From positions 1-56,286 of the forward strand of contig CABXNH010000004.1 of assembly GCA_902513495.1 (NCBI GenBank): a DNA stretch of 56,286 nucleotides, given 5' to 3'. Below the pieces are notes generated by a model. That model was given only the letters and a program-made list of their open reading frames with translations. It was not told the origin of the DNA and ran no database searches. Both the position numbers and the translations under genes were made by a program. The DNA comes from an uncultured Gammaproteobacteria bacterium (GTDB taxonomy: Bacteria; Pseudomonadota; Gammaproteobacteria; PS1; Pseudothioglobaceae). Positions 1 through 56,286 of the stretch are shown one piece after another; position 1 is the first letter of the stretch; each line of letters starts with the position of its first letter.

Positions 1-1034
1 TAATCCCTAACCGCATGGTTATAAGACCACATGGTTGGTGGAATTGGGTTTTTAGCAACAGAACCCGCACCCTCAAAAACGATATCCAAGATTGCTTGCT
101 TGTTGATAGCCATACTCAGAGCTTGACGAACCATCTTTTGGTCAAATGGTGCCTTCTCAGTGTTAAATGCTAGGTAGCCAACATTTAAGCCTTCTTGTTC
201 TAGGACATTAATTTCTGGATCCGCCTGCATTTCTGCAACATCAGCAGGGTTAGGATAAGGCATCACGTGACATTCTCCTGCCTTAAGTTTTTGATAACGA
301 ACACTTGAATCAGTAGTGATAGCAAAAACCAGCTTATCAATGTTAGATCTACCATCCCAGTAATCATCAAAAGCTTCATAACGAATCATTGAATCCTTCT
401 TATAAGACTTAAATACAAATGGACCCGTACCAACCGGTTTGAAGTCAATATCAGCTTGATTTCCAGAACCAGTCAAATTGTCAGCATACTCAGCTGATAA
501 TATTGAAGCAAAGTCCATCGCTAGATTCGAAACAAAAGGTGATTCAGGCTTAGTCAAAGTGAACTTAACTGTGTAGTCATCAATTTTATCAATTGACCCA
601 ATTAATCCATCCATGCCCATCCATCCAAAATACAAGTGCTCTCCACCTACAGCGTAATATGGGTGATCTTTATCCCATTGTCTGTTAAAGCTAAACATTA
701 TGTCGTCTGCGTTAAAGTCACGTGTCGGAGTAAAGTACGGTGTTGAATGGAACTTGACACCTTTGCGTAGGTTAAACGTGTACTCTAGTCCATCATCAGA
801 TGCAGACCAAGATTCAGCCAAACCAGGGATTACCTTTGTTGTGCCTGTCTCAAACTGGACAAGGCGATTAAAAATAGTTTGTGAAGAAGCGTCAAACGTT
901 GTTCCAGCTGAGTACAGCGAAGGCGTAAAGCCTTCAGGACTTCCTTCAGAACAAAACACCATTGTTTTGGCTTGTGCTACTCCACTTAATGCCATACTGA
1001 GACCAAGCCCAGCAGCAAGCAGTGATTTTTTCAT
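1..1034 (-). CDS. dppA: Periplasmic dipeptide-binding protein of an ABC importer (5' part; runs off the left edge)
   Basis: The first ~344 codons of a family 5 solute-binding protein that delivers dipeptides to a DppBCDF-type importer. The start is ATG at 1034, preceded by AAGGAG at good spacing. Residues 1-23 are a signal peptide ending ALSGVAQA. The mature part follows E. coli DppA closely from memory: KTMVFCSEGSPEGFTPSLY, later AMDFASILSAEYAD, GTGPFVFKSY, CHVMPYPNPADVAEM and NPIPPTMWSYN. The 3' end and the expected permease genes lie outside the window, so operon structure cannot be judged. Oligopeptide-binding relatives are possible, but the extended agreement favours dipeptide specificity. 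Confidence 0.93.
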   Translation of the reverse strand, partial: MKKSLLAAGLGLSMALSGVAQAKTMVFCSEGSPEGFTPSLYSAGTTFDASSQTIFNRLVQFETGTTKVIPGLAESWSASDDGLEYTFNLRKGVKFHSTPYFTPTRDFNADDIMFSFNRQWDKDHPYYAVGGEHLYFGWMGMDGLIGSIDKIDDYTVKFTLTKPESPFVSNLAMDFASILSAEYADNLTGSGNQADIDFKPVGTGPFVFKSYKKDSMIRYEAFDDYWDGRSNIDKLVFAITTDSSVRYQKLKAGECHVMPYPNPADVAEMQADPEINVLEQEGLNVGYLAFNTEKAPFDQKMVRQALSMAINKQAILDIVFEGAGSVAKNPIPPTMWSYNHAVRD

Positions 1035-1054
1035 ATATTTCTCCTTAATTTTAT

Positions 1055-1071
1055 ACCTAGTTTGACTAGGT
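1055..1071. promoter_or_regulatory. Palindrome upstream of dppA (possible operator)
   Basis: ACCTAGT-TTG-ACTAGGT, a perfect 7-bp inverted repeat with a 3-bp centre, lies 21 bp upstream of the dppA start and just upstream of its ribosome-binding site. It may be a repressor site or a 5' UTR hairpin. No regulator can be named. Confidence 0.35.
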
Positions 1072-1090
1072 CATAATATTGCTAAACAAA

Positions 1091-1122
1091 AAAACCAACT
1101 AACAAAAATGTTTGTTGGTTTT
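1091..1122 (-). terminator. Rho-independent terminator of the nar operon
   Basis: Read on the minus strand: stem ACCAAC/GTTGGT, extended by an imperfect AAC/GTT pairing, short loop, then TTTTTTTG. It lies about 180 bp downstream of the narI stop and before dppA, so it probably ends the nar transcript. The remaining space between narI and dppA (1123-1301) shows no convincing gene. Confidence 0.6.
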
Positions 1123-1301
1123 ACAACAACTATATAGTATCAAAAAACTTTGGTCAAGCTTTTCTCTTGTTCTAAGATAGATATACAGAATAAATATAAG
1201 GCTAACAATACTCTAGACAAAAGTAACTTTATATTTCAGGTAAGTTTACATGAATTAATACATATGTTTAAATCTTTATACTTACGGCTGAACGCCTGTC
1301 T

Positions 1302-2003
1302 TCAAGTTTGCCTGCTTGAGAGTTTTGAGCGAACGATTTGATAAGGGCGTTTTAAATATGTCACGGGAACACTCCAAACATGCACAAGCCTTGTAAATGG
1401 AAATATTAAGAAAATAGTCATGCCGACTAGCATGTGGACTTTGTAAGCCATCCCAACACTCTCAATCAGAGAAGCGTCAGCCCTCAAAGTGGCAACACTC
1501 TTTAAGTATTCAGATAGGAGTAACATCTCAGACACATCTTTTTGAGCGGCGTGATGATAAGAGTCAAAAATAGTATTTAAGCCCAGCCCAGCTGTAATGA
1601 CAATCAACAAAATGATTGAGGTATCTCTTAAGCGGCTGATTGCCTTCACACGCTCATTTGATAAGCGCCTATAAAAAAGTAAGAGCCCTCCAAATAGCGC
1701 CATAATGCCAAGAATTCCGCCAGAGTATATGGCTATATACTGGTGTTGAATATCGGTTGTAATCAGTTGCCACCAGCTGTGGGGCAAAAGCATTCCCAAG
1801 GCGTGACCAAAAAAGATACCAATAATTCCGATATGAAAAATATTGCTCCCAATTTTTAACATTTTATTTTCTAGAAGTTGTGATGAATCTGTTTTCCAGG
1901 TGTACTGTTCTCTGTCAAATCTGACCCAACTCCCTAATAAAAAAATGGTTCCAGCAATATATGGATAAACCCCAAATGCAAAATTATGTAATGATGTGCT
2001 CAT
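1302..2003 (-). CDS. narI: Respiratory nitrate reductase gamma subunit (cytochrome b)
   Basis: Membrane diheme cytochrome b that takes electrons from quinol and passes them to NarH. At 233 residues it is close to the E. coli length (225). About five hydrophobic segments are visible, with histidines placed as in the family: HIGIIGIFFGHALG near residues 52-66, and KVHMLVGMTIFL plus TRLVHVWSVP in the last helices, the usual heme-ligand regions. The start ATG at 2003 has AAAGGAG at ideal spacing. It is the last gene of narK1-narK2-GHJI, 11 bp after narJ. Confidence 0.96.
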   Translation of the reverse strand: MSTSLHNFAFGVYPYIAGTIFLLGSWVRFDREQYTWKTDSSQLLENKMLKIGSNIFHIGIIGIFFGHALGMLLPHSWWQLITTDIQHQYIAIYSGGILGIMALFGGLLLFYRRLSNERVKAISRLRDTSIILLIVITAGLGLNTIFDSYHHAAQKDVSEMLLLSEYLKSVATLRADASLIESVGMAYKVHMLVGMTIFLIFPFTRLVHVWSVPVTYLKRPYQIVRSKLSSRQT

Positions 2004-2014
2004 AGGATACTCCT

Positions 2015-2530
2015 TTAAGTAAGTTCGGCAGTGTGTGCTCGGTTTTCAAGAATCTTTGTGAGCTCTGCAAATGGACTATTTGCTTTAGATAAGTTTTTTG
2101 TGAGGATTTTTATAATTTTTTTGGCATCAGCCAAAAAAGCCCCCGCATCATGCTCATCAAGCGTTGCTACATATTCTAACAAGAGCGGTAAGTAGTCAGG
2201 TATTTCTCCTGGCTTCATCTCAAAACCCTCACTTTTAAAGTGCTCCTGCAAGTCAATAAGGGCTGGACCTCTTCCCTTGTCGTCACCAAAAATATGATGC
2301 GTTAAATGAAGGCTGTGGTCTGGCGTCATATCAAATGTTTTGACGTATTCTTGTTGAATTTCAATGACGCTTTGGCCTCTCATCCAGTTAATAAATATTA
2401 ATAAAGCTTCTTTTTCTGAACGATTGATTTCGAATGAGTTATCAATGATTTGAATTAACTCATCGAGATTCTCAATAATCTCTCGATCAGGATAATCAAG
2501 TAGATTTGATATAATTTTATATAGTCTCAT
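2015..2530 (-). CDS. narJ: Nitrate reductase assembly chaperone (delta subunit)
   Basis: Cytoplasmic chaperone needed for molybdenum-cofactor insertion into NarG and for membrane anchoring; it is not part of the final enzyme. The 171-residue all-helical protein has the TorD/NarJ-like segment YVKTFDMTPDHSLHLTHHIFGDDKGRGPAL and the later GEIPDYLPLLLEYVA, both typical of NarJ. It is shorter than E. coli NarJ (236), mainly at the C-terminus, which is common in other lineages. It begins 7 bp after narH and the ribosome-binding site GAGG lies in that junction. Confidence 0.95.
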   Translation of the reverse strand: MRLYKIISNLLDYPDREIIENLDELIQIIDNSFEINRSEKEALLIFINWMRGQSVIEIQQEYVKTFDMTPDHSLHLTHHIFGDDKGRGPALIDLQEHFKSEGFEMKPGEIPDYLPLLLEYVATLDEHDAGAFLADAKKIIKILTKNLSKANSPFAELTKILENRAHTAELT

Positions 2531-2537
2531 AACGGCC

Positions 2538-4097
2538 TCATTTGCTCTTATTGTTTGACATTGTCTCTACTGGAATAACCGAACTTCTTCGTGGTGAAGG
2601 GAAAAGACTAAAACCTTTTCCGCCCTTTGAGCCATAAGAGCTTGAGTTGCCTCCTGTAAATCCGTTGACACCTTGAAACCCATAAGGGTCTTCGTTTCTT
2701 ATTTCCTCATGCGATGTTGGAATCACAAAGCGATCCTCATAGTTTGCTATTCCAAGGTAGCGGTACATCTCTTCAGCCTGATCAGAGCTTAGACCAGCAT
2801 CACTTAACACAGACGAAACCTTCTCGTCGTGTACTGTTTTATTTCTTTGATGAGCTCGCATAGCTAGTAACTTAGTTATAGAGCTTAAGATTGGTTTTTC
2901 ATCTCCTGCTGTAAACATATTGGCAAGATACTGTGCTGGTAGGCGCAAAGAATTTGCTGAAGGAATGACTCCATTTTTATCTGTTTCTAGATTTCCTTTG
3001 TCAATCTGACTTTGAACTGGAGATAGCGGAGGAACATACCACATCATCGGCAGTGTCCGGTATTCAGGGTGGATTGGGAATGCTATTTTCCATTCTTTTG
3101 TCATCTTATAAACGGGCGATTTTTGAGCTGCATCAATCCATGACTGTGGAACGTTATCATTTAGAGCCTGTTTGATGACGTCTGGGTCATTAGGATCTAG
3201 GAAAACACTTAGCTGCTCCTCATAAAGATCTTGCTTATTTTTTGATACAGCAGCCTCACTAATTTTGTCAGCATCATAAAGCATGACTCCTACATACCTA
3301 ATCCTACCAACACAAGACTCTGCGCAGGCCATTGGCATTCCTGATTCAATTCTAGGATAGCAGCCAATACACTTTTCAGATTTTCCAGATTCCCAGTTGT
3401 AGTATATTTTTTTATAAGGACAGCCTGACACACACATTCTCCAGCCACGGCATTTATCTTGATCAACTAAAACAATTCCATCTTCTTCGCGCTTGTAGAT
3501 TGAGCCGGATGGACATGAGGCAACACAAGCTGGGTTCAGACAGTGGTTACATAGGCGAGGAAGGTACATGTGAAATGTGTTTTCAAAGTCTTTGTAAATC
3601 TGTTTGTCAATATTTGTGAAGTTCACATCTTTAGAACGGTTTTTGAATTCACCTGCCAAGTCATCCTCCCAGTTGGGCCCCCATTCAATTTTCTCCATAT
3701 CCTTGCCAGTAATCTGAGAGACTGGTCTAGCAGTTGGTGTTGCCTCAACTAGAGGTGAGGATTGTAGTTTGTTGTATTTGTAGTCAAAAGGCTCATAGTA
3801 GTCATCAATTTGAGGCATATCTGGATTAGCAAAAAGGTTGATAAGTTTGTTTGCTCTTCCTCCGGCTTTAAGCTCTAGTTTATTTTTCTTATTAATTTTC
3901 CAGCCACCCTTCCACTTTTCTTGGTCTTCCCAGTTCTTTGGAAATCCAATACCTGGCTTTGATTCAACATTATTAAACCAGGCATATTCAACCCCCTTAC
4001 GACTGGTCCAAATATTCTTACATGTCACTGAACAGGTGTGACAACCGATACACTTATCTAAATTTAGAACCATTGAAATTTGTGCCCGAATTTTCAT
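2538..4097 (-). CDS. narH: Respiratory nitrate reductase beta subunit (iron-sulfur)
   Basis: Electron-transfer subunit carrying three [4Fe-4S] clusters and one [3Fe-4S] cluster between NarI and NarG. At 519 residues it matches family length (E. coli 512). Cysteine groups are visible at CIGCHTCSVTCKN near residue 16-26, CNHCLNPACVASCPSG, then CRGWRMCVSGCPYKK and CIGCYPRIESG...CAESCVGR. The W in CRGWRMC is the NarH hallmark that converts one centre to a [3Fe-4S] cluster. ATG at 4097 follows AAGGAG. Confidence 0.97.
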   Translation of the reverse strand: MKIRAQISMVLNLDKCIGCHTCSVTCKNIWTSRKGVEYAWFNNVESKPGIGFPKNWEDQEKWKGGWKINKKNKLELKAGGRANKLINLFANPDMPQIDDYYEPFDYKYNKLQSSPLVEATPTARPVSQITGKDMEKIEWGPNWEDDLAGEFKNRSKDVNFTNIDKQIYKDFENTFHMYLPRLCNHCLNPACVASCPSGSIYKREEDGIVLVDQDKCRGWRMCVSGCPYKKIYYNWESGKSEKCIGCYPRIESGMPMACAESCVGRIRYVGVMLYDADKISEAAVSKNKQDLYEEQLSVFLDPNDPDVIKQALNDNVPQSWIDAAQKSPVYKMTKEWKIAFPIHPEYRTLPMMWYVPPLSPVQSQIDKGNLETDKNGVIPSANSLRLPAQYLANMFTAGDEKPILSSITKLLAMRAHQRNKTVHDEKVSSVLSDAGLSSDQAEEMYRYLGIANYEDRFVIPTSHEEIRNEDPYGFQGVNGFTGGNSSSYGSKGGKGFSLFPSPRRSSVIPVETMSNNKSK

Positions 4098-4111
4098 TCT
4101 GTTCTCCTTGA

Positions 4112-7100
4112 TTAGTTATGAATGCCCTGAGGGTTTTTTTGTGCCTCTTTCTCAGGGTTTAGTGGTCTCTCAAGCCAGTCTACATCTTGATTTATCTTAT
4201 GAATGACGACTCGCTCATCGCGGTTAGAGCCAATCGGTCCATAATAATTAAACGCATACGATAGTTGTGCGTAACCACCAATCATGTGAGTCGGTTTTAG
4301 TACTGTTTTGGTAACCGAATTTAAAATGCCACCTCGCTTTCCTGTGGAGGGTGAGCCTGGCACGTTGATATTTTTTTCTTGTGCGTGATACATCATAGCC
4401 ATCCCATTAGGAACGCGCTGTGAAACTACAACTCTGGCAACAGTCGCTCCATTCGCATTGACGGCCTCTACCCAGTCGTTATCAACTAATCCAATTGAGC
4501 TTGCATCATCTTCCGAGATCCAAAAATAAGGACCACCTCGAAACAACGTTAGCATTCTTAAGTTGTCTTGGTATGTTGAATGAATGCCCCATTTTGAGTG
4601 CGGTGTAATCCAGTTAAGAACCAGGTGAGGTTTATTTTTAACGGCCTCTGGAACTGATTCAACTGCCCTTAGGTCAATCGGCGGCTTGTAAGCGCAAAAA
4701 CCTTCCCCAAAATCTAACATCCATTCATGGTCTTGATAAAATTGCGCACGACCAGTCAAAGTTCTTAAAGGAATTTTCTCATGAAGATTGGTGTAGCAAG
4801 CATTGTAACTCACCTCTTCGGACTCAATTCCTGACCATGTCGGAGCTGTAATTATTTTTCGAGGCTGAGCAACAATATCTCTGTAGGTAATCTTGTCCTC
4901 ATGTCGCCCTTTGTACAAATGAGAGTGATCAATTCCTGTTTTGACAGACTGACTACTCCACGACTTATGCGCAACCTCCCCATTAGTTTCTGGTGCCATT
5001 CTCATGATAGCATCACAGACATGAATATCTTCAGATAGTGAGGGTAGTCCTTTCGAGATTCCATCCTCCTTAATGACGCCATTATAGGATGCAATCTCAT
5101 CAACTTCTTTTTCAGTATTCCAATCAATCCCTTTGATGTTATTGCCAAGTTTTTTCATAAGTGGGCCGAGCGCAATAAACTTAGCATAGGTATTAGGAAA
5201 ATCTCTTTCTACAACTTTAAATATTGGAGCAGTTTTCCCAGGGATGACATCGCACTCCCCTTTTTTCCAGTCTTTAACTTCTCCAAATGGTTGTGCCAAT
5301 GCCATAGCTGTGTCGTGCTGCATTGGTAATGAAACAATATCCTTTTGAATGCTTAGCTCATTTTTTGACATCTCTGAGAATTTTTTGGCAATACCTTTAA
5401 ATATATTCCAGTCAGATCGTGATTCCCATGCAGGATCGACCGCTTTTCCAAGTGGATGGATAAATGGATGCATATCTGTAGTATTTAGATCAGCTTTCTC
5501 ATACCATGTTGCAGTTGGTAGGACAATATCCGAATTGGCGCCAGTAGAATTTAATCGAAAATTAATATCAACCATAAGGTCCAGCTTGCCGGTAGGCGCC
5601 TCTTTGTGCCATTTCACTTCCTGGCATGACTCACCCTCAACTCCGTCACTAAGAACGCCATTTTGAGTGCCCAACAAATGCTTTAGAAAGTACTCATGGC
5701 CTTTAGATGAGCTTCCAATTAGGTTAGAGCGCCAGACAAATAGGTTTCTAGGAAAGTTTTCCTCAGCATCGATATCCTCATATGCAAAGCTTAGGTCTCC
5801 GTTCTTGAGTTTTTCTGCGACATATTTTGAAATTGCTTCTTCGCCTATTGCACCAGCATCCTCTGCCTCTTTGGCAAGCTTTAAAGGGTTTTTATTAAAG
5901 TGAGGTACCGATGGAGTCCAGCCCATTCTCTGGGCTGCAACATTGTAATCTGCAAGCTGATAACCCTTGTATTTAGCCTTAGCAGTTGAGGCTAATAAAT
6001 CGTCAGCATCAACGCGCTCATAGCGCCACTGATCGGTATGAAAATACCAGTATGTGGTTGAGGCCATGTGACGTGGGGGACGGTTCCAGTCTAAACCAAA
6101 TGCAATGGGCGCCCATCCTGCCTGAGGGCGAAGTTTTTCTTGGCCTACATAGTGAGCCCAGCCCCCACCTGATTGTCCAACACAACCACAAATATGAAGT
6201 AGGTTCATTATTCCACGATAGTGCATATCTGAGTGGTACCAGTGCGTTATTGCAGCCCCAAGGATGACCATTGACTTGCCTCGAGTTTTGGCAGCATTTT
6301 CAGCAAACTCCCTTCCTGTAACCGTTATATCTTTTGCAGGCACTCCAGTAATTTTTGCTGCCCAAGCAGGTGTGTACGGAACAGTTTCATCGTCATACGA
6401 GGTCGCCAAGTTATCTCCAAACCCTCTGTCTATTCCATACTGGGCAACTTGAAGATCAAAGACGGATGTGATGAGTACTTTTTTGCCTGAATTAATCTGA
6501 AGTTTACGCGCAGGAATTTTCCGAACTAGTGTGTCTCCTTCGCTCGGATTGAAATGAGGAAATGTCACGTCAACTAAACAATCATATGAGTCAATACAGC
6601 TAAGCTCAGCTTCAATGTCTTGTCCCGCTGACTTCTCTAAAATGTTCCATTTTCCTTCCTCTCCCCAGCGAAAACCTACCGATCCGTTAGGTGCTACAAA
6701 TGACTGACTGAGTGAGTCGTATACAATAGTTTTCCATTCAGGTTTGTTTTCCTCACCCAGATTATTATCAAAATCAGAGGCTCTTAAAAACCGGCCTGTT
6801 ACAGTTTTTCCGTCTACATCTTCCAAGATTACCTGCATGGGAAAATCTGTAAAACTACGAGTGTATTCCAAGAAATAAGGGTCTTGATTGTCAATGTGAA
6901 ACTCTTTTAGGGCGACATGACCCATAGCCATAAATGCTGCTGCATCAGTGCCCTGTTTAACTGGCATCCATAAATCTGCAAACTTCACATACTCTGCATA
7001 ATCTGGAGCCATGGATACGACTTTTGTTCCGTTATAGCGTGCTTCAACTGCAAAGTGAGCGTCGGGAGTTCTTGTCATAGGTAGGTTTGCTCCACAAACA

Positions 7101-7852
7101 ATAATGTACTTAGAGTTGAACCAGTCAGCTGACTCAGGTACGTCAGTTTGTTCACCCCACACTTGAGGCGACGCAGGAGGTAGATCGCAATACCAGTCAT
7201 AAAAGGAGCCAACACCTGCGCCAATTAGTGATAGGTATCTAGACCCAGCGGCATATGAAACCATTGACATTGCTGGAATAGGGCTAAAGCCATAAATGCG
7301 ATCTGGCCCCCATTTTTTAATTGTATAAATATTCGCCGCAGCGATCATCTCTTCAGACTCTTCCCAGGTTGAGCGAACAAACCCCCCAAGTCCACGCACA
7401 CTCACATACTGATCACGCTTGTGTTTGTCGCTTTGGATTGCTTCCCAGGCCTTTACAGGGCTTTTGCCTTTGCTTTTCTCTTCTCGGTAGAGCTCAAGAA
7501 GTCGGCTTCGTACGAGTGGGTACTTGATTCGGTGCGGGCTATACAAGTACCATGAAAAAGAGGCCCCTCTTTGACAGCCTCTTGGCTCGTGATTAGGTAA
7601 GTCATCTCGCGTTCTAGGATAGTCAGTTTGCTGCATTTCGTATGACACTAAGCCATTCTTAACAAATATTTGCCATGAACATCCGCCAGTACAATTGACA
7701 CCATGAGTTGATCTTACAACCTTGTCATGACGCCATCGGTTTCGGTAAACATCTTCCCAGGCCCTATCTTCCTTGGTAACTATGCCGTGACCTTTTGAGT
7801 AGGTTGATTCTATGCGCTTAAAGTATCTGAGTCGATCTAAGAAATGGCTCAT
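4112..7852 (-). CDS. narG: Respiratory nitrate reductase alpha subunit (molybdopterin)
   Basis: Catalytic subunit reducing nitrate to nitrite on the cytoplasmic face, with bis-MGD and the FS0 cluster. At 1246 residues it is essentially full length (E. coli 1247). HGVNCTGGCSW near residue 50 gives the His/Cys ligands of FS0. The segment YDWYCDLPPASPQVWGEQ carries the aspartate expected to bind molybdenum. Other family blocks include RDDLPNHEPRGCQRGASFSW and LPTATWYEKADLNTTDMHPF. There is no twin-arginine leader, fitting the cytoplasm-facing Nar type rather than Nap. It begins 28 bp after narK2, with GGAG before the ATG. Confidence 0.97.
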   Translation of the reverse strand: MSHFLDRLRYFKRIESTYSKGHGIVTKEDRAWEDVYRNRWRHDKVVRSTHGVNCTGGCSWQIFVKNGLVSYEMQQTDYPRTRDDLPNHEPRGCQRGASFSWYLYSPHRIKYPLVRSRLLELYREEKSKGKSPVKAWEAIQSDKHKRDQYVSVRGLGGFVRSTWEESEEMIAAANIYTIKKWGPDRIYGFSPIPAMSMVSYAAGSRYLSLIGAGVGSFYDWYCDLPPASPQVWGEQTDVPESADWFNSKYIIVCGANLPMTRTPDAHFAVEARYNGTKVVSMAPDYAEYVKFADLWMPVKQGTDAAAFMAMGHVALKEFHIDNQDPYFLEYTRSFTDFPMQVILEDVDGKTVTGRFLRASDFDNNLGEENKPEWKTIVYDSLSQSFVAPNGSVGFRWGEEGKWNILEKSAGQDIEAELSCIDSYDCLVDVTFPHFNPSEGDTLVRKIPARKLQINSGKKVLITSVFDLQVAQYGIDRGFGDNLATSYDDETVPYTPAWAAKITGVPAKDITVTGREFAENAAKTRGKSMVILGAAITHWYHSDMHYRGIMNLLHICGCVGQSGGGWAHYVGQEKLRPQAGWAPIAFGLDWNRPPRHMASTTYWYFHTDQWRYERVDADDLLASTAKAKYKGYQLADYNVAAQRMGWTPSVPHFNKNPLKLAKEAEDAGAIGEEAISKYVAEKLKNGDLSFAYEDIDAEENFPRNLFVWRSNLIGSSSKGHEYFLKHLLGTQNGVLSDGVEGESCQEVKWHKEAPTGKLDLMVDINFRLNSTGANSDIVLPTATWYEKADLNTTDMHPFIHPLGKAVDPAWESRSDWNIFKGIAKKFSEMSKNELSIQKDIVSLPMQHDTAMALAQPFGEVKDWKKGECDVIPGKTAPIFKVVERDFPNTYAKFIALGPLMKKLGNNIKGIDWNTEKEVDEIASYNGVIKEDGISKGLPSLSEDIHVCDAIMRMAPETNGEVAHKSWSSQSVKTGIDHSHLYKGRHEDKITYRDIVAQPRKIITAPTWSGIESEEVSYNACYTNLHEKIPLRTLTGRAQFYQDHEWMLDFGEGFCAYKPPIDLRAVESVPEAVKNKPHLVLNWITPHSKWGIHSTYQDNLRMLTLFRGGPYFWISEDDASSIGLVDNDWVEAVNANGATVARVVVSQRVPNGMAMMYHAQEKNINVPGSPSTGKRGGILNSVTKTVLKPTHMIGGYAQLSYAFNYYGPIGSNRDERVVIHKINQDVDWLERPLNPEKEAQKNPQGIHN

Positions 7853-7880
7853 TTATATCTCCGTTATGATTATGTATTGA

Positions 7881-9497
7881 TTATGGATTTTGAAATTCTG
7901 ATTTTTTTCTAAGGTAGAACCACCAATTAATTAACATACAAATTAAATAAAATATAGCGAACCCATAAAGAGCATTTTCAGGGGTTGTTGCTTTTATTTG
8001 CTCCCCAAAAACTTTCGGTATGATAAAAGCCCCGTAAGCTGCTACAGCTGAAGTCCATCCTAATACTGGCCCTCTTTGCTCCTTGTTAAAAACCTGTGAA
8101 ATTGTTCTAAATGTTGAGCCGTTACCTACACCGGTTGCTGCAAATAGAACTACAAATAAAGCCAAGAATGGAAAAAAATATATCTCAGGATTTGCTGACA
8201 CATAAGCCTGTTTCATAAAATATGCCACTCCTAGTGCTGAGGCAACCATAATCGCTGAGATGATCTGTGTTACTTTTGCGCCACCCATTTTGTCGGCGAT
8301 AGTTCCACCAATGGGCCTTATTAGCGCGCCAAAAAAGGCGCCCATCCAAGCATAAGAAAGTGCAGACGGTGCATTTGGGTTAACCATATCATGGGTCATA
8401 ACGCCATCGATTAAGACGTGCTGAAAACCAAAAATAACTTTTATTGATAACGCAAGGGCAGCGGAGTAGCCAATGAAAGACCCAAAAGTCATTGTGTAAA
8501 TAATTGTCATTGCCCAGGTATGTTTATTTTGGAAAATTTTGTATTGGCGTGAAATATTGTTTTTATAGTCTAATCCTAGAGGTAGCAACTTAAGGCATCC
8601 AACTGTGAGTCCTATAACTATCGGCAGCACTATCCACTTATTAATCAACCATCCAGAGCCATTTGCCAATTTCGGAAGAAGTAGCCATAATCCAAATGAG
8701 GCAGTTATAAGACCAATAATTAACATCATAATGATCTTAATTGTTGCATTAAAAAGTGAGCCTATATTGGGTGAAACATGATCATCAACAATGTTATTCA
8801 TGCCAATCCAAGAGGCTACAACAACTGGAATTAATATAATTAGCCAGATATACCCTGAATTTTGTAAATATGTTTCAGTGCCAGCAGGAATTTTTCCGAT
8901 TAGCGTGCCTGAAGCTATCTGCAGTGTTTGAGGCTCAAAAGAAGCTATCGTAAATGTCATTGCTAGAGGGATTAGAATTTGCGTAGCGGTAACACCGAAG
9001 TTTCCAAGGCCTGCATTCATACCGAGGCCGTAACCCTGTATTTTGTTCGGAAAGAAAAATGAAATATTTGACATTGAGGATGCAAAATTACCGCCTCCAA
9101 TTCCTGAGAGTAATGCGAGTATTTGAAAATGCCAAAATGGGGTATATGGATTTGATAAAGCTACTCCAACTCCCGCCGCTGGCAATATAAGAAGCAATGT
9201 CGTTATAAAAATGCTGTTTTTACCGCCCGCTAAACTGATAAAAAAGGTTGAGGGAATTCTTAAAGTGGCGCCTGAAAGACCAGCTATTGCGGTCAATGTA
9301 AATAGTTGTGATTGGTCAAATCCACCGTAGCCAGTATTGAGCATTTGAACAGTAATAATGCTCCACATAACCCATATTGCAAAACCACATAACAGGCTTG
9401 GAATTGAAATCCACAGGTTTCTTTTGGCTATTGCCTCCTGCTCGTTCTCCCATTTTGATTCGTTGTCCGGATCCCAGCCAACTAAATTATTCGCCAT
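7881..9497 (-). CDS. narK: NarK-type nitrate/nitrite transporter (second MFS gene)
   Basis: Major facilitator protein of the E. coli NarK/NarU type, expected to exchange nitrate for nitrite or take up nitrate with protons. Twelve or more hydrophobic segments are visible, with the nitrate signatures GGNFASSMSNISFFFP and GLGMNAGLGNFGV, and later ATGVGNGSTFRTI. The start was moved 81 bp inside the longest open frame: ATG at 9497 has AGAGGA at ideal spacing and gives the family-like beginning MANNLVGWDPDNESKWEN (538 residues). It lies 25 bp after narK1, so the two transporters are co-transcribed with narGHJI. Confidence 0.92.
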   Translation of the reverse strand: MANNLVGWDPDNESKWENEQEAIAKRNLWISIPSLLCGFAIWVMWSIITVQMLNTGYGGFDQSQLFTLTAIAGLSGATLRIPSTFFISLAGGKNSIFITTLLLILPAAGVGVALSNPYTPFWHFQILALLSGIGGGNFASSMSNISFFFPNKIQGYGLGMNAGLGNFGVTATQILIPLAMTFTIASFEPQTLQIASGTLIGKIPAGTETYLQNSGYIWLIILIPVVVASWIGMNNIVDDHVSPNIGSLFNATIKIIMMLIIGLITASFGLWLLLPKLANGSGWLINKWIVLPIVIGLTVGCLKLLPLGLDYKNNISRQYKIFQNKHTWAMTIIYTMTFGSFIGYSAALALSIKVIFGFQHVLIDGVMTHDMVNPNAPSALSYAWMGAFFGALIRPIGGTIADKMGGAKVTQIISAIMVASALGVAYFMKQAYVSANPEIYFFPFLALFVVLFAATGVGNGSTFRTISQVFNKEQRGPVLGWTSAVAAYGAFIIPKVFGEQIKATTPENALYGFAIFYLICMLINWWFYLRKKSEFQNP

Positions 9498-9522
9498 TTG
9501 AAATTTCCTCTTTATTGTTAAT

Positions 9523-10911
9523 TTATTTTTTCTTGTGTTTGTTTTTGAAGTCGTTGTATCTTTGATTAAGTTCTTCAATTAAGTCAGCCTGTTCTAAAAT
9601 TGCACGGGCAGATAACAATGCATCTTCCCCATGGGTATTCTTGTATTCCTCAAGCACAATTTCATTTGCTTCATGTATTTTTCTTTCATTCTCTTCTTTG
9701 CTAAAAGTGAAATGCATCCAAATTAGTGAGACACCAGTGGCGCCATAAAGAAGCATAAATATGACTGAATTAATATGAGTATGATCAATAAGAATGCCAA
9801 ACATAATTGGCAATAAGAAGCCCCCTAAGCCACCCGCTAGACCAACAATGCCTGAAGCAACACCTATATTTTGAGGATACTCATCAGATAAAAATTTAAA
9901 AACGGAGGCTTTGCCAAAACCCCATGCAATTCCAAGCACAAATAGCAGGGCTGTGAAAATCCAAACATTAAGGCTAATGTCAAACATTGCTTCACCATTA
10001 GTTGTTTGAATGATTAAAGCTGTTTGAGGGTAAGACATAAAAAACAGACATACAACTGAAATCCACATAACCCACCATGTGACCTTATAAGCTCCATATT
10101 TATCAGAAAACCATCCTCCTAGTGCACGAATAACGCCTGAAGGTAAAACAAATATTGATGCCATAAGGGCTGCAGTAGTAAGATCAAATCCATACTCATT
10201 TATGTAGTATTTTGTCATCCACAAAGATAGGGCAACAAAGCCCCCAAAAACCAATGAGTAATACTGCATGTACTTCCATATTTTTGGGTCTTTTAAAATA
10301 GATAACTGCTCCTTAATCGTGACCTTTGATGAAACTTTGTGACTTGGATCTTCATAAGTAAACATCCAATAAAGAAGCAAAACGACAATCATTGCAATAG
10401 CATAGATCTTTGGTACCATTTGCCAACCGTAAGTAACAACTAGTGAGGGCGCAATAAATTTAGTTATTGCTGCTCCTGCATTGCCTGCACCAAAAATGCC
10501 CATGGCAAAACCCTGTTTCCCAGCCTCGAACCATTTGGATGTATAAGCAATGCCAACAGAAAAAGAAGCTCCTGCAACACCAACAAATAGACCAAGTACC
10601 AGAAATTGCCAATATTTTGTAGCATTGCCAATAAACCATAATGGTACAATTATTGATAGCATTAAAGAAAAATATACTATCCTTCCCCCCAGTTTATCGG
10701 TAAGCATTCCAACCGGTAGTCGAATGATTGATCCTGTTAAGATTGGAGTTGCTACTAATAAACCAAATTGAGTCTCAGATAAACTCAAAAGCTCTTTTAT
10801 TGGGATTCCAATAATTGAGAACATTACCCAAACAGCAAAACATGCAGTAAAGGCAAATGTGTTGAGTGCTAGTACAGAATTTGCTTGACCTTTCTTTGAT
10901 CTGATAAACAT
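9523..10911 (-). CDS. narK1: NarK1-type nitrate/proton symporter (first MFS gene)
   Basis: Major facilitator transporter of the NasA/NarK1 branch, which is associated with nitrate uptake. It has 462 residues with twelve hydrophobic segments. MFS motif A-like turns are visible at RLPVGMLTDKLGGR and RALGGWFSDKYGAYK, and the nitrate-type glycine segment is FGAGNAGAAITKF. It is first in the nar operon and sits 65 bp downstream of a perfect FNR-like box. The tandem NarK1/NarK2 arrangement resembles the fused NarK1-NarK2 proteins of some denitrifiers. Substrate direction is inferred from the family. Confidence 0.9.
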   Translation of the reverse strand: MFIRSKKGQANSVLALNTFAFTACFAVWVMFSIIGIPIKELLSLSETQFGLLVATPILTGSIIRLPVGMLTDKLGGRIVYFSLMLSIIVPLWFIGNATKYWQFLVLGLFVGVAGASFSVGIAYTSKWFEAGKQGFAMGIFGAGNAGAAITKFIAPSLVVTYGWQMVPKIYAIAMIVVLLLYWMFTYEDPSHKVSSKVTIKEQLSILKDPKIWKYMQYYSLVFGGFVALSLWMTKYYINEYGFDLTTAALMASIFVLPSGVIRALGGWFSDKYGAYKVTWWVMWISVVCLFFMSYPQTALIIQTTNGEAMFDISLNVWIFTALLFVLGIAWGFGKASVFKFLSDEYPQNIGVASGIVGLAGGLGGFLLPIMFGILIDHTHINSVIFMLLYGATGVSLIWMHFTFSKEENERKIHEANEIVLEEYKNTHGEDALLSARAILEQADLIEELNQRYNDFKNKHKKK

Positions 10912-10934
10912 AATAACTCGTAACCATATAAGTT

Positions 10935-10983
10935 AGTAGCTATTATCTATATGAAGAAACTATTTATCTTTGATGTAAATCAA
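10935..10983 (-). promoter_or_regulatory. FNR-type class II promoter of the nar operon
   Basis: TTGATGTAAATCAA at 10970-10983 is a perfect FNR/DNR consensus palindrome (TTGAT-N4-ATCAA). On the minus strand GATAAT at 10947-10942 is a good -10 box. It predicts a start at 10935, exactly 41.5 bp from the box centre, the classic activating position. narK1 begins 24 bp further on. Confidence 0.8.
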
Positions 10984-10992
10984 GTTAGTTTT

Positions 10993-11724
10993 TTAAGAGT
11001 TAAAAAGAGGGCAGTCGTGAGTCCCAAAAATATTGCAGTCAGATCCGATAACTTTATCACAATATGCACAAAGCTCCTTTCCAGTTCTTTGGACAATGCT
11101 TTTGTTTTCTATTTCAATGCCTTCCTCGCTAAGTTTTTTTAATGCTCTTGAGAGGGATTCAGGCGTCATTCCTAAGTACGATGCAAGAAGTGATTTAGAT
11201 ATAGGAAGTTTGCCTAGGTTGTTGTTGTTGACAGAGGCTAAAAACCACCCAAGTCTCTCCTTGGTATTTTTTAAACGCCAAACTTCAGCAGTTACCATTA
11301 GGCTTTGGACATTTTCAGCTAACATGTTGATAATGTTTTTAGCAAACGTTAGATTTTCTTTAACTAGGTTGTTAATAGTTTCTTCAGAAAAGTATAGAAG
11401 AGTTGTGTCAGTTATAAACTCTGCAGAGACATCATAATAGTGAGAAAAATGCATTGGAGAGACCACTTCATCCTGATCTATGACTCGTAAAATCATCTCA
11501 TCACCGCGTTCATTTATCTTGGTCAATTTAAATTGTCCAGTAAATACTATATATAGACGAGGCCGATTATTTACATCAAAGGAAAACATTTCGCCTTTTT
11601 GGTAATTCTTAACTTTTAGATATGCAACCACTGATTCAATTTCATTTGCCTGCATGTTCTTAAATAGAACTAATTCTGACAAAAAATTAAGGTAGATTTT
11701 GTGTTCACTATTTTTGGGATTCAT
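10993..11724 (-). CDS. Crp/Fnr-family transcription regulator with a C-terminal Cys4 tail
   Basis: 243 residues: an N-terminal cyclic-nucleotide-binding-type beta roll (about 20-125), a dimer helix, and a C-terminal winged helix-turn-helix. The recognition helix TPESLSRALKKL carries E189, S192 and R193, the E-x2-S-R pattern by which FNR and DNR read TTGAT half-sites. There are no N-terminal cysteines. The only cysteines are C219, C222, C230 and C238 (CX2C-X7-C-X7-C) in a tail after the DNA-binding domain. Bacillus subtilis Fnr is known to hold its cluster at the C-terminus, so an Fe-S or zinc site is plausible here. It probably controls nar, cco and itself. No strong Shine-Dalgarno is visible before ATG 11724. 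Whether it senses oxygen, NO or redox cannot be told. Confidence 0.9.
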   Translation of the reverse strand: MNPKNSEHKIYLNFLSELVLFKNMQANEIESVVAYLKVKNYQKGEMFSFDVNNRPRLYIVFTGQFKLTKINERGDEMILRVIDQDEVVSPMHFSHYYDVSAEFITDTTLLYFSEETINNLVKENLTFAKNIINMLAENVQSLMVTAEVWRLKNTKERLGWFLASVNNNNLGKLPISKSLLASYLGMTPESLSRALKKLSEEGIEIENKSIVQRTGKELCAYCDKVIGSDCNIFGTHDCPLFNS

Positions 11725-11863
11725 AATGATCTATTATCCCACAAAATTGAAATAAAACTTTTTTTTAACTTGGCATTTTGTTAATAATATCCATTAGTTT
11801 TTTAGGGGCGAAGATTAAACATAGTTTTTTTTTATTTTCCATTAATAGTTTTTTTTATTTTCT

Positions 11864-11917
11864 ATTAATTGACCTAAGTCAATTAATATTTTTCAATTAT
11901 TTGTGATACTTTTCATA
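11864..11917. promoter_or_regulatory. FNR-like box and class II promoter between the regulator and ccoN
   Basis: TTGACCTAAGTCAA at 11869-11882 sits in a near-perfect palindrome spanning 11864-11887. On the plus strand, TGTGATACT gives an extended -10 (GATACT at 11905-11910), placing the start at 11917, exactly 41.5 bp from the box centre. On the minus strand ATTAAT at 11846-11841 has the same geometry towards the regulator gene, though AT-richness makes this weaker. A further sigma70-like pair, TTGGCA (11927) and TATTAT (11950) with 17-bp spacing, could give ccoN a second promoter. Confidence 0.65.
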
Positions 11918-11978
11918 GAAGTGCTTTTGGCAAGAATTTAGTTGTATTTTATTATCTGGTTTTTTAGATTAAATATAT

Positions 11979-12025
11979 ATGTTGCATTGCACAAAGTTAT
12001 AAAGTAAAATGTTGCATTGCACAAA
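11979..12025. repeat. Two direct copies of a 17-bp motif in the ccoN leader
   Basis: ATGTTGCATTGCACAAA occurs perfectly at 11979-11995 and 12009-12025, 30 bp apart start to start (about three helical turns). Both lie downstream of the predicted ccoN transcription starts and 40 bp upstream of the gene. They may be operator half-sites of an unidentified regulator or an RNA element. Confidence 0.75.
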
Positions 12026-12064
12026 TTTCAATTCAGATAAATAATTGCAGTATGGAGAAGCAAG

Positions 12065-13483
12065 ATGAATAAGTCTTTGGCAGTGCCAGAATACAATGAT
12101 GAGATTGTAAAAAAATTTACAGTTGCATCAGTCTTTTGGGCAATTATAGGGTTTTGTGCTGGCCTCTATATTGCGCTTCAGATGGCCTTCCCTGGCCTTA
12201 ATTTTGAACCTTACTTCACATTTGGAAGACTAAGGCCACTCCACACGTCTGCAGTAATATTTGCTTTTGGGGGGAATGTATTATTTGCTACGAGTTATTT
12301 TGTTGTCCAGAGGACTTGTCGTACAAGAATTTGGGGTAGTCGGCTTGCTAATTTTACGTTTTGGGGCTATCAAGTATTCATCGTAATGGCAGCTCTTGGC
12401 TACGTTTTTGGTGTGACTCAAGGTAAGGAGTATGCTGAGCCAGAGTGGTATGCTGATTTATGGCTAACAATTGTATGGGTGGTCTACCTTATAGTTTATC
12501 TTATGACACTAACAAAAAGAGAGGAGCCGCATATCTATGTAGCAAACTGGTTTTTCTTAGCTTTTATAGTCACAGTGGCCGTGCTTCACCTTGTAAACGG
12601 TATTTCAGTGCCAGTATCTTTGACAAGTTTTAAGAGCTACCCCCTTTGGGGAGGGGTTCAAAATGCTATGATTCAATGGTGGTATGGTCATAATGCAGTC
12701 GGCTTTTTTCTGACAGCTGGCTTCTTAGGAATTATGTATTATTTTGTACCAAAGAGAGCAAATCGACCCGTTTATTCTTATCGACTGTCTATTCTGCACT
12801 TCTGGTCATTAATATTTATTTATATTTGGGCAGGCCCTCACCACCTTCATTATACTGCGCTTCCAGATTGGGCACAGACACTTGGAATGACGTTTTCAAT
12901 TATATTATGGATGCCGAGTTGGGGTGGGATGATTAACGGTCTAATGACACTCTCAGGAGCTTGGCATAAGCTTCGCGAAGACCCAGTACTAAAGTTCATG
13001 ATAGTCTCCCTCGCTTTTTATGGTATGAGCACTTTTGAAGGACCTGTAATGGCAATCAAAGAGGTTAATGCTTTGAGTCATTACACCGATTGGACGATTG
13101 GACATGTTCACTCTGGAGCTCTAGGATGGGTTGCCTTTATTAGTTTTGGTGCTATCTATCATTTAGTTCCTAAGCTCTGGAAAAGGAAAGAGCTGTATTC
13201 ATTGAAACTTGTAAATGCGCATTTATGGATTGCCACCATTGGAATCGTTTTTTATATTTCAGCAATGTGGATTGCTGGAGTGATGCAGGGTTTGATGTGG
13301 CGGAGTTATGACAGTCTAGGCTATTTGGAGTATTCGTTTGTAGAGACTGTGATGGCGATGCACCCTTACTACATTATTCGTGCACTTGGAGGGGTTTTAT
13401 TCCTAATTGGCGCCCTGATTATGGTTTACAACTTATGGAAAACTGTTGCTACCAATGACGATAAAGCACAGTTTGTTTCATAA
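12065..13483 (+). CDS. ccoN: cbb3-type cytochrome c oxidase subunit I
   Basis: Catalytic heme b / heme b3-CuB subunit of the high-affinity proton-pumping oxidase. It has 472 residues and about twelve membrane helices. Ligand histidines are in [15 protein letters not shown] (low-spin heme), [11 protein letters not shown] and [14 protein letters not shown] (CuB region), and [15 protein letters not shown] (heme b3 and low-spin heme). Start ATG 12065 follows TGGAGAA. It is first of ccoNOQP, with ccoO 14 bp downstream. Expression is likely FNR-dependent (site at 11869). Confidence 0.97.
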
Positions 13484-13497
13484 TTGGAGTAAATGAC

Positions 13498-14247
13498 ATG
13501 CTAAACAAACATAGTAAGATCGAGAAAAATTCAATCCTAATGTTGGTTTGTGTTGTTATAGCAATCTCAGTTGGAGGGTTAATAGAAATTGTGCCACTTT
13601 TTCGAGTGGAGACCACGATTGAGCCTATCAAAGGAATTAGGCCATATACGCCATTGGAATTAGCAGGTCAGGATATATACATTCGAGAGGGATGCTATGG
13701 TTGTCATAGTCAGCAAATCAGGCCACTAAGAGATGAGGTGGAGCGTTATGGCCATTATTCATTGGCAGCAGAAAGTATGTATGACCATCCTTTCCAGTGG
13801 GGATCAAAGAGAACAGGGCCAGATTTAGCACGGGTTGGCGGTAAATATTCAGATGATTGGCATGTTGGACACATGATTAATCCTCAAGAGTTTGTCCCCG
13901 AATCAATTATGCCGAGCTATAGCGCTATGGAAAGTAGAGACGCTAATCTTGTTGATATTGGGGCACACTTGGCGACCCTAAAGTTAGTAGGTGTTCCTTA
14001 TACAGACTCAATGATTGAAAATGCCTACGACGATGCCATGACTCAAGCACAAGAAGGGAATAGTGAAAGCGAATCCGCTCTATTTGAGCGTTACGGCAAA
14101 AACATAAATATTCGAAACTTTGATGGAAAGAAAGGAGTTGTGTCAGAACTAGATGCGATTATTGCCTATCTTCAAGTTCTGGGAACTATGGCCAATCTTA
14201 AAGATTACGATCCAGATATTTTGATTAAAGAAACGAGCCCAGAATGA
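13498..14247 (+). CDS. ccoO: cbb3-type cytochrome c oxidase subunit II (monoheme cytochrome c)
   Basis: Membrane-anchored cytochrome c subunit passing electrons from CcoP to CcoN. One N-terminal helix (about 13-35) is followed by a periplasmic domain with heme-binding CYGCH at residues 66-70, and the distal methionine is probably in PESIMPSYSAME. Its 249 residues are slightly longer than many CcoO proteins because of a hydrophilic insert near residues 170-205. The stop overlaps the ccoQ start (ATGA). Confidence 0.96.
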   Translation: MLNKHSKIEKNSILMLVCVVIAISVGGLIEIVPLFRVETTIEPIKGIRPYTPLELAGQDIYIREGCYGCHSQQIRPLRDEVERYGHYSLAAESMYDHPFQWGSKRTGPDLARVGGKYSDDWHVGHMINPQEFVPESIMPSYSAMESRDANLVDIGAHLATLKLVGVPYTDSMIENAYDDAMTQAQEGNSESESALFERYGKNINIRNFDGKKGVVSELDAIIAYLQVLGTMANLKDYDPDILIKETSPE

Positions 14248-14408
14248 TTGATTATATAAATTCAAATGCAGGCGTCATTGGGCTTTTATTTTTTGTCTGT
14301 GTTTTTGTTGGAGTTGCTTTATGGTCTTTCTCCCCAAGTAGAAAAGAGCAAATAGAGTCATACAAATATATACCTATTGTGGAGGATGAATATGATCCAA
14401 GACGATAA
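14244..14408 (+). CDS. ccoQ: cbb3 oxidase small subunit
   Basis: A 54-residue single-helix protein. MIDYINSNAGVIGLL begins the hydrophobic helix and the tail ...YKYIPIVEDEYDPRR is charged, matching CcoQ/FixQ. In other bacteria it stabilises the CcoP-CcoNO association. It overlaps ccoO by 4 bp, and its 3' end overlaps the ccoP start, so translation of the three is probably coupled. It is found only by reading the gap, being short. Confidence 0.9.
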   Translation: MIDYINSNAGVIGLLFFVCVFVGVALWSFSPSRKEQIESYKYIPIVEDEYDPRR

Positions 14409-15270
14409 AGACAAACACATAGATGAGTTCAGCGGCATTGAAACAACTGGCCATGAATGGGATGGCATAAAAGAGTTGAACAACCCTTCACCGCGATGGT
14501 GGGTATGGTTATTTATTGTTACAATAGTTTGGGCTATCGGTTACTGGTATGTCTATCCCGCATGGCCAACGTTTTCAGGCGATGGTTTTCGTGGAGGTAC
14601 TCAGGGAAGAATAAATTGGACTCAATACAAACAACTCGAAGAGAGTCAAAATGAAATTTTATCTCGACGCGCTGAAAATCTAGAACAATTTCAAAAAAAT
14701 TCAATTGAGGATGTTATGAAGCATCCTCAACTGTTTGCTTTTGCAGTAGCGGGAGGCAAGTCAGCTTTCAAGGAAAATTGTGCCGGTTGTCATGGAAGTG
14801 GCGCAGCAGGTGCGAGAGGATACCCCAATCTGAATGATGATGATTGGCTTTGGGGAGGTTCAATTGAAAATATCTATCTAACGATTAAGTATGGCATTCG
14901 CACAGACAACCCTAAGACTAGAGCTTCTACAATGCCTTCATTTAAAGGCATGCAAGAGGAAGATTTGAAACAAATTGCAGCATATGTGATGAGTTTATCT
15001 AAAGGTTGGCGCTATACTGCGGAAGGAAAAACAAAGTATGAGCAGATGTGTTTGTTTTGTCATGGGCAGGATGGGGTTGGCAACCCAAGTCTAGGTGCCG
15101 CAAACATTTCTGACAGCATATGGCTTCATGTTGAAGACAGCAATCCGGGAATAGTTAGCCAAATTGAAAATCCAAAACACGGCGTCATGCCGGCTTGGGA
15201 AGGTCGGTTGGATGATGCAACAATAAAACAACTCGCTATTTATGTCCACTCCTTGGGTGGCGGTGAGTAA
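14392..15270 (+). CDS. ccoP: cbb3-type cytochrome c oxidase subunit III (diheme cytochrome c)
   Basis: Entry point for electrons from soluble cytochromes. 292 residues from ATG 14392, chosen because GGAGG at 14381-14385 lies 6 bp upstream; a longer reading from TTG 14377 has no such site. Layout: cytoplasmic N-terminus, helix about 35-57, then two cytochrome c domains with CAGCH at 130-134 and CLFCH at 220-224. Likely distal methionines are in STMPSFKGM and GVMPAWEGR. It overlaps ccoQ by 17 bp. Confidence 0.95.
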   Translation: MIQDDKDKHIDEFSGIETTGHEWDGIKELNNPSPRWWVWLFIVTIVWAIGYWYVYPAWPTFSGDGFRGGTQGRINWTQYKQLEESQNEILSRRAENLEQFQKNSIEDVMKHPQLFAFAVAGGKSAFKENCAGCHGSGAAGARGYPNLNDDDWLWGGSIENIYLTIKYGIRTDNPKTRASTMPSFKGMQEEDLKQIAAYVMSLSKGWRYTAEGKTKYEQMCLFCHGQDGVGNPSLGAANISDSIWLHVEDSNPGIVSQIENPKHGVMPAWEGRLDDATIKQLAIYVHSLGGGE

Positions 15271-15272
15271 GT

Positions 15273-16685
15273 TTGCCCACAAATAATAACAGTAAGCTTT
15301 TTGAAAAGCAGCAAAAAGTTTACCCAAAAAGAGTTTGGGGCAAATATCGCAAAATAAAGTGGTTGCTAATGTTCATCACATTGGGGATTTATTATCTTGC
15401 ACCATGGGTTAGGTGGGACCGTGGATTCAATGCGCCAGACCAGGCAATACTGATTGACATTCCTAACAGTAGGGCGTACTTTTTTTTCATTGAGATTTGG
15501 CCTCAAGAGGTTTACTACATTACAGGCCTTTTAATTATTGCAGCAGTAGGACTTTTTTTTGTTACCAGTCTCTTTGGAAGGGCATGGTGTGGGTATATAT
15601 GCCCACAAACGGTCTGGACAGATTTATTTGTTTGGGTCGAAAGAATCTTTCAAGGAGATCGTCAAAAAAGAATGAAGCTGGACCAATCAAGCTTAAGCTT
15701 TAATAAATTTTGGCGCAAGCTAGCCACTCATTTAACATGGATTTTTATTGGATTGATTACTGGCGGTGCATGGGTTTTTTATTATAACGACGCGCCTACT
15801 CTGATGAGTCAGATACTCAATTTTGATGTTCCTTGGTCAGTCACAGGTTGGATTATAGCGCTTACCGGTAGCACCTATTTGTTGGCTGGTTTTGGACGCG
15901 AACAGGTCTGTAATTACATGTGTCCTTATGCACGCTTTCAATCGGCAATGTTTGATGAAAAGTCTTTGATTATTTGTTATGATGAGTCTCGAGGAGAGCC
16001 AAGGAGTCCCTTCAAAAAAGGCACAAGTTGGCAGGGGAGAGGGCACTGTATAGATTGTAAAATATGTGTCCATGTATGTCCAGCTGGCATTGATATTAGA
16101 AACGGCCTACAGATGGAATGTATAGCTTGCGGGATGTGCATTGACGCATGCAACAATGTTATGGACAAGCTAAGTTTGCCTCGTGGATTGGTTCGCTATG
16201 ATACCGAGCTAAACCAGAAATTACTCGAAAAAAACAGAGAGAAAAAAATCAATATATGGCGAAAAAGAACAATTTTTTACTTATCTATTCTTCTTATAAC
16301 TTCTTCTATTATGTTTTATGGATTGAACTCTCGTTCGCCAATTGAGTTGCATGTATTGCATGACCGAAATCCAATGTTTGTCCAACTAAAGGCGCATAAA
16401 ATTCGTAACGGCTATGATATTAAAATTCTCAATAAGACTCATGAAGATAAAGTCTATGCACTAACTGTCTCAGGCCTAGAAAGAGCAGAAATAAAGGTTT
16501 TGGGGGCCGGCAATATTAGCCCCGAAAATTTAAAAGTATTTGCCGACAGTGTTGGCCATTTTCGTGTCTTTTTGACATCCTATAAGCAAGAACATTTGCG
16601 CCAAAATCTCACCTTCTATGTTGAGGATGTTAAAACAAAAATCATACAACAAAAGAACAGTATATTTGTGAGTGGGAAAGAATAA
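15273..16685 (+). CDS. ccoG: cbb3 oxidase assembly ferredoxin-like membrane protein
   Basis: CcoG/FixG/RdxA family, which in other bacteria is a cupric reductase feeding copper to CcoN. 470 residues: about five membrane helices, the membrane-embedded CGYICPQTVWTD and CNYMCPYARFQ motifs, and a ferredoxin domain with two [4Fe-4S] sets, CIDCKICVHVCPAG and CIACGMCIDACNN, near residues 258-293. A C-terminal Ig-like periplasmic domain follows the last helix. The start is TTG at 15273, 2 bp after the ccoP stop, with GGTGAG upstream. It overlaps ccoH by 1 bp. Confidence 0.95.
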   Translation: MPTNNNSKLFEKQQKVYPKRVWGKYRKIKWLLMFITLGIYYLAPWVRWDRGFNAPDQAILIDIPNSRAYFFFIEIWPQEVYYITGLLIIAAVGLFFVTSLFGRAWCGYICPQTVWTDLFVWVERIFQGDRQKRMKLDQSSLSFNKFWRKLATHLTWIFIGLITGGAWVFYYNDAPTLMSQILNFDVPWSVTGWIIALTGSTYLLAGFGREQVCNYMCPYARFQSAMFDEKSLIICYDESRGEPRSPFKKGTSWQGRGHCIDCKICVHVCPAGIDIRNGLQMECIACGMCIDACNNVMDKLSLPRGLVRYDTELNQKLLEKNREKKINIWRKRTIFYLSILLITSSIMFYGLNSRSPIELHVLHDRNPMFVQLKAHKIRNGYDIKILNKTHEDKVYALTVSGLERAEIKVLGAGNISPENLKVFADSVGHFRVFLTSYKQEHLRQNLTFYVEDVKTKIIQQKNSIFVSGKE

Positions 16686-17158
16686 TGCAGAATAAAGAGT
16701 CATTCAGAGATAGAATAATTCCGCTATATTTTGTAGCATTTTTTGTGGTAATAGCAATCTTTGATGGTATTTTTGTTTACCTTGCTACATCAACACATAG
16801 CGGTGTTGTTACAGAAAATGCTTATCAAAAGGGATTAAATTATAATCAGTATATTGATGCATACAATCAGCAGGAGATTGAGGGGTGGGAGGGATATATT
16901 GAATTTACTGGATCATCACTAATCTTTGAGCTAAACGATAAACAGGGCCAACCCATCGAAACTGCTGAAGTTGTTGCTCATATATCTCGCGCTACTAAAT
17001 CAGGTCTGGACTTCGAAGTTTTGCTTGAACATGAGTCTAAAGGTAGGTATGAAAGTAGGGCAATAAACTTCCCCTTAAAGGGGCAGTGGGACATAAGAAT
17101 ATTGGCTCAAAAAAATCAAAAGAAGCATCAAAAGAGTAAGCGCATCATAGTTTACTGA
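16685..17158 (+). CDS. ccoH: cbb3 oxidase assembly protein (FixH family)
   Basis: 157 residues with one N-terminal helix (about 13-33) and a periplasmic beta domain. The segment VTENAYQKGLNYNQYIDAYNQQ is the usual FixH/CcoH hallmark just after the helix. The family is needed for stable assembly of the oxidase. It starts within the ccoG stop codon (TAATG), so the two are co-translated. There is a 57-bp gap before ccoI. Confidence 0.92.
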   Translation: MQNKESFRDRIIPLYFVAFFVVIAIFDGIFVYLATSTHSGVVTENAYQKGLNYNQYIDAYNQQEIEGWEGYIEFTGSSLIFELNDKQGQPIETAEVVAHISRATKSGLDFEVLLEHESKGRYESRAINFPLKGQWDIRILAQKNQKKHQKSKRIIVY

Positions 17159-17215
17159 GGGCACTATAAAAGCTTTAGTAAATGAAAGGTATTATTACTA
17201 GGAATTTGGGATTTT

Positions 17216-19411
17216 ATGAAGATTTTGGAAAACAGCGACAAAGAACATCCATACAAGGAGGATGAATTTTCCATTTTTGCAGACCAAGACGCTGACGATG
17301 GTTATAGCTTAACGCTTTCCATAGAAAATATTCATTGTGCCTCCTGCGTCCAACGCGTAGAAAAGGCACTTAAAGAGCACAAAGAGGTTTTATCAGCAAG
17401 GGTCAATATGTCTACCGAAAGGTTAACATACTCCTGGAAGGGTGCACAAAGCTTTGGTGATTTTTTAGCCAATAAGGTTATTGATCTGGGCTATGGCCTT
17501 AAGCCCTTTGGTAATAGCATTGAAGGCAATTCAAAAGATCAAGAAAAAACACTTTTACGTTGCCTTGCTGTCGCAGGTTTTGCGATGGGCAATCTGATGA
17601 TGATTTCTATAGGCCTGTGGTCAGAAGAAGTTGAGTTTATGGGGGTTGCAACTCAGGACTTCTTGCATTGGATTTCAGTCATTATTGCGCTACCTGCGAT
17701 TATTTATTCTGGAAGACCTTTCTTTTTTTCTTCGCTCAATGCATTGAAAAAAAGACATACAAATATGGATGTCCCAATCTCTTTGGCCATAATTCTTGCA
17801 AGCATGATGAGTCTATTTGAGACAATTAATCATGGTGAGCATATCTATTTTGACTCTGCAGTGATGCTTCTTTTTTTTCTATTAATTGGTCGCTATCTAG
17901 ATATTCGTGCTAAAGGAAAAGCAAAAGAATCTGCCAAGGCTTTGCTTGCAAAGCTTCATGGAACTGCAACTGTTCTTATGGATAGCAAGAGACACAATGT
18001 TCCAATTCGAGATATTAAGGAGGGCATGACTATACTTGTTGCACCGGGAGAGAGTATTCCGGTTGATGGAGTAGTTTTCAAGGGAATCTCAGAGGTCGAC
18101 ATGAGTCTAATTACGGGTGAAACAATACCAAATCTGGTCAATAAGGGAGATGCTGTTTTTGCTGGCACAATCAATATTTCATCCGCATTTCAGCTAACAG
18201 CATCGAAAGCAAGCCAAGAAAGTTTGTTGGGAGAAATTGTGGCTTTAATGGAGAGGTCAGAAAGATCTAAGTCAAGGTTTGTAAGAATTGCAGATAAGGC
18301 GGCAAGTATATATACACCGTCAGTCCATATAATAGCGCTATTGACTTTTTTAGGGTGGTTGGTATTTGATCAAACATGGCAATTAGCGCTTTTGAATGCC
18401 GTAACAGTCCTCATAATTACGTGTCCATGCGCTCTTGGATTGGCTGTACCTGTTGCCCAAGTTCTTGCAGGTTCAAGGCTTTTTAAAAGTGGAATATTAT
18501 TGAAGTCTGGTGACGCATTAGAAAAGCTAGCTGGTATTGATACGGTCATTTTAGATAAAACCGGAACGCTAACTCTTGGAAAGCCTGAACTTATAGAGAA
18601 AGGCTATAACGAGTCTCAACTTCAAATTGCAGCGTCGCTGGCAGTCAATAGCAAACATCCATTGTCACAGGCAATCTCAATGGCATACTCGAGGGAGCTG
18701 TTAGACGTTAATAATGTAGAAGAATTTCCAGGTTTTGGTGTCCAAGCATTGGTTGGTGACAAAGAGGTTAGGCTTGGAAGGAGGCAGTGGTGTGGAAACG
18801 AGAATAATCAGGAGACAGATGAAATAGAGCTATGGCTTTCAATAAATAATGAAAAAATTTGTTTTAAGTTTATTGATGCTTTAAGAAAAGATGCAAAAAA
18901 TACAGTTCAATATTTTCAAAATATAGGCTATAAGGTCACTCTCCTTTCAGGAGACTCTAACAAAATCGTTAGCAATATTGCAAAAAAGGTCGGAATTGCT
19001 GACTATTATGGAGAAGCCTCACCAATAGATAAGTGTGAATATATAGAAAAGTTAAAAAAGAAAGGATCCAAAATATTGATGGTAGGAGACGGATTAAATG
19101 ATGCCCCATCGCTTTCATTAGCGGATGTTTCGATATCTCCCTCAAGTGCAATAGATATTACCCAAAACACAGCTGATATAGTCTTTCAAGGTAAAGTTCT
19201 AAGGCCAATTATTAAGACTATTGTTGTTGCTAAGAAAGCTAAAAAAATAATAATAGAAAATTTTATGATAGCAATTTTCTACAACATGATAGCTATCCCA
19301 TTAGCTGTGTTTGGTTATGTAACACCTCTTATTGCGGCGATAGCCATGTCAAGCTCTTCATTGGTGGTTATCTTAAATAGCTTTAGATTGAATAGCAAAG
19401 GGATAGAATAA
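17216..19411 (+). CDS. ccoI: Copper-transporting P-type ATPase for cbb3 maturation
   Basis: CcoI/FixI-type P1B ATPase that exports copper across the membrane for insertion into the CuB site. 731 residues: an N-terminal heavy-metal-associated domain with CASC (C41, C44), membrane helices, a dephosphorylation loop with TGE, the intramembrane C403-P-C405, phosphorylated D447 in DKTGT, the HP motif in NSKHPLSQA, and GDGLND before the last two helices. Its position in the cco cluster favours oxidase assembly over copper detoxification. It overlaps ccoS by 1 bp. Confidence 0.95.
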   Translation: MKILENSDKEHPYKEDEFSIFADQDADDGYSLTLSIENIHCASCVQRVEKALKEHKEVLSARVNMSTERLTYSWKGAQSFGDFLANKVIDLGYGLKPFGNSIEGNSKDQEKTLLRCLAVAGFAMGNLMMISIGLWSEEVEFMGVATQDFLHWISVIIALPAIIYSGRPFFFSSLNALKKRHTNMDVPISLAIILASMMSLFETINHGEHIYFDSAVMLLFFLLIGRYLDIRAKGKAKESAKALLAKLHGTATVLMDSKRHNVPIRDIKEGMTILVAPGESIPVDGVVFKGISEVDMSLITGETIPNLVNKGDAVFAGTINISSAFQLTASKASQESLLGEIVALMERSERSKSRFVRIADKAASIYTPSVHIIALLTFLGWLVFDQTWQLALLNAVTVLIITCPCALGLAVPVAQVLAGSRLFKSGILLKSGDALEKLAGIDTVILDKTGTLTLGKPELIEKGYNESQLQIAASLAVNSKHPLSQAISMAYSRELLDVNNVEEFPGFGVQALVGDKEVRLGRRQWCGNENNQETDEIELWLSINNEKICFKFIDALRKDAKNTVQYFQNIGYKVTLLSGDSNKIVSNIAKKVGIADYYGEASPIDKCEYIEKLKKKGSKILMVGDGLNDAPSLSLADVSISPSSAIDITQNTADIVFQGKVLRPIIKTIVVAKKAKKIIIENFMIAIFYNMIAIPLAVFGYVTPLIAAIAMSSSSLVVILNSFRLNSKGIE

Positions 19412-19560
19412 TGGATGTGCTTGTTTACCTAATTCCTATAGCTCTTTTATTAAGCTTTATCGGTCTCATTTCTTTTTTTTGGACACTTAATAATGACCAG
19501 TACGATGACTTAGAGGGCTCAGCAAACAGAATTCTTTTTGATGATGAAAAGACTGAATAA
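19411..19560 (+). CDS. ccoS: cbb3 oxidase maturation small protein
   Basis: 49 residues with one helix (about 4-24) and an acidic tail containing NNDQYDDLEGSANRILFDD, the characteristic CcoS pattern. In Rhodobacter, CcoS is required for cofactor insertion into CcoN. The ATG overlaps the ccoI stop (TAATG). It ends the eight-gene cco cluster. Confidence 0.93.
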   Translation: MDVLVYLIPIALLLSFIGLISFFWTLNNDQYDDLEGSANRILFDDEKTE

Positions 19561-19630
19561 AAGTTGTTAAACTCACTTCTTATTCAAGAATCTAAATATT
19601 ATTAATAAATCCCGCTAAAACTTAAGAAAC

Positions 19631-19679
19631 TTGACATAGGTCATGTTTTTAATTGAAGTGTCTTGTCATAATTATCCTG
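19631..19679 (+). promoter_or_regulatory. FNR-like class II promoter upstream of two small ORFs
   Basis: TTGACATAGGTCAT at 19631-19644 differs from the ccoN box at only a few positions. CATAAT at 19667-19672 is a correctly placed -10, giving a start at 19679, exactly 41.5 bp from the box centre. The same geometry occurs at narK1 and ccoN, which supports a real activator-dependent promoter. Confidence 0.6.
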
Positions 19680-19872
19680 AATGGCAGTAGTCATCTTTGC
19701 AGAATATAACCCCTAAAGGATCTTCCAATTTTGCATCTGACATGCCACTCAAAGAGTTTTGACGTCTTGAGCGTGAAATAGGTATTTACTGCAGATGAAC
19801 TCCTTTTTCTTATTTCTTGCTTTTAGACGTCGAAGCGCTTTTTAATAGCAAAATATTTTTTTTGAGGAGTTT
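19679..19872 (+). promoter_or_regulatory. Long leader with a possible Shine-Dalgarno-sequestering helix
   Basis: About 194 nt precede the first small ORF. ATGAACTCCT at 19795-19804 can pair with AGGAGTTTAT at 19865-19874 (ten pairs, one G.U), covering both the ribosome-binding site and the start codon. A second pairing, GACGTCT (19761) with AGACGTC (19825), would form a pseudoknot with or compete with it. This suggests translational control, or that the leader itself is a small RNA. Only hand pairing was done. Confidence 0.35.
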
Positions 19873-19983
19873 ATGGACATATTATTTAATCCAATGTTTA
19901 TGTGCGCATTTTGTATCAGCATTTTTATGGCAAGTTTAATCATCGTTGGTTTTCTATTCAGGGAGCTTGTTTCATATGAATAA
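19873..19983 (+). CDS. Small single-helix membrane protein, 36 residues
   Basis: ATG 19873 follows GAGGAG at ideal spacing. The sequence begins MDILFNPMFMCAFCISIFM and is almost entirely hydrophobic, ending in the charged tail FRELVSYE. It overlaps the next small ORF by 8 bp. I do not recognise the family. Its site after ccoS, behind an FNR-like promoter, suggests an accessory subunit of a respiratory membrane complex, but that is inference. Confidence 0.6.
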   Translation: MDILFNPMFMCAFCISIFMASLIIVGFLFRELVSYE

Positions 19984-20116
19984 TCTAGACACTAGAGACA
20001 TACCAAGAATGGTTGCGTTGTGCCTTGGCGTCATGGCGATCATGTTTTTAGTTGTTTATCTCGGCGTAGTTGCATTGCTTCAGTATTTTCCTGCAGCAGA
20101 ATCATTTGTAGGATAG
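19976..20116 (+). CDS. Small single-helix membrane protein, 46 residues
   Basis: ATG 19976 lies inside the end of the preceding small ORF. The protein starts MNNLDTRDIPRMVALCLGVM, has one helix at about 12-38 and ends LLQYFPAAESFVG. The 8-bp overlap implies coupled translation and possibly a two-subunit partner relation. No known family recognised. It ends 12 bp before the convergent gene at 20128. Confidence 0.6.
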   Translation: MNNLDTRDIPRMVALCLGVMAIMFLVVYLGVVALLQYFPAAESFVG

Positions 20117-20127
20117 AATAAAGTCGA

Positions 20128-21120
20128 TTATTGGGTTCTTGCTTTTCTAGCCAATTTTTTTGTTAATAGTATTAGTCCAGCTAAAACAAAGACAAGTAAA
20201 TAGTCAATCATAGGGATTCTTAGAACCTCATTGATCTGACTCCAGCCTCTGTCTGAGTATACAAAGACCAAGGCAAATATAAACAATGCTGCTAGAAGCC
20301 ATTTAGTCAATTTTGACAAGCCTAAGCCATGCATTTGGGTAACAATAAACATCATAAGGAATCCAAAAAGAAACATTGGCCAAAATTCTTGTCCTGCGAG
20401 TAAAGCAACCACAACGCCATGAAATAGAACCAAGACTTCTAGGGTAAGTGTCCACCATCGGTTAGTGTGGACTCGAGTAAAAATAAAGCCAGCCTGAATC
20501 ATTAATAAAAACGTATAGAAAAACCCAAATAAGTGTCCCCACGTCGTTTCCATTGGATGAAACCAAAATGTATAGACTACGGCCCAGGAGAAATAGTAGC
20601 CATGATATCGAATTAAGAATGGTCTTATTCCAATGAATTTTTTGCCACCAGATCCAAAAAATAACCCCCTTCTTGGCGCTTCAATCATCAAAACAACGAC
20701 TAGCAAAAGTATGACCGATGCTTGAGATGAAAATACAGATACATTTTGTGCCAGACCGTCATACCAGAATGCAGTTTGAATAAAATGCATCAATCCAAAT
20801 GCTGCGGTACCCCCTAATGCAATCCAATTAATGACATGCATCTTCGATCTATCGCTAAGTTTTTCTCTATTTTTTTGCGCCCAGCTGATAATCCCCCATA
20901 TGAAAAGCTGATGCGTGATGTAGCCTCCCCATGCAGTTCCTTGAGAGATAAAGTTGGGATCAGTTCTCTTCCAAAAGTACCAAGCAGCCCCTTGATCTGG
21001 CAATAAGATGACTTGTTGGAGTTGAGATTCTAGAAGAAGGATGCCGGCTGTTGCTAACGCTGCAAGCATGACGGCAAGAGACCAGGCCTTATAAAGCATT
21101 AATTTAGGAGTCTGGGTCAA
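20128..21120 (-). CDS. Polytopic membrane protein of unknown function
   Basis: 330 residues with roughly nine hydrophobic helices. Histidines lie in or next to membrane segments: GYITHQLFIWG, FGLMHFIQTAFW, IRYHGYYFSW, YTFWFHPMETTWGHLFG, VLFHGVVVALL and VTQMHGLG. They might bind heme or metal, but no family is recognised. The longest reading starts at TTG 21120 and overlaps ftsK by 17 bp; ATG 21099 (MLYKAWSL) would avoid the overlap, and neither has a clear Shine-Dalgarno. It probably shares the ftsK transcript. Confidence 0.8.
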   Translation of the reverse strand: MTQTPKLMLYKAWSLAVMLAALATAGILLLESQLQQVILLPDQGAAWYFWKRTDPNFISQGTAWGGYITHQLFIWGIISWAQKNREKLSDRSKMHVINWIALGGTAAFGLMHFIQTAFWYDGLAQNVSVFSSQASVILLLVVVLMIEAPRRGLFFGSGGKKFIGIRPFLIRYHGYYFSWAVVYTFWFHPMETTWGHLFGFFYTFLLMIQAGFIFTRVHTNRWWTLTLEVLVLFHGVVVALLAGQEFWPMFLFGFLMMFIVTQMHGLGLSKLTKWLLAALFIFALVFVYSDRGWSQINEVLRIPMIDYLLVFVLAGLILLTKKLARKARTQ

Positions 21121-23437
21121 TCGGTTCTGGTGCTAGGACGTCTCTATTGCCAGCACTATTCATTGAGCTGACAATCCCACTAGCTTCCATATCCTCAATA
21201 ATTCGAGCTGCGCGATTATAGCCGATACGCATTCTTCTTTGAAGACTCGATATTGATGCTCTTCTTGTCGAGGTTACTATTTGCACGGCCTCATCAAAAA
21301 GAGGATCCTGCTCACCAGAAGACTGTCCTAGCTCTTTATCACCCATCGACTCTGTTTGTGGATTAAGAACGCCATCTAGATAATTAGGGTTTGAATTCTT
21401 TTTAAGGTGTTTGACAACTCTAAGTATCTCAGTATCTTCAACAAAGGCGCCATGAACTCTTGTGAGGTGTGACAATCCTGGGGCCATGTAGAGCATATCA
21501 CCCATACCCAGAAGCTGCTCAGCTCCAGATTGATCTAGAATAGTTCTGGAGTCTGTTTTCGAGGAGACTTTGAACGATACTCTTGTTGGAATGTTAGATT
21601 TGATAAGACCAGTTATCACATCAACACTCGGTCTTTGTGTTGCAACAATCAGATGCATTCCAGCTGCGCGAGATTTTTGCGCTATACGAACAATAAGGCT
21701 CTCAACTCGTTTTGATTTAGCCCTATCTTCTTGTGCAAGAGCACCTAACATGTCGGCGTATTCATCAATCACAATAACGATCAGTGGGAGCGCTTCAAGT
21801 TCAGGATGTTCCTCGCCATCTTTGGCAGTCTCTGGATTGAAAGATGGGTCTAATAGTGGCTTTCCAGATTTTTTAGCAAGCCGCTGTTTTTCGTTGAATG
21901 ATTCAATGTTTCTGACGCCAAACTTGGCAAGGAGACTGTAACGCCTTTCCATTTCATTGACACACCACCAGAGTGCACTTGCAGCCTCGTTCATATTTGT
22001 TACTACTGGTGTTAGAAGATGAGGTATGTCGGCATACGAGGCGAGCTCAACAATTTTAGGATCAATCATGATCAGCCTGACTTGCTCTGGAGTAGCCTTA
22101 TATAAGATACTTAAGATAATCGCATTAAGGCCCACTGATTTTCCCATTCCCGTAGCACCAGCAACCAACAAGTGAGGCATTTTTGCAAGATCAACTACCA
22201 CTGGTAGGCCATTAATGTCCTTACCAAGGCCCATTGAAAGTGTGGATTTTGCCTTAGCAAAAGCCACGCTCGAGAGAATTTCTTTAAGGCCAATCATTTC
22301 TCGATTGTTATTCGGTATTTCAAGTCCAATGACCGGTTTTCCTGGAATAACATCAACGATTCTGACACTTTCGACAAGAAGTGCTCTGGCGAGGTCTTTG
22401 TTAAGGTTCATAATTTGACTGACTTTAATACCAGGCGCGAGAGATATCTCAAACTGTGTGACAACAGGTCCCGGAGTTACCGCTGTGATGGTTACATCAA
22501 AACCAAAGTCTTTCAGTTTAATTTCAACTTGTTGACCCATTTCAACCAAAAATTCTTCAGTGTAGCCGAGTCCAGAATTATCAACATCGTCAAGCAGTGA
22601 TAAGTTTGGAAGGCCTCCCGAAGCGCCTGATTTGAATAGGTTGCTGCCTTGTTCTTTTTGCGGCTTGTCAGCCTTTTTAGATTTTTCAGCCTTCTCAGTC
22701 TTTTTAGGTTTTTCAGCCGTGTTGGATTTTTCTGTTTTTGTTGATGCTGCGAGAGTGGCAGGTTTGGAGCTGATAATTTCTGGCTTTATCTTGTCTTTCT
22801 TTGTTTTATCTGGAGTCTTTTCTCTTTTTTTAAGACGATTTTTGAACAGTGAGGTGCTAATATTTTTCCAAGAGGCGCTAGTCGCAATACTAAAACTAAC
22901 CAGAATGATTCCAACATAAATGAGTGTTGAAGAGTCCCCAAAAAGATCATAAAAGAGAAGTTCATGCATTGACTTACCAATCATTCCTCCAGCCAAAAAG
23001 GTTTCTTTCAGTCCATCCATCACTTTTATTTCAGGTGCGTATTGGTGTGCCAGCGCAGCAATAAAGAACACCATTACAAAATAAGATATGAGGCGAATTA
23101 GAAACGTGAGTTGACTCTGCCTCTCTTTGTTTGCATCACGATGGAAGTTGTAGCCTAGCCATATGAAAGATATTGGAATGACATAGGCAACATATCCTAG
23201 TATCCCTATACTGATATCGCTTAAGTAGGCGCCAAATATTCCTGCGCTGTTCATTACCGGCTTACTTAGGACGGCTCCACCCGTCCACGGGTCTTCAGAT
23301 GGTGCGCTTGTTATTAGTGATATCAAAAAAATAGCACCAGCGGTCAACAGCAAAATAAAAATAGATTCGCTAACGAGTTTTGAGCGCGGATTATTTATAG
23401 GGGTATTTTGAGTGGTTCGTTTGTTATTTTTTTTCAA
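21104..23437 (-). CDS. ftsK: DNA translocase FtsK
   Basis: Septal DNA pump that clears chromosome ends at division and activates XerCD at dif. 777 residues: four N-terminal helices (about 24-190), a short charged linker rich in K/E/T repeats (about 205-270), a RecA-like motor with Walker A GATGMGKS near residue 425 and Walker B LIVIVIDEYAD, and a C-terminal gamma winged helix (SLQRRMRIGYNRAARIIEDME) that reads KOPS. The linker is far shorter than in E. coli. The start is TTG 23437, because no upstream or nearby ATG exists before M61. Divergent from trxB. Confidence 0.95.
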   Translation of the reverse strand: MKKNNKRTTQNTPINNPRSKLVSESIFILLLTAGAIFLISLITSAPSEDPWTGGAVLSKPVMNSAGIFGAYLSDISIGILGYVAYVIPISFIWLGYNFHRDANKERQSQLTFLIRLISYFVMVFFIAALAHQYAPEIKVMDGLKETFLAGGMIGKSMHELLFYDLFGDSSTLIYVGIILVSFSIATSASWKNISTSLFKNRLKKREKTPDKTKKDKIKPEIISSKPATLAASTKTEKSNTAEKPKKTEKAEKSKKADKPQKEQGSNLFKSGASGGLPNLSLLDDVDNSGLGYTEEFLVEMGQQVEIKLKDFGFDVTITAVTPGPVVTQFEISLAPGIKVSQIMNLNKDLARALLVESVRIVDVIPGKPVIGLEIPNNNREMIGLKEILSSVAFAKAKSTLSMGLGKDINGLPVVVDLAKMPHLLVAGATGMGKSVGLNAIILSILYKATPEQVRLIMIDPKIVELASYADIPHLLTPVVTNMNEAASALWWCVNEMERRYSLLAKFGVRNIESFNEKQRLAKKSGKPLLDPSFNPETAKDGEEHPELEALPLIVIVIDEYADMLGALAQEDRAKSKRVESLIVRIAQKSRAAGMHLIVATQRPSVDVITGLIKSNIPTRVSFKVSSKTDSRTILDQSGAEQLLGMGDMLYMAPGLSHLTRVHGAFVEDTEILRVVKHLKKNSNPNYLDGVLNPQTESMGDKELGQSSGEQDPLFDEAVQIVTSTRRASISSLQRRMRIGYNRAARIIEDMEASGIVSSMNSAGNRDVLAPEPIDPDS

Positions 23438-23460
23438 GACAGCTTATAATACTCATTTGA

Positions 23461-24432
<972 letters not shown>

Positions 24433-24502
24433 ATTAGACAAGGTTTACAGCGGTTAAATTCAAACTCAATTATGATTTGCCTTGTGTATAATTACGCGCT
24501 TT

Positions 24503-24578
24503 GGCCATATAGCTCAGTTGGTAGAGCAAGGGACTGAAAATCCCTGTGTCCCTAGTTCAATTCTAGGTGTGGCCACCA
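24503..24578 (+). tRNA. tRNA-Phe (GAA)
   Basis: 76-nt cloverleaf: acceptor GGCCATA/TGTGGCC (with a G.U-type pair), D arm GCTC/GAGC, anticodon stem AGGGA/TCCCT with loop CTGAAAA (anticodon GAA), T stem CCTAG/CTAGG and encoded CCA. TATAAT at 24487-24492 is the likely -10. Confidence 0.97.
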
Positions 24579-24583
24579 TTTAT

Positions 24584-24619
24584 AAAAGCCGAACTAGACA
24601 AATGTTTAATTCGGCTTTT
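24584..24619. terminator. Bidirectional terminator after tRNA-Phe
   Basis: AAAAGCCGAA (24584-24593) pairs with TTCGGCTTTT (24610-24619), a 10-bp stem with T-runs on both sides. It can end tRNA-Phe on the plus strand and the membrane protein gene at 24626 on the minus strand. Confidence 0.85.
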
Positions 24620-24625
24620 TATTAA

Positions 24626-24994
24626 CTAGTCAGATGCGCGACACTTCCATAAGAATAGAGCAATAAAAATTACTGTTGGTATCATTCCAAGCGGATCAAA
24701 TTTAGAGACACCAGTCGACACATGAAATAATTGTACAGCAGCAAAACCAGCGTTAGCATATACACCAATTAACATACCAAATTTCTTAAGGTTGTCAGCA
24801 GCCCAAGTTGGCGCCATCCACATAATCACACCTAGTACTGTCATTGGTACTGATACAATTTGACCAAAGGCAACTGATTCTGCAGTTAATTCCCAGCCTG
24901 GACCTTGTGCGACCATTGCAGGCGCAAACCAAAACATTACAGCCCATAGCCAAGCAAATATAGCCTGAGCTTTAAAAATGTTTGTTAATGTCAT
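24626..24994 (-). CDS. Small four-helix membrane protein of unknown function
   Basis: 122 residues, start ATG 24994 with AAGGGG upstream. About four membrane helices: MTLTNIFKAQAIFAWLWAV, then segments near 43-62, 71-92 and 100-117. No catalytic motif is visible. It is monocistronic, with a strong shared terminator at its 3' end. The upstream gap 24995-25122 shows no gene. I do not recognise a named family. Confidence 0.75.
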   Translation of the reverse strand: MTLTNIFKAQAIFAWLWAVMFWFAPAMVAQGPGWELTAESVAFGQIVSVPMTVLGVIMWMAPTWAADNLKKFGMLIGVYANAGFAAVQLFHVSTGVSKFDPLGMIPTVIFIALFLWKCRASD

Positions 24995-25122
24995 TTCTAT
25001 ACCCCTTATATAGTTATAAAAGTTCTCTCCATAGCAACAATTTCCATTTAGACAAACGATGCTAAGCTTAATTATAAGGATAGTAAGCTATTAAGATTTG
25101 GCTAATTAGAGTATTTAAATTA

Positions 25123-25680
25123 TTAGTGGAGCTGAGTGGGGCTGATAAAGTCTTGCTTGGAGGGTTGCAGAGTCTCCTGAATAAAGAGCACGCCTATTCT
25201 TACAAACTCAACGATCTCATAAAAATCCTCGGCATTATCATCGGTATCTAGAAGGTCTGCATCAAGCTGAGATATTTCACTGATGTCCTTAATCATCTCA
25301 GTCACCTCCTCATCAGAGGTCTCTACTGAGCTAAGACCGAGACCAACCAAGAAGCCTTGGCACCAATCAATAAGCGTATTTGCCTGCTCTCTAAGAGGCG
25401 TGTCATCGTCAGCAATTACAGGCCAAAAGTTGAGTGTAGGGTCGGCAAGTTGTTCGCTGGTGTTGTTAAATATTTCAGCAAGTACCTGATGCGCTTCCTT
25501 TTCAAGCAGGTTATTAAGATCAATGCTCACTAGGATTTCATTAAGCCATTCATCCAGGTGAATGTCTTGTTTGACACAATAAAAGCCGCAAAGTAGTCCG
25601 TGAGCAGAAGAGATTGTATCGTCAGTGTTTAGCTTATGAAGCGCATCTTTTGCGAGTTCATAGTTAATGGACTGGCTCAT
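25123..25680 (-). CDS. UPF0149 family protein (YgfB/YecA-like)
   Basis: 185-residue acidic helical protein. The N-terminus has SSAHGLLCGFYCVKQD, the family hallmark (H/G/L/L/C/G), followed by WCQGFLVGLGLSS and the C-terminal EFVRIGVLFIQE. The E. coli and Pseudomonas YgfB proteins have been linked to regulation and peptidoglycan or antibiotic responses, but the biochemical role here is unknown. It begins 4 bp after pyrB and is last in the mltB-ruvX-pyrB-ygfB operon. Confidence 0.85.
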   Translation of the reverse strand: MSQSINYELAKDALHKLNTDDTISSAHGLLCGFYCVKQDIHLDEWLNEILVSIDLNNLLEKEAHQVLAEIFNNTSEQLADPTLNFWPVIADDDTPLREQANTLIDWCQGFLVGLGLSSVETSDEEVTEMIKDISEISQLDADLLDTDDNAEDFYEIVEFVRIGVLFIQETLQPSKQDFISPTQLH

Positions 25681-25683
25681 TAT

Positions 25684-26643
25684 TTAAAAAGCTCCAGCAA
25701 GTATTTCCATCACAGCCATGCGAACAGCAATACCGTTTGTGACCTGTTGAAGTATGACCGATTGAGAGCCATCTGAAACTTCAGAGCTAAGCTCTATGCC
25801 CCTATTAACTGGGCCAGGATGCATAACGATTGCATCCGGTTTGGCATGCTTTAATCTAGCATTCGTGAGTCCAAATCCTTCAAAATAGGTTTGCTCGTCA
25901 GGGATATCTGCAGCAATCATTCTCTCTTTTTGAAGCCTCAAAGAGATAATAACATCAGCCCCTTCGATGCCTTGATCCAAATTATCAAAACGCTCTAACC
26001 CTGGGGTCTCTTCTTTGTAGTGAAGTGTATCTGGAGCAATTAAACGAATATCCGTTGTTCCCAAAGTTTTCATAGCTTGTATTCCTGATCGCGCAACACG
26101 AGAGTGCCTAATGTCACCAACAATGGCAACAGACAAGTTATGAAACGTTTTTTTATGTTGGCGAATAGTGAGGACGTCTAACAATGCCTGAGTAGGGTGC
26201 GCATTGATGCCATCACCAGCGTTGATTATGGAGACTCCTTCTATATTTTCAGCAACATGATGTGGCAGACCATTTTGCTTGTGCCTTATGACAAACATGT
26301 CAATCTGCATAGCCTTGAGCGTGAGCATTGTGTCCATCAAGGTCTCATTTTTCTTGGTAGCCGAGTTTGCTAGGTCCACGTTTATTGTTTTGGCGCTAGT
26401 CCTCTTTCCAGCAATCTCAAACGTGTTCCGGGTTCGCGTTGAAGGCTCAAAGAAGAGATTAGCAACCGACATATCTCTCAAGATTTTAGTTTTTTGAAGA
26501 TTACCTTTATGATCGATAAGATCATTAGCTACATCAAGTATCTTTTCAATTTGATTTTTGGGAAGACCTTCTAGGCCTAAAAGATGAATTAATCTTCCAT
26601 TCGAGTTGAGTTGTGCATCGTTGCTAATCGTGTGTGGTTTCAT
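25684..26643 (-). CDS. pyrB: Aspartate carbamoyltransferase catalytic subunit
   Basis: Second step of pyrimidine synthesis: carbamoyl phosphate plus L-aspartate to N-carbamoylaspartate. 319 residues: carbamoyl-phosphate loop LFFEPSTRTRNTFEIAGKR, a HPTQALLDVLTI segment (H-x2-Q), VGDIRHSRVARSG, and C-terminal VMHPGPVNRGIELS. No regulatory pyrI follows. Its start lies within the 3' end of ruvX (20-bp overlap), indicating coupled translation. Confidence 0.96.
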   Translation of the reverse strand: MKPHTISNDAQLNSNGRLIHLLGLEGLPKNQIEKILDVANDLIDHKGNLQKTKILRDMSVANLFFEPSTRTRNTFEIAGKRTSAKTINVDLANSATKKNETLMDTMLTLKAMQIDMFVIRHKQNGLPHHVAENIEGVSIINAGDGINAHPTQALLDVLTIRQHKKTFHNLSVAIVGDIRHSRVARSGIQAMKTLGTTDIRLIAPDTLHYKEETPGLERFDNLDQGIEGADVIISLRLQKERMIAADIPDEQTYFEGFGLTNARLKHAKPDAIVMHPGPVNRGIELSSEVSDGSQSVILQQVTNGIAVRMAVMEILAGAF

Positions 26644-27052
26644 TGAGCCAAGTCTGCAAAATTAGTTCTGCTGATCGCTTATCTACATCAGCTCTATCAG
26701 CATTTTTATGAGCGTAGTGCCATTTTAGTTGGTTTTTTGCTTCTGAAGAGGATAAATATTCATCGATAAAAAAGACACTAATCTTAAAACGCTGCTCCAG
26801 CTTTCTTGCGAATGATTTTGCAATGAAAGTCATCTCTTGCTCTTTATTATCTTTATCAAGCGGGAGTCCAACGATGAATCCATCTGGATTGTGCTGATTG
26901 ATAATATCTTCGAGATCTTTCCAGTTCGTTGAGCCGTCTTTATTGTGAATGACAGTATCAATTCCATTTGCCTGGGAGGTTAGACTGTTTGCAATAGCTA
27001 TGCCTGTTCGTTTCGTACCAACATCAAAACCAAGATAGGTTTTAATGGTCAT
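26624..27052 (-). CDS. ruvX: RuvX/YqgF Holliday-junction resolvase-like protein
   Basis: 142 residues of the RNase H-fold YqgF family, implicated in 16S rRNA 5' processing and junction resolution. Motifs: N-terminal YLGFDVGTKRTGIA with the first acidic residue, the central GFIVGLPLDKDN, and FFIDEYLSSSEAKN with the conserved D-E. It overlaps mltB by 4 bp and pyrB by 20 bp. The pairing with pyrB is common in gammaproteobacteria. Confidence 0.92.
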   Translation of the reverse strand: MTIKTYLGFDVGTKRTGIAIANSLTSQANGIDTVIHNKDGSTNWKDLEDIINQHNPDGFIVGLPLDKDNKEQEMTFIAKSFARKLEQRFKISVFFIDEYLSSSEAKNQLKWHYAHKNADRADVDKRSAELILQTWLNETTHD

Positions 27053-28218
27053 TGGAGTTGTTGAAACAGTTCGTATCCAACATAGCCATCTGCAACAAAA
27101 CCAATATCAGATTGGAATTTTCTAGTAGCCTGTCTTGTTTTGGGTCCAGCCATTCCATCAGGAGTGCCGGTGTCATAGCCCAAGAGGTTCAGGGTGTTTT
27201 GAATCTGCATAATATCTTCTCTGCTAAGAAGTGGTTCATCTAGGGGTTTTGCAGAGAGCCTTCCTGCGCCATTAAGTCTGTCTGATAAGTGTGCAACAGA
27301 AAGCGCATAGAGAATTGAGCGGTTCCAGCCCATGATTACCTCGAAGTTTCTGTAGACTAAAAAAGTAGGACCCTTATGACCCATCGGAACAATTAAAGAG
27401 GCTTTAAAGTTAGATTTTGGAAGGGCGGACCTGTTACCTTTAAGAATGCCAAGTGCTGCCCATTCATTCACCGTCTTTTCAACAGTTAGGCCAGTTAATC
27501 GGTAGTCAAAGTTTTTAGGTATTAATGCTTCTCGGCCCCATTTTTCACCTTTTTTCCAGCCCAGCTTGCTTAGAAAGTTTGCAGCACTTGCAAAGATATC
27601 TGCCTTGTTATTCCATAGGTCAACCTTGCCATCATTGTTGGCATCAACGCCATAAGCGATGACATTAGTTGGCATAAACTGGACAGCGCCCATTGCACCT
27701 GCCCAAGACCCAGTCGCATCAATTGGAATGGTTTTTTTATCCATCAGTTTGAGGGCTGCAATCAGCTCACGCGTAAAAAATTTTGAGCGCCTTGGATTAT
27801 AGGCTAGAGTTGCTAGAGATTGAACCAGCCTCTCATTACCCATATAGTTTCCATAATTACTCTCAAGACCCATAAAAGCAACAATTAGATGCGCAGGCAC
27901 GCCATATTTTTGTGAGGTTTTGTTGAGTAATGAGGCGTTTTGTTTCAATGTATCATTGCCATTATTAAGCCGCGTCTTGCTGACTCTTTTGTTAATATAA
28001 CGCCAAAAATTTTGAGTAAACTCAGCTTGATTTTTATCAGAATCTATAATTTCAGGCTTTGGCTCTACTAGACCAAAGAAAGCCTTATCAAGGGTTGCTT
28101 TAGAGACGCCCTGTTCAGTTGCAGATTTGCGAACCTGGTCAAGAAAGTCTTCAAAAGTTTGTGAATTTGCAAAAACACTTGTTGTTAGAAAAACAAGACA
28201 AAAAAATCTTAAAAACAT
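27049..28218 (-). CDS. Lytic murein transglycosylase with peptidoglycan-binding domain (MltB-like)
   Basis: Periplasmic enzyme cleaving the MurNAc-GlcNAc bond with formation of the anhydro product. 389 residues from ATG 28218: a signal peptide MFLRFFCLVFLTTSVFA, a catalytic domain with the general acid in AFMGLESNYGNYMGN, GSWAGAMGAVQFMPTN, and a C-terminal PG_binding_1 domain (LNLLGYDTGTPDGMAGPKTR). A GTG reading at 28245 is longer but has no support. TATAAT at 28230-28225 is exactly 6 bp before the ATG and no Shine-Dalgarno is present, so the mRNA is probably leaderless. First gene of the mltB-ruvX-pyrB operon. Confidence 0.9.
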   Translation of the reverse strand: MFLRFFCLVFLTTSVFANSQTFEDFLDQVRKSATEQGVSKATLDKAFFGLVEPKPEIIDSDKNQAEFTQNFWRYINKRVSKTRLNNGNDTLKQNASLLNKTSQKYGVPAHLIVAFMGLESNYGNYMGNERLVQSLATLAYNPRRSKFFTRELIAALKLMDKKTIPIDATGSWAGAMGAVQFMPTNVIAYGVDANNDGKVDLWNNKADIFASAANFLSKLGWKKGEKWGREALIPKNFDYRLTGLTVEKTVNEWAALGILKGNRSALPKSNFKASLIVPMGHKGPTFLVYRNFEVIMGWNRSILYALSVAHLSDRLNGAGRLSAKPLDEPLLSREDIMQIQNTLNLLGYDTGTPDGMAGPKTRQATRKFQSDIGFVADGYVGYELFQQLQ

Positions 28219-28270
28219 ATATAAATTATAATGAGACAATACCACCTTATTTTAATTAATCTAAATCAAG

Positions 28271-29524
28271 ATGTCGACCTATAAGCCATTAGCTGAAAAA
28301 TTAAGACCCTCAGAGCTCAATGAATTTATTGGACAGCGCCACTTGCTTGATTCTGATAAGCCAATCGGAAAAGCTTTGATTGATAAGCAGCTTCACTCAA
28401 TGATTTTATGGGGACCTTCAGGCGTTGGAAAGACGACCTTAGCAAGAATTATTTGTGCTCAGATGGGCGCTCATTTCGAGCAGATGTCAGCTGTACTGGA
28501 CGGTATTAAAGAGCTTAGAAATGTTATTAAACATGCTGAACTCTATAAGCAAAATGATAAAAGCACTATACTATTTGTTGATGAGATCCATCGATTCAAT
28601 AAAGCACAACAGGATGCTTTTTTGCCGCACATTGAGTCGGGATTGATTACCCTTATTGGTGCGACCACTGAAAATCCTTCTTTTGAAATTAATTCCTCAG
28701 TTCTTTCGAGGTCAAGAGTTTATATTCTAAATAAGCTTAGTGATGAAGAGCTTGAGAGTATTGCCTTAAGAGCAATGACTGACCAAGGTGTTAGGCTTGA
28801 GAGTGACGGCTCTTTGTCTCTCATTATCCATAGTAGTGATGGTGATGCGCGTCGACTCATCAACATTATTGAGCAGTTAACGCAAAAATCTAATAAAGCA
28901 TTAGATAAAAAAGACATTATCAAAACGCTCCAGCAGAAAGTAAGCAGTTTTGATAAGGGGGGTGATATCTATTATGAGCAGCTTTCAGCCTTCCATAAAT
29001 CAGTAAGAGGCTCCTCTCCAGATGGGGCTCTTTATTGGATGGCAAGGATGCTGGTTTCAGGTTGTAACCCAAAAATTATCGCCAGAAGACTCCTCGCAAT
29101 TGCCTCTGAAGACATTGGTAATGCTGACCCAAGAGCACTTCAAATAACGGTTAATGCTTGGGATGTTTATGAACGTTTGGGAGACAAAGAAGGGAATCGC
29201 GCGATAGCTCAGGCAGCTGTATTTTGCGCGTGTGCACCAAAATCAAATGCTGTTTATAATGCCTTTAATGAGGCCATCGCAGAAGCAAAAGAAACCAACA
29301 ACCTAGATGTTCCTGTCCATCTCAGAAATGCTAGCACAAAACTCATGAAAGAGCTCGGTCATGGAAAGGATTATCGCTATGCACATCACGAACCCAATGC
29401 ATATAGCAAGGGACAAACTTATTTTCCAGATGAGATAGGAGAAAAAATCTATTATGAGCCCACTGATAGAGGCCTAGAGATTAAAATTAAGAAAAAACTT
29501 GATCAGCTTAGGTCAGATTTATGA
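28271..29524 (+). CDS. rarA: Replication-associated recombination protein A (AAA+ ATPase)
   Basis: RarA/MgsA, a clamp-loader-like ATPase acting at stalled forks. 417 residues: N-terminal [15 protein letters not shown], Walker [10 protein letters not shown], Walker [16 protein letters not shown], sensor 1 [13 protein letters not shown], and the C-terminal tetramerisation domain ([35 protein letters not shown]-like end). There is no clear Shine-Dalgarno before ATG 28271. It overlaps fluC by 4 bp, a common gene pair in gammaproteobacteria. Confidence 0.95.
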
Positions 29525-29901
29525 GCACAATTTCATCCATTGCAAGTATCGGTATAGGTGCCTCTATTGGAGCGACCTGTAGATACTATATTGGCGTTTT
29601 ATCGATTCAATATCTCGGAAAAGGAATTCCCTATGGAGCTCTAATTTCTAATATCATTAGATCATTTATTGCAGGCATTTTAATTGTACTTGTATTAGAA
29701 AAACTGTATCTGAGTGAAACCTATCGCTTGATGCTTCTTGTTGGTCTGGCAGGCTCTCTGACAACTATGTCCGCTCTTTCTATTGAATCTGTAGAGATGC
29801 TTAGTGCAGGGTATTACTCGCAAGCACTGATTAATATTGTATTAAATTTAGGTCTCTCACTTTTGGCTGCAAGTCTGGGGGTGATACTTGCAAAATATTG
29901 A
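29521..29901 (+). CDS. crcB: FluC/CrcB-like fluoride channel homologue with altered pore residues
   Basis: 126 residues with four helices, the size and topology of FluC dual-topology fluoride channels. The conserved arginine (GATCRYYIG) and pore asparagine (GALISNIIRSF) are present. Two departures are visible: the glycine of the N-x-x-G motif is R, and the phenylalanine box TTFSTFS of the family reads TTMSALS here, so both Phe residues that line the fluoride path are replaced. It may be a divergent channel, a heteromeric partner or a decaying copy. It overlaps rarA by 4 bp. Confidence 0.82.
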   Translation: MSTISSIASIGIGASIGATCRYYIGVLSIQYLGKGIPYGALISNIIRSFIAGILIVLVLEKLYLSETYRLMLLVGLAGSLTTMSALSIESVEMLSAGYYSQALINIVLNLGLSLLAASLGVILAKY

Positions 29902-29907
29902 TTTAAT

Positions 29908-30864
29908 CTAGCTTAGGGCTAACCTAGTTTCAACTTCATCTAAAATCGTGGCTGATATATTGAGTCCAAACTGTTTGTCGAGTTCCCGAATACAGGTCGG
30001 GCTAGTCACATTAATTTCAGTAATATAATCACCAATCACATCCAGACCAACAAATATCAACTCTTTCTCAATCAGCATTGGCGCGATTTGTGAGCATAGG
30101 TAGCGATCTCTCTCTGATAAGGGCTGACCAACTCCTTTTGCTCCTGCGGCTAAGTTTCCTTTAAAGCTTCCCTTTGCAGGAAGTCTTGCTAGCGCATAGT
30201 CAACAGGCTTGCCATTGATTAAGAGGATGCGCTTATCACCATCTTTTATTTCTGGCAAAAATTCTTGCGCCATGATATAGCGACTCTGGTTATTGGTAAT
30301 CTTTTTAAGGATCTCGTCAATATTATGATCTCCCTTTGAGAGTTTATATATATCAGTTCCTCCCATACCATCAAGAGGCTTGACGACAACAGTTTGTATA
30401 TCATCTATAAAGTTATTCAGTTTTTCAATATTTGAGCTAACAAAGGTTTTTGGTATGCATTCTGGAAAGTTAAGAGCAAATAGTTTTTCGTTGGCGTCCC
30501 TTAGAGAGCTTGGTTTATTAACGACTAAGATGCCATCTGACTCTAGCTGCTCAAGAAGATACGTAGCATAAATATAATTCATATCGAACGGTGGATCTTT
30601 ACGCATAAAGACTGCATCCAAGGTACTTAGAGAAAGAGTCTGAGAGTCTTCACAGGAGTGCCAGTTTGACTTAGAATCATTTACCAAAGTTTTTCTTGAA
30701 TGAGCAATGACCTTACCCTCTGAGTAAAACATATCTGGACTGTCAAAGACATAAATTTCCCAATTGCGCGCTTGTGCTTCAAGCATCATTGCAAAAGTGG
30801 AGTCTTTGTGGGGCTTTATGCTGGAAATATCATCCATCAGTACACCGAGTCTAATTGGCTTCAT
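29908..30864 (-). CDS. gshB: Glutathione synthetase
   Basis: ATP-dependent joining of gamma-glutamylcysteine and glycine. The ATP-grasp enzyme has 318 residues from ATG 30864 (MKPIRLGVLMDD, as in the family). Motifs: FMRKDPPFDMNYIYATYLLE, VNKPSSLRDANEKL, VVKPLDGMGGTDIY, and C-terminal GLDVIGDYITEINVTSPTCI. ATG 30870 and TTG 30882 are possible longer starts. TATAAT at 30876-30871 ends exactly 6 bp before ATG 30864, so the message is probably leaderless. Convergent with fluC. Confidence 0.95.
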   Translation of the reverse strand: MKPIRLGVLMDDISSIKPHKDSTFAMMLEAQARNWEIYVFDSPDMFYSEGKVIAHSRKTLVNDSKSNWHSCEDSQTLSLSTLDAVFMRKDPPFDMNYIYATYLLEQLESDGILVVNKPSSLRDANEKLFALNFPECIPKTFVSSNIEKLNNFIDDIQTVVVKPLDGMGGTDIYKLSKGDHNIDEILKKITNNQSRYIMAQEFLPEIKDGDKRILLINGKPVDYALARLPAKGSFKGNLAAGAKGVGQPLSERDRYLCSQIAPMLIEKELIFVGLDVIGDYITEINVTSPTCIRELDKQFGLNISATILDEVETRLALS

Positions 30865-30920
30865 CGGCATATTATAATACAATCAGTTTCAATAATAATT
30901 GGCATGATGGCCAAAATATG

Positions 30921-30949
30921 TTGAAGTAGAGAGGTTTTGGGCGTATAAT
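30921..30949 (+). promoter_or_regulatory. Sigma70 promoter of tRNA-fMet / rimP-nusA-infB operon
   Basis: TTGAAG (30921-30926), 17 bp, TATAAT (30944-30949), then a GC-containing discriminator before the tRNA. This is a strong stable-RNA-type promoter. Confidence 0.8.
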
Positions 30950-30962
30950 TTCGCCTCTTTAG

Positions 30963-31039
<77 letters not shown>

Positions 31040-31045
31040 ATTTAG

Positions 31046-31067
31046 ACCCCCTCTTTTGGGGGTTTTT
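31046..31067 (+). terminator. Terminator/attenuator between tRNA-fMet and rimP
   Basis: ACCCCC-TCTTTT-GGGGGT followed by TTTTATT, 7 bp after the tRNA and 15 bp before the rimP start. Because the downstream operon has no other clear promoter, it probably allows partial read-through. Confidence 0.85.
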
Positions 31068-31081
31068 ATTAGGAGTTTTTT

Positions 31082-31543
31082 GTGGCTAAGATAGCGGATA
31101 AAGTGCTTTCAATTATTAACCCAAGTATTCAAGACTTGGGCTATGAGCTACTAGGTATTGAATATGTTCCTAGTGGAAAGCACTCTATATTGAGGCTTTA
31201 TATAGACTCAGAGGACGGCATTGGTGTGGATGATTGTGAGATTGTGTCGCGCCAAGTCAGTGCAATAATGGATGTTGAGGACCCAATTAGTGGTCAGTAT
31301 AATCTTGAAGTGTCTTCACCAGGCATTGAGAGACCTCTTTTTGTTGTCGCACATTTCATGCGTTTTTTAGGGCATGACGTTCGATTGAGAACTTACAGGC
31401 CGATTGAAGGAAGAAGAAATTTTACTGGCGCAATTGGAAGTGTTAGTGAAAAAAGTAATTCACTAGAATTAGTGACAGAGCTTGGTCCTGTTACTTTAGA
31501 TTTAGATTTAATTGAAAAAGCAAATTTAGTTGCTCATTTTTAG
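31082..31543 (+). CDS. rimP: Ribosome maturation factor RimP
   Basis: 153 residues; 30S subunit maturation factor. It has an N-terminal alpha/beta domain (LGYELLGIEYVPSGKHSILRLYID), the SRQVSAIMDVEDPI and LEVSSPGIERPL hallmarks, and a C-terminal SH3-like domain. Start GTG 31082 is preceded by AGGAG. First protein gene of the rimP-nusA-infB-rbfA-truB operon; nusA follows after 9 bp. Confidence 0.96.
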   Translation: MAKIADKVLSIINPSIQDLGYELLGIEYVPSGKHSILRLYIDSEDGIGVDDCEIVSRQVSAIMDVEDPISGQYNLEVSSPGIERPLFVVAHFMRFLGHDVRLRTYRPIEGRRNFTGAIGSVSEKSNSLELVTELGPVTLDLDLIEKANLVAHF

Positions 31544-31552
31544 GAGAAGCCC

Positions 31553-33028
31553 ATGGATGGCAAAGAGTTATTTTTAATGATTGAAGCAATCTCAAATGAA
31601 AAGAACATTACTAAAGAGGATGTTCTTGAGTCATTAGAAGAGGCCTTAGCAGTTGCAACAAAGAAGCGCAGTAATATTGAGGTCCGAGTCGAAGTTGACA
31701 GGCATACAGGAGAGTTTAAAACCTTTAGGCAGTGGCAAGTCATCGAAGATGGTGAGGAGTTTGTTGATGATGATGGAACGATGTTTGATGCAGAGCTTCA
31801 CATTTATCAAGCTGATGCTAACGGGCTAGAAGTCGATGCTTTCGTTGAAGAGCCGATGGAGTCTCTAGAGTTTGGGAGAATCGCAGCCCAAGTTGCCAAA
31901 CAGGTCATTATTCAAAAGGTTCGTGAGGCGGAAAGAACAGTGGTGGTTGATAACTACTCCCAGCGTGTGGGAGAGGTTGTCATGGTTACTGTTAAAAGAG
32001 TAGACCGAGGAAATGTTTATGTAGATATGGGTGGAATTGATGGCATGGTTTCAAAGTATGACCTCATTCCAAATGAGTCAATTAGAAAGAATGATCGTTT
32101 AAGAGCCTATATTAAAGAGGTTAAGTCGACCCCGCGTGGTGCTCAAATCTTCCTCAGCAGAACTGCAAACGACATGATGATTCAGTTGTTTGAAATGGAA
32201 GTTCCTGAAATTAGTGAAGGCGTTATAGAGATTAAGGCGGGAGCAAGAGATCCAGGCCTTCGTTCAAAGTTGGCTGTCAAAGCTAAAGATAAGCGAATCG
32301 ACCCAATTGGTTCATGCATTGGAATGAGGGGTGCGCGTGTTCAGGCTGTTTCAAATGAGCTCAATGGTGAGAGGGTTGATATTATTCTCTGGGATGAGGA
32401 TCCTGCTCAGTTTGTAATTAATGCAATGGCGCCTGCAGAGGTAAGTTCAATTGTTGTTGACGAGGACAAGGGCTCTATGGACATTGCAGTTGAAGAGGAA
32501 CAGTTGGCACTTGCCATCGGAAGAGGGGGTCAAAATATTAAGCTGGCCAGCAAGCTAACGGGTTGGAAGCTTAACGTCATGTCTCTGTCGGATGCAGATG
32601 AATTGCAAGCCCAAGAGCTTCAGAAAACAGGAGAGAAGCTTGCTGAAAAACTAGGTGTCGATGCTGAAGTTGCAGGCGTATTAATTGATGAAGGCTATAC
32701 CAACCTTGATGAAATTGCTGAGGCAGAATCAGAGGTTCTTTCTAAGATTGAAGAGTTTGATTCTGAGATGGTAGATGAGCTTCAAGAGAGAGCCCAGGAT
32801 GCTCAGTTGGTTAAGGCATTAAATGATGCAGAAGCTTCAGAGGTTTTGTTAGGTGTTGAAGGCGTTGAAGATTCACTTGCACAAGCTTTGGTAGACGCTG
32901 AAATCAGTACAGTCGATGAATTGGCTGAGCTCTCAATTGTAGAGTTATTGGACATTCAAGATATTGGAAATGATAATGCTTCTGCTGTTATCATGGCAGC
33001 CAGAGAAAAAGAAGGCTGGTTTGACTAA
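31553..33028 (+). CDS. nusA: Transcription termination/antitermination factor NusA
   Basis: 491 residues: RNA-polymerase-binding N-terminal domain, S1 domain (about 135-200, GEVVMVTVKRVDRGNVYVDMG), two KH domains (IGSCIGMRGARVQAV and LAIGRGGQNIKLASKLTGW) and two acidic C-terminal helix-hairpin repeats, the arrangement of gammaproteobacterial NusA. It modulates pausing, rho-independent termination and antitermination. ATG 31553 has AGGAG upstream. Confidence 0.97.
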   Translation: MDGKELFLMIEAISNEKNITKEDVLESLEEALAVATKKRSNIEVRVEVDRHTGEFKTFRQWQVIEDGEEFVDDDGTMFDAELHIYQADANGLEVDAFVEEPMESLEFGRIAAQVAKQVIIQKVREAERTVVVDNYSQRVGEVVMVTVKRVDRGNVYVDMGGIDGMVSKYDLIPNESIRKNDRLRAYIKEVKSTPRGAQIFLSRTANDMMIQLFEMEVPEISEGVIEIKAGARDPGLRSKLAVKAKDKRIDPIGSCIGMRGARVQAVSNELNGERVDIILWDEDPAQFVINAMAPAEVSSIVVDEDKGSMDIAVEEEQLALAIGRGGQNIKLASKLTGWKLNVMSLSDADELQAQELQKTGEKLAEKLGVDAEVAGVLIDEGYTNLDEIAEAESEVLSKIEEFDSEMVDELQERAQDAQLVKALNDAEASEVLLGVEGVEDSLAQALVDAEISTVDELAELSIVELLDIQDIGNDNASAVIMAAREKEGWFD

Positions 33029-33078
33029 TTGAGAGAGTTGATATTTAGTACTAATAACCGAAATATATAGGTAGAAAT

Positions 33079-35517
33079 ATGGCACATACTGTAGAAAGTT
33101 TATCAAAATTACTTAAAAAGTCACCTGATCAAGTTATTTCCATCTTGTTAGGTGCAGGTATTTCTGGAAAGACAGCAGAGTCAAATATTTCTGCCGAAGA
33201 GAGACAGATACTAATGTCAAGTTTGAGTAAACGCTCAGCAACAAAATCAAGTATCTCTGTATCAAGAAAGACAACAAAACCAGCTGCAAGCTCATCTACA
33301 GGTGGCGTTAAAATTCAGGTTAAAAAGAAGCGTGAAGTGCCACAAAGCACGCAATCCGAAGCGGTTGACGATGCTGCAGTTTTAAAGGCCAAAGAGGCTT
33401 TGGAGGCTGGCAGACTTGCTGAACAAAAAGATGAAGAGCATGATGCAAAGCGGAATGACATGGTGCGCCAGCAAAAGGTAAAGAGTGAAGAATTACAAGC
33501 TCAAAAAACTCAAAGAGAATTAGCTGAGAAAGAAGAGCAGGCCAAAAAAGACAAAGAAAAGCTTGACTCTGAGAAAACTCAAGATAAAAAGAAAGGTCCA
33601 AAGAGGTTAAGGTCAGCATCAGATTCAACACCCAAGCGTAAAGAGCTTCATGTTGCAAAGCACAACCCTAATAGAAAGCTTAAGAAAAAAGAAAGAACGC
33701 AGATTTCACAAAAGGTCCAGGATGAGCAAGCGCAACATGGTTTTCATAAGCCCGTTGAACCAATAAAGCATGAAGTTTTAATTCCTGAAACAATCAAGAT
33801 ATCTGAGTTGGCGCTTAAGATGACGACAAAGGCTGGAGAGGTTTTAAAAGTTATGATGGGAATGGGCGTTATGGCTACGCTTAATGATGTTGTTGATCAA
33901 GATACGGCTATGCTGGTTGTAGAGGAGATGGGCCATACCCCTATTGCAAGCAGCGAAGAAACGGTTGAAGACACCCTTATCCAGGAGTCTAATGATGATT
34001 CAGAGTCTACCCCAAGGCCACCTGTTGTTGCAATTATGGGTCATGTTGATCATGGGAAAACATCTCTCCTTGACTATATTCGAAAGTCTAAAGTTGCGTC
34101 TGTTGAGGCAGGCGGCATTACTCAGCATATTGGTGCGTATCAGGTTGAACAAAAGGGAAGTCTAATTACTTTTATTGATACACCGGGTCACGCAGCATTT
34201 TCAAAAATGAGGCTTAGGGGCGCATCAGCAACTGACATTGTTATTTTAGTTGTGGCCGCAGATGATGGTGTTATGCCTCAGACTATTGAGTCTATTAAAC
34301 ACGCAAAAGATTCAAATGTTCCTATCATTGTCGCTATCAATAAAATTGACAAAGAAGGCGCAGAAATTGACAAGGTGAAACAAGTTCTATCAACCCATGA
34401 TGTTATAGCAGATGAATGGGGAGGGGACGTCTTAATGGTGGGTGTTTCGGCGCATACAGGTGAAGGCATTGACGAGCTTCTTGAAAGCATTACCCTGACT
34501 GCTGAGATGTCTGAGATAAGCGCAGTTGTTGACAAGCCAGCAAGTGGGGTTGTTCTAGAAGCTCGTTTAGATAAAGGCCGAGGCAAAGTAACGACTGTTC
34601 TTATTCAGTCAGGCACACTTAAAAAAGGTGATATCGTTATTGCAGGTCTTGAGTTTGGAAAGGTCAAGCAAATTATTGATGATAATGGGAAACCAATTAA
34701 TAAAGCTGGGCCATCAACACCGGTTGAAATATTAGGTCTCTCAGGTGTTCCAGATTCTGGCGCTGAGGTGCTAGTTGTAGAAAGTGAGAGAAAAGCCAGA
34801 GAGGTTGCAGAGTTTAGGAAAACAAAAGATCGTGAGACTAAACTCCAGAAGCAACAATCTGAAAAGATGGATAACTTTTTCTCAAAAATGGAAGAAGGAG
34901 AGGTTTCTACAGTTAATGTGTTAATTAAGTCTGACGTAAGAGGCTCAGCGCAGGCTCTTGTTGAGGCTTTAGAAGAGCTTTCAACAGACGAGGTCAAAGT
35001 CAAGGTCATCTCTTCAGGTGTAGGTGCAATTAACAATACCGATATTTCATTAGCGAGGGCCTCCGAAGCAATTGTTCTTGGTTTTAATGTAAGAGCAGAT
35101 GCGGTTGCCAGAAAAACAGCAGATACTGAGGGCGTTAGGATCGAATATTACAGCATTATTTATAACCTAATTGATGACATTAAGGCAATCATGGGCGGAA
35201 TGCTAAGTCCAGAGTTGAGTGAAAATATCATTGGAATAGCAGGTGTCAAGGATGTATTTAGATCACCTAAGTTTGGTGACATTGCTGGCTGTATGGTTGA
35301 AGAGGGGGTTGTCAGGAAAGATAGTCCAATTCGTGTTTTACGAGATAGTGTCGTGATTTATGAGGGTGAACTAGAGTCATTAAGGCGCTTCAAGGATGAT
35401 GTGAAAGAAGTGAAATCAGGAACCGAGTGCGGCATTGGTGTTCTTAACTATACCGATGTCCAACCAGGAGACCAGATTGAAGTCTTTGAGCGAATCGAAA
35501 GAGCCCGCTCACTATAG
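33079..35517 (+). CDS. infB: Translation initiation factor IF-2
   Basis: 812 residues. The N-terminal IF2N domain (about 1-52) is followed by a highly charged K/E/Q-rich linker (about 95-215), a second IF2N-like domain, and the GTPase domain with G1 [10 protein letters not shown]3 DTPGHAAF, G4 NKID and C-terminal tRNA-binding domains. It delivers initiator tRNA to the 30S subunit. The initiator tRNA lies at the head of the same operon. rbfA follows after 13 bp. Confidence 0.97.
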
Positions 35518-35530
35518 GGGCATAATCTAA

Positions 35531-35869
35531 ATGCCTCAACAAGCAAGCTTTAGAGCAGAAAGAGTTAATGAGTTGATTAAGCGTGAGCTCGTTCTCTTGC
35601 TGTCGAATGGAACCAAAGACCCTAGACTAAAAGATGTCATTATTACAGATGTCATCGTGAGTCGCGACTTGACTAGTGCCAAAGTGTTTTTTTCCATTGA
35701 TGATGCCTCTCATAAGGACGTCAATCGTCTCCTTAGTAAGGCGAGTGGATTTTTTCGATCTTCACTATCAAAAGCATTAGACCTTAGGCACACACCATCA
35801 CTCACCTTTATTTATGATACCGCTCCAAATACCGGCGCTAGAATGGACGACCTTTTAAATAAGCTTTAA
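35531..35869 (+). CDS. rbfA: Ribosome-binding factor A
   Basis: 112-residue KH-fold protein for 30S maturation and cold adaptation. It begins with a pattern typical of RbfA (RAERVNELIKRELVLLLS), then DPRLKDVIITDVIVSRDLTSAKVFFS and the C-terminal LDLRHTPSLTFIYD. Between infB and truB with gaps of 13 and 11 bp. Confidence 0.95.
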   Translation: MPQQASFRAERVNELIKRELVLLLSNGTKDPRLKDVIITDVIVSRDLTSAKVFFSIDDASHKDVNRLLSKASGFFRSSLSKALDLRHTPSLTFIYDTAPNTGARMDDLLNKL

Positions 35870-35880
35870 ATCATTGAATA

Positions 35881-36795
35881 GTGTCTAGACGCATTAAAAA
35901 AGGTAGAGACATTAACGGAGTTTTACTTCTAGATAAATCGAGTGGATGTAGTTCCAATTCTGCATTACAAGAAGTTAAATACTTATTTAATGCCAGTAAA
36001 GCAGGCCACACTGGAAGTCTTGACCCGCTAGCGAGCGGCCTTCTTCCAGTGTGTTTTGGTCAGTCAACAAAGATCGCGCAGTTTTTGCTTGATGGAGATA
36101 AGCGCTATTTTGTGAGAGGCAAATTAGGTCAAGTAAGTGACACTGGTGACTCTGAGGGGAAGCTGTCTGAGTATGGCTCCACTAAAGATGTGGATGAGCC
36201 TACTATCAAAAGTACCCTGCTCAATTTTGTTGGTGAAATTAAGCAAGTTCCGCCAATGTACTCTGCCCTGAAAAGAGAAGGAACACCTCTATACAAACTT
36301 GCAAGAAAAGGCATAGAGGTTGAAAGAGATGCTAGAGAAATCAGTATTCATGAAATCGTTTTTAAGAGTTTTGATCGAGATATATTAAGCCTTGAAGTTT
36401 CATGTTCAAAGGGCACCTATATTAGAACATTAATCGAGGATATTGGTAAATCATTAGGCTGTGGTGGTTATGTGATTGAGCTCAGAAGGACAGGGTTTGC
36501 TCACTTTGATATTTCGCAGGGAAAAACTTTTAAAGACCTCGAAGCTCTTAAAGAAGATAGCTTTTCTAATCTAGATTTAGTGCTTATTGGTACTGATAAA
36601 ATGCTTCCAACCTTAACTAGTGTTTACTTAAATTTGGAGCAATCAAATGATATTAAGTTTGGAAGGAAAATAACATTTTCTGGTTTAGATATTGATCAAA
36701 AAGTTAAGCTTTATGATGAGCAAAAAGAGTTTATAGGAATTGGCCAAAGTAATGACTTGTCTGAAGTTTTACCTAAAAGGCTTTTTATAAAGTAG
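35881..36795 (+). CDS. truB: tRNA pseudouridine-55 synthase
   Basis: Makes pseudouridine 55 in the T loop of tRNAs. 304 residues: NGVLLLDKSSGCSSNSALQ, catalytic aspartate in AGHTGSLDPLASGLLPVCFG, and later KREGTPLYKLARKGIEVER and CSKGTYIRTLIEDIG, followed by a PUA-like C-terminus. The start is GTG 35881. It ends the rimP-truB operon; purD begins 21 bp later and may be co-transcribed. Confidence 0.95.
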   Translation: MSRRIKKGRDINGVLLLDKSSGCSSNSALQEVKYLFNASKAGHTGSLDPLASGLLPVCFGQSTKIAQFLLDGDKRYFVRGKLGQVSDTGDSEGKLSEYGSTKDVDEPTIKSTLLNFVGEIKQVPPMYSALKREGTPLYKLARKGIEVERDAREISIHEIVFKSFDRDILSLEVSCSKGTYIRTLIEDIGKSLGCGGYVIELRRTGFAHFDISQGKTFKDLEALKEDSFSNLDLVLIGTDKMLPTLTSVYLNLEQSNDIKFGRKITFSGLDIDQKVKLYDEQKEFIGIGQSNDLSEVLPKRLFIK

Positions 36796-36816
36796 TACAT
36801 ATAAAATAGGAATAAG

Positions 36817-38082
36817 ATGAAAGTTTTAATTATTGGTTCTGGTGGCAGAGAGCATGCATTAGCTTGGCAGTGCTCTCAATTTGATGAAATTGAGCACGTA
36901 TTTGTTGCTCCAGGAAACGCAGGTTCTGCTTTAGAAAATAAGATATCAAATATTCAAATTGACTCTGAGGACATCCCAGGACTCATTAAATTTGCTCAAA
37001 ATGAGTCGATTGATATTACAATCGTAGGGCCAGAGGCGCCACTTGTGCTGGGTATTGTGGATGAGTTTCATGACAAAGGTCTCTCAATATTTGGTCCATC
37101 CAAGCTTGCCTCACAGTTAGAAGGCTCCAAAGCATTTTGCAAAGATTTTTTAGCTAGAAACAATATACCCACGGCTTACTATGATGTTTTTACTGAAACG
37201 GCACCAGCCATTGAGTACGTTAGAGAGAAGGGATTACCCATTGTCATTAAGGCCGATGGGTTGGCTGCAGGGAAGGGTGTCATTATCGCAAACACATTCA
37301 GTGAAGCCACTCATGCAATTAATGACATGCTTGATGGTAATCGTTTTGGTGAGGCTGGATCAAGGGTCGTTATAGAAGAGTTTTTGATAGGTGAAGAGGC
37401 AAGCTTTATTGTTATGGTGGATGGCAATAACATACTTCCGATGGCAACATCTCAAGACCACAAAGCTCGTGATAATGGTGACAAAGGCCCTAACACTGGC
37501 GGTATGGGCGCCTACTCACCAGCGCCAGTCGTGAGTGATTCAGTTTATAAAGATGCCATGGAAAAGGTGATCATGCCAACTGTCAATGCGATGAAAAAAG
37601 AAGGTATGCCCTATACTGGTTTTTTGTATGCAGGACTTATGATTGATGATAATGAAAAGGTAAAAGTGCTGGAATACAACTGCAGGTTTGGAGATCCAGA
37701 AACTCAACCAATCATGATGCGTTTAAAGTCCAATCTGGCGAAATTGTGTATGGCAGCAACTAAAGGTAATTTAGACCAAGAAGAGGCGGAGTGGGATCAT
37801 CAAACTGCTTTGGGCGTAGTGATGGCAGCTAAGGGTTATCCAGATTCTTACCATAAGGGTGACGCTATAACCTTGCCGGATGCTTCATCTGAATCCAAAG
37901 TTTTCCATGCAGGCACAAAGCTAAAGGATGGCAATATTATAAGTAATGGTGGGCGCGTTTTATGTGCAACATCTCTTGGTGAAAACCTAGAAGAGGCCCA
38001 AGAAAAAGCCTACAAGTTAGTCAATAAGGTTAACTGGGATGGGAGTTATTACCGAACAGACATTGGATTTAAGGGTATATAA
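36817..38082 (+). CDS. purD: Phosphoribosylamine-glycine ligase (GAR synthetase)
   Basis: Second step of purine synthesis. 421-residue ATP-grasp enzyme: N-terminal IGSGGREHALAWQ, VAPGNAGS, GPEAPLVLGIVD, FGPSKLASQLEGSKAFCKDF, ATP site IKADGLAAGKGVIIA, QDHKARDNGDKGPNTGGMGAYSP, and EYNCRFGDPETQP. Full length and without anomalies. 21 bp after truB. Confidence 0.97.
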   Translation: MKVLIIGSGGREHALAWQCSQFDEIEHVFVAPGNAGSALENKISNIQIDSEDIPGLIKFAQNESIDITIVGPEAPLVLGIVDEFHDKGLSIFGPSKLASQLEGSKAFCKDFLARNNIPTAYYDVFTETAPAIEYVREKGLPIVIKADGLAAGKGVIIANTFSEATHAINDMLDGNRFGEAGSRVVIEEFLIGEEASFIVMVDGNNILPMATSQDHKARDNGDKGPNTGGMGAYSPAPVVSDSVYKDAMEKVIMPTVNAMKKEGMPYTGFLYAGLMIDDNEKVKVLEYNCRFGDPETQPIMMRLKSNLAKLCMAATKGNLDQEEAEWDHQTALGVVMAAKGYPDSYHKGDAITLPDASSESKVFHAGTKLKDGNIISNGGRVLCATSLGENLEEAQEKAYKLVNKVNWDGSYYRTDIGFKGI

Positions 38083-38093
38083 GTGATCTCATT

Positions 38094-38678
38094 ATGATCA
38101 TCATTGGTGTTGATGAAGCTGGAAGAGGTCCATTAGTGGGAAGTGTCGTTGCTGCTGCTGTTGCTTTTCCTCCTGGATTTCATATCGATGGACTTACCGA
38201 CTCAAAGAAACTATCTGAAAAAAAGCGTGAAGAGTTTTATTTACAAATCACAAACGAGTGTTATTGGGCTTCAGCTGAATCTAACAGCATCGAGATAGAT
38301 GAGATTAATATCTTGCAAGCTACAATGCTGTCAATGAAAAGAGCGGTCAGTGATTTACAGTATCAGCTCACAAGGCAAACAAAAGTGCAAGATTTTAAAG
38401 TCCTTGTTGACGGCAACAGATGCCCAGATGTTGACAATTGTGAAGCGATTATTAAGGGTGATTTAATTGAGCCTGTTATATCGGCAGCCTCAATCATAGC
38501 CAAGGTGACAAGAGATAGGCAAATGAAGGAGCTAGATCAGGTTTATCCAGAATACGGGTTTTTGAGGCACAAGGGTTATGGTACAAAAGAGCATCTTGAG
38601 TCTTTGGCAAAGTACGGCCCTATAGCTGGACAGCACCGATTTACATTTGCACCAATAAAAAGGTTAGTCAGAGCCTAG
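38094..38678 (+). CDS. rnhB: Ribonuclease HII
   Basis: Removes misincorporated ribonucleotides and RNA primers from DNA. 194 residues: VDEAGRGPLVGSVVAAAV carries the first catalytic D-E, LVDGN the third acid, AASIIAKVTRD and YGFLRHKGYGTKEH complete the family pattern. 11 bp after purD. Its last 15 bp overlap the convergent dolP gene, so transcripts of the two are complementary at their ends. Confidence 0.95.
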   Translation: MIIIGVDEAGRGPLVGSVVAAAVAFPPGFHIDGLTDSKKLSEKKREEFYLQITNECYWASAESNSIEIDEINILQATMLSMKRAVSDLQYQLTRQTKVQDFKVLVDGNRCPDVDNCEAIIKGDLIEPVISAASIIAKVTRDRQMKELDQVYPEYGFLRHKGYGTKEHLESLAKYGPIAGQHRFTFAPIKRLVRA

Positions 38679-39386
38679 CTCGTAGAGTTGTTGGTTTAAT
38701 TCATTCTGTTTAGCCTCTAGCTCAGCTTTTTTAGCCTCTAGCTCAGCTCTTTTTAAGGCCGCTTCTTTTTTCTTGTTGTCTTTTTCAATTTCTTTAGCAG
38801 GCCTTACTAGAAGATAATTAAAAAGCTTAACAACCTTCTTTACATTTTTGGCTTTACTCGCGACATTGGTTGCATGCTCCGCCTCTCTTTTGGTGACAGA
38901 ACCCATTAAGTAAACCACTTTTCTTTCTGTAAGTACTGAAACATGACTTGGGTGAAAAACCTCTTGGTTAAGAAAAAGGGTTTCAATTTGAACGGTAATG
39001 ACGCCATCTTTAGCCCTATCTATATAGCTACTTTTAGGCATCACCTCAACCTCGTTGATGAGCTGACTTATTTTGGCAGATTTGCTTTTAACAATACTCT
39101 CAAGGTAATCTATTACGTTATCATCTGGGGCTTCTCCAGTCATCAATACTGCTTGATTGTAGACATTAAAACTAATATGTGCATCTTCCAGCATTGGGTC
39201 TTTTGCAACAAGATTCCCTAAGTCTATATACAGAGTTTTGTCATCTAATATCTCACCCATTGTCCTTCGGTCATTTGACATAGTTGCGACCGTTGTTACA
39301 GCAGCAGCGCCCTGAACTATTGGCGAACACGAGCTTAAGATTGAAGAAGTGATCATTATTGCGCACAAGATAATAATTTTTTTCAT
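38664..39386 (-). CDS. dolP: BON-domain outer-membrane lipoprotein (DolP/YraP-like)
   Basis: 240 residues: lipoprotein signal ending SSILSSC-S, then two BON domains (about 45-112 and 118-193) with TGEAPDDNVID and VVYLMGSVTKREAEHA, and a C-terminal K/E-rich coiled coil (about 197-230) that E. coli DolP lacks. DolP maintains outer-membrane integrity and interacts with the BAM pathway. Divergent from rsmI, as in the E. coli yra region. AGGAG precedes ATG 39386. Confidence 0.88.
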   Translation of the reverse strand: MKKIIILCAIMITSSILSSCSPIVQGAAAVTTVATMSNDRRTMGEILDDKTLYIDLGNLVAKDPMLEDAHISFNVYNQAVLMTGEAPDDNVIDYLESIVKSKSAKISQLINEVEVMPKSSYIDRAKDGVITVQIETLFLNQEVFHPSHVSVLTERKVVYLMGSVTKREAEHATNVASKAKNVKKVVKLFNYLLVRPAKEIEKDNKKKEAALKRAELEAKKAELEAKQNELNQQLYELGSD

Positions 39387-39548
39387 TGTTGCTCCTTATA
39401 CCCAGCTTGATAAAGTGAAACAGATTCTATGCCATGTATTTTAAAGTAGATTCATGTTGTTATCGCTCAAAGAGAGATAAATTTAAAGACTAGTTATTAC
39501 TAATAAAGCATAATACTACAAAGAACAATTATTTAATAAACTATTGAT

Positions 39549-40379
39549 ATGAATGGAAAGCTTTATATTGTCGCGACCCCAATCGGAAATCTGAGTGATA
39601 TAAGCATTAGAGCAGTTGACATCTTAAAAAACGTAGACCTTGTTCTAGCTGAGGATACTCGGCACAGTAAAAAACTATTTTCTCATTATGAAATTGACAC
39701 CCCTTTGAAGGCATTCCATGAGCATAATGAGAAAGATAAGACTGAAAAAGTCATTAATGAGATTAATGCAGGACAATCGATAGCAATGATTAGTGATGCA
39801 GGGACACCGCTTATTAGTGACCCTGGTTATCATCTAGTCTCAAAAGCTAAAAAAGCTGGCCTCAATGTTGTTCCAGTTCCAGGTCCAAGCGCATTGATAG
39901 CAGCCATTTCTTCTTCAGGTGTTGCGAGTAGCAGCTTCACATTCTTTGGTTTTCTTACATCTAAACCAGTCGCTAGATTAAAGTTCCTACAATCAAAAGC
40001 TAATCTTGATGAGACCATTGTTTTCTATGAGTCTCCTAAGAGAATTCTGTCAACTCTAAAAGATATGTTGGAGGTTTTTGGGAAGAGTCGTGAGGTGTGT
40101 CTAGCAAAAGAGATAACAAAATCCTTCGAGACAATTCTGACTGACAAATTGCCAATTTTAATTGAGTATCTTGAGTCTGATTCCGCTCATCAAAAAGGCG
40201 AATTTGTGGTCTTAGTCTCCCCTGCTGACAAAATAGATCGAGTAGAGGCTGATAGCCAACTCGATAAATTATTACCAATATTGTGCGCTGAAATGGGCGC
40301 CTCAAAGGCTGCAAAGTTAGCAGCTAAGATTACGGGCATAGATAAAAAACATTGTTATAAAAGAGCTTCATCCTTATGA
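39549..40379 (+). CDS. rsmI: 16S rRNA (cytidine-1402-2'-O)-methyltransferase
   Basis: SAM-dependent tetrapyrrole-methylase-fold enzyme of 276 residues. Family blocks: LYIVATPIGNLSDISIRA, LAEDTRHSKKLFSHY, ISDAGTPLISDPGYHLV, VPGPSALIAAISSSG and FYESPKRILSTL. Slightly short at the C-terminus. No Shine-Dalgarno precedes ATG 39549, and a TAAACT lies 6 bp upstream. It overlaps the ferredoxin gene by 4 bp. Confidence 0.95.
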   Translation: MNGKLYIVATPIGNLSDISIRAVDILKNVDLVLAEDTRHSKKLFSHYEIDTPLKAFHEHNEKDKTEKVINEINAGQSIAMISDAGTPLISDPGYHLVSKAKKAGLNVVPVPGPSALIAAISSSGVASSSFTFFGFLTSKPVARLKFLQSKANLDETIVFYESPKRILSTLKDMLEVFGKSREVCLAKEITKSFETILTDKLPILIEYLESDSAHQKGEFVVLVSPADKIDRVEADSQLDKLLPILCAEMGASKAAKLAAKITGIDKKHCYKRASSL

Positions 40380-40690
40380 ATAATTTTTACAAACACCATA
40401 TTTTTTTCTGCAACAACGTTCGAACTGATGGCAAGCAGTGCTGCTCCCAAAGTGGCGCGAAAGAAATGTATCGTTATGCCAAGGACAGGTGCCGTGCCAA
40501 TGCATCGCTCGGTGAAGGACGTTTTGGGGTCAGCGAGTCACGCTGTCTTGGGCGATGTGAAAATGGACCCGTGGCAGTTGTTTATCCAGATAATGTTTGG
40601 TATCAATATATTGACGAAGAGGATATTGACGAGATTCTTGAGTCTCATCTTGAGGGCGGAAAAATAGTTGACCGCTTACTAATTAAATAA
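40376..40690 (+). CDS. Thioredoxin-like [2Fe-2S] ferredoxin
   Basis: 104 residues of the Shethna/NuoE-like thioredoxin-fold ferredoxin family. Cluster cysteines are in HIFFCNNVRTDGKQCC and SRCLGRCENGPVAVVYPDNVWY. Such proteins are small soluble electron carriers; the partner is unknown. Translationally coupled to rsmI (ATGA overlap) and convergent with tesA. Confidence 0.88.
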   Translation: MNNFYKHHIFFCNNVRTDGKQCCSQSGAKEMYRYAKDRCRANASLGEGRFGVSESRCLGRCENGPVAVVYPDNVWYQYIDEEDIDEILESHLEGGKIVDRLLIK

Positions 40691-40696
40691 TATTTT

Positions 40697-41338
40697 TTAT
40701 TTCAGCTTTGACACTGCTTCAGCAATGTAAGGACTTAAGTTAGTTGCCATAACCTTAATTCCCTGAGCATTTGGATGCTTATAATCGGCCAGTAGCAAGT
40801 CTTTTTCTAATGCAACTCCATCCAGCAAGAAAGGCATAAAAATTAGGCTATGCTTTTTTGATAGCTCTGGGTAAATGCTATCAAATTCAGATTGATAATC
40901 TGGACCCATGCTCTCAGGTGAGAGCATTCCAGCTAATATCACAATGGCGTTATTTTTTTTAAATTTAGTAATTATTGTATCAAGGTGGTTAGCAGTCAGG
41001 GCCGGATCAAGACCTCTCAACATATCGTTAGCGCCCAAACATAAAATCACTATATTTGGTTTATCACCGAGAGACCAGTCTACTCTTGATAGGCCATTTT
41101 TAGAGGTATTTCCAGAAATACTGGCGTTAATAAATGTTAATGAAGGATTGTTTTCTTTAAAATTTCTCGTAAGCTCTGAGGTTAAGTTTTCATTTTGAGG
41201 TAACCCATATCCAGCCATTAGACTGTCACCATAAAGCATAACTTTTAGAGAATTATCTGCAGATACAGTTGATATAATAAATATAAGCATTGAGCCTAAA
41301 AATACTAATCTAAGGCTAATTTTTTTTGAGATAATCAT
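40697..41338 (-). CDS. tesA: Multifunctional acyl-CoA thioesterase I / GDSL esterase
   Basis: Periplasmic SGNH hydrolase of 213 residues. Signal peptide about 1-27; catalytic Ser in YGDSLMAGYGL; Gly in ISGNTSKNGL; Asn in CLGANDMLRG; Asp/His in DYKHPNAQG. It is divergent from ybbA-ybbP exactly as tesA is in E. coli. Confidence 0.93.
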   Translation of the reverse strand: MIISKKISLRLVFLGSMLIFIISTVSADNSLKVMLYGDSLMAGYGLPQNENLTSELTRNFKENNPSLTFINASISGNTSKNGLSRVDWSLGDKPNIVILCLGANDMLRGLDPALTANHLDTIITKFKKNNAIVILAGMLSPESMGPDYQSEFDSIYPELSKKHSLIFMPFLLDGVALEKDLLLADYKHPNAQGIKVMATNLSPYIAEAVSKLK

Positions 41339-41365
41339 GGCCCGAATTTTATATTAGATTGAGTA

Positions 41366-42031
41366 ATGAGTGCAGCGATACAGTTCAATAATGTTTCATT
41401 AAGTTACGGTATAAAAGATGATGCCGTTGAGGTTTTAAAAGCAATCAATTTTTCAGTTGAGAGTGAAGAGGTAATTTCTATTGTGGGCCCAAGTGGTTCT
41501 GGAAAGACCTCAATTATTATGCTTGCCTCTGGTCTAGAGACTGCCACCAAAGGATCAATTAAAATTAATAGTCAGGAAATTGTTGGTCTCAAAGAAAATG
41601 AATTGTCGGAGGTCAGAAGAAAAAACATTGGCATTGTTTTCCAATCTTTTTACTTGATTCCTAACCTTACCGCGGTTGAAAATGTTTCATTATCTCTTGA
41701 GGCAAACCAGCAGTTCAACCTTGAAAAAGATGCTGAAAATCTTCTTGATGAATTTGGCCTTTCTCATAGATTTCATCACCTTCCGAGCGAGTTGTCTGGT
41801 GGTGAGCAGCAGAGAGTTGCAATTGCGAGGGCTTTAATCAACAAACCTAAAATTATCTTGGCTGACGAGCCCACTGGAAATCTTGATAGTGCAAACTCAG
41901 ACAGCATGATGGATTTACTTTTTGATTATACAAAAAAAAGTCAAACTTCACTTGTGATTGTAACCCACGATAATTCAATAGCCAATCGATGTGACCGTAT
42001 CGTTGAAATCAGGGATGGCGAGATTGTTTAA
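41366..42031 (+). CDS. ybbA: ABC transporter ATP-binding protein (YbbA-like)
   Basis: 221 residues: Walker A GPSGSGKTS, Q-loop FQSF, signature LSGGEQQRVAIARAL, Walker B IILADEPTGNLDS, H-loop VTHDN. It belongs to the LolD/MacB-type subfamily. With YbbP it forms a MacB-like mechanotransmission ABC complex rather than a classical transporter. No obvious Shine-Dalgarno. It overlaps the permease gene by 17 bp. Confidence 0.93.
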   Translation: MSAAIQFNNVSLSYGIKDDAVEVLKAINFSVESEEVISIVGPSGSGKTSIIMLASGLETATKGSIKINSQEIVGLKENELSEVRRKNIGIVFQSFYLIPNLTAVENVSLSLEANQQFNLEKDAENLLDEFGLSHRFHHLPSELSGGEQQRVAIARALINKPKIILADEPTGNLDSANSDSMMDLLFDYTKKSQTSLVIVTHDNSIANRCDRIVEIRDGEIV

Positions 42032-44549
42032 TTTTAATCAATTCAAATTAATTAATAAGTATGCTCTGAGAGACTTCTCAAGAAGCTATAAAAAATTATG
42101 GGTTATTACCTCAACTCTTTTTGTTAGTTTATTGCTACTCTCATTAACTTTTTCAGTTAAAGAGGCTTTGAATAGTGAAATTGAAAATAACTCAAAAGAG
42201 CTTCTTGGAGGTGATTTTCAGGTGACAAGCGGAATAGATCCTCTCCCTGATGAGATTATTGATCAGTTTAAAGCCTTAGGAGAGGTTAGCTCTACAATTG
42301 AGTTTGCGACAATGCTTTCAAAAGAAGGAGAGTCGCCAGTATTTACCGAGCTCAGAGCAGTAGATAATAGATACCCACTCTATGGTGCAATTGAAACAAG
42401 GCCGCAAATCGCTTCAGAGAGAATTTTTGTTCGCTCAGAAAAACCATCTGTATTAATCAATGAGAGCATCCAAAAACTACTTAAGCTTAATTTGGGAGAT
42501 GATGTGGTCATTATGGGACAACAGTTTGAAGTTGCCGGACTAGTTTCTTCGGTTCCAGACCTTGTTGAGAGCGCAGTATTTGGTGAATTTGCAATTATCA
42601 GTATGGAGAGTTATGAGAAATTTGGGCTAAACTCAGGGGGTAGCTTTCTTGATCACGAGTACAGAATTAAATTTAATAATTCAAATCAGGTTGAAGAGCA
42701 AGAAGAGTTTCTAAGGTCTATTGTTGCATACGACGACTCAATCGAAACGCTACTGCCAGGAGAGAGTGGCCAGAGTCTTAGCAGAGTTATAGATAACTTT
42801 TCAAATTTTTTGAACTTAGTTTCAGTTAGCGCAATGGTGATTGCTGGTATTGGAATCAGCAACACACTTCTCTCTTTTGTTAACCAAAATAATACTAGTG
42901 TAGCTGTTAAAAAATCGATAGGTTTTTCATCAAGCTTTATTCAAACTATGTATTTTTATGAGATTCTTTTAATTCTTATTTTGACATCAGTTATTGCCTA
43001 TTTAATCGGGGTTTTTAGTCCGCTTTTGGCGAATGAACTTTTGCCTAAAACTCTTGGAATTGACTTAAAGCCAACGTTTAGTTTTCTCGGTTTTCTCAAT
43101 ATCTTTTTCATTGGACTCTTGGTTGTCTTAATTTTTTCTATACCCTCTCTATACTCAATTAGTGAGATTAAAGCGGGTGCTTTATTTAGAAATACTTTTA
43201 ATCCTGTAAGCTTAAATTTCTCTTTGAAAAATATTCTTTTATTAATTGTTTTGATTGTTGTCTTGGTAGCCTATTTTGTTTTTCAAACTGAACAGAAGTT
43301 TTATACAGTTTTATACTTTGTGGCTTTTTTTGTCACCATTTTTATTTTTTATGGAGTTTCAAAGTTATTAATCCTATTGATGAAAAATGTTTATAAGTTT
43401 TCCAATAACAGTTACAGGATTGCTTACAGAAACATTGTTGCTAAAAAGTCACTTGCACCAATTATGACAATCTCCTTGGGAATTGGATTAACCTTACTAC
43501 TTACCTTAAGTTTTGTTGCTAATAATTTAAAAAAAGAAATTTCAGATAGTATTCCATCAATGGCTCCGGATTTATTTTTTGTCGGTATTGATAGGGATAT
43601 TCAAAGTAATCTTGAATCCTTTATTAAAGGCGTTGACCCAAATGTGGAGCTTGAATTTAGTCCAATGGCGAGCGCATCATTTATTTCATTAAATGGAATT
43701 CCCATAGAGGAAGTGGTTTCTGAGAGCAATAGGTCAGCTTGGGTTGTAGAAGGTGATAGAAGGATATCATGGTCAGAAAAGCCAAAGCCCGACAATCCGA
43801 TTATTGAGGGTGAGTGGTGGGAACTAGGAAATGAGAACGAGATGTTTATTTCAATGGATAGTCGAGCTGCCTATGACCTAGGAATGAAAATCAACGACAA
43901 GATAACGTTAAATATATTAGGCAGAGATGTAACCGGCGTTGTTAAGAACTTTAGAGAAGTCGACTATCGAGATATCTCGATTAATTTTGCTATCATCATC
44001 AATAAAGCTTTTGCAAACAAACTGCCTTATGAATATGTTGGCACTTTAAAGTCGGAGTTATCGTCTAGTGATATCTTAGCAAAGGTTGTTGAAAAATTCC
44101 CTAATGTTTCAGCAATAAAGATTGATAGGATTTTATCTCAGGTGAGTGATGTTCTAAATAAGGTGTTTATAGCGGTTACCGCTATATCTTTAATTGTTAT
44201 TGTTATTGGGTTGATCGTTATTGTAAGTGCAGTATTAGTGCAAACAACATTCAGAAGATACAACAACCTAATCTATAAGATACTGGGCGTTGATTTTCCA
44301 ACGATACTCAAGGCAATGACAATGGAGTTTGCTGTTATATATGGTACTTTAATATTTTTTGCCCTTACAGTTGCAGTGATAAGCTCTTACCTTGTTGTAG
44401 AGAATACTTTGCAGCTTTCATGGCAATTTGATCTTGGTTTGACTCTTTGGATTCTAGTTTCAACAGCACTGGTTTCATTCATATTAATTCTGCTTGCAAA
44501 CCGCAGCATATTTAGCCCGAAGGTTTACCCACTCATCCGTAACGAGTAA
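42015..44549 (+). CDS. ybbP: ABC transporter permease with two FtsX-like domains (YbbP-like)
   Basis: About 844 residues. One N-terminal helix (about 27-48), a large periplasmic domain, FtsX/MacB-type helix groups near 265-400 and 710-835, and a second periplasmic domain between them. The start was taken as ATG 42015 (MARLFNFNQF); GTG 41991 is possible but lies deeper in ybbA. Together with YbbA and the neighbouring esterase TesA it probably acts on periplasmic or membrane lipids. The substrate is not known. Confidence 0.9.
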   Translation: MARLFNFNQFKLINKYALRDFSRSYKKLWVITSTLFVSLLLLSLTFSVKEALNSEIENNSKELLGGDFQVTSGIDPLPDEIIDQFKALGEVSSTIEFATMLSKEGESPVFTELRAVDNRYPLYGAIETRPQIASERIFVRSEKPSVLINESIQKLLKLNLGDDVVIMGQQFEVAGLVSSVPDLVESAVFGEFAIISMESYEKFGLNSGGSFLDHEYRIKFNNSNQVEEQEEFLRSIVAYDDSIETLLPGESGQSLSRVIDNFSNFLNLVSVSAMVIAGIGISNTLLSFVNQNNTSVAVKKSIGFSSSFIQTMYFYEILLILILTSVIAYLIGVFSPLLANELLPKTLGIDLKPTFSFLGFLNIFFIGLLVVLIFSIPSLYSISEIKAGALFRNTFNPVSLNFSLKNILLLIVLIVVLVAYFVFQTEQKFYTVLYFVAFFVTIFIFYGVSKLLILLMKNVYKFSNNSYRIAYRNIVAKKSLAPIMTISLGIGLTLLLTLSFVANNLKKEISDSIPSMAPDLFFVGIDRDIQSNLESFIKGVDPNVELEFSPMASASFISLNGIPIEEVVSESNRSAWVVEGDRRISWSEKPKPDNPIIEGEWWELGNENEMFISMDSRAAYDLGMKINDKITLNILGRDVTGVVKNFREVDYRDISINFAIIINKAFANKLPYEYVGTLKSELSSSDILAKVVEKFPNVSAIKIDRILSQVSDVLNKVFIAVTAISLIVIVIGLIVIVSAVLVQTTFRRYNNLIYKILGVDFPTILKAMTMEFAVIYGTLIFFALTVAVISSYLVVENTLQLSWQFDLGLTLWILVSTALVSFILILLANRSIFSPKVYPLIRNE

Positions 44550-44571
44550 TTTTTTTGATACTTAATCCGAG

Positions 44572-45186
44572 TTAAACGAGAGACACAAGCCTTTGATACA
44601 GGGCGTCAACTTTTTCTTTAAGATCAATGACTCTAGAATTATTTTCAATAATATCTGTTGGAAGGTGATCATTTAGTTGAAGTCGTTGCTCACGACTAGC
44701 CTGTGCCATTAGCATGGTTTTAGCTTTTTCTGAGTCAACGTTATCTCTTTCCATAAGACGATTGATTTGCGTTTTACTGTCACAATCAACTACAACAGCT
44801 CTATCAAAAGGCCCCCATAATTGTTTTTCAACCAAGAGAGGGATGACTACAACCATAACACCTTCTTTAAAGCTCTCCATTGAAGACTTCATTTTTTGAA
44901 GTATCTTAGGGTGTAATATTTGCTCAATCTTAGCCCTATTTCGTCCCTTTTTATAAAGAACATCTCGAAGATTTTTTCGATCAAGTGATCCGTCACTCAA
45001 AAGTATCGAATCACCAAAAGATTCTACTAGCTCATTAAGCCCCTCAGTTCCTGGCAATACAACTTCACGAGATATTACATCTAGATCAACAATATGACAG
45101 CCATGAATTTCAAGCAAGTCACTCACTAAGCTCTTTCCTGATGCAATACCTCCGGTCAGTGCTACTCTAAGAACTTTACTGGTCAT
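44572..45186 (-). CDS. coaE: Dephospho-CoA kinase
   Basis: Last step of CoA synthesis. 204 residues: P-loop VALTGGIASGKSLVSD, LDVISREVVLPGT, HPKI in the lid region (QILHPKILQKM), PLLVEKQLW and VVDCDSKTQINRLMERDN. Convergent with ybbP and the last conserved chromosomal gene before tRNA-Met and the accessory region. Confidence 0.95.
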   Translation of the reverse strand: MTSKVLRVALTGGIASGKSLVSDLLEIHGCHIVDLDVISREVVLPGTEGLNELVESFGDSILLSDGSLDRKNLRDVLYKKGRNRAKIEQILHPKILQKMKSSMESFKEGVMVVVIPLLVEKQLWGPFDRAVVVDCDSKTQINRLMERDNVDSEKAKTMLMAQASREQRLQLNDHLPTDIIENNSRVIDLKEKVDALYQRLVSLV

Positions 45187-45284
45187 ATTGTTAAGAATTA
45201 CTAGTATTAAAACTCAAATTTTATATCGAAATGAAGTTGAGACTATTGGAATGATAATATTATTGCTCTAATTTGTTATTTAGC

Positions 45285-45313
45285 TTGACTTTTGAGGTAA
45301 AAATTTCGATAAT
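45285..45313 (+). promoter_or_regulatory. Sigma70 promoter of tRNA-Met
   Basis: TTGACT (45285-45290), 17 bp, GATAAT (45308-45313), followed by a GC-rich discriminator. The tRNA starts 14 bp downstream. Confidence 0.78.
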
Positions 45314-45326
45314 AGGCGCTCTTTTT

Positions 45327-45403
45327 GGTTATGTAGCTCAGCTGGTTAGAGCACAGCATTCATAATGCTGGGGTCGGTGGTTCAAGTCCACCCATAACCA
45401 CCA
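45327..45403 (+). tRNA. Elongator tRNA-Met (CAT)
   Basis: 77 nt with fully paired acceptor GGTTATG/CATAACC, D arm GCTC/GAGC, anticodon stem CAGCA/TGCTG with loop TTCATAA, T stem GGTGG/CCACC and encoded CCA. Body sequence resembles elongator Met. A lysidine-modified tRNA-Ile2 also reads CAT and cannot be fully excluded. The accessory region starts immediately after it. Confidence 0.92.
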
Positions 45404-45450
45404 TATTCCATAAGGCTTTACGCCATTTCACTTAAATCTAAATATTGCTC

Positions 45451-45470
45451 CAGTACACACTCAGTACACA
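45451..45470. repeat. 11-bp-period tandem repeat next to tRNA-Met (possible att-associated site)
   Basis: CAGTACACA occurs at 45451-45459 and 45462-45470, an 11-bp period, 48 bp after the tRNA. Tandem repeats of this kind commonly lie beside tRNA attachment sites of tyrosine-integrase elements. The stretch 45404-45690 otherwise holds no gene. Confidence 0.45.
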
Positions 45471-45556
45471 ATAGGACTAAAAAACACCCCTTTTCTACAC
45501 TTCGCTTTAATCCAAATAATTAGATAAATAATAACAATTAAATACATAGTGACTAA

Positions 45557-45593
45557 TAACCGTTGGTTTGAAGTGTATATAACCGATGGTTTA
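45557..45593. repeat. Imperfect direct repeat in the island leader
   Basis: ATAACCGTTGGTTT (45557) and ATAACCGATGGTTT (45580) differ at one base and are 23 bp apart. Each contains an AACC/GGTT inverted repeat. Function unknown; possibly binding sites. Confidence 0.6.
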
Positions 45594-45690
45594 GATAAAT
45601 ACTATGAAAAATCTACCATCCTTCGCATATATATACTGACTTTGAAGGTACGGGGGGAGGCTCATCGACATCGTAGATAGATATATACAC

Positions 45691-45744
45691 CCTCCCTCAC
45701 ACATCAAACGAAATTTGGAATTCCTTTTGAGCTATAATTCAATA
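45691..45744 (+). repeat. Cassette promoter repeat, copy 1
   Basis: CCTCCCTCACACATCAAACG followed by AAATTTGGA, then divergent sequence and TATAAT (45733-45738) exactly 6 bp before ATG 45745. No Shine-Dalgarno. The palindrome found in copies 4 and 6 is absent here. Confidence 0.85.
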
Positions 45745-48000
45745 ATGAAGAAACTATTCCTACTTTTAATTCTATCCTTTTTCTCAACTCAAGGTTTCGC
45801 TGGGTCTTGTCCTGATGGTAGTGAGCCAGTTAGGAGTATTTCTGCTGATGGAAGCTACTATGTTAATCAATGTCCATCATTTCAAAAACCATTAATGGAA
45901 TCAATAGATAAGATTGACTATTCTTATTACGCAAAATCAGATTTTGTAAATTTAAAAATTCCCGAAGATTTCCAATATATTGATACAACAAAACTTAAAT
46001 ATTTGATGTCTAATAATGCATTTAGAAGGCATGCAGAAACATGGTGGTGGGCACCCGGCACCACAACTTCTTGTTTTGATGCTATGAAATACTTCAAAGT
46101 AACTACAAGTGGACACGGCTTTGATCAGGTTAATGGGTGTGTTAAGGGCACAGGAGGATTTTTACAACTAGATTATCCATATGTATTAAAAAACATGTCA
46201 GATGTTATATTACACCATGCAACGCACAGAAACGTTAAAGCTCAATTCAAACCCGGAGATGCTCCCAATCATCAACACTATGCAAAGTATATGCTAATAG
46301 CCAAAACTGCTGAAATATACGCTGTATTCAAGGATTTGATGCCTTTAACCCCAGAAGAACATGAGATTATTACTGCATATTTTGATGAAATATTTATGGG
46401 TAATTTATTCCATACACAATTAAATAAGCCACAATGTAATATTAATAACCCTGAACTTGATGCGCCAATACCCTTTAAATATAGTCCTATGGGTGGATGT
46501 GGCAGTTATTCATGGCGCTTAGTTTATTCCAGTATTGCCTATTCATTATCTACAAACAACGATAAATTGTTTGAGCGAGCAAAAATGAATTTAACACATT
46601 TACTTGGATCATTTGATAACGAAGGAATACATGTGAACCAGGCATCACGTGGCGGTAAAGCAATGGGATACCATAATGCAGTTACAGTGAGTCTAGGAAA
46701 CATATCAGAACAATTTTATGCAATAGGATATGACTTCTTAGAACATAGAATGCCAAGAAGTAATATTAAAGTAAAAGATGTATTAGATAAGCATTGGGAT
46801 ATATTGCACGACCATACATTATTAGGAAAATATGCAAAATATAGTAAAGGCATACAAGGCAGCGAACCCAATACAGATTGGCACTATGTTTCACATCTGT
46901 CAACTCCTAAAGCAATAGCAATAATGCCAAGTAGTTTGAAATGGTGGCAAGTTGCACATGCTAATACACGTTATGTCAAAGAATATAGGACACAACCTAC
47001 TATGATGCACACTAAAGAAATAGATTGGCAAGCATTGATTAACAAAAATAATGTTGGTAATTTATGGATAACTTCAGTGTTCCCATCAAAATTAATGTAT
47101 ACAGTTAATGAATCTAGAGGGAATGGAGACCTTATAAAAATTGAAGCTGAAAAAAAGAAAGAGAAAAAGAGGATTGAAGCTGAAAAAAAGAAAGAGAAAG
47201 ATAGGATTGATGCTGAAAAATATCAAGAGCGACTAAAGGTCGAAAAAGAAAGATTAAGGGTTGAAGCTGAGGTTGAAGCTGCAGCATGCGAGGCCAGTCC
47301 ACTCAACGGCGAGTATGTCGCTAGTTGGTATTTTGGAAATATAAATAATAATCTAGAATTAGAGTTTCAAGGATTAGAAGACTTAATTCTAGAAAATTGT
47401 AGTGGAGTATTTGAAGGAAAAGAGAGCTTTCAACCATCAAAGAATTTGAGAAAAGATTTAAACATCACCTTTGATCTGAATGGATCTATCGTGGTTTCGG
47501 GAGAACTAGACTTATTTGAAAAAGGTGATGCGAGAAAAACTGAACTCAAGGGCGATATTAATACCGGTGAAATCTCTGGCATCTGGGGATATGGAGACCT
47601 TATGAAAATAGAGTTAGTCTATAAATCAAGTATCGAAGATCTTTGTAAGGGTAGCCTGCTCAATGGAGAATATATAGCTAGCTGGTTTGCTGCAAGCACA
47701 AAGGATGATGTTGGATGGGAGTTTGTTGGGTCAGAAGGCCTCATCATAGATTGCTGGAAAGGTAGGTTTGAAGCTGTAGAAGATTTTCAGCCCGAAGATT
47801 GGTTTATGATGAGTAAGGCACTGAGGAAAGATCTAAATGTATCTGTCAAACCAGATGGAACAATAAATATTTCTGGAGACTTAGATTTGGATTACTCAGA
47901 AATAGAAAGAATTAATATCAAGAGCAACACTCAAGGTGGTGAAATTTCAGGATATTTCAATCCAGGATGGCGCTTAAAGGTTGAGTTAAAAAGTAAATAA
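45745..48000 (+). CDS. Secreted polysaccharide-lyase-like protein with cassette export module
   Basis: 751 residues from ATG 45745 (a TTG reading 30 bp upstream lacks support). Residues 1-43 are the shared module: signal peptide MKKLFLLLILSFFSTQGFAG and two cysteines (C22, C43) around CPDGSEPVRSISADGSYY. Residues ~75-440 are helical and resemble the (alpha/alpha) toroid of alginate-lyase-type enzymes: TTTSCFDAMKY, DNEGIHVNQASRGGKAMGYHNAV with Y309-H310-N311 as possible catalytic residues. Then an 11-residue-repeat coiled coil (~466-514) and two homologous ~119-residue beta domains starting at C515 and C634 (LNGEYVASW / LNGEYIASW). Enzyme class and substrate are inferred from pattern memory only. 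First of four module-bearing genes. Confidence 0.75.
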   Translation: MKKLFLLLILSFFSTQGFAGSCPDGSEPVRSISADGSYYVNQCPSFQKPLMESIDKIDYSYYAKSDFVNLKIPEDFQYIDTTKLKYLMSNNAFRRHAETWWWAPGTTTSCFDAMKYFKVTTSGHGFDQVNGCVKGTGGFLQLDYPYVLKNMSDVILHHATHRNVKAQFKPGDAPNHQHYAKYMLIAKTAEIYAVFKDLMPLTPEEHEIITAYFDEIFMGNLFHTQLNKPQCNINNPELDAPIPFKYSPMGGCGSYSWRLVYSSIAYSLSTNNDKLFERAKMNLTHLLGSFDNEGIHVNQASRGGKAMGYHNAVTVSLGNISEQFYAIGYDFLEHRMPRSNIKVKDVLDKHWDILHDHTLLGKYAKYSKGIQGSEPNTDWHYVSHLSTPKAIAIMPSSLKWWQVAHANTRYVKEYRTQPTMMHTKEIDWQALINKNNVGNLWITSVFPSKLMYTVNESRGNGDLIKIEAEKKKEKKRIEAEKKKEKDRIDAEKYQERLKVEKERLRVEAEVEAAACEASPLNGEYVASWYFGNINNNLELEFQGLEDLILENCSGVFEGKESFQPSKNLRKDLNITFDLNGSIVVSGELDLFEKGDARKTELKGDINTGEISGIWGYGDLMKIELVYKSSIEDLCKGSLLNGEYIASWFAASTKDDVGWEFVGSEGLIIDCWKGRFEAVEDFQPEDWFMMSKALRKDLNVSVKPDGTINISGDLDLDYSEIERINIKSNTQGGEISGYFNPGWRLKVELKSK
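47140..47238 (+). repeat. 33-bp coding minisatellite in the first cassette gene
   Basis: Three tandem 33-bp units encode IEAEKKKEKKR, IEAEKKKEKDR and IDAEKYQERLK. The first two are nearly identical at nucleotide level, so slippage could change coiled-coil length in frame. Confidence 0.85.
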
Positions 48001-48062
48001 AGAGCCCAGAAGAAGCAGCTCCAAAAATTGAAGTAAAAAATAGAGGAAACAGTTGTAATTAA

Positions 48063-48137
48063 CCTCCCTCACACATCAAACGAAATTTGGACTTTGGTTC
48101 AGGCTTAAGTGGGAGTATGAAACGAAGTGGGAGCTGA
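48063..48137 (+). repeat. Cassette promoter repeat, copy 2 (orphaned)
   Basis: The 20-bp core CCTCCCTCACACATCAAACG and AAATTTGGAC are intact (48063-48092), but the palindrome is eroded, the -10 box is gone and the ATG at 48117 opens a frame of only six codons before TGA. This appears to be a decayed start of a lost cassette gene. The cytochrome b561 gene follows on the other strand. Confidence 0.8.
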
Positions 48138-48674
48138 TTATTTTTTCCCAAACCACATTCTAGATAATAATCCATCTTTCCTGACAAATTGATGATAAAT
48201 AGTTGCTAAGAAATGTAGGATAACCATAAAAAACAGGATCTTTGTTGCTACAGCGTGAAATACTAATGGCGGAATGCCATCAAAAGTTTCAGGTAAAGCC
48301 TCGCCACTACCAAAAAATACAATATCTGGTAGGCCTGCAATCATGGAGGTCCCTATACCGCTAAAGAGGATTCCAAAAATCAGTATATATAATAATATAT
48401 GGCTGTATTTACCAGCCCTATTAATAAATGAATTTCCAGTATCAATGGCATCAGGAGTATCTGTTTTGCTTCTTAAAATCAACCTAGTCAACATTAAGAA
48501 AAGAATAACAATTCCTACTTGTAAATGAGTTTTAAGTGCCGATATTTTTCCAGGGCTGTTATTAGACATCTCTGCTAAAAAATTATCTCCAGTAATCAAT
48601 TGAAATAATATTAATACAGCTAATAACCAGTGCAAAATCACAAGTAGTGGGTGGTAACGATTAACGTTTGTCAC
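48138..48674 (-). CDS. Cytochrome b561 family protein
   Basis: 178 residues, four membrane helices with the heme-ligand histidines expected for bacterial b561: YHPLLVILHWLLAVLI (helix 1), ALKTHLQVGIVILFL (helix 2) and FHAVATKILFFMVILHFLATIYHQF (helix 4). These proteins shuttle electrons from quinol or superoxide to periplasmic partners. It is the only minus-strand gene in the accessory region, with no promoter repeat of its own, and lies between an orphan and a decayed cassette repeat, suggesting separate insertion. Confidence 0.88.
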   Translation of the reverse strand: MTNVNRYHPLLVILHWLLAVLILFQLITGDNFLAEMSNNSPGKISALKTHLQVGIVILFLMLTRLILRSKTDTPDAIDTGNSFINRAGKYSHILLYILIFGILFSGIGTSMIAGLPDIVFFGSGEALPETFDGIPPLVFHAVATKILFFMVILHFLATIYHQFVRKDGLLSRMWFGKK

Positions 48675-48746
48675 AAGGCTAAATATAAAAAAATAAAAGT
48701 GCTTATACTGTTAATGTTTTGAATACCCTACAATGGAGTTCTATTC

Positions 48747-48800
48747 TTTCTCACACATCAACTATTTACATTTTAGCTCAAGTTGACATATAATTCTAGT
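48747..48800 (+). repeat. Cassette promoter repeat, copy 3 (diverged 5' half)
   Basis: The 5' half is recognisable but diverged (TTTCTCACACATCAA, then TTTAGCTCAAGTTGACA), while TATAAT (48789-48794) and the 6-bp spacing to ATG 48801 are preserved. TTTACA 18 bp upstream may be the -35. Confidence 0.75.
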
Positions 48801-50597
48801 ATGAAAAAACTACTCCTACTTTTAATACTGTCCTTTTTCTCAATACAAGGTTTCGCAGGAGGATGTCCTGATGGCAGTGAGCCAGTCAAGAGTATTTCTG
48901 CGGATGGAACTTACTTCGTATATAAGTGTAGCTCGTCAGACCAAAGTAATGGTTCCGCAAATAGCTCAACTCTTTCTAATAATACTTCATCAGTTTGGAA
49001 AGACAATGGTGTTTCAGATAACGTTGCGAAGCAACTCTCCAGAGTTGGAGTGAATTCTGTTATTAACTATATGGGTGAAACCTATTATGACACTATTAAT
49101 AGCAGCAAAATAAATAATAACATTGATAAAGTAAAACAAGTGTTCAATGATGGATTTAGCCACCATACCTACGTAATATCAAACACAAACAAATTTTATC
49201 TTGAGAAATGTGTAGAAGTTGATGGCTGGAATGAAGAAAAAGATATGTGGAATATCATTAAAAGTGATTTTTCAACTTCCTGCCTTGATAAAGATTCCAT
49301 TTCTTCAATGTCTAAGTCCATTAAAAAGCAAATATTAGAAGTCCTTTTAGAAATTCCAGATGCCGTATTTGTTATAAGCTTGAAGTCTGGATTTGAATTT
49401 AAACACTACTTACCAAATGGCATAAACCAGAATATATGGCTCACTGAATTTGAGCAGAAAAAATCTGTAAGGGATGGTTTTAATGAACAATGGAGATTGA
49501 TAGCTGAAGGGCTCAAAGATATTCCTGGAGAAAATTTAGCCTTCAATCTTCTTAATGAGCCAGAGTTTGAGAACTTTAAAGGGGGTAATGCTCGAGAGAC
49601 TTGGGAAAAATGGACAACTAATACAGTAGATGTTATTCGAGATATTTCTCCAGAGAGAACTATCATTATTGAGGGTGTTTATAAAGGTCTTTTTGATAGA
49701 CATAATGGTCCCGCAAACGTCATCAGACCAATTCCAAGAAAAAATATTGTATACGGATTTCACTATTATCCAAATGAAGAATGGGCTAAACAAGATTATT
49801 ATGGCATCAGAGGAAAAGGCATTCCTATGCCATCACTCAATAAGCCTAAAAATGATTTTAGACAATTAGTTGATTATTCCAATTCTTACAAAGTCCCAGT
49901 AGCAATTACTGAGATAGCAGTAGTTAATCCTTGTGAGGGTTATGGCCCTTTACAAAAAGATATTACTAAATATGCCGAAATGGCCTATGAAGCATTAGTA
50001 CCCAATGGAATCGGCATGACTTTCTGGGCTCTCGAGAGCCTCATGTCTCCCTATAAAAGAATTGAAGGTCGCTGCTATGATATTTTTGATAAAGACTTAA
50101 TTCCTGATAAGCAGTTATTTAAGGCGTTAAGACTAGCCCCAATAACAACAGAAGCAAAACAACCCTCGAAAGCTGTTGTTGATGCTCTTCAAATAATTTT
50201 AGATAATGAAGCTAAAAAAGAAGCTGAGATAAAGGCCTTGAAAAAAGCCAAAGAACACACGTTATTTGATGGACGTTATTCTTTTACTCTATCCCGTTAC
50301 CATGAAGATGAAGGAAGTCAGCGTCTAGGAAATGGTTATATTGAAATTAACAATGGAATAATGACTGTAGCAAAAGAGGGTCGTACTTTAGATACTGGTT
50401 CAATAGACTTGTATGATTCATTTGAGGGTCAAATCGATAAGCAAGGTAACATTATCTTTGGGACACTTAATATAAATATTATGTTTGGTGAAGAAGGCAG
50501 TAATATAGTCAGTTTGAAGGGAAACAAAGATAGTCAGTTTGAAGGCGCATGGAATAATGATTGGGATGTGATTTTGAAGTTGAGGAAAAAAGAGTAA
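48801..50597 (+). CDS. Secreted GH5-like glycoside hydrolase with cassette export module
   Basis: 598 residues from ATG 48801. Residues 1-43 are the shared module (MKKLLLLLILSFFSIQGFAG, C22, C43). A glycoside hydrolase family 5-like barrel spans about 65-440: the acid/base Glu is E253 in FNLLNEPEF, FHYYPNEEW follows strand 6, and the nucleophile is E371 in VAITEIAVV, with FWALES after it. Substrate (beta-glucan or mannan type) cannot be told. The C-terminal ~110 residues (from DGRYSF ~490) form a beta domain similar in pattern to those ending the first cassette protein. A TTG reading 18 bp upstream runs through the -10 box and is rejected. Confidence 0.82.
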   Translation: MKKLLLLLILSFFSIQGFAGGCPDGSEPVKSISADGTYFVYKCSSSDQSNGSANSSTLSNNTSSVWKDNGVSDNVAKQLSRVGVNSVINYMGETYYDTINSSKINNNIDKVKQVFNDGFSHHTYVISNTNKFYLEKCVEVDGWNEEKDMWNIIKSDFSTSCLDKDSISSMSKSIKKQILEVLLEIPDAVFVISLKSGFEFKHYLPNGINQNIWLTEFEQKKSVRDGFNEQWRLIAEGLKDIPGENLAFNLLNEPEFENFKGGNARETWEKWTTNTVDVIRDISPERTIIIEGVYKGLFDRHNGPANVIRPIPRKNIVYGFHYYPNEEWAKQDYYGIRGKGIPMPSLNKPKNDFRQLVDYSNSYKVPVAITEIAVVNPCEGYGPLQKDITKYAEMAYEALVPNGIGMTFWALESLMSPYKRIEGRCYDIFDKDLIPDKQLFKALRLAPITTEAKQPSKAVVDALQIILDNEAKKEAEIKALKKAKEHTLFDGRYSFTLSRYHEDEGSQRLGNGYIEINNGIMTVAKEGRTLDTGSIDLYDSFEGQIDKQGNIIFGTLNINIMFGEEGSNIVSLKGNKDSQFEGAWNNDWDVILKLRKKE

Positions 50598-50608
50598 GTC
50601 AAAACCAA

Positions 50609-50718
50609 CCTCCCTCACACTTCAAACGAAATTTGGACTTTAGTCCAAGTTGACGTATATCAAGGAATATATATACATGGTATTCTATATTTAATTCAAT
50701 TCGAACCTTGATTCTTGT
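50609..50718 (+). repeat. Cassette promoter repeat, copy 4 (extended)
   Basis: CCTCCCTCACACTTCAAACG (one change from consensus) and a perfect TTGGACTTTAGTCCAA palindrome (50633-50648), then TTGACG diverging into about 60 bp of extra AT-rich sequence before ATG 50719. There is no TATAAT at the 6-bp position. TATATT at 50686-50691 is the nearest alternative -10, giving a ~21-nt leader without Shine-Dalgarno. Confidence 0.8.
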
Positions 50719-52542
50719 ATGAAAAAACTACTCCTACTTTTAATACTGTCCTTTTTCTCAATACAAGGTTTCGCAGGAGGATGTCCTGATGGCAGTGAGC
50801 CAGTAAAGAGTATTTCTGCGGATGGTACTTATTTTGTATACAATTGTGGTGGACAATCATCTTCTTCGTCTGTTGCCAATTCAGACTCTTCAATAAAAGC
50901 TGTTAAATATGAATCGTTCGTGGATACTAATACATCCTCAAGCTGTAAAGAGCTTGACAAAAAGTTTTATCGGAACAGTTATAATAAATGCTCAATCATT
51001 GCTGTTCTAGATACCAAGCCTAATCCCAAAAATCAGGAGTCTCTTGATTGGTATAAAAACGTATGGCAAACATCAGAGTTACTTATCAATCGAGTTAATA
51101 AGGACGGAAATCTTGAAATAGTTGGAAAGGCTGAAAATCGGCAAGTAGATGCAGGAGAGAAAACAGACGGAAAAAAAGCACAAATGCTAATAGCATCTAT
51201 AGTTGTCAATACAGAAAAACTTGGGTCAAATTCTGTACAAGTGATTAAAAATCCAATTGTAGAATTACGCGGTGCTTCCAACCGACAAGTCATGGTGGAT
51301 GTTAATCAAGATGGTGTGAATGAATTGGTGATTGCGGGAATGAATGAGGATGGTAGGTCTCATGATTCAAGCTGGAGGGAGGTAAACTACATCTATGACT
51401 TTGAGACAGAAAGCTATTCTGAGTTTGGAAAGCCAATGTATTCTCATGACTTCGTCGCTGGAGACTTAGATGATGATGGCTACGATGAATTCATCGATAT
51501 ATCATGGCCAGGACCCCAGGGTGATGGGGTTGGCGTGTGCAATGGAAAAACCTTGAAATGCGTTTATCAGGGTGATTTGCCAAACCTTTCAGTATCTAAA
51601 ACATCACTCTCTGTTTATCCAAACAAAAAAGGTGGAATCTTGTTTGGTAATTGCGGCAAGGGGTTTGGTGGAGGTGCAAGTTTAAAGTGGTGTTGGTCAG
51701 AAGTGACTTACAAAAACGGCAGAATACAATTAAAATTATTAGACAGCTATATGGCTAGCAAAATGCCTGATAAAGAGGTGCCATATTTAACCTGGCAAAA
51801 TGAGATAGGCACGATGAAAGGTTCGCAAGTGTCTGGATACAAAACGAGTGAAAGAATTTTGCTCCTGGGTGAGTCATATCGTTCCCATCAATTTGATATG
51901 GATGATGATGGAGACTTTGATACAGTTACCTATACACTAAACGTGCTTTGCATAAAATCAGCTGATGAAGAAGCATTCAATCAAATTACTCAATGCAAGG
52001 AGCATATTGTAAAACTTATTTTCTTCAGAAATGATGATGGTAAGTTCACTGTTTCGGATATTCATGATACGGATTTAGGAACTGATGGAGCAGCAGTAGG
52101 TTTATATAACTATGACATAAATAAAGATGGCCATATGGATTTTTATATATTTAGGGATCAATTTCATACGTGGGAGACCGATTGCCATAAGCAATTTAAT
52201 AATATCTATTTTGGTAACGGCGATGGAACTTTTAGAAGGCCGTCAGTTGAAGAGCAAAGTGAAATATTTGGGAACTATGGCTGCGAGATACAATCGTATT
52301 TCTTCGACTTCGAGGGTGAAAGCTACAGAACTTTCTTTACTCACAAGTACTCAAAGCACTTCTCTGGCACTAGAGCAGTATATGTAGGTGTGGAGAAAAT
52401 TGCTACTAAGGCAGAAAAAGCCAAACGTATCGCTGAAGAAGCCACTAAGGCAGCAGAAACCGACACTGTTGATACTGAGCAATCAGTAGAAGATGAAATC
52501 GCGGCTTTTGAAGCAGAACTGGCAGCGGAGCTTGGTGAGTAA
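50719..52542 (+). CDS. Secreted FG-GAP/VCBS-repeat protein with cassette export module (first of two)
   Basis: 607 residues. Residues 1-43 are the shared module, almost identical in nucleotide sequence to the GH5-like gene. The body contains calcium-binding FG-GAP/VCBS-type loops: DVNQDGVNELVIAG, DLDDDGYDEFIDI, DMDDDGDFDTVTY and DINKDGHMDFYIF, spaced as in a beta-propeller. The C-terminal ~45 residues are an A/E/K-rich helix (TKAEKAKRIAEEATKAAE...). Probably an extracellular binding or adhesion protein; ligand unknown. Immediately followed by promoter copy 5. Confidence 0.82.
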   Translation: MKKLLLLLILSFFSIQGFAGGCPDGSEPVKSISADGTYFVYNCGGQSSSSSVANSDSSIKAVKYESFVDTNTSSSCKELDKKFYRNSYNKCSIIAVLDTKPNPKNQESLDWYKNVWQTSELLINRVNKDGNLEIVGKAENRQVDAGEKTDGKKAQMLIASIVVNTEKLGSNSVQVIKNPIVELRGASNRQVMVDVNQDGVNELVIAGMNEDGRSHDSSWREVNYIYDFETESYSEFGKPMYSHDFVAGDLDDDGYDEFIDISWPGPQGDGVGVCNGKTLKCVYQGDLPNLSVSKTSLSVYPNKKGGILFGNCGKGFGGGASLKWCWSEVTYKNGRIQLKLLDSYMASKMPDKEVPYLTWQNEIGTMKGSQVSGYKTSERILLLGESYRSHQFDMDDDGDFDTVTYTLNVLCIKSADEEAFNQITQCKEHIVKLIFFRNDDGKFTVSDIHDTDLGTDGAAVGLYNYDINKDGHMDFYIFRDQFHTWETDCHKQFNNIYFGNGDGTFRRPSVEEQSEIFGNYGCEIQSYFFDFEGESYRTFFTHKYSKHFSGTRAVYVGVEKIATKAEKAKRIAEEATKAAETDTVDTEQSVEDEIAAFEAELAAELGE

Positions 52543-52546
52543 TTAG

Positions 52547-52605
52547 CCTCCCTCACACATCAAACGAAATTTGGACTTTAGTTCTAATTGACATATAATC
52601 CTAGT
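52547..52605 (+). repeat. Cassette promoter repeat, copy 5
   Basis: CCTCCCTCACACATCAAACG, AAATTTGGAC, an imperfect palindrome (52571-52587), TATAAT at 52594-52599 and exactly 6 bp to ATG 52606. TTGGAC lies 17 bp upstream of the -10 as a possible -35. It starts 5 bp after the preceding stop codon. Confidence 0.88.
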
Positions 52606-54207
52606 ATGAAAAAACTACTCCTTCTCTTAATTCTATCCTTTTTCTCAGCTCAAGGTTTCGCAGCAGGTTGTCCTGATGGCAGTGAGCCAGTAAAGAGTAT
52701 TTCTGCGGATGGCACTTATTTTGTCTACAACTGTGGTGGTAATTCAAATCCAAATGCTGGAACAGTAAAAGTGGAAATGAAACCCTTTAGCGGTGATTGG
52801 ATGAATCACTCTATTTATCCTGCGACCTTGAAGTATAGATTGAATTACAAGTACAGGTTGATTTTAGGGATTTTCTATGGTGATATGGATAATGATGGAA
52901 TTGATGATTTTGTTGTCTTAGCATCGCCAAAAGAGGGCAAGAAACTTTCAGGTGAGGATGTGTCACATATAACTAAACACGAGGTCTGTGATATTACTGT
53001 AGAAGAATTTAACTGTTATGATGAACGGAATAACATAGAGATTTATTCATTACAAGATGATTTATCTTTTAAGGTATACGACAGAAAGAGAAATATAATG
53101 CGAAAAAAGTCTGGTTTCGGGGCAACCAACATATCTGAACGATTAGTCAATAACAATCCAATCGATATGAATTTAGAAGGTCCAAATGCTCTGAAACTTG
53201 CAGATTTTAATGGTGATGGCGTACTAGACATTTTTGCCAGTGATGGAGGAACAAATACTTGGGATGGAAAGGAAAACAAACAAAAGGAGAAGAATGATTT
53301 GTATTACTTATCGCAACCAAATGGTTCTTGGTTAGAATCCACTGTCACTCACGTTACTGGACACGGCGTTAAGAAAGGTAAGGGTTTGGCAAACTATACG
53401 CATAATGCAACAGTTGGCGACATCGACAATGACGGTGATATTGATATTGTTGTTCCAAGCAATAAATGGGTTGGACACAACGGTGAAATATTATGTTATA
53501 TCAATCAAGGTGATGGTCATATGGTAGTTCGTCGATGTGGTGACCAATGGGGCTTCGAGGTAGAACTGGGCGATATAGACAATGATGGTGATTTAGATAT
53601 CGTAGCTGGTGGTTCGCTTCACAATTCAATGGAAGCGTGGGGGTTCTCCAATCCAGACCCACAGAGGTCATATCACGGAATCTTGTTAAACGATGGCACA
53701 GGTAACTTCTATGAACGTGGCTTTGAGTTTCCTCAACATAAAAATAGTAATGGATTTTGGTACTCAAATGTTCCTAATATATCAGTTGCCGACTTAGACG
53801 GTGACGGAGACTTAGATGTTATTAATGGCTTGGTAGGGGTTCATTATCAAGGTACCGCTATGGTAATCGAAGAAAACATTGGCAATGGACAATTCAGGAC
53901 GGCATTAGTCGATGAGTGGTGTAAAGGCCCACCATCTAAAGAAGAATGGCCTCAGTGGGAAGGTGGCGATTATGGCTGTTTTCAAATTAGTTTACTATTA
54001 GGTGACTTCAATGAAGATGGATTTATTGATATTGTAGTTGAAGGGACAACATTTGAAAGACCTTCAAATCCTAAACGCATAGTATCCGGCACAGTTTTTC
54101 TTAGTACAGGAAAATTTACGTACGATACTATAAATCCTGATGATAGAAAAAATCCATTAGTTGAAGTGGGGGATTGTTCTGGCCTCACTAAATGTATTGA
54201 AAATTAA
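52606..54207 (+). CDS. Secreted FG-GAP/VCBS-repeat protein with cassette export module (second of two)
   Basis: 533 residues from ATG 52606. Shared module MKKLLLLLILSFFSAQGFAA with C22 and C43. Six acidic repeats are visible: GDMDNDGIDDFVVL, ADFNGDGVLDIFAS, GDIDNDGDIDIVVP, GDIDNDGDLDIVAG, ADLDGDGDLDVING and GDFNEDGFIDIVVE, the classic calcium-binding FG-GAP/VCBS pattern of a beta-propeller. It is only distantly similar to the preceding cassette protein outside the module, so the two are not simple recent copies. Likely a surface or secreted binding protein. Confidence 0.84.
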   Translation: MKKLLLLLILSFFSAQGFAAGCPDGSEPVKSISADGTYFVYNCGGNSNPNAGTVKVEMKPFSGDWMNHSIYPATLKYRLNYKYRLILGIFYGDMDNDGIDDFVVLASPKEGKKLSGEDVSHITKHEVCDITVEEFNCYDERNNIEIYSLQDDLSFKVYDRKRNIMRKKSGFGATNISERLVNNNPIDMNLEGPNALKLADFNGDGVLDIFASDGGTNTWDGKENKQKEKNDLYYLSQPNGSWLESTVTHVTGHGVKKGKGLANYTHNATVGDIDNDGDIDIVVPSNKWVGHNGEILCYINQGDGHMVVRRCGDQWGFEVELGDIDNDGDLDIVAGGSLHNSMEAWGFSNPDPQRSYHGILLNDGTGNFYERGFEFPQHKNSNGFWYSNVPNISVADLDGDGDLDVINGLVGVHYQGTAMVIEENIGNGQFRTALVDEWCKGPPSKEEWPQWEGGDYGCFQISLLLGDFNEDGFIDIVVEGTTFERPSNPKRIVSGTVFLSTGKFTYDTINPDDRKNPLVEVGDCSGLTKCIEN

Positions 54208-54216
54208 GTAATATAA

Positions 54217-54275
54217 CCTCCCTCACACATCAAACGAAATTTGGACTTTAGTCCAAGTTGATATACAATCCTAGT
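54217..54275 (+). repeat. Cassette promoter repeat, copy 6
   Basis: Intact CCTCCCTCACACATCAAACG, a perfect TTGGACTTTAGTCCAA palindrome (54241-54256), -10 box TACAAT (54264-54269) and 6 bp to ATG 54276. It begins 9 bp after the preceding stop codon. Confidence 0.87.
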
Positions 54276-54362
54276 ATGAAATTGCTCAAGTTAGCACTAG
54301 CATTTTTTCTTTTGGCGATAATTATTCAAATTGTCTATGGTTTATGGGTGAATGTATTATGA
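54276..54362 (+). CDS. 28-residue single-helix peptide behind cassette promoter
   Basis: ATG 54276 is at the leaderless position of promoter copy 6. The peptide starts MKLLKLALAFFLLAIIIQIV and ends WVNVL; it is one hydrophobic helix. Its TGA overlaps the lipoprotein ATG (ATGA), so it may act mainly to carry ribosomes into the next gene. It lacks the cassette cysteine module. Confidence 0.5.
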   Translation: MKLLKLALAFFLLAIIIQIVYGLWVNVL

Positions 54363-54769
54363 AAAAACTACTCCTACTTTTATTACTATCTCTTGGCTTA
54401 ATTGGTTGCTCAAGTACAGCACCTTTACAAGTTGAGGTTGGTAGTGAATCTTATGACTGGAAGAAGTGGGATTGTTATGACCGATATGATGGTTATTATC
54501 TATTGAGTGTTGGATATATTCCTGAGATTTCAGACTCTAAAGGTGTCTTATTTCTAAAAGATGCTGAATCACCAATTGATACAACGCATACACTTGAAGG
54601 CGTTCAACACAGGTGGGATTGGGATGACTACTCAATAGTTATTCAGGCTAATGGAGGAGGTGCTTTCTATGATTTCTCTGGTGCTAAATCTGGCGAAACC
54701 AGAACTGCTAGGGAAGTGTACGAATGTACATCTAAGCCACTTGAGAAATTGATGTCGGATATTATTTGA
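54359..54769 (+). CDS. Putative lipoprotein of unknown function
   Basis: 136 residues from ATG 54359, with lipobox LIGC-S at about 18-21 after MKKLLLLLLLSLG. ATG 54344 is a possible longer start. The first ~24 nt match the cassette genes (ATGAAAAAACTACTCCTACT), but the rest does not. The mature part is aromatic- and acid-rich (SYDWKKWDCYDRYDGYYLL, HRWDWDDYSIVI) and has two further cysteines. No family recognised. Confidence 0.75.
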   Translation: MKKLLLLLLLSLGLIGCSSTAPLQVEVGSESYDWKKWDCYDRYDGYYLLSVGYIPEISDSKGVLFLKDAESPIDTTHTLEGVQHRWDWDDYSIVIQANGGGAFYDFSGAKSGETRTAREVYECTSKPLEKLMSDII

Positions 54770-55159
54770 TTATAACGATTAGGGGTTTACTGCGTGGGTA
54801 CTGTTAAGACTTTATTCTTTAGTTAAGCAAAGACCTTACTAGGCATCTATAAAGCCTACAGAGGGGCCTGAAACGACATCTTTCCATAGGTTTCCATTCA
54901 AAGTAAATCATCTAATTCTCTCACTCATCTTTTGATGGAAATGTATGGACGAGTGTGACTTAAGAATCTTTTTATATATGGGTTTGAGGTCGATTCACCT
55001 TACACATTTCTCAATACCCAAAAAAATGGGTATCGAATGGGTATCGGACGGGATGAAAGAAATTTCCATACAGCGTATCTTTAACGCCATGTCTTTCCAA
55101 TAAAGGGAAGATAGGCGCTTCAAATGAAGCATTTTATAACCCTTTTAAAAGGAGTTAAG
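54770..55159. other. Non-coding stretch with att-like repeats
   Basis: No convincing gene in 390 bp. AATGGGTATCG is perfectly repeated in tandem at 55025-55035 and 55036-55046, and ATACCCA (55014-55020) is inverted relative to them, forming a possible hairpin. Similar 11-bp-period repeats occur beside tRNA-Met at the other end of the region. No duplicated tRNA 3' end was found here. Confidence 0.5.
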
Positions 55160-55405
55160 ATGGAAATAATAAGTAGGTTGTTCGACACGCACCAAGTAGC
55201 TGAGATGTTTGGCATTGAGTCAAAGACTTTAGCAAATTCGAGAAGTTCTGGAGTTGGAATTGGTTCAATTCCATTCGTGAAGTTTGGACAAAACGGAGCT
55301 GTCCGTTATAGAGAGTCCGATGTATTAGATTACATCGAAGCAAATACTGTTAATCACACAGGAGAAGTAAAGGTTACATACTTTGGGTTGAAAAAAGTAA
55401 ATTAA
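55160..55405 (+). CDS. Excisionase/AlpA-like helix-turn-helix protein
   Basis: 81 residues from ATG 55160, chosen because AAGGAG precedes it (ATG 55124 is longer but lacks a site). RLFDTHQVAEMFGIESKTLAN followed by IPFVKFGQNGAVRYRESDVLDYIEA is the MerR-like winged-helix pattern of phage excisionases and AlpA-type regulators. It suggests a mobile element extending to the right. Whether it directs recombination or only transcription is not visible. Confidence 0.75.
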   Translation: MEIISRLFDTHQVAEMFGIESKTLANSRSSGVGIGSIPFVKFGQNGAVRYRESDVLDYIEANTVNHTGEVKVTYFGLKKVN

Positions 55406-55417
55406 ATAATAAAGTTC

Positions 55418-55446
55418 TTGACTTTGGGTCAACAAAAATGTTAACT
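55418..55446 (+). promoter_or_regulatory. Promoter with overlapping palindrome
   Basis: TTGACT (55418-55423), 17 bp, TTAACT (55441-55446) form a plausible sigma70 promoter. TTGAC-TTTGG-GTCAA (55418-55432) is a palindrome over the -35 and may be an operator, perhaps for the helix-turn-helix protein encoded just upstream. Confidence 0.4.
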
Positions 55447-55479
55447 TGATTATGACGCTATATGAACAGGGAGAATGTT

Positions 55480-55716
55480 ATGACAAGGGCAGCAAGTGAA
55501 ACAGACTTTGATTATAAAGACATTGATACTATGGAAACTGCATTATTAGTGGGGGCAGAACGGATACAGTATTTACCAGAACCGCTTGAGGAAGAGACCT
55601 CAGAAAAATTAACAGAGATTGCCGACTGGGGATTGCTTCTTACAAAGTTCGTAATTGAACAGGCAAGATATACAAGGTACTTGCTTATTAGAGAAGTACA
55701 AGAAACAGATCGATGA
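55480..55716 (+). CDS. Small acidic protein of unknown function
   Basis: 78 residues from ATG 55480 (GGGAGA upstream; ATG 55462 is the longer alternative). Acidic and mostly helical: MTRAASETDFDYKDIDTME, EPLEEETSEKLTEIADWG, ending in a basic segment. No motif recognised. Its TGA overlaps the next gene (ATGA), so the two are probably made together. Confidence 0.6.
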   Translation: MTRAASETDFDYKDIDTMETALLVGAERIQYLPEPLEEETSEKLTEIADWGLLLTKFVIEQARYTRYLLIREVQETDR

Positions 55717-56210
55717 TTTTAAAGATGTCTGAAGAACTTACAAAGAAAGAGGCGAAAAGAAAAAAATCTCTAGGTGAACTCGGAGAACTTTTTGGTATTA
55801 AGGCACTTGTTGATAACAAATTTGAGAAAATTGAAAATCTCAATGACACGAAAATGAATTATCCCTTTGCTGATTTATATGCAGAGAAAGATGGTAAAAA
55901 ATACGTCATTAGCATAAAGGCCAGAAACAAATACCAAAAAAATGGTAGGACTTTAAACTCTCGCTATAAACTCGGTAGCAATGCATACAGCAAGGCCAAG
56001 TATGCTGCAAAAGAAAAGGATGCAGAGGCATATTGGATGGCAGTGCAATTTGATGAGAAAACAGTTTCTATTTATTTTGGTTCATTAGCCGATCTTAACC
56101 AAAGTAATGGCATACCCCTGAAAAAATGTATGAATCGTACTGTTGGTAAATGTTTAGTAGAAGATAAAAAGCACTATTTTGACTTTAGTTATTTCGATAA
56201 CAAAGAATAG
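55713..56210 (+). CDS. Putative PD-(D/E)XK-fold nuclease-like protein
   Basis: 165 residues; ATG 55713 overlaps the preceding stop, with ATG 55725 as alternative. GELGELFGIKAL near the N-terminus, then FADLYAEKDGKKYVISIKARN, gives the order helix-Glu ... Asp ... x-I-K seen in PD-(D/E)XK nucleases, although the usual E/Q before the lysine is S here. The rest (YWMAVQFDEKTVSIYFGSL) fits the sheet of that fold. Possibly an element-borne endonuclease or an inactive relative. No methylase is visible nearby. Confidence 0.55.
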   Translation: MILKMSEELTKKEAKRKKSLGELGELFGIKALVDNKFEKIENLNDTKMNYPFADLYAEKDGKKYVISIKARNKYQKNGRTLNSRYKLGSNAYSKAKYAAKEKDAEAYWMAVQFDEKTVSIYFGSLADLNQSNGIPLKKCMNRTVGKCLVEDKKHYFDFSYFDNKE

Positions 56211-56223
56211 GTAAGGAGAGAAC

Positions 56224-56286
56224 ATGAAAGACAACAAAGACAGAGATGAAGTCCTAGCGGCGGTCAAGAAGGATGGCTGGGCTCTC
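56224..56286 (+). CDS. Start of a gene with a DUF4116-like repeat (runs off the right edge)
   Basis: ATG 56224 follows AAGGAG. The 21 visible residues include DEVLAAVKKDGWAL, which resembles the repeating unit of DUF4116 proteins (VL-x-AVK-x-DG-x-AL). Function unknown and the gene is incomplete. Confidence 0.5.
   Translation, partial: MKDNKDRDEVLAAVKKDGWAL

What the first reader, a model, noticed from the sequence alone, without database searches (positions are those of the whole stretch)
45691..54769. Array of secreted-protein genes built on one shared promoter-plus-export cassette
Four genes (45745, 48801, 50719, 52606) share a ~190-bp block: upstream repeat beginning CCTCCCTCACACATCAAACG, promoter elements, and 43 codons encoding a signal peptide and a two-cysteine segment. 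The block is close to identical at nucleotide level, including silent positions, especially between the second and third genes. Directly after codon ~43 the proteins become unrelated (lyase-like, GH5-like, two different propellers). Six promoter copies are present, each placed within about 70 bp of the preceding stop codon wherever a cassette gene precedes it. This pattern suggests that a mobile or gene-converted 5' module is fitted to varied cargo, giving co-regulated export of diverse surface proteins.
Basis: partly seen in the sequence, partly recalled or inferred. Interest (0 to 1): 0.88.

Follow-up and report, generated by a model that had tools for sequence, protein, structure and literature searches.

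The report
Genus-wide gene-cassette arrays without known integrase
The repeated promoter-like block marks the joints of a highly variable chain of interchangeable gene cassettes in a group of ocean bacteria, laid out like an integron although no integron enzyme was found.

Summary
The repeats are real, but the export block is not the main unit. A 24-nt part of a 33-bp core occurs in 28 of 29 genomes of the window's genus (SUP05 cluster; up to 36 copies), in 2 of 2 of a sister genus, and in 0 of 52 other genomes of the order. In the regions fetched, 191 cores lie in same-strand arrays (127 of 127 neighbour pairs) around cassettes of mostly one gene, in either orientation. Cassettes up to 98-99% identical recur in different genomes with different neighbours; similarity switches within core positions 3-14. 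The window's locus (coaE, tRNA-Met, leader) is the same anchor in six other genomes, with different first cassettes. This is a cassette array with integron-like behaviour; no integron integrase passes its cut-off (0 of 29), folding is not attC-like by energy, and the core is not recognisably dif- or tRNA-derived. The recombinase is unknown.

The parts
45327..45403 (+). tRNA-Met(CAT), anchor of the array
   Evidence: identical tRNA beside coaE in six other fetched genomes
45404..45690 (+). leader between tRNA-Met and first core (attI-like position)
   Evidence: 93% identical in G028 and 89% in G025 over its whole length, 77% over most of it in G004, only short pieces in G006, G014 and G015
45691..45723 (+). 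core 1 (2 mismatches)
48063..48095 (+). core 2 (0 mismatches)
48739..48806 (+). degenerate element copy upstream of gene 2
   Evidence: (62% to the reference copy)
50609..50641 (+). core 3 (1 mismatch)
52547..52579 (+). core 4 (0 mismatches)
54217..54249 (+). core 5 (0 mismatches)
45745..45873 (+). export module of gene 1: signal peptide plus CPDGSEP...C, 43 codons
45745..48000 (+). cassette gene 1, 751 aa, signal peptide; weak alginate-lyase resemblance only
48138..48674 (-). cytochrome b561 (PF01292), opposite strand inside the array
48801..48929 (+). export module of gene 2
48801..50597 (+). cassette gene 2, GH5 family protein
50719..50847 (+). export module of gene 3
50719..52542 (+). cassette gene 3, FG-GAP protein (marginal score)
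52606..52734 (+). export module of gene 4
52606..54207 (+). cassette gene 4, FG-GAP protein
54276..54362 (+). 28-aa ORF at the class-i promoter of the last core
54359..54769 (+). small lipoprotein-like gene (by eye), without the two-cysteine module

Best explanation
The finding is the start of a chromosomal gene-cassette array. A 33-bp core in fixed orientation punctuates cassettes (median 1.3 kb), most with one gene. Cassettes are gained, lost and exchanged at the cores, so the same anchor (coaE, tRNA-Met, leader) carries different cassettes in different genomes. Shown: fixed orientation, recurrence of whole cassettes with different neighbours, switch of similarity within core positions 3-14, common anchor. 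Inferred: exchange uses excised circles or direct-repeat recombination at the core by a recombinase acting in trans, since no tyrosine recombinase was recognised on the contigs of the seven coaE loci (within 300 kb in the two single-contig genomes). Candidates are the housekeeping Xer-type recombinases, although the core is not recognisably a dif site, and a 340-407 aa family found in 9 of 29 genomes. In some cassettes the gene begins with a promoter plus a 43-codon export module; copies of that module probably recombine with each other by ordinary homologous recombination, so 5' ends and bodies reassort.
For: 24-nt core part in 28 of 29 genus genomes, 0 control hits; 2 of 2 of a sister genus, 0 of 52 others. 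191 elements with at most 8 of 33 mismatches, shuffled mean 0.05 at 8 mismatches; 127 same-strand and 0 opposite-strand neighbours between 60 and 6000 bp. 119 of 126 intervals have a gene, 86 exactly one; main gene with the core 87, against it 32. 26 homologous interval pairs, 23 between genomes; in the 14 of these 23 with a scorable neighbour, no scorable neighbour is homologous over 70%. Junction views with homology ending at the core. Of 183 elements, 76 pairs share the right flank only (many are module genes), 38 the left only, 7 both. Mismatch relative to unrelated pairs: left-sharing 0.31 up to core position 2, 0.80-1.19 after; right-sharing near or above background up to position 14 (0.76 at 3-8), 0.58-0.65 from 15 on. 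Same anchor in seven genomes, first core 319-384 bp after the tRNA start in six and 951 in the seventh. G006 and G028 are single contigs, so the arrays are not simply assembly artefacts.
Against: No recombinase identified. No clean empty-site pair: the 7 candidates rest on module or long-form similarity. Nine of 23 inter-genome pairs have no scorable neighbour. In one pair (G008/G027) the left flank is shared too. The flank-sharing pairs overlap in members and are not independent; the 23 'non-module' pairs include at least one module pair that the filter missed (G000/G028) and one duplicated locus (G015 contig 57). The exchange window is about 12 nt wide, not one point. Some intervals between cores may be ordinary chromosome. 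Most genomes are drafts, and the 810 kb studied were chosen around modules and cores.
Confidence: 0.65

Rival explanations
1. The cores are only short stretches of homology; RecA-type recombination of transferred DNA between direct repeats shuffles the genes, with no dedicated site-specific enzyme.
For: No recombinase recognised beside the coaE arrays; exchange spread over about 12 nt of the core; module-level breaks look like ordinary homologous recombination.
Against: 33 bp with several mismatches is short for efficient homologous recombination (recalled). The transformation protein DprA was found in only 3 of 29 genomes and not in the two single-contig ones, so natural transformation is doubtful in the array-rich genomes; other routes of DNA entry remain.
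Confidence: 0.25
2. The repeat is a conserved promoter/operator of a regulon and the gene variation around it is incidental.
For: In the class-i form the core end supplies TTGGAC, 17 nt before TATAAT, with the ATG 6 nt later, which suggests leaderless mRNA; 30 of 190 elements fit a relaxed form of this pattern, against 1 upstream control stretch.
Against: 160 of 190 do not fit. 32 of 119 main genes point against the core. Flanks reassort at the core. A general sigma-70 scan of the window shows no excess (35 against a mean of 34.0).
Confidence: 0.05
3. One reading: a mobile or gene-converted 5' export module is the unit that moves.
For: Module shared at up to 95% between unrelated bodies; bodies of 88% or more identity carry less similar modules in 15 of 15 valid pairs among six genes.
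Against: Core arrays exist in genomes where no module was found (G018, G017, G012). The nearest module is from the same broad body family in 12 of 16 FG-GAP members. A fast-evolving signal peptide may explain part of the lower module identity.
Confidence: 0.12
4. A degraded integron or CALIN (attC array without integrase).
For: Same overall layout: directional array of mostly single-gene cassettes, anchored start. In the long-form elements 18 of 29 folds pair the core with the upstream part by at least 5 pairs.
Against: No TIGR02249 match over cut-off in any of 29 genomes. Folds are no more stable than with shuffled upstream parts (mean z 0.07 for 29 long, -0.25 for 123 short; z below -2 in 0 and 7). 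Main genes point against the site in 32 of 119 cassettes. No attC covariance model was run.
Confidence: 0.06

Closest known systems
Integrons / CALINs (recalled; listing only)
   Same: Directional arrays of mostly single-gene cassettes with a conserved site between them and an anchored start; cassettes shared between genomes in new orders
   Different: No integron integrase over cut-off, no unusual fold energy, a linear 33-nt core, some cassettes with their own promoter, and many ordinary metabolic enzymes in the sample scanned
Additive flexible genomic islands of marine bacteria (passages read in PMC10872708, PMC7771536, PMC4033161)
   Same: Hypervariable small gene cassettes added at a fixed, often tRNA, site in planktonic bacteria with small genomes; direct repeats
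   Different: In PMC10872708 and PMC7771536 the repeats are copies of part of the tRNA; here the core resembles none of ten RNA genes tested and is the same at many loci across a genus
p-dif modules of Acinetobacter (listing and abstracts; rest recalled)
   Same: Genes bounded by short recombination sites, no dedicated integrase nearby
   Different: The core shows no convincing match to the genus dif arms
Tycheposons (passages in PMC10872708)
   Same: Start at tRNA-Met(CAT), variable cargo
   Different: No tyrosine recombinase recognised at the coaE arrays; many internal cores

Membership tests
Integron | integron integrase IntI | tested here: not met
   TIGR02249 over cut-off in 0 of 29 genomes; matches below cut-off are other tyrosine recombinases; most genomes are drafts
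Integron | attC sites with a conserved single-strand fold | tested here: not met
   only fold energy tested: 152 elements (29 long, 123 short) not more stable than with shuffled upstream part; 18 of 29 long ones do pair core and upstream by 5 or more pairs; no attC model run
Integron | directional array of cassettes exchanged at the site | tested here: met
p-dif modules | XerC and XerD arms as in the host dif site | tested here: not met
   genus dif identified. Of 8 arm comparisons, two reach p 0.014 and 0.017, both on one AT-rich stretch left of the core; the others 0.2-0.98. By eye TTCGTnTnA, 7 of 9 with the inner XerC arm
Additive flexible genomic island | anchored at a tRNA with variable cassettes | tested here: met
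   met for the coaE/tRNA-Met locus; of 14 fetched stretches scanned, 6 hold a tRNA, 1 a tmRNA, 7 neither
Additive flexible genomic island | repeats derived from the tRNA 3' end | tested here: not met
   best match 14-17 of 33 in ten RNA genes, within shuffled range; not all tRNAs of the genome were tested
Tycheposon | tyrosine recombinase within the element | tested here: inconclusive
   no PF00589 match on the contigs of the seven coaE arrays, or within 300 kb in G006 and G028; but in G022 and G027 a 391-424 aa recombinase lies beside a tRNA-Met fragment next to an array

The most novel reading that the evidence does not exclude
A previously undescribed cassette-exchange system, analogous but unrelated to integrons: a 33-bp linear core site, recognised by a still unidentified trans-acting recombinase, drives genus-wide exchange of single-gene cassettes at fixed chromosomal anchors in streamlined marine bacteria.
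Probability: 0.35. Interest if true: 0.88.

Novelty: new variant of a known kind. Interest (0 to 1): 0.76.

Why it matters
How small-genome ocean bacteria swap single genes is an open question. A conserved 33-bp joint that marks each exchanged gene gives a direct handle: it lists part of the flexible gene pool of the group, defines a testable exchange site, and points to an unknown recombinase. It may also explain how families of secreted proteins, some of them carbohydrate-active, are reassorted.

Tried and rejected
Tried and rejected: integron integrase, serine recombinase as the general enzyme (4 of 29 genomes), attC-like fold by energy, dif/p-dif site, origin of the core from ten RNA genes. 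Rfam at gathering thresholds finds only the tRNA in 44000-56286. Viral contigs gave no module relative and no exact match to a 23-nt core pattern; phage and plasmid collections gave no match to a 241-bp stretch with the block. The empty-site search gave 7 candidates, none clean. The first element scan used a flawed best-match setting and was replaced. A PDB sequence search with gene 1 (419 aa) gave nothing at E 1. Matches far below cut-off were treated as noise and not followed: a Shiga subunit B model on the signal peptide (13.2 bits, cut-off 165) and a TcdB middle-region model on FG-GAP repeats (19.4 bits, cut-off 24.8). Structure prediction and fold search were not used.

Rows dropped: of 48 profile hits, 4 weak secondary stretches were left out (44 kept). 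In one search the ungapped module comparisons with G020_C1 and G021_C145 are offset, so its medians are not used. In one search, 5 of 20 rows (those with G020_C1 or G028_C1b, body anchor not found) are dropped. One search left out three short or cut modules. Loci from the sister genus and some single hits were listed but not included.
Full report
What is in the window. Four genes at 45745, 48801, 50719 and 52606 share a block of promoter-proximal DNA plus 43 codons. The encoded start is a signal peptide (by eye) followed by CPDGSEPVKSxSADGTYxVYxC. The bodies differ: gene 1 has no Pfam match, gene 2 is GH5, gene 4 and (marginally) gene 3 carry FG-GAP repeats. The upstream repeat has five good copies and one degenerate copy. 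Two good copies (48063, 54217) do not precede a module gene: the first is followed by a cytochrome b561 gene on the other strand, the second by a 28-aa ORF and a lipoprotein-like gene.

The repeat is genus-wide and independent of the export module. In the window's own genome (1.22 Mb, 72 contigs, 70% complete) the module occurs 8 times on 4 contigs and a 28-nt repeat 12 times with up to 3 mismatches, control 0. Of 58 genomes searched, 17 have the module, all in the same genus, which makes up 29 of the 58; a profile search of the fetched regions gives 44 copies in these 17 genomes. A 24-nt part of the repeat (up to 3 mismatches) is in 28 of 29 genus genomes with no hit to the reversed control, up to 36 copies in G018, where no module was found. 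In the order it is in 30 of 83 genomes, all 83 of one family: 28 of 29 of this genus, 2 of 2 of one sister genus, 0 of 52 others. The one named match is an uncultured SUP05-cluster record; its contig has the same length as G022 contig C46. The genus name Pseudothioglobus is my inference, not a tool result.

The core. Over 121 elements the conserved stretch is (A)CCTCCCTCACACATCAAACGAAATTTGGACTTT; the right end is abrupt (1.19 to 0.35 bits) although it lay outside the search pattern, while the left end fades. About 40 elements of 188 extend left by some 65 nt in a long form.

The cores punctuate arrays. In 810 kb of fetched regions (chosen around modules and cores) there are 191 elements with at most 8 of 33 mismatches; 20 shuffled cores give on average 0.05 hits at 8 mismatches and none at 5-7. 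Neighbours 60-6000 bp apart are on the same strand in 127 of 127 cases. The 126 intervals have a median length of 1325 bp. Of these, 86 hold one gene, 24 two, 9 three to six, 7 none by my ORF rule; the main gene runs with the core in 87 and against it in 32. Of 30 genes picked by hand from four fetched stretches in three genomes (some beside rather than between cores), 26 had a Pfam match at E 0.001 or better, one of them below its curated cut-off: arginase family, lactate/malate dehydrogenase, fumarase-type lyase, ferredoxin, AMP-binding enzyme, GNAT, desaturase, methyladenine glycosylase and others. Some longer intervals may be plain chromosome.

The cassettes are exchanged. 26 pairs of intervals are homologous over at least 70% of both; 23 are between genomes. 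In the 14 of these with a scorable neighbouring interval, no scorable neighbour is homologous by the same rule; the only shared neighbours are in an inverted self-duplication of G015 contig 57. Junction views show similarity ending at the core while the outer flanks are unrelated, e.g. a 1.65-kb cassette with 98% identity in G022 and G023. In one pair (G008/G027) the left flank is shared as well. Of 183 elements, 76 pairs share only the right flank (many of them module genes), 38 only the left, 7 both. In 30 left-sharing inter-genome pairs the mismatch rate is 0.31 of background up to core position 2 and 0.80-1.19 after; in 23 right-sharing pairs it is at or above background to position 2, 0.76 at 3-8, 1.08 at 9-14 and 0.58-0.65 beyond. 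These pairs overlap in members, and the filter let at least one module pair through. The exchange most likely lies between core positions 3 and 14.

The locus is an anchored variable site. Seven genomes including the window carry coaE, an identical tRNA-Met and then an array; the first core starts 364, 367, 365, 366, 384, 319 and, in G006, 951 bp after the start of the tRNA. The 287-bp leader is 93% and 89% identical in G028 and G025 and 77% over most of its length in G004; in the other three only short pieces match. By inspection the first genes after the first core differ in all seven (three are module genes with different bodies), and one gene (375 aa, MKKLLERIKL...) follows the first core in G006 but the second in G004.

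The mechanism is open. No integron integrase reaches its cut-off in 29 genomes. Serine recombinases are in 4 of 29. PF00589 recombinases ring in all 29; eleven genomes (G001, G007, G008, G009, G012, G013, G014, G016, G019, G024, G026) have just two matches, of about 295 and 305-325 aa, which I take for XerC and XerD by size and score. No PF00589 match lies on the contigs of the seven coaE arrays, or within 300 kb in the single-contig genomes G006 and G028. A further recombinase family of 340-407 aa (one copy broken by a stop) is in 9 genomes; in G015 its gene ends directly before a long-form core, in G027 it lies about 1.4 kb and in G022 about 5 kb from a core, so it is a candidate too. The genus dif site is TTCG(T/C)ATAATTTATATTATGTTAAAT, and the core does not match its arms convincingly. 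Fold energy is no better than shuffled. DprA is found in only 3 of 29 genomes, which makes natural transformation an unlikely route in most. I therefore favour a trans-acting site-specific enzyme, without being able to name it, over RecA alone.

The export module. In FG-GAP genes with bodies at least 88% identical, the module is less similar than the body in 15 of 15 valid pairs, all pairs among six genes. In G022_C9 versus G016_C6 identity is 74-79% over the module, 98% in the next 43-nt bin and 79-100% beyond. Conversely genes 3 and 2 of the window share 100, 100 and 86% over the module, then 35%. Yet nearest modules fall within the same broad FG-GAP family in 12 of 16 cases, and mean identity is 0.812 within it against 0.781 to other bodies. 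Module and body are thus partly uncoupled, as recombination between module copies would give; fast evolution of signal peptides may contribute. In 30 of 190 elements a -35-like hexamer at the core end is followed by a -10 and an ATG 4-9 nt later, against 1 upstream control stretch, which suggests leaderless expression of that class; untested.

Literature. The searches were: SUP05 with integron and gene cassettes (none); Thioglobus with cassette, repeat and recombination (two listed); Pseudothioglobus with genomic island (two listed); integrase-less cassette terms (none); Thioglobus singularis with repeats (two listed); integron-like cassette arrays (15 of 78 listed); p-dif modules (6 of 27 listed); SUP05 hypervariable islands (two listed); flexible genomic islands (12 of 19 listed). 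I saw no description of this system in the listings, nor in the passages read in PMC12421898, PMC10308929, PMC4033161, PMC7771536 and PMC10872708. The library holds open-licence papers only, so a description elsewhere cannot be excluded. The nearest described thing is the tRNA-anchored additive island of other streamlined marine bacteria, whose repeats come from the tRNA.

Noticed in passing
L061 (G022:C19) 1334-1379; L131 (G027:C8) 3769-3814: The last 46 nt of tRNA-Met are present as a fragment beside a 391-424 aa tyrosine recombinase gene and upstream of an array: an integrative element seems to use the same tRNA.
   Followed up: partly
29 genus genomes: DprA (PF02481) is found in only 3 of 29 genomes (G001, G019, G026), which have 1-4 core copies; not found in the two single-contig genomes.
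   Followed up: partly
window 52480-52539 and C-termini of other module proteins: Many module proteins also share a C-terminal tail like QSVEDEIAAFEAELAAELG, a second shared end besides the 5' module.
   Followed up: no
window 50265-50594: A C-terminal domain like that of gene 2 (FDGRYSFTL...) recurs behind other bodies in G015, G023 and G024 module proteins.
   Followed up: no
G015:C57 1630-4192 and 37517-40079: A 100% identical inverted duplication of three cassettes; could be real or an assembly artefact.
   Followed up: no
window 55160-55405: Small protein with a helix-turn-helix look (excisionase/AlpA-like by eye only), just beyond the array near the contig end.
   Followed up: no
L125 (G015:C1:139413-140132, minus strand): A 343-aa tyrosine recombinase gene ends directly before a long-form core; relatives of similar score occur in eight other genomes, about 1.4 kb (G027) or 5 kb (G022) from a core or farther.
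   Followed up: partly
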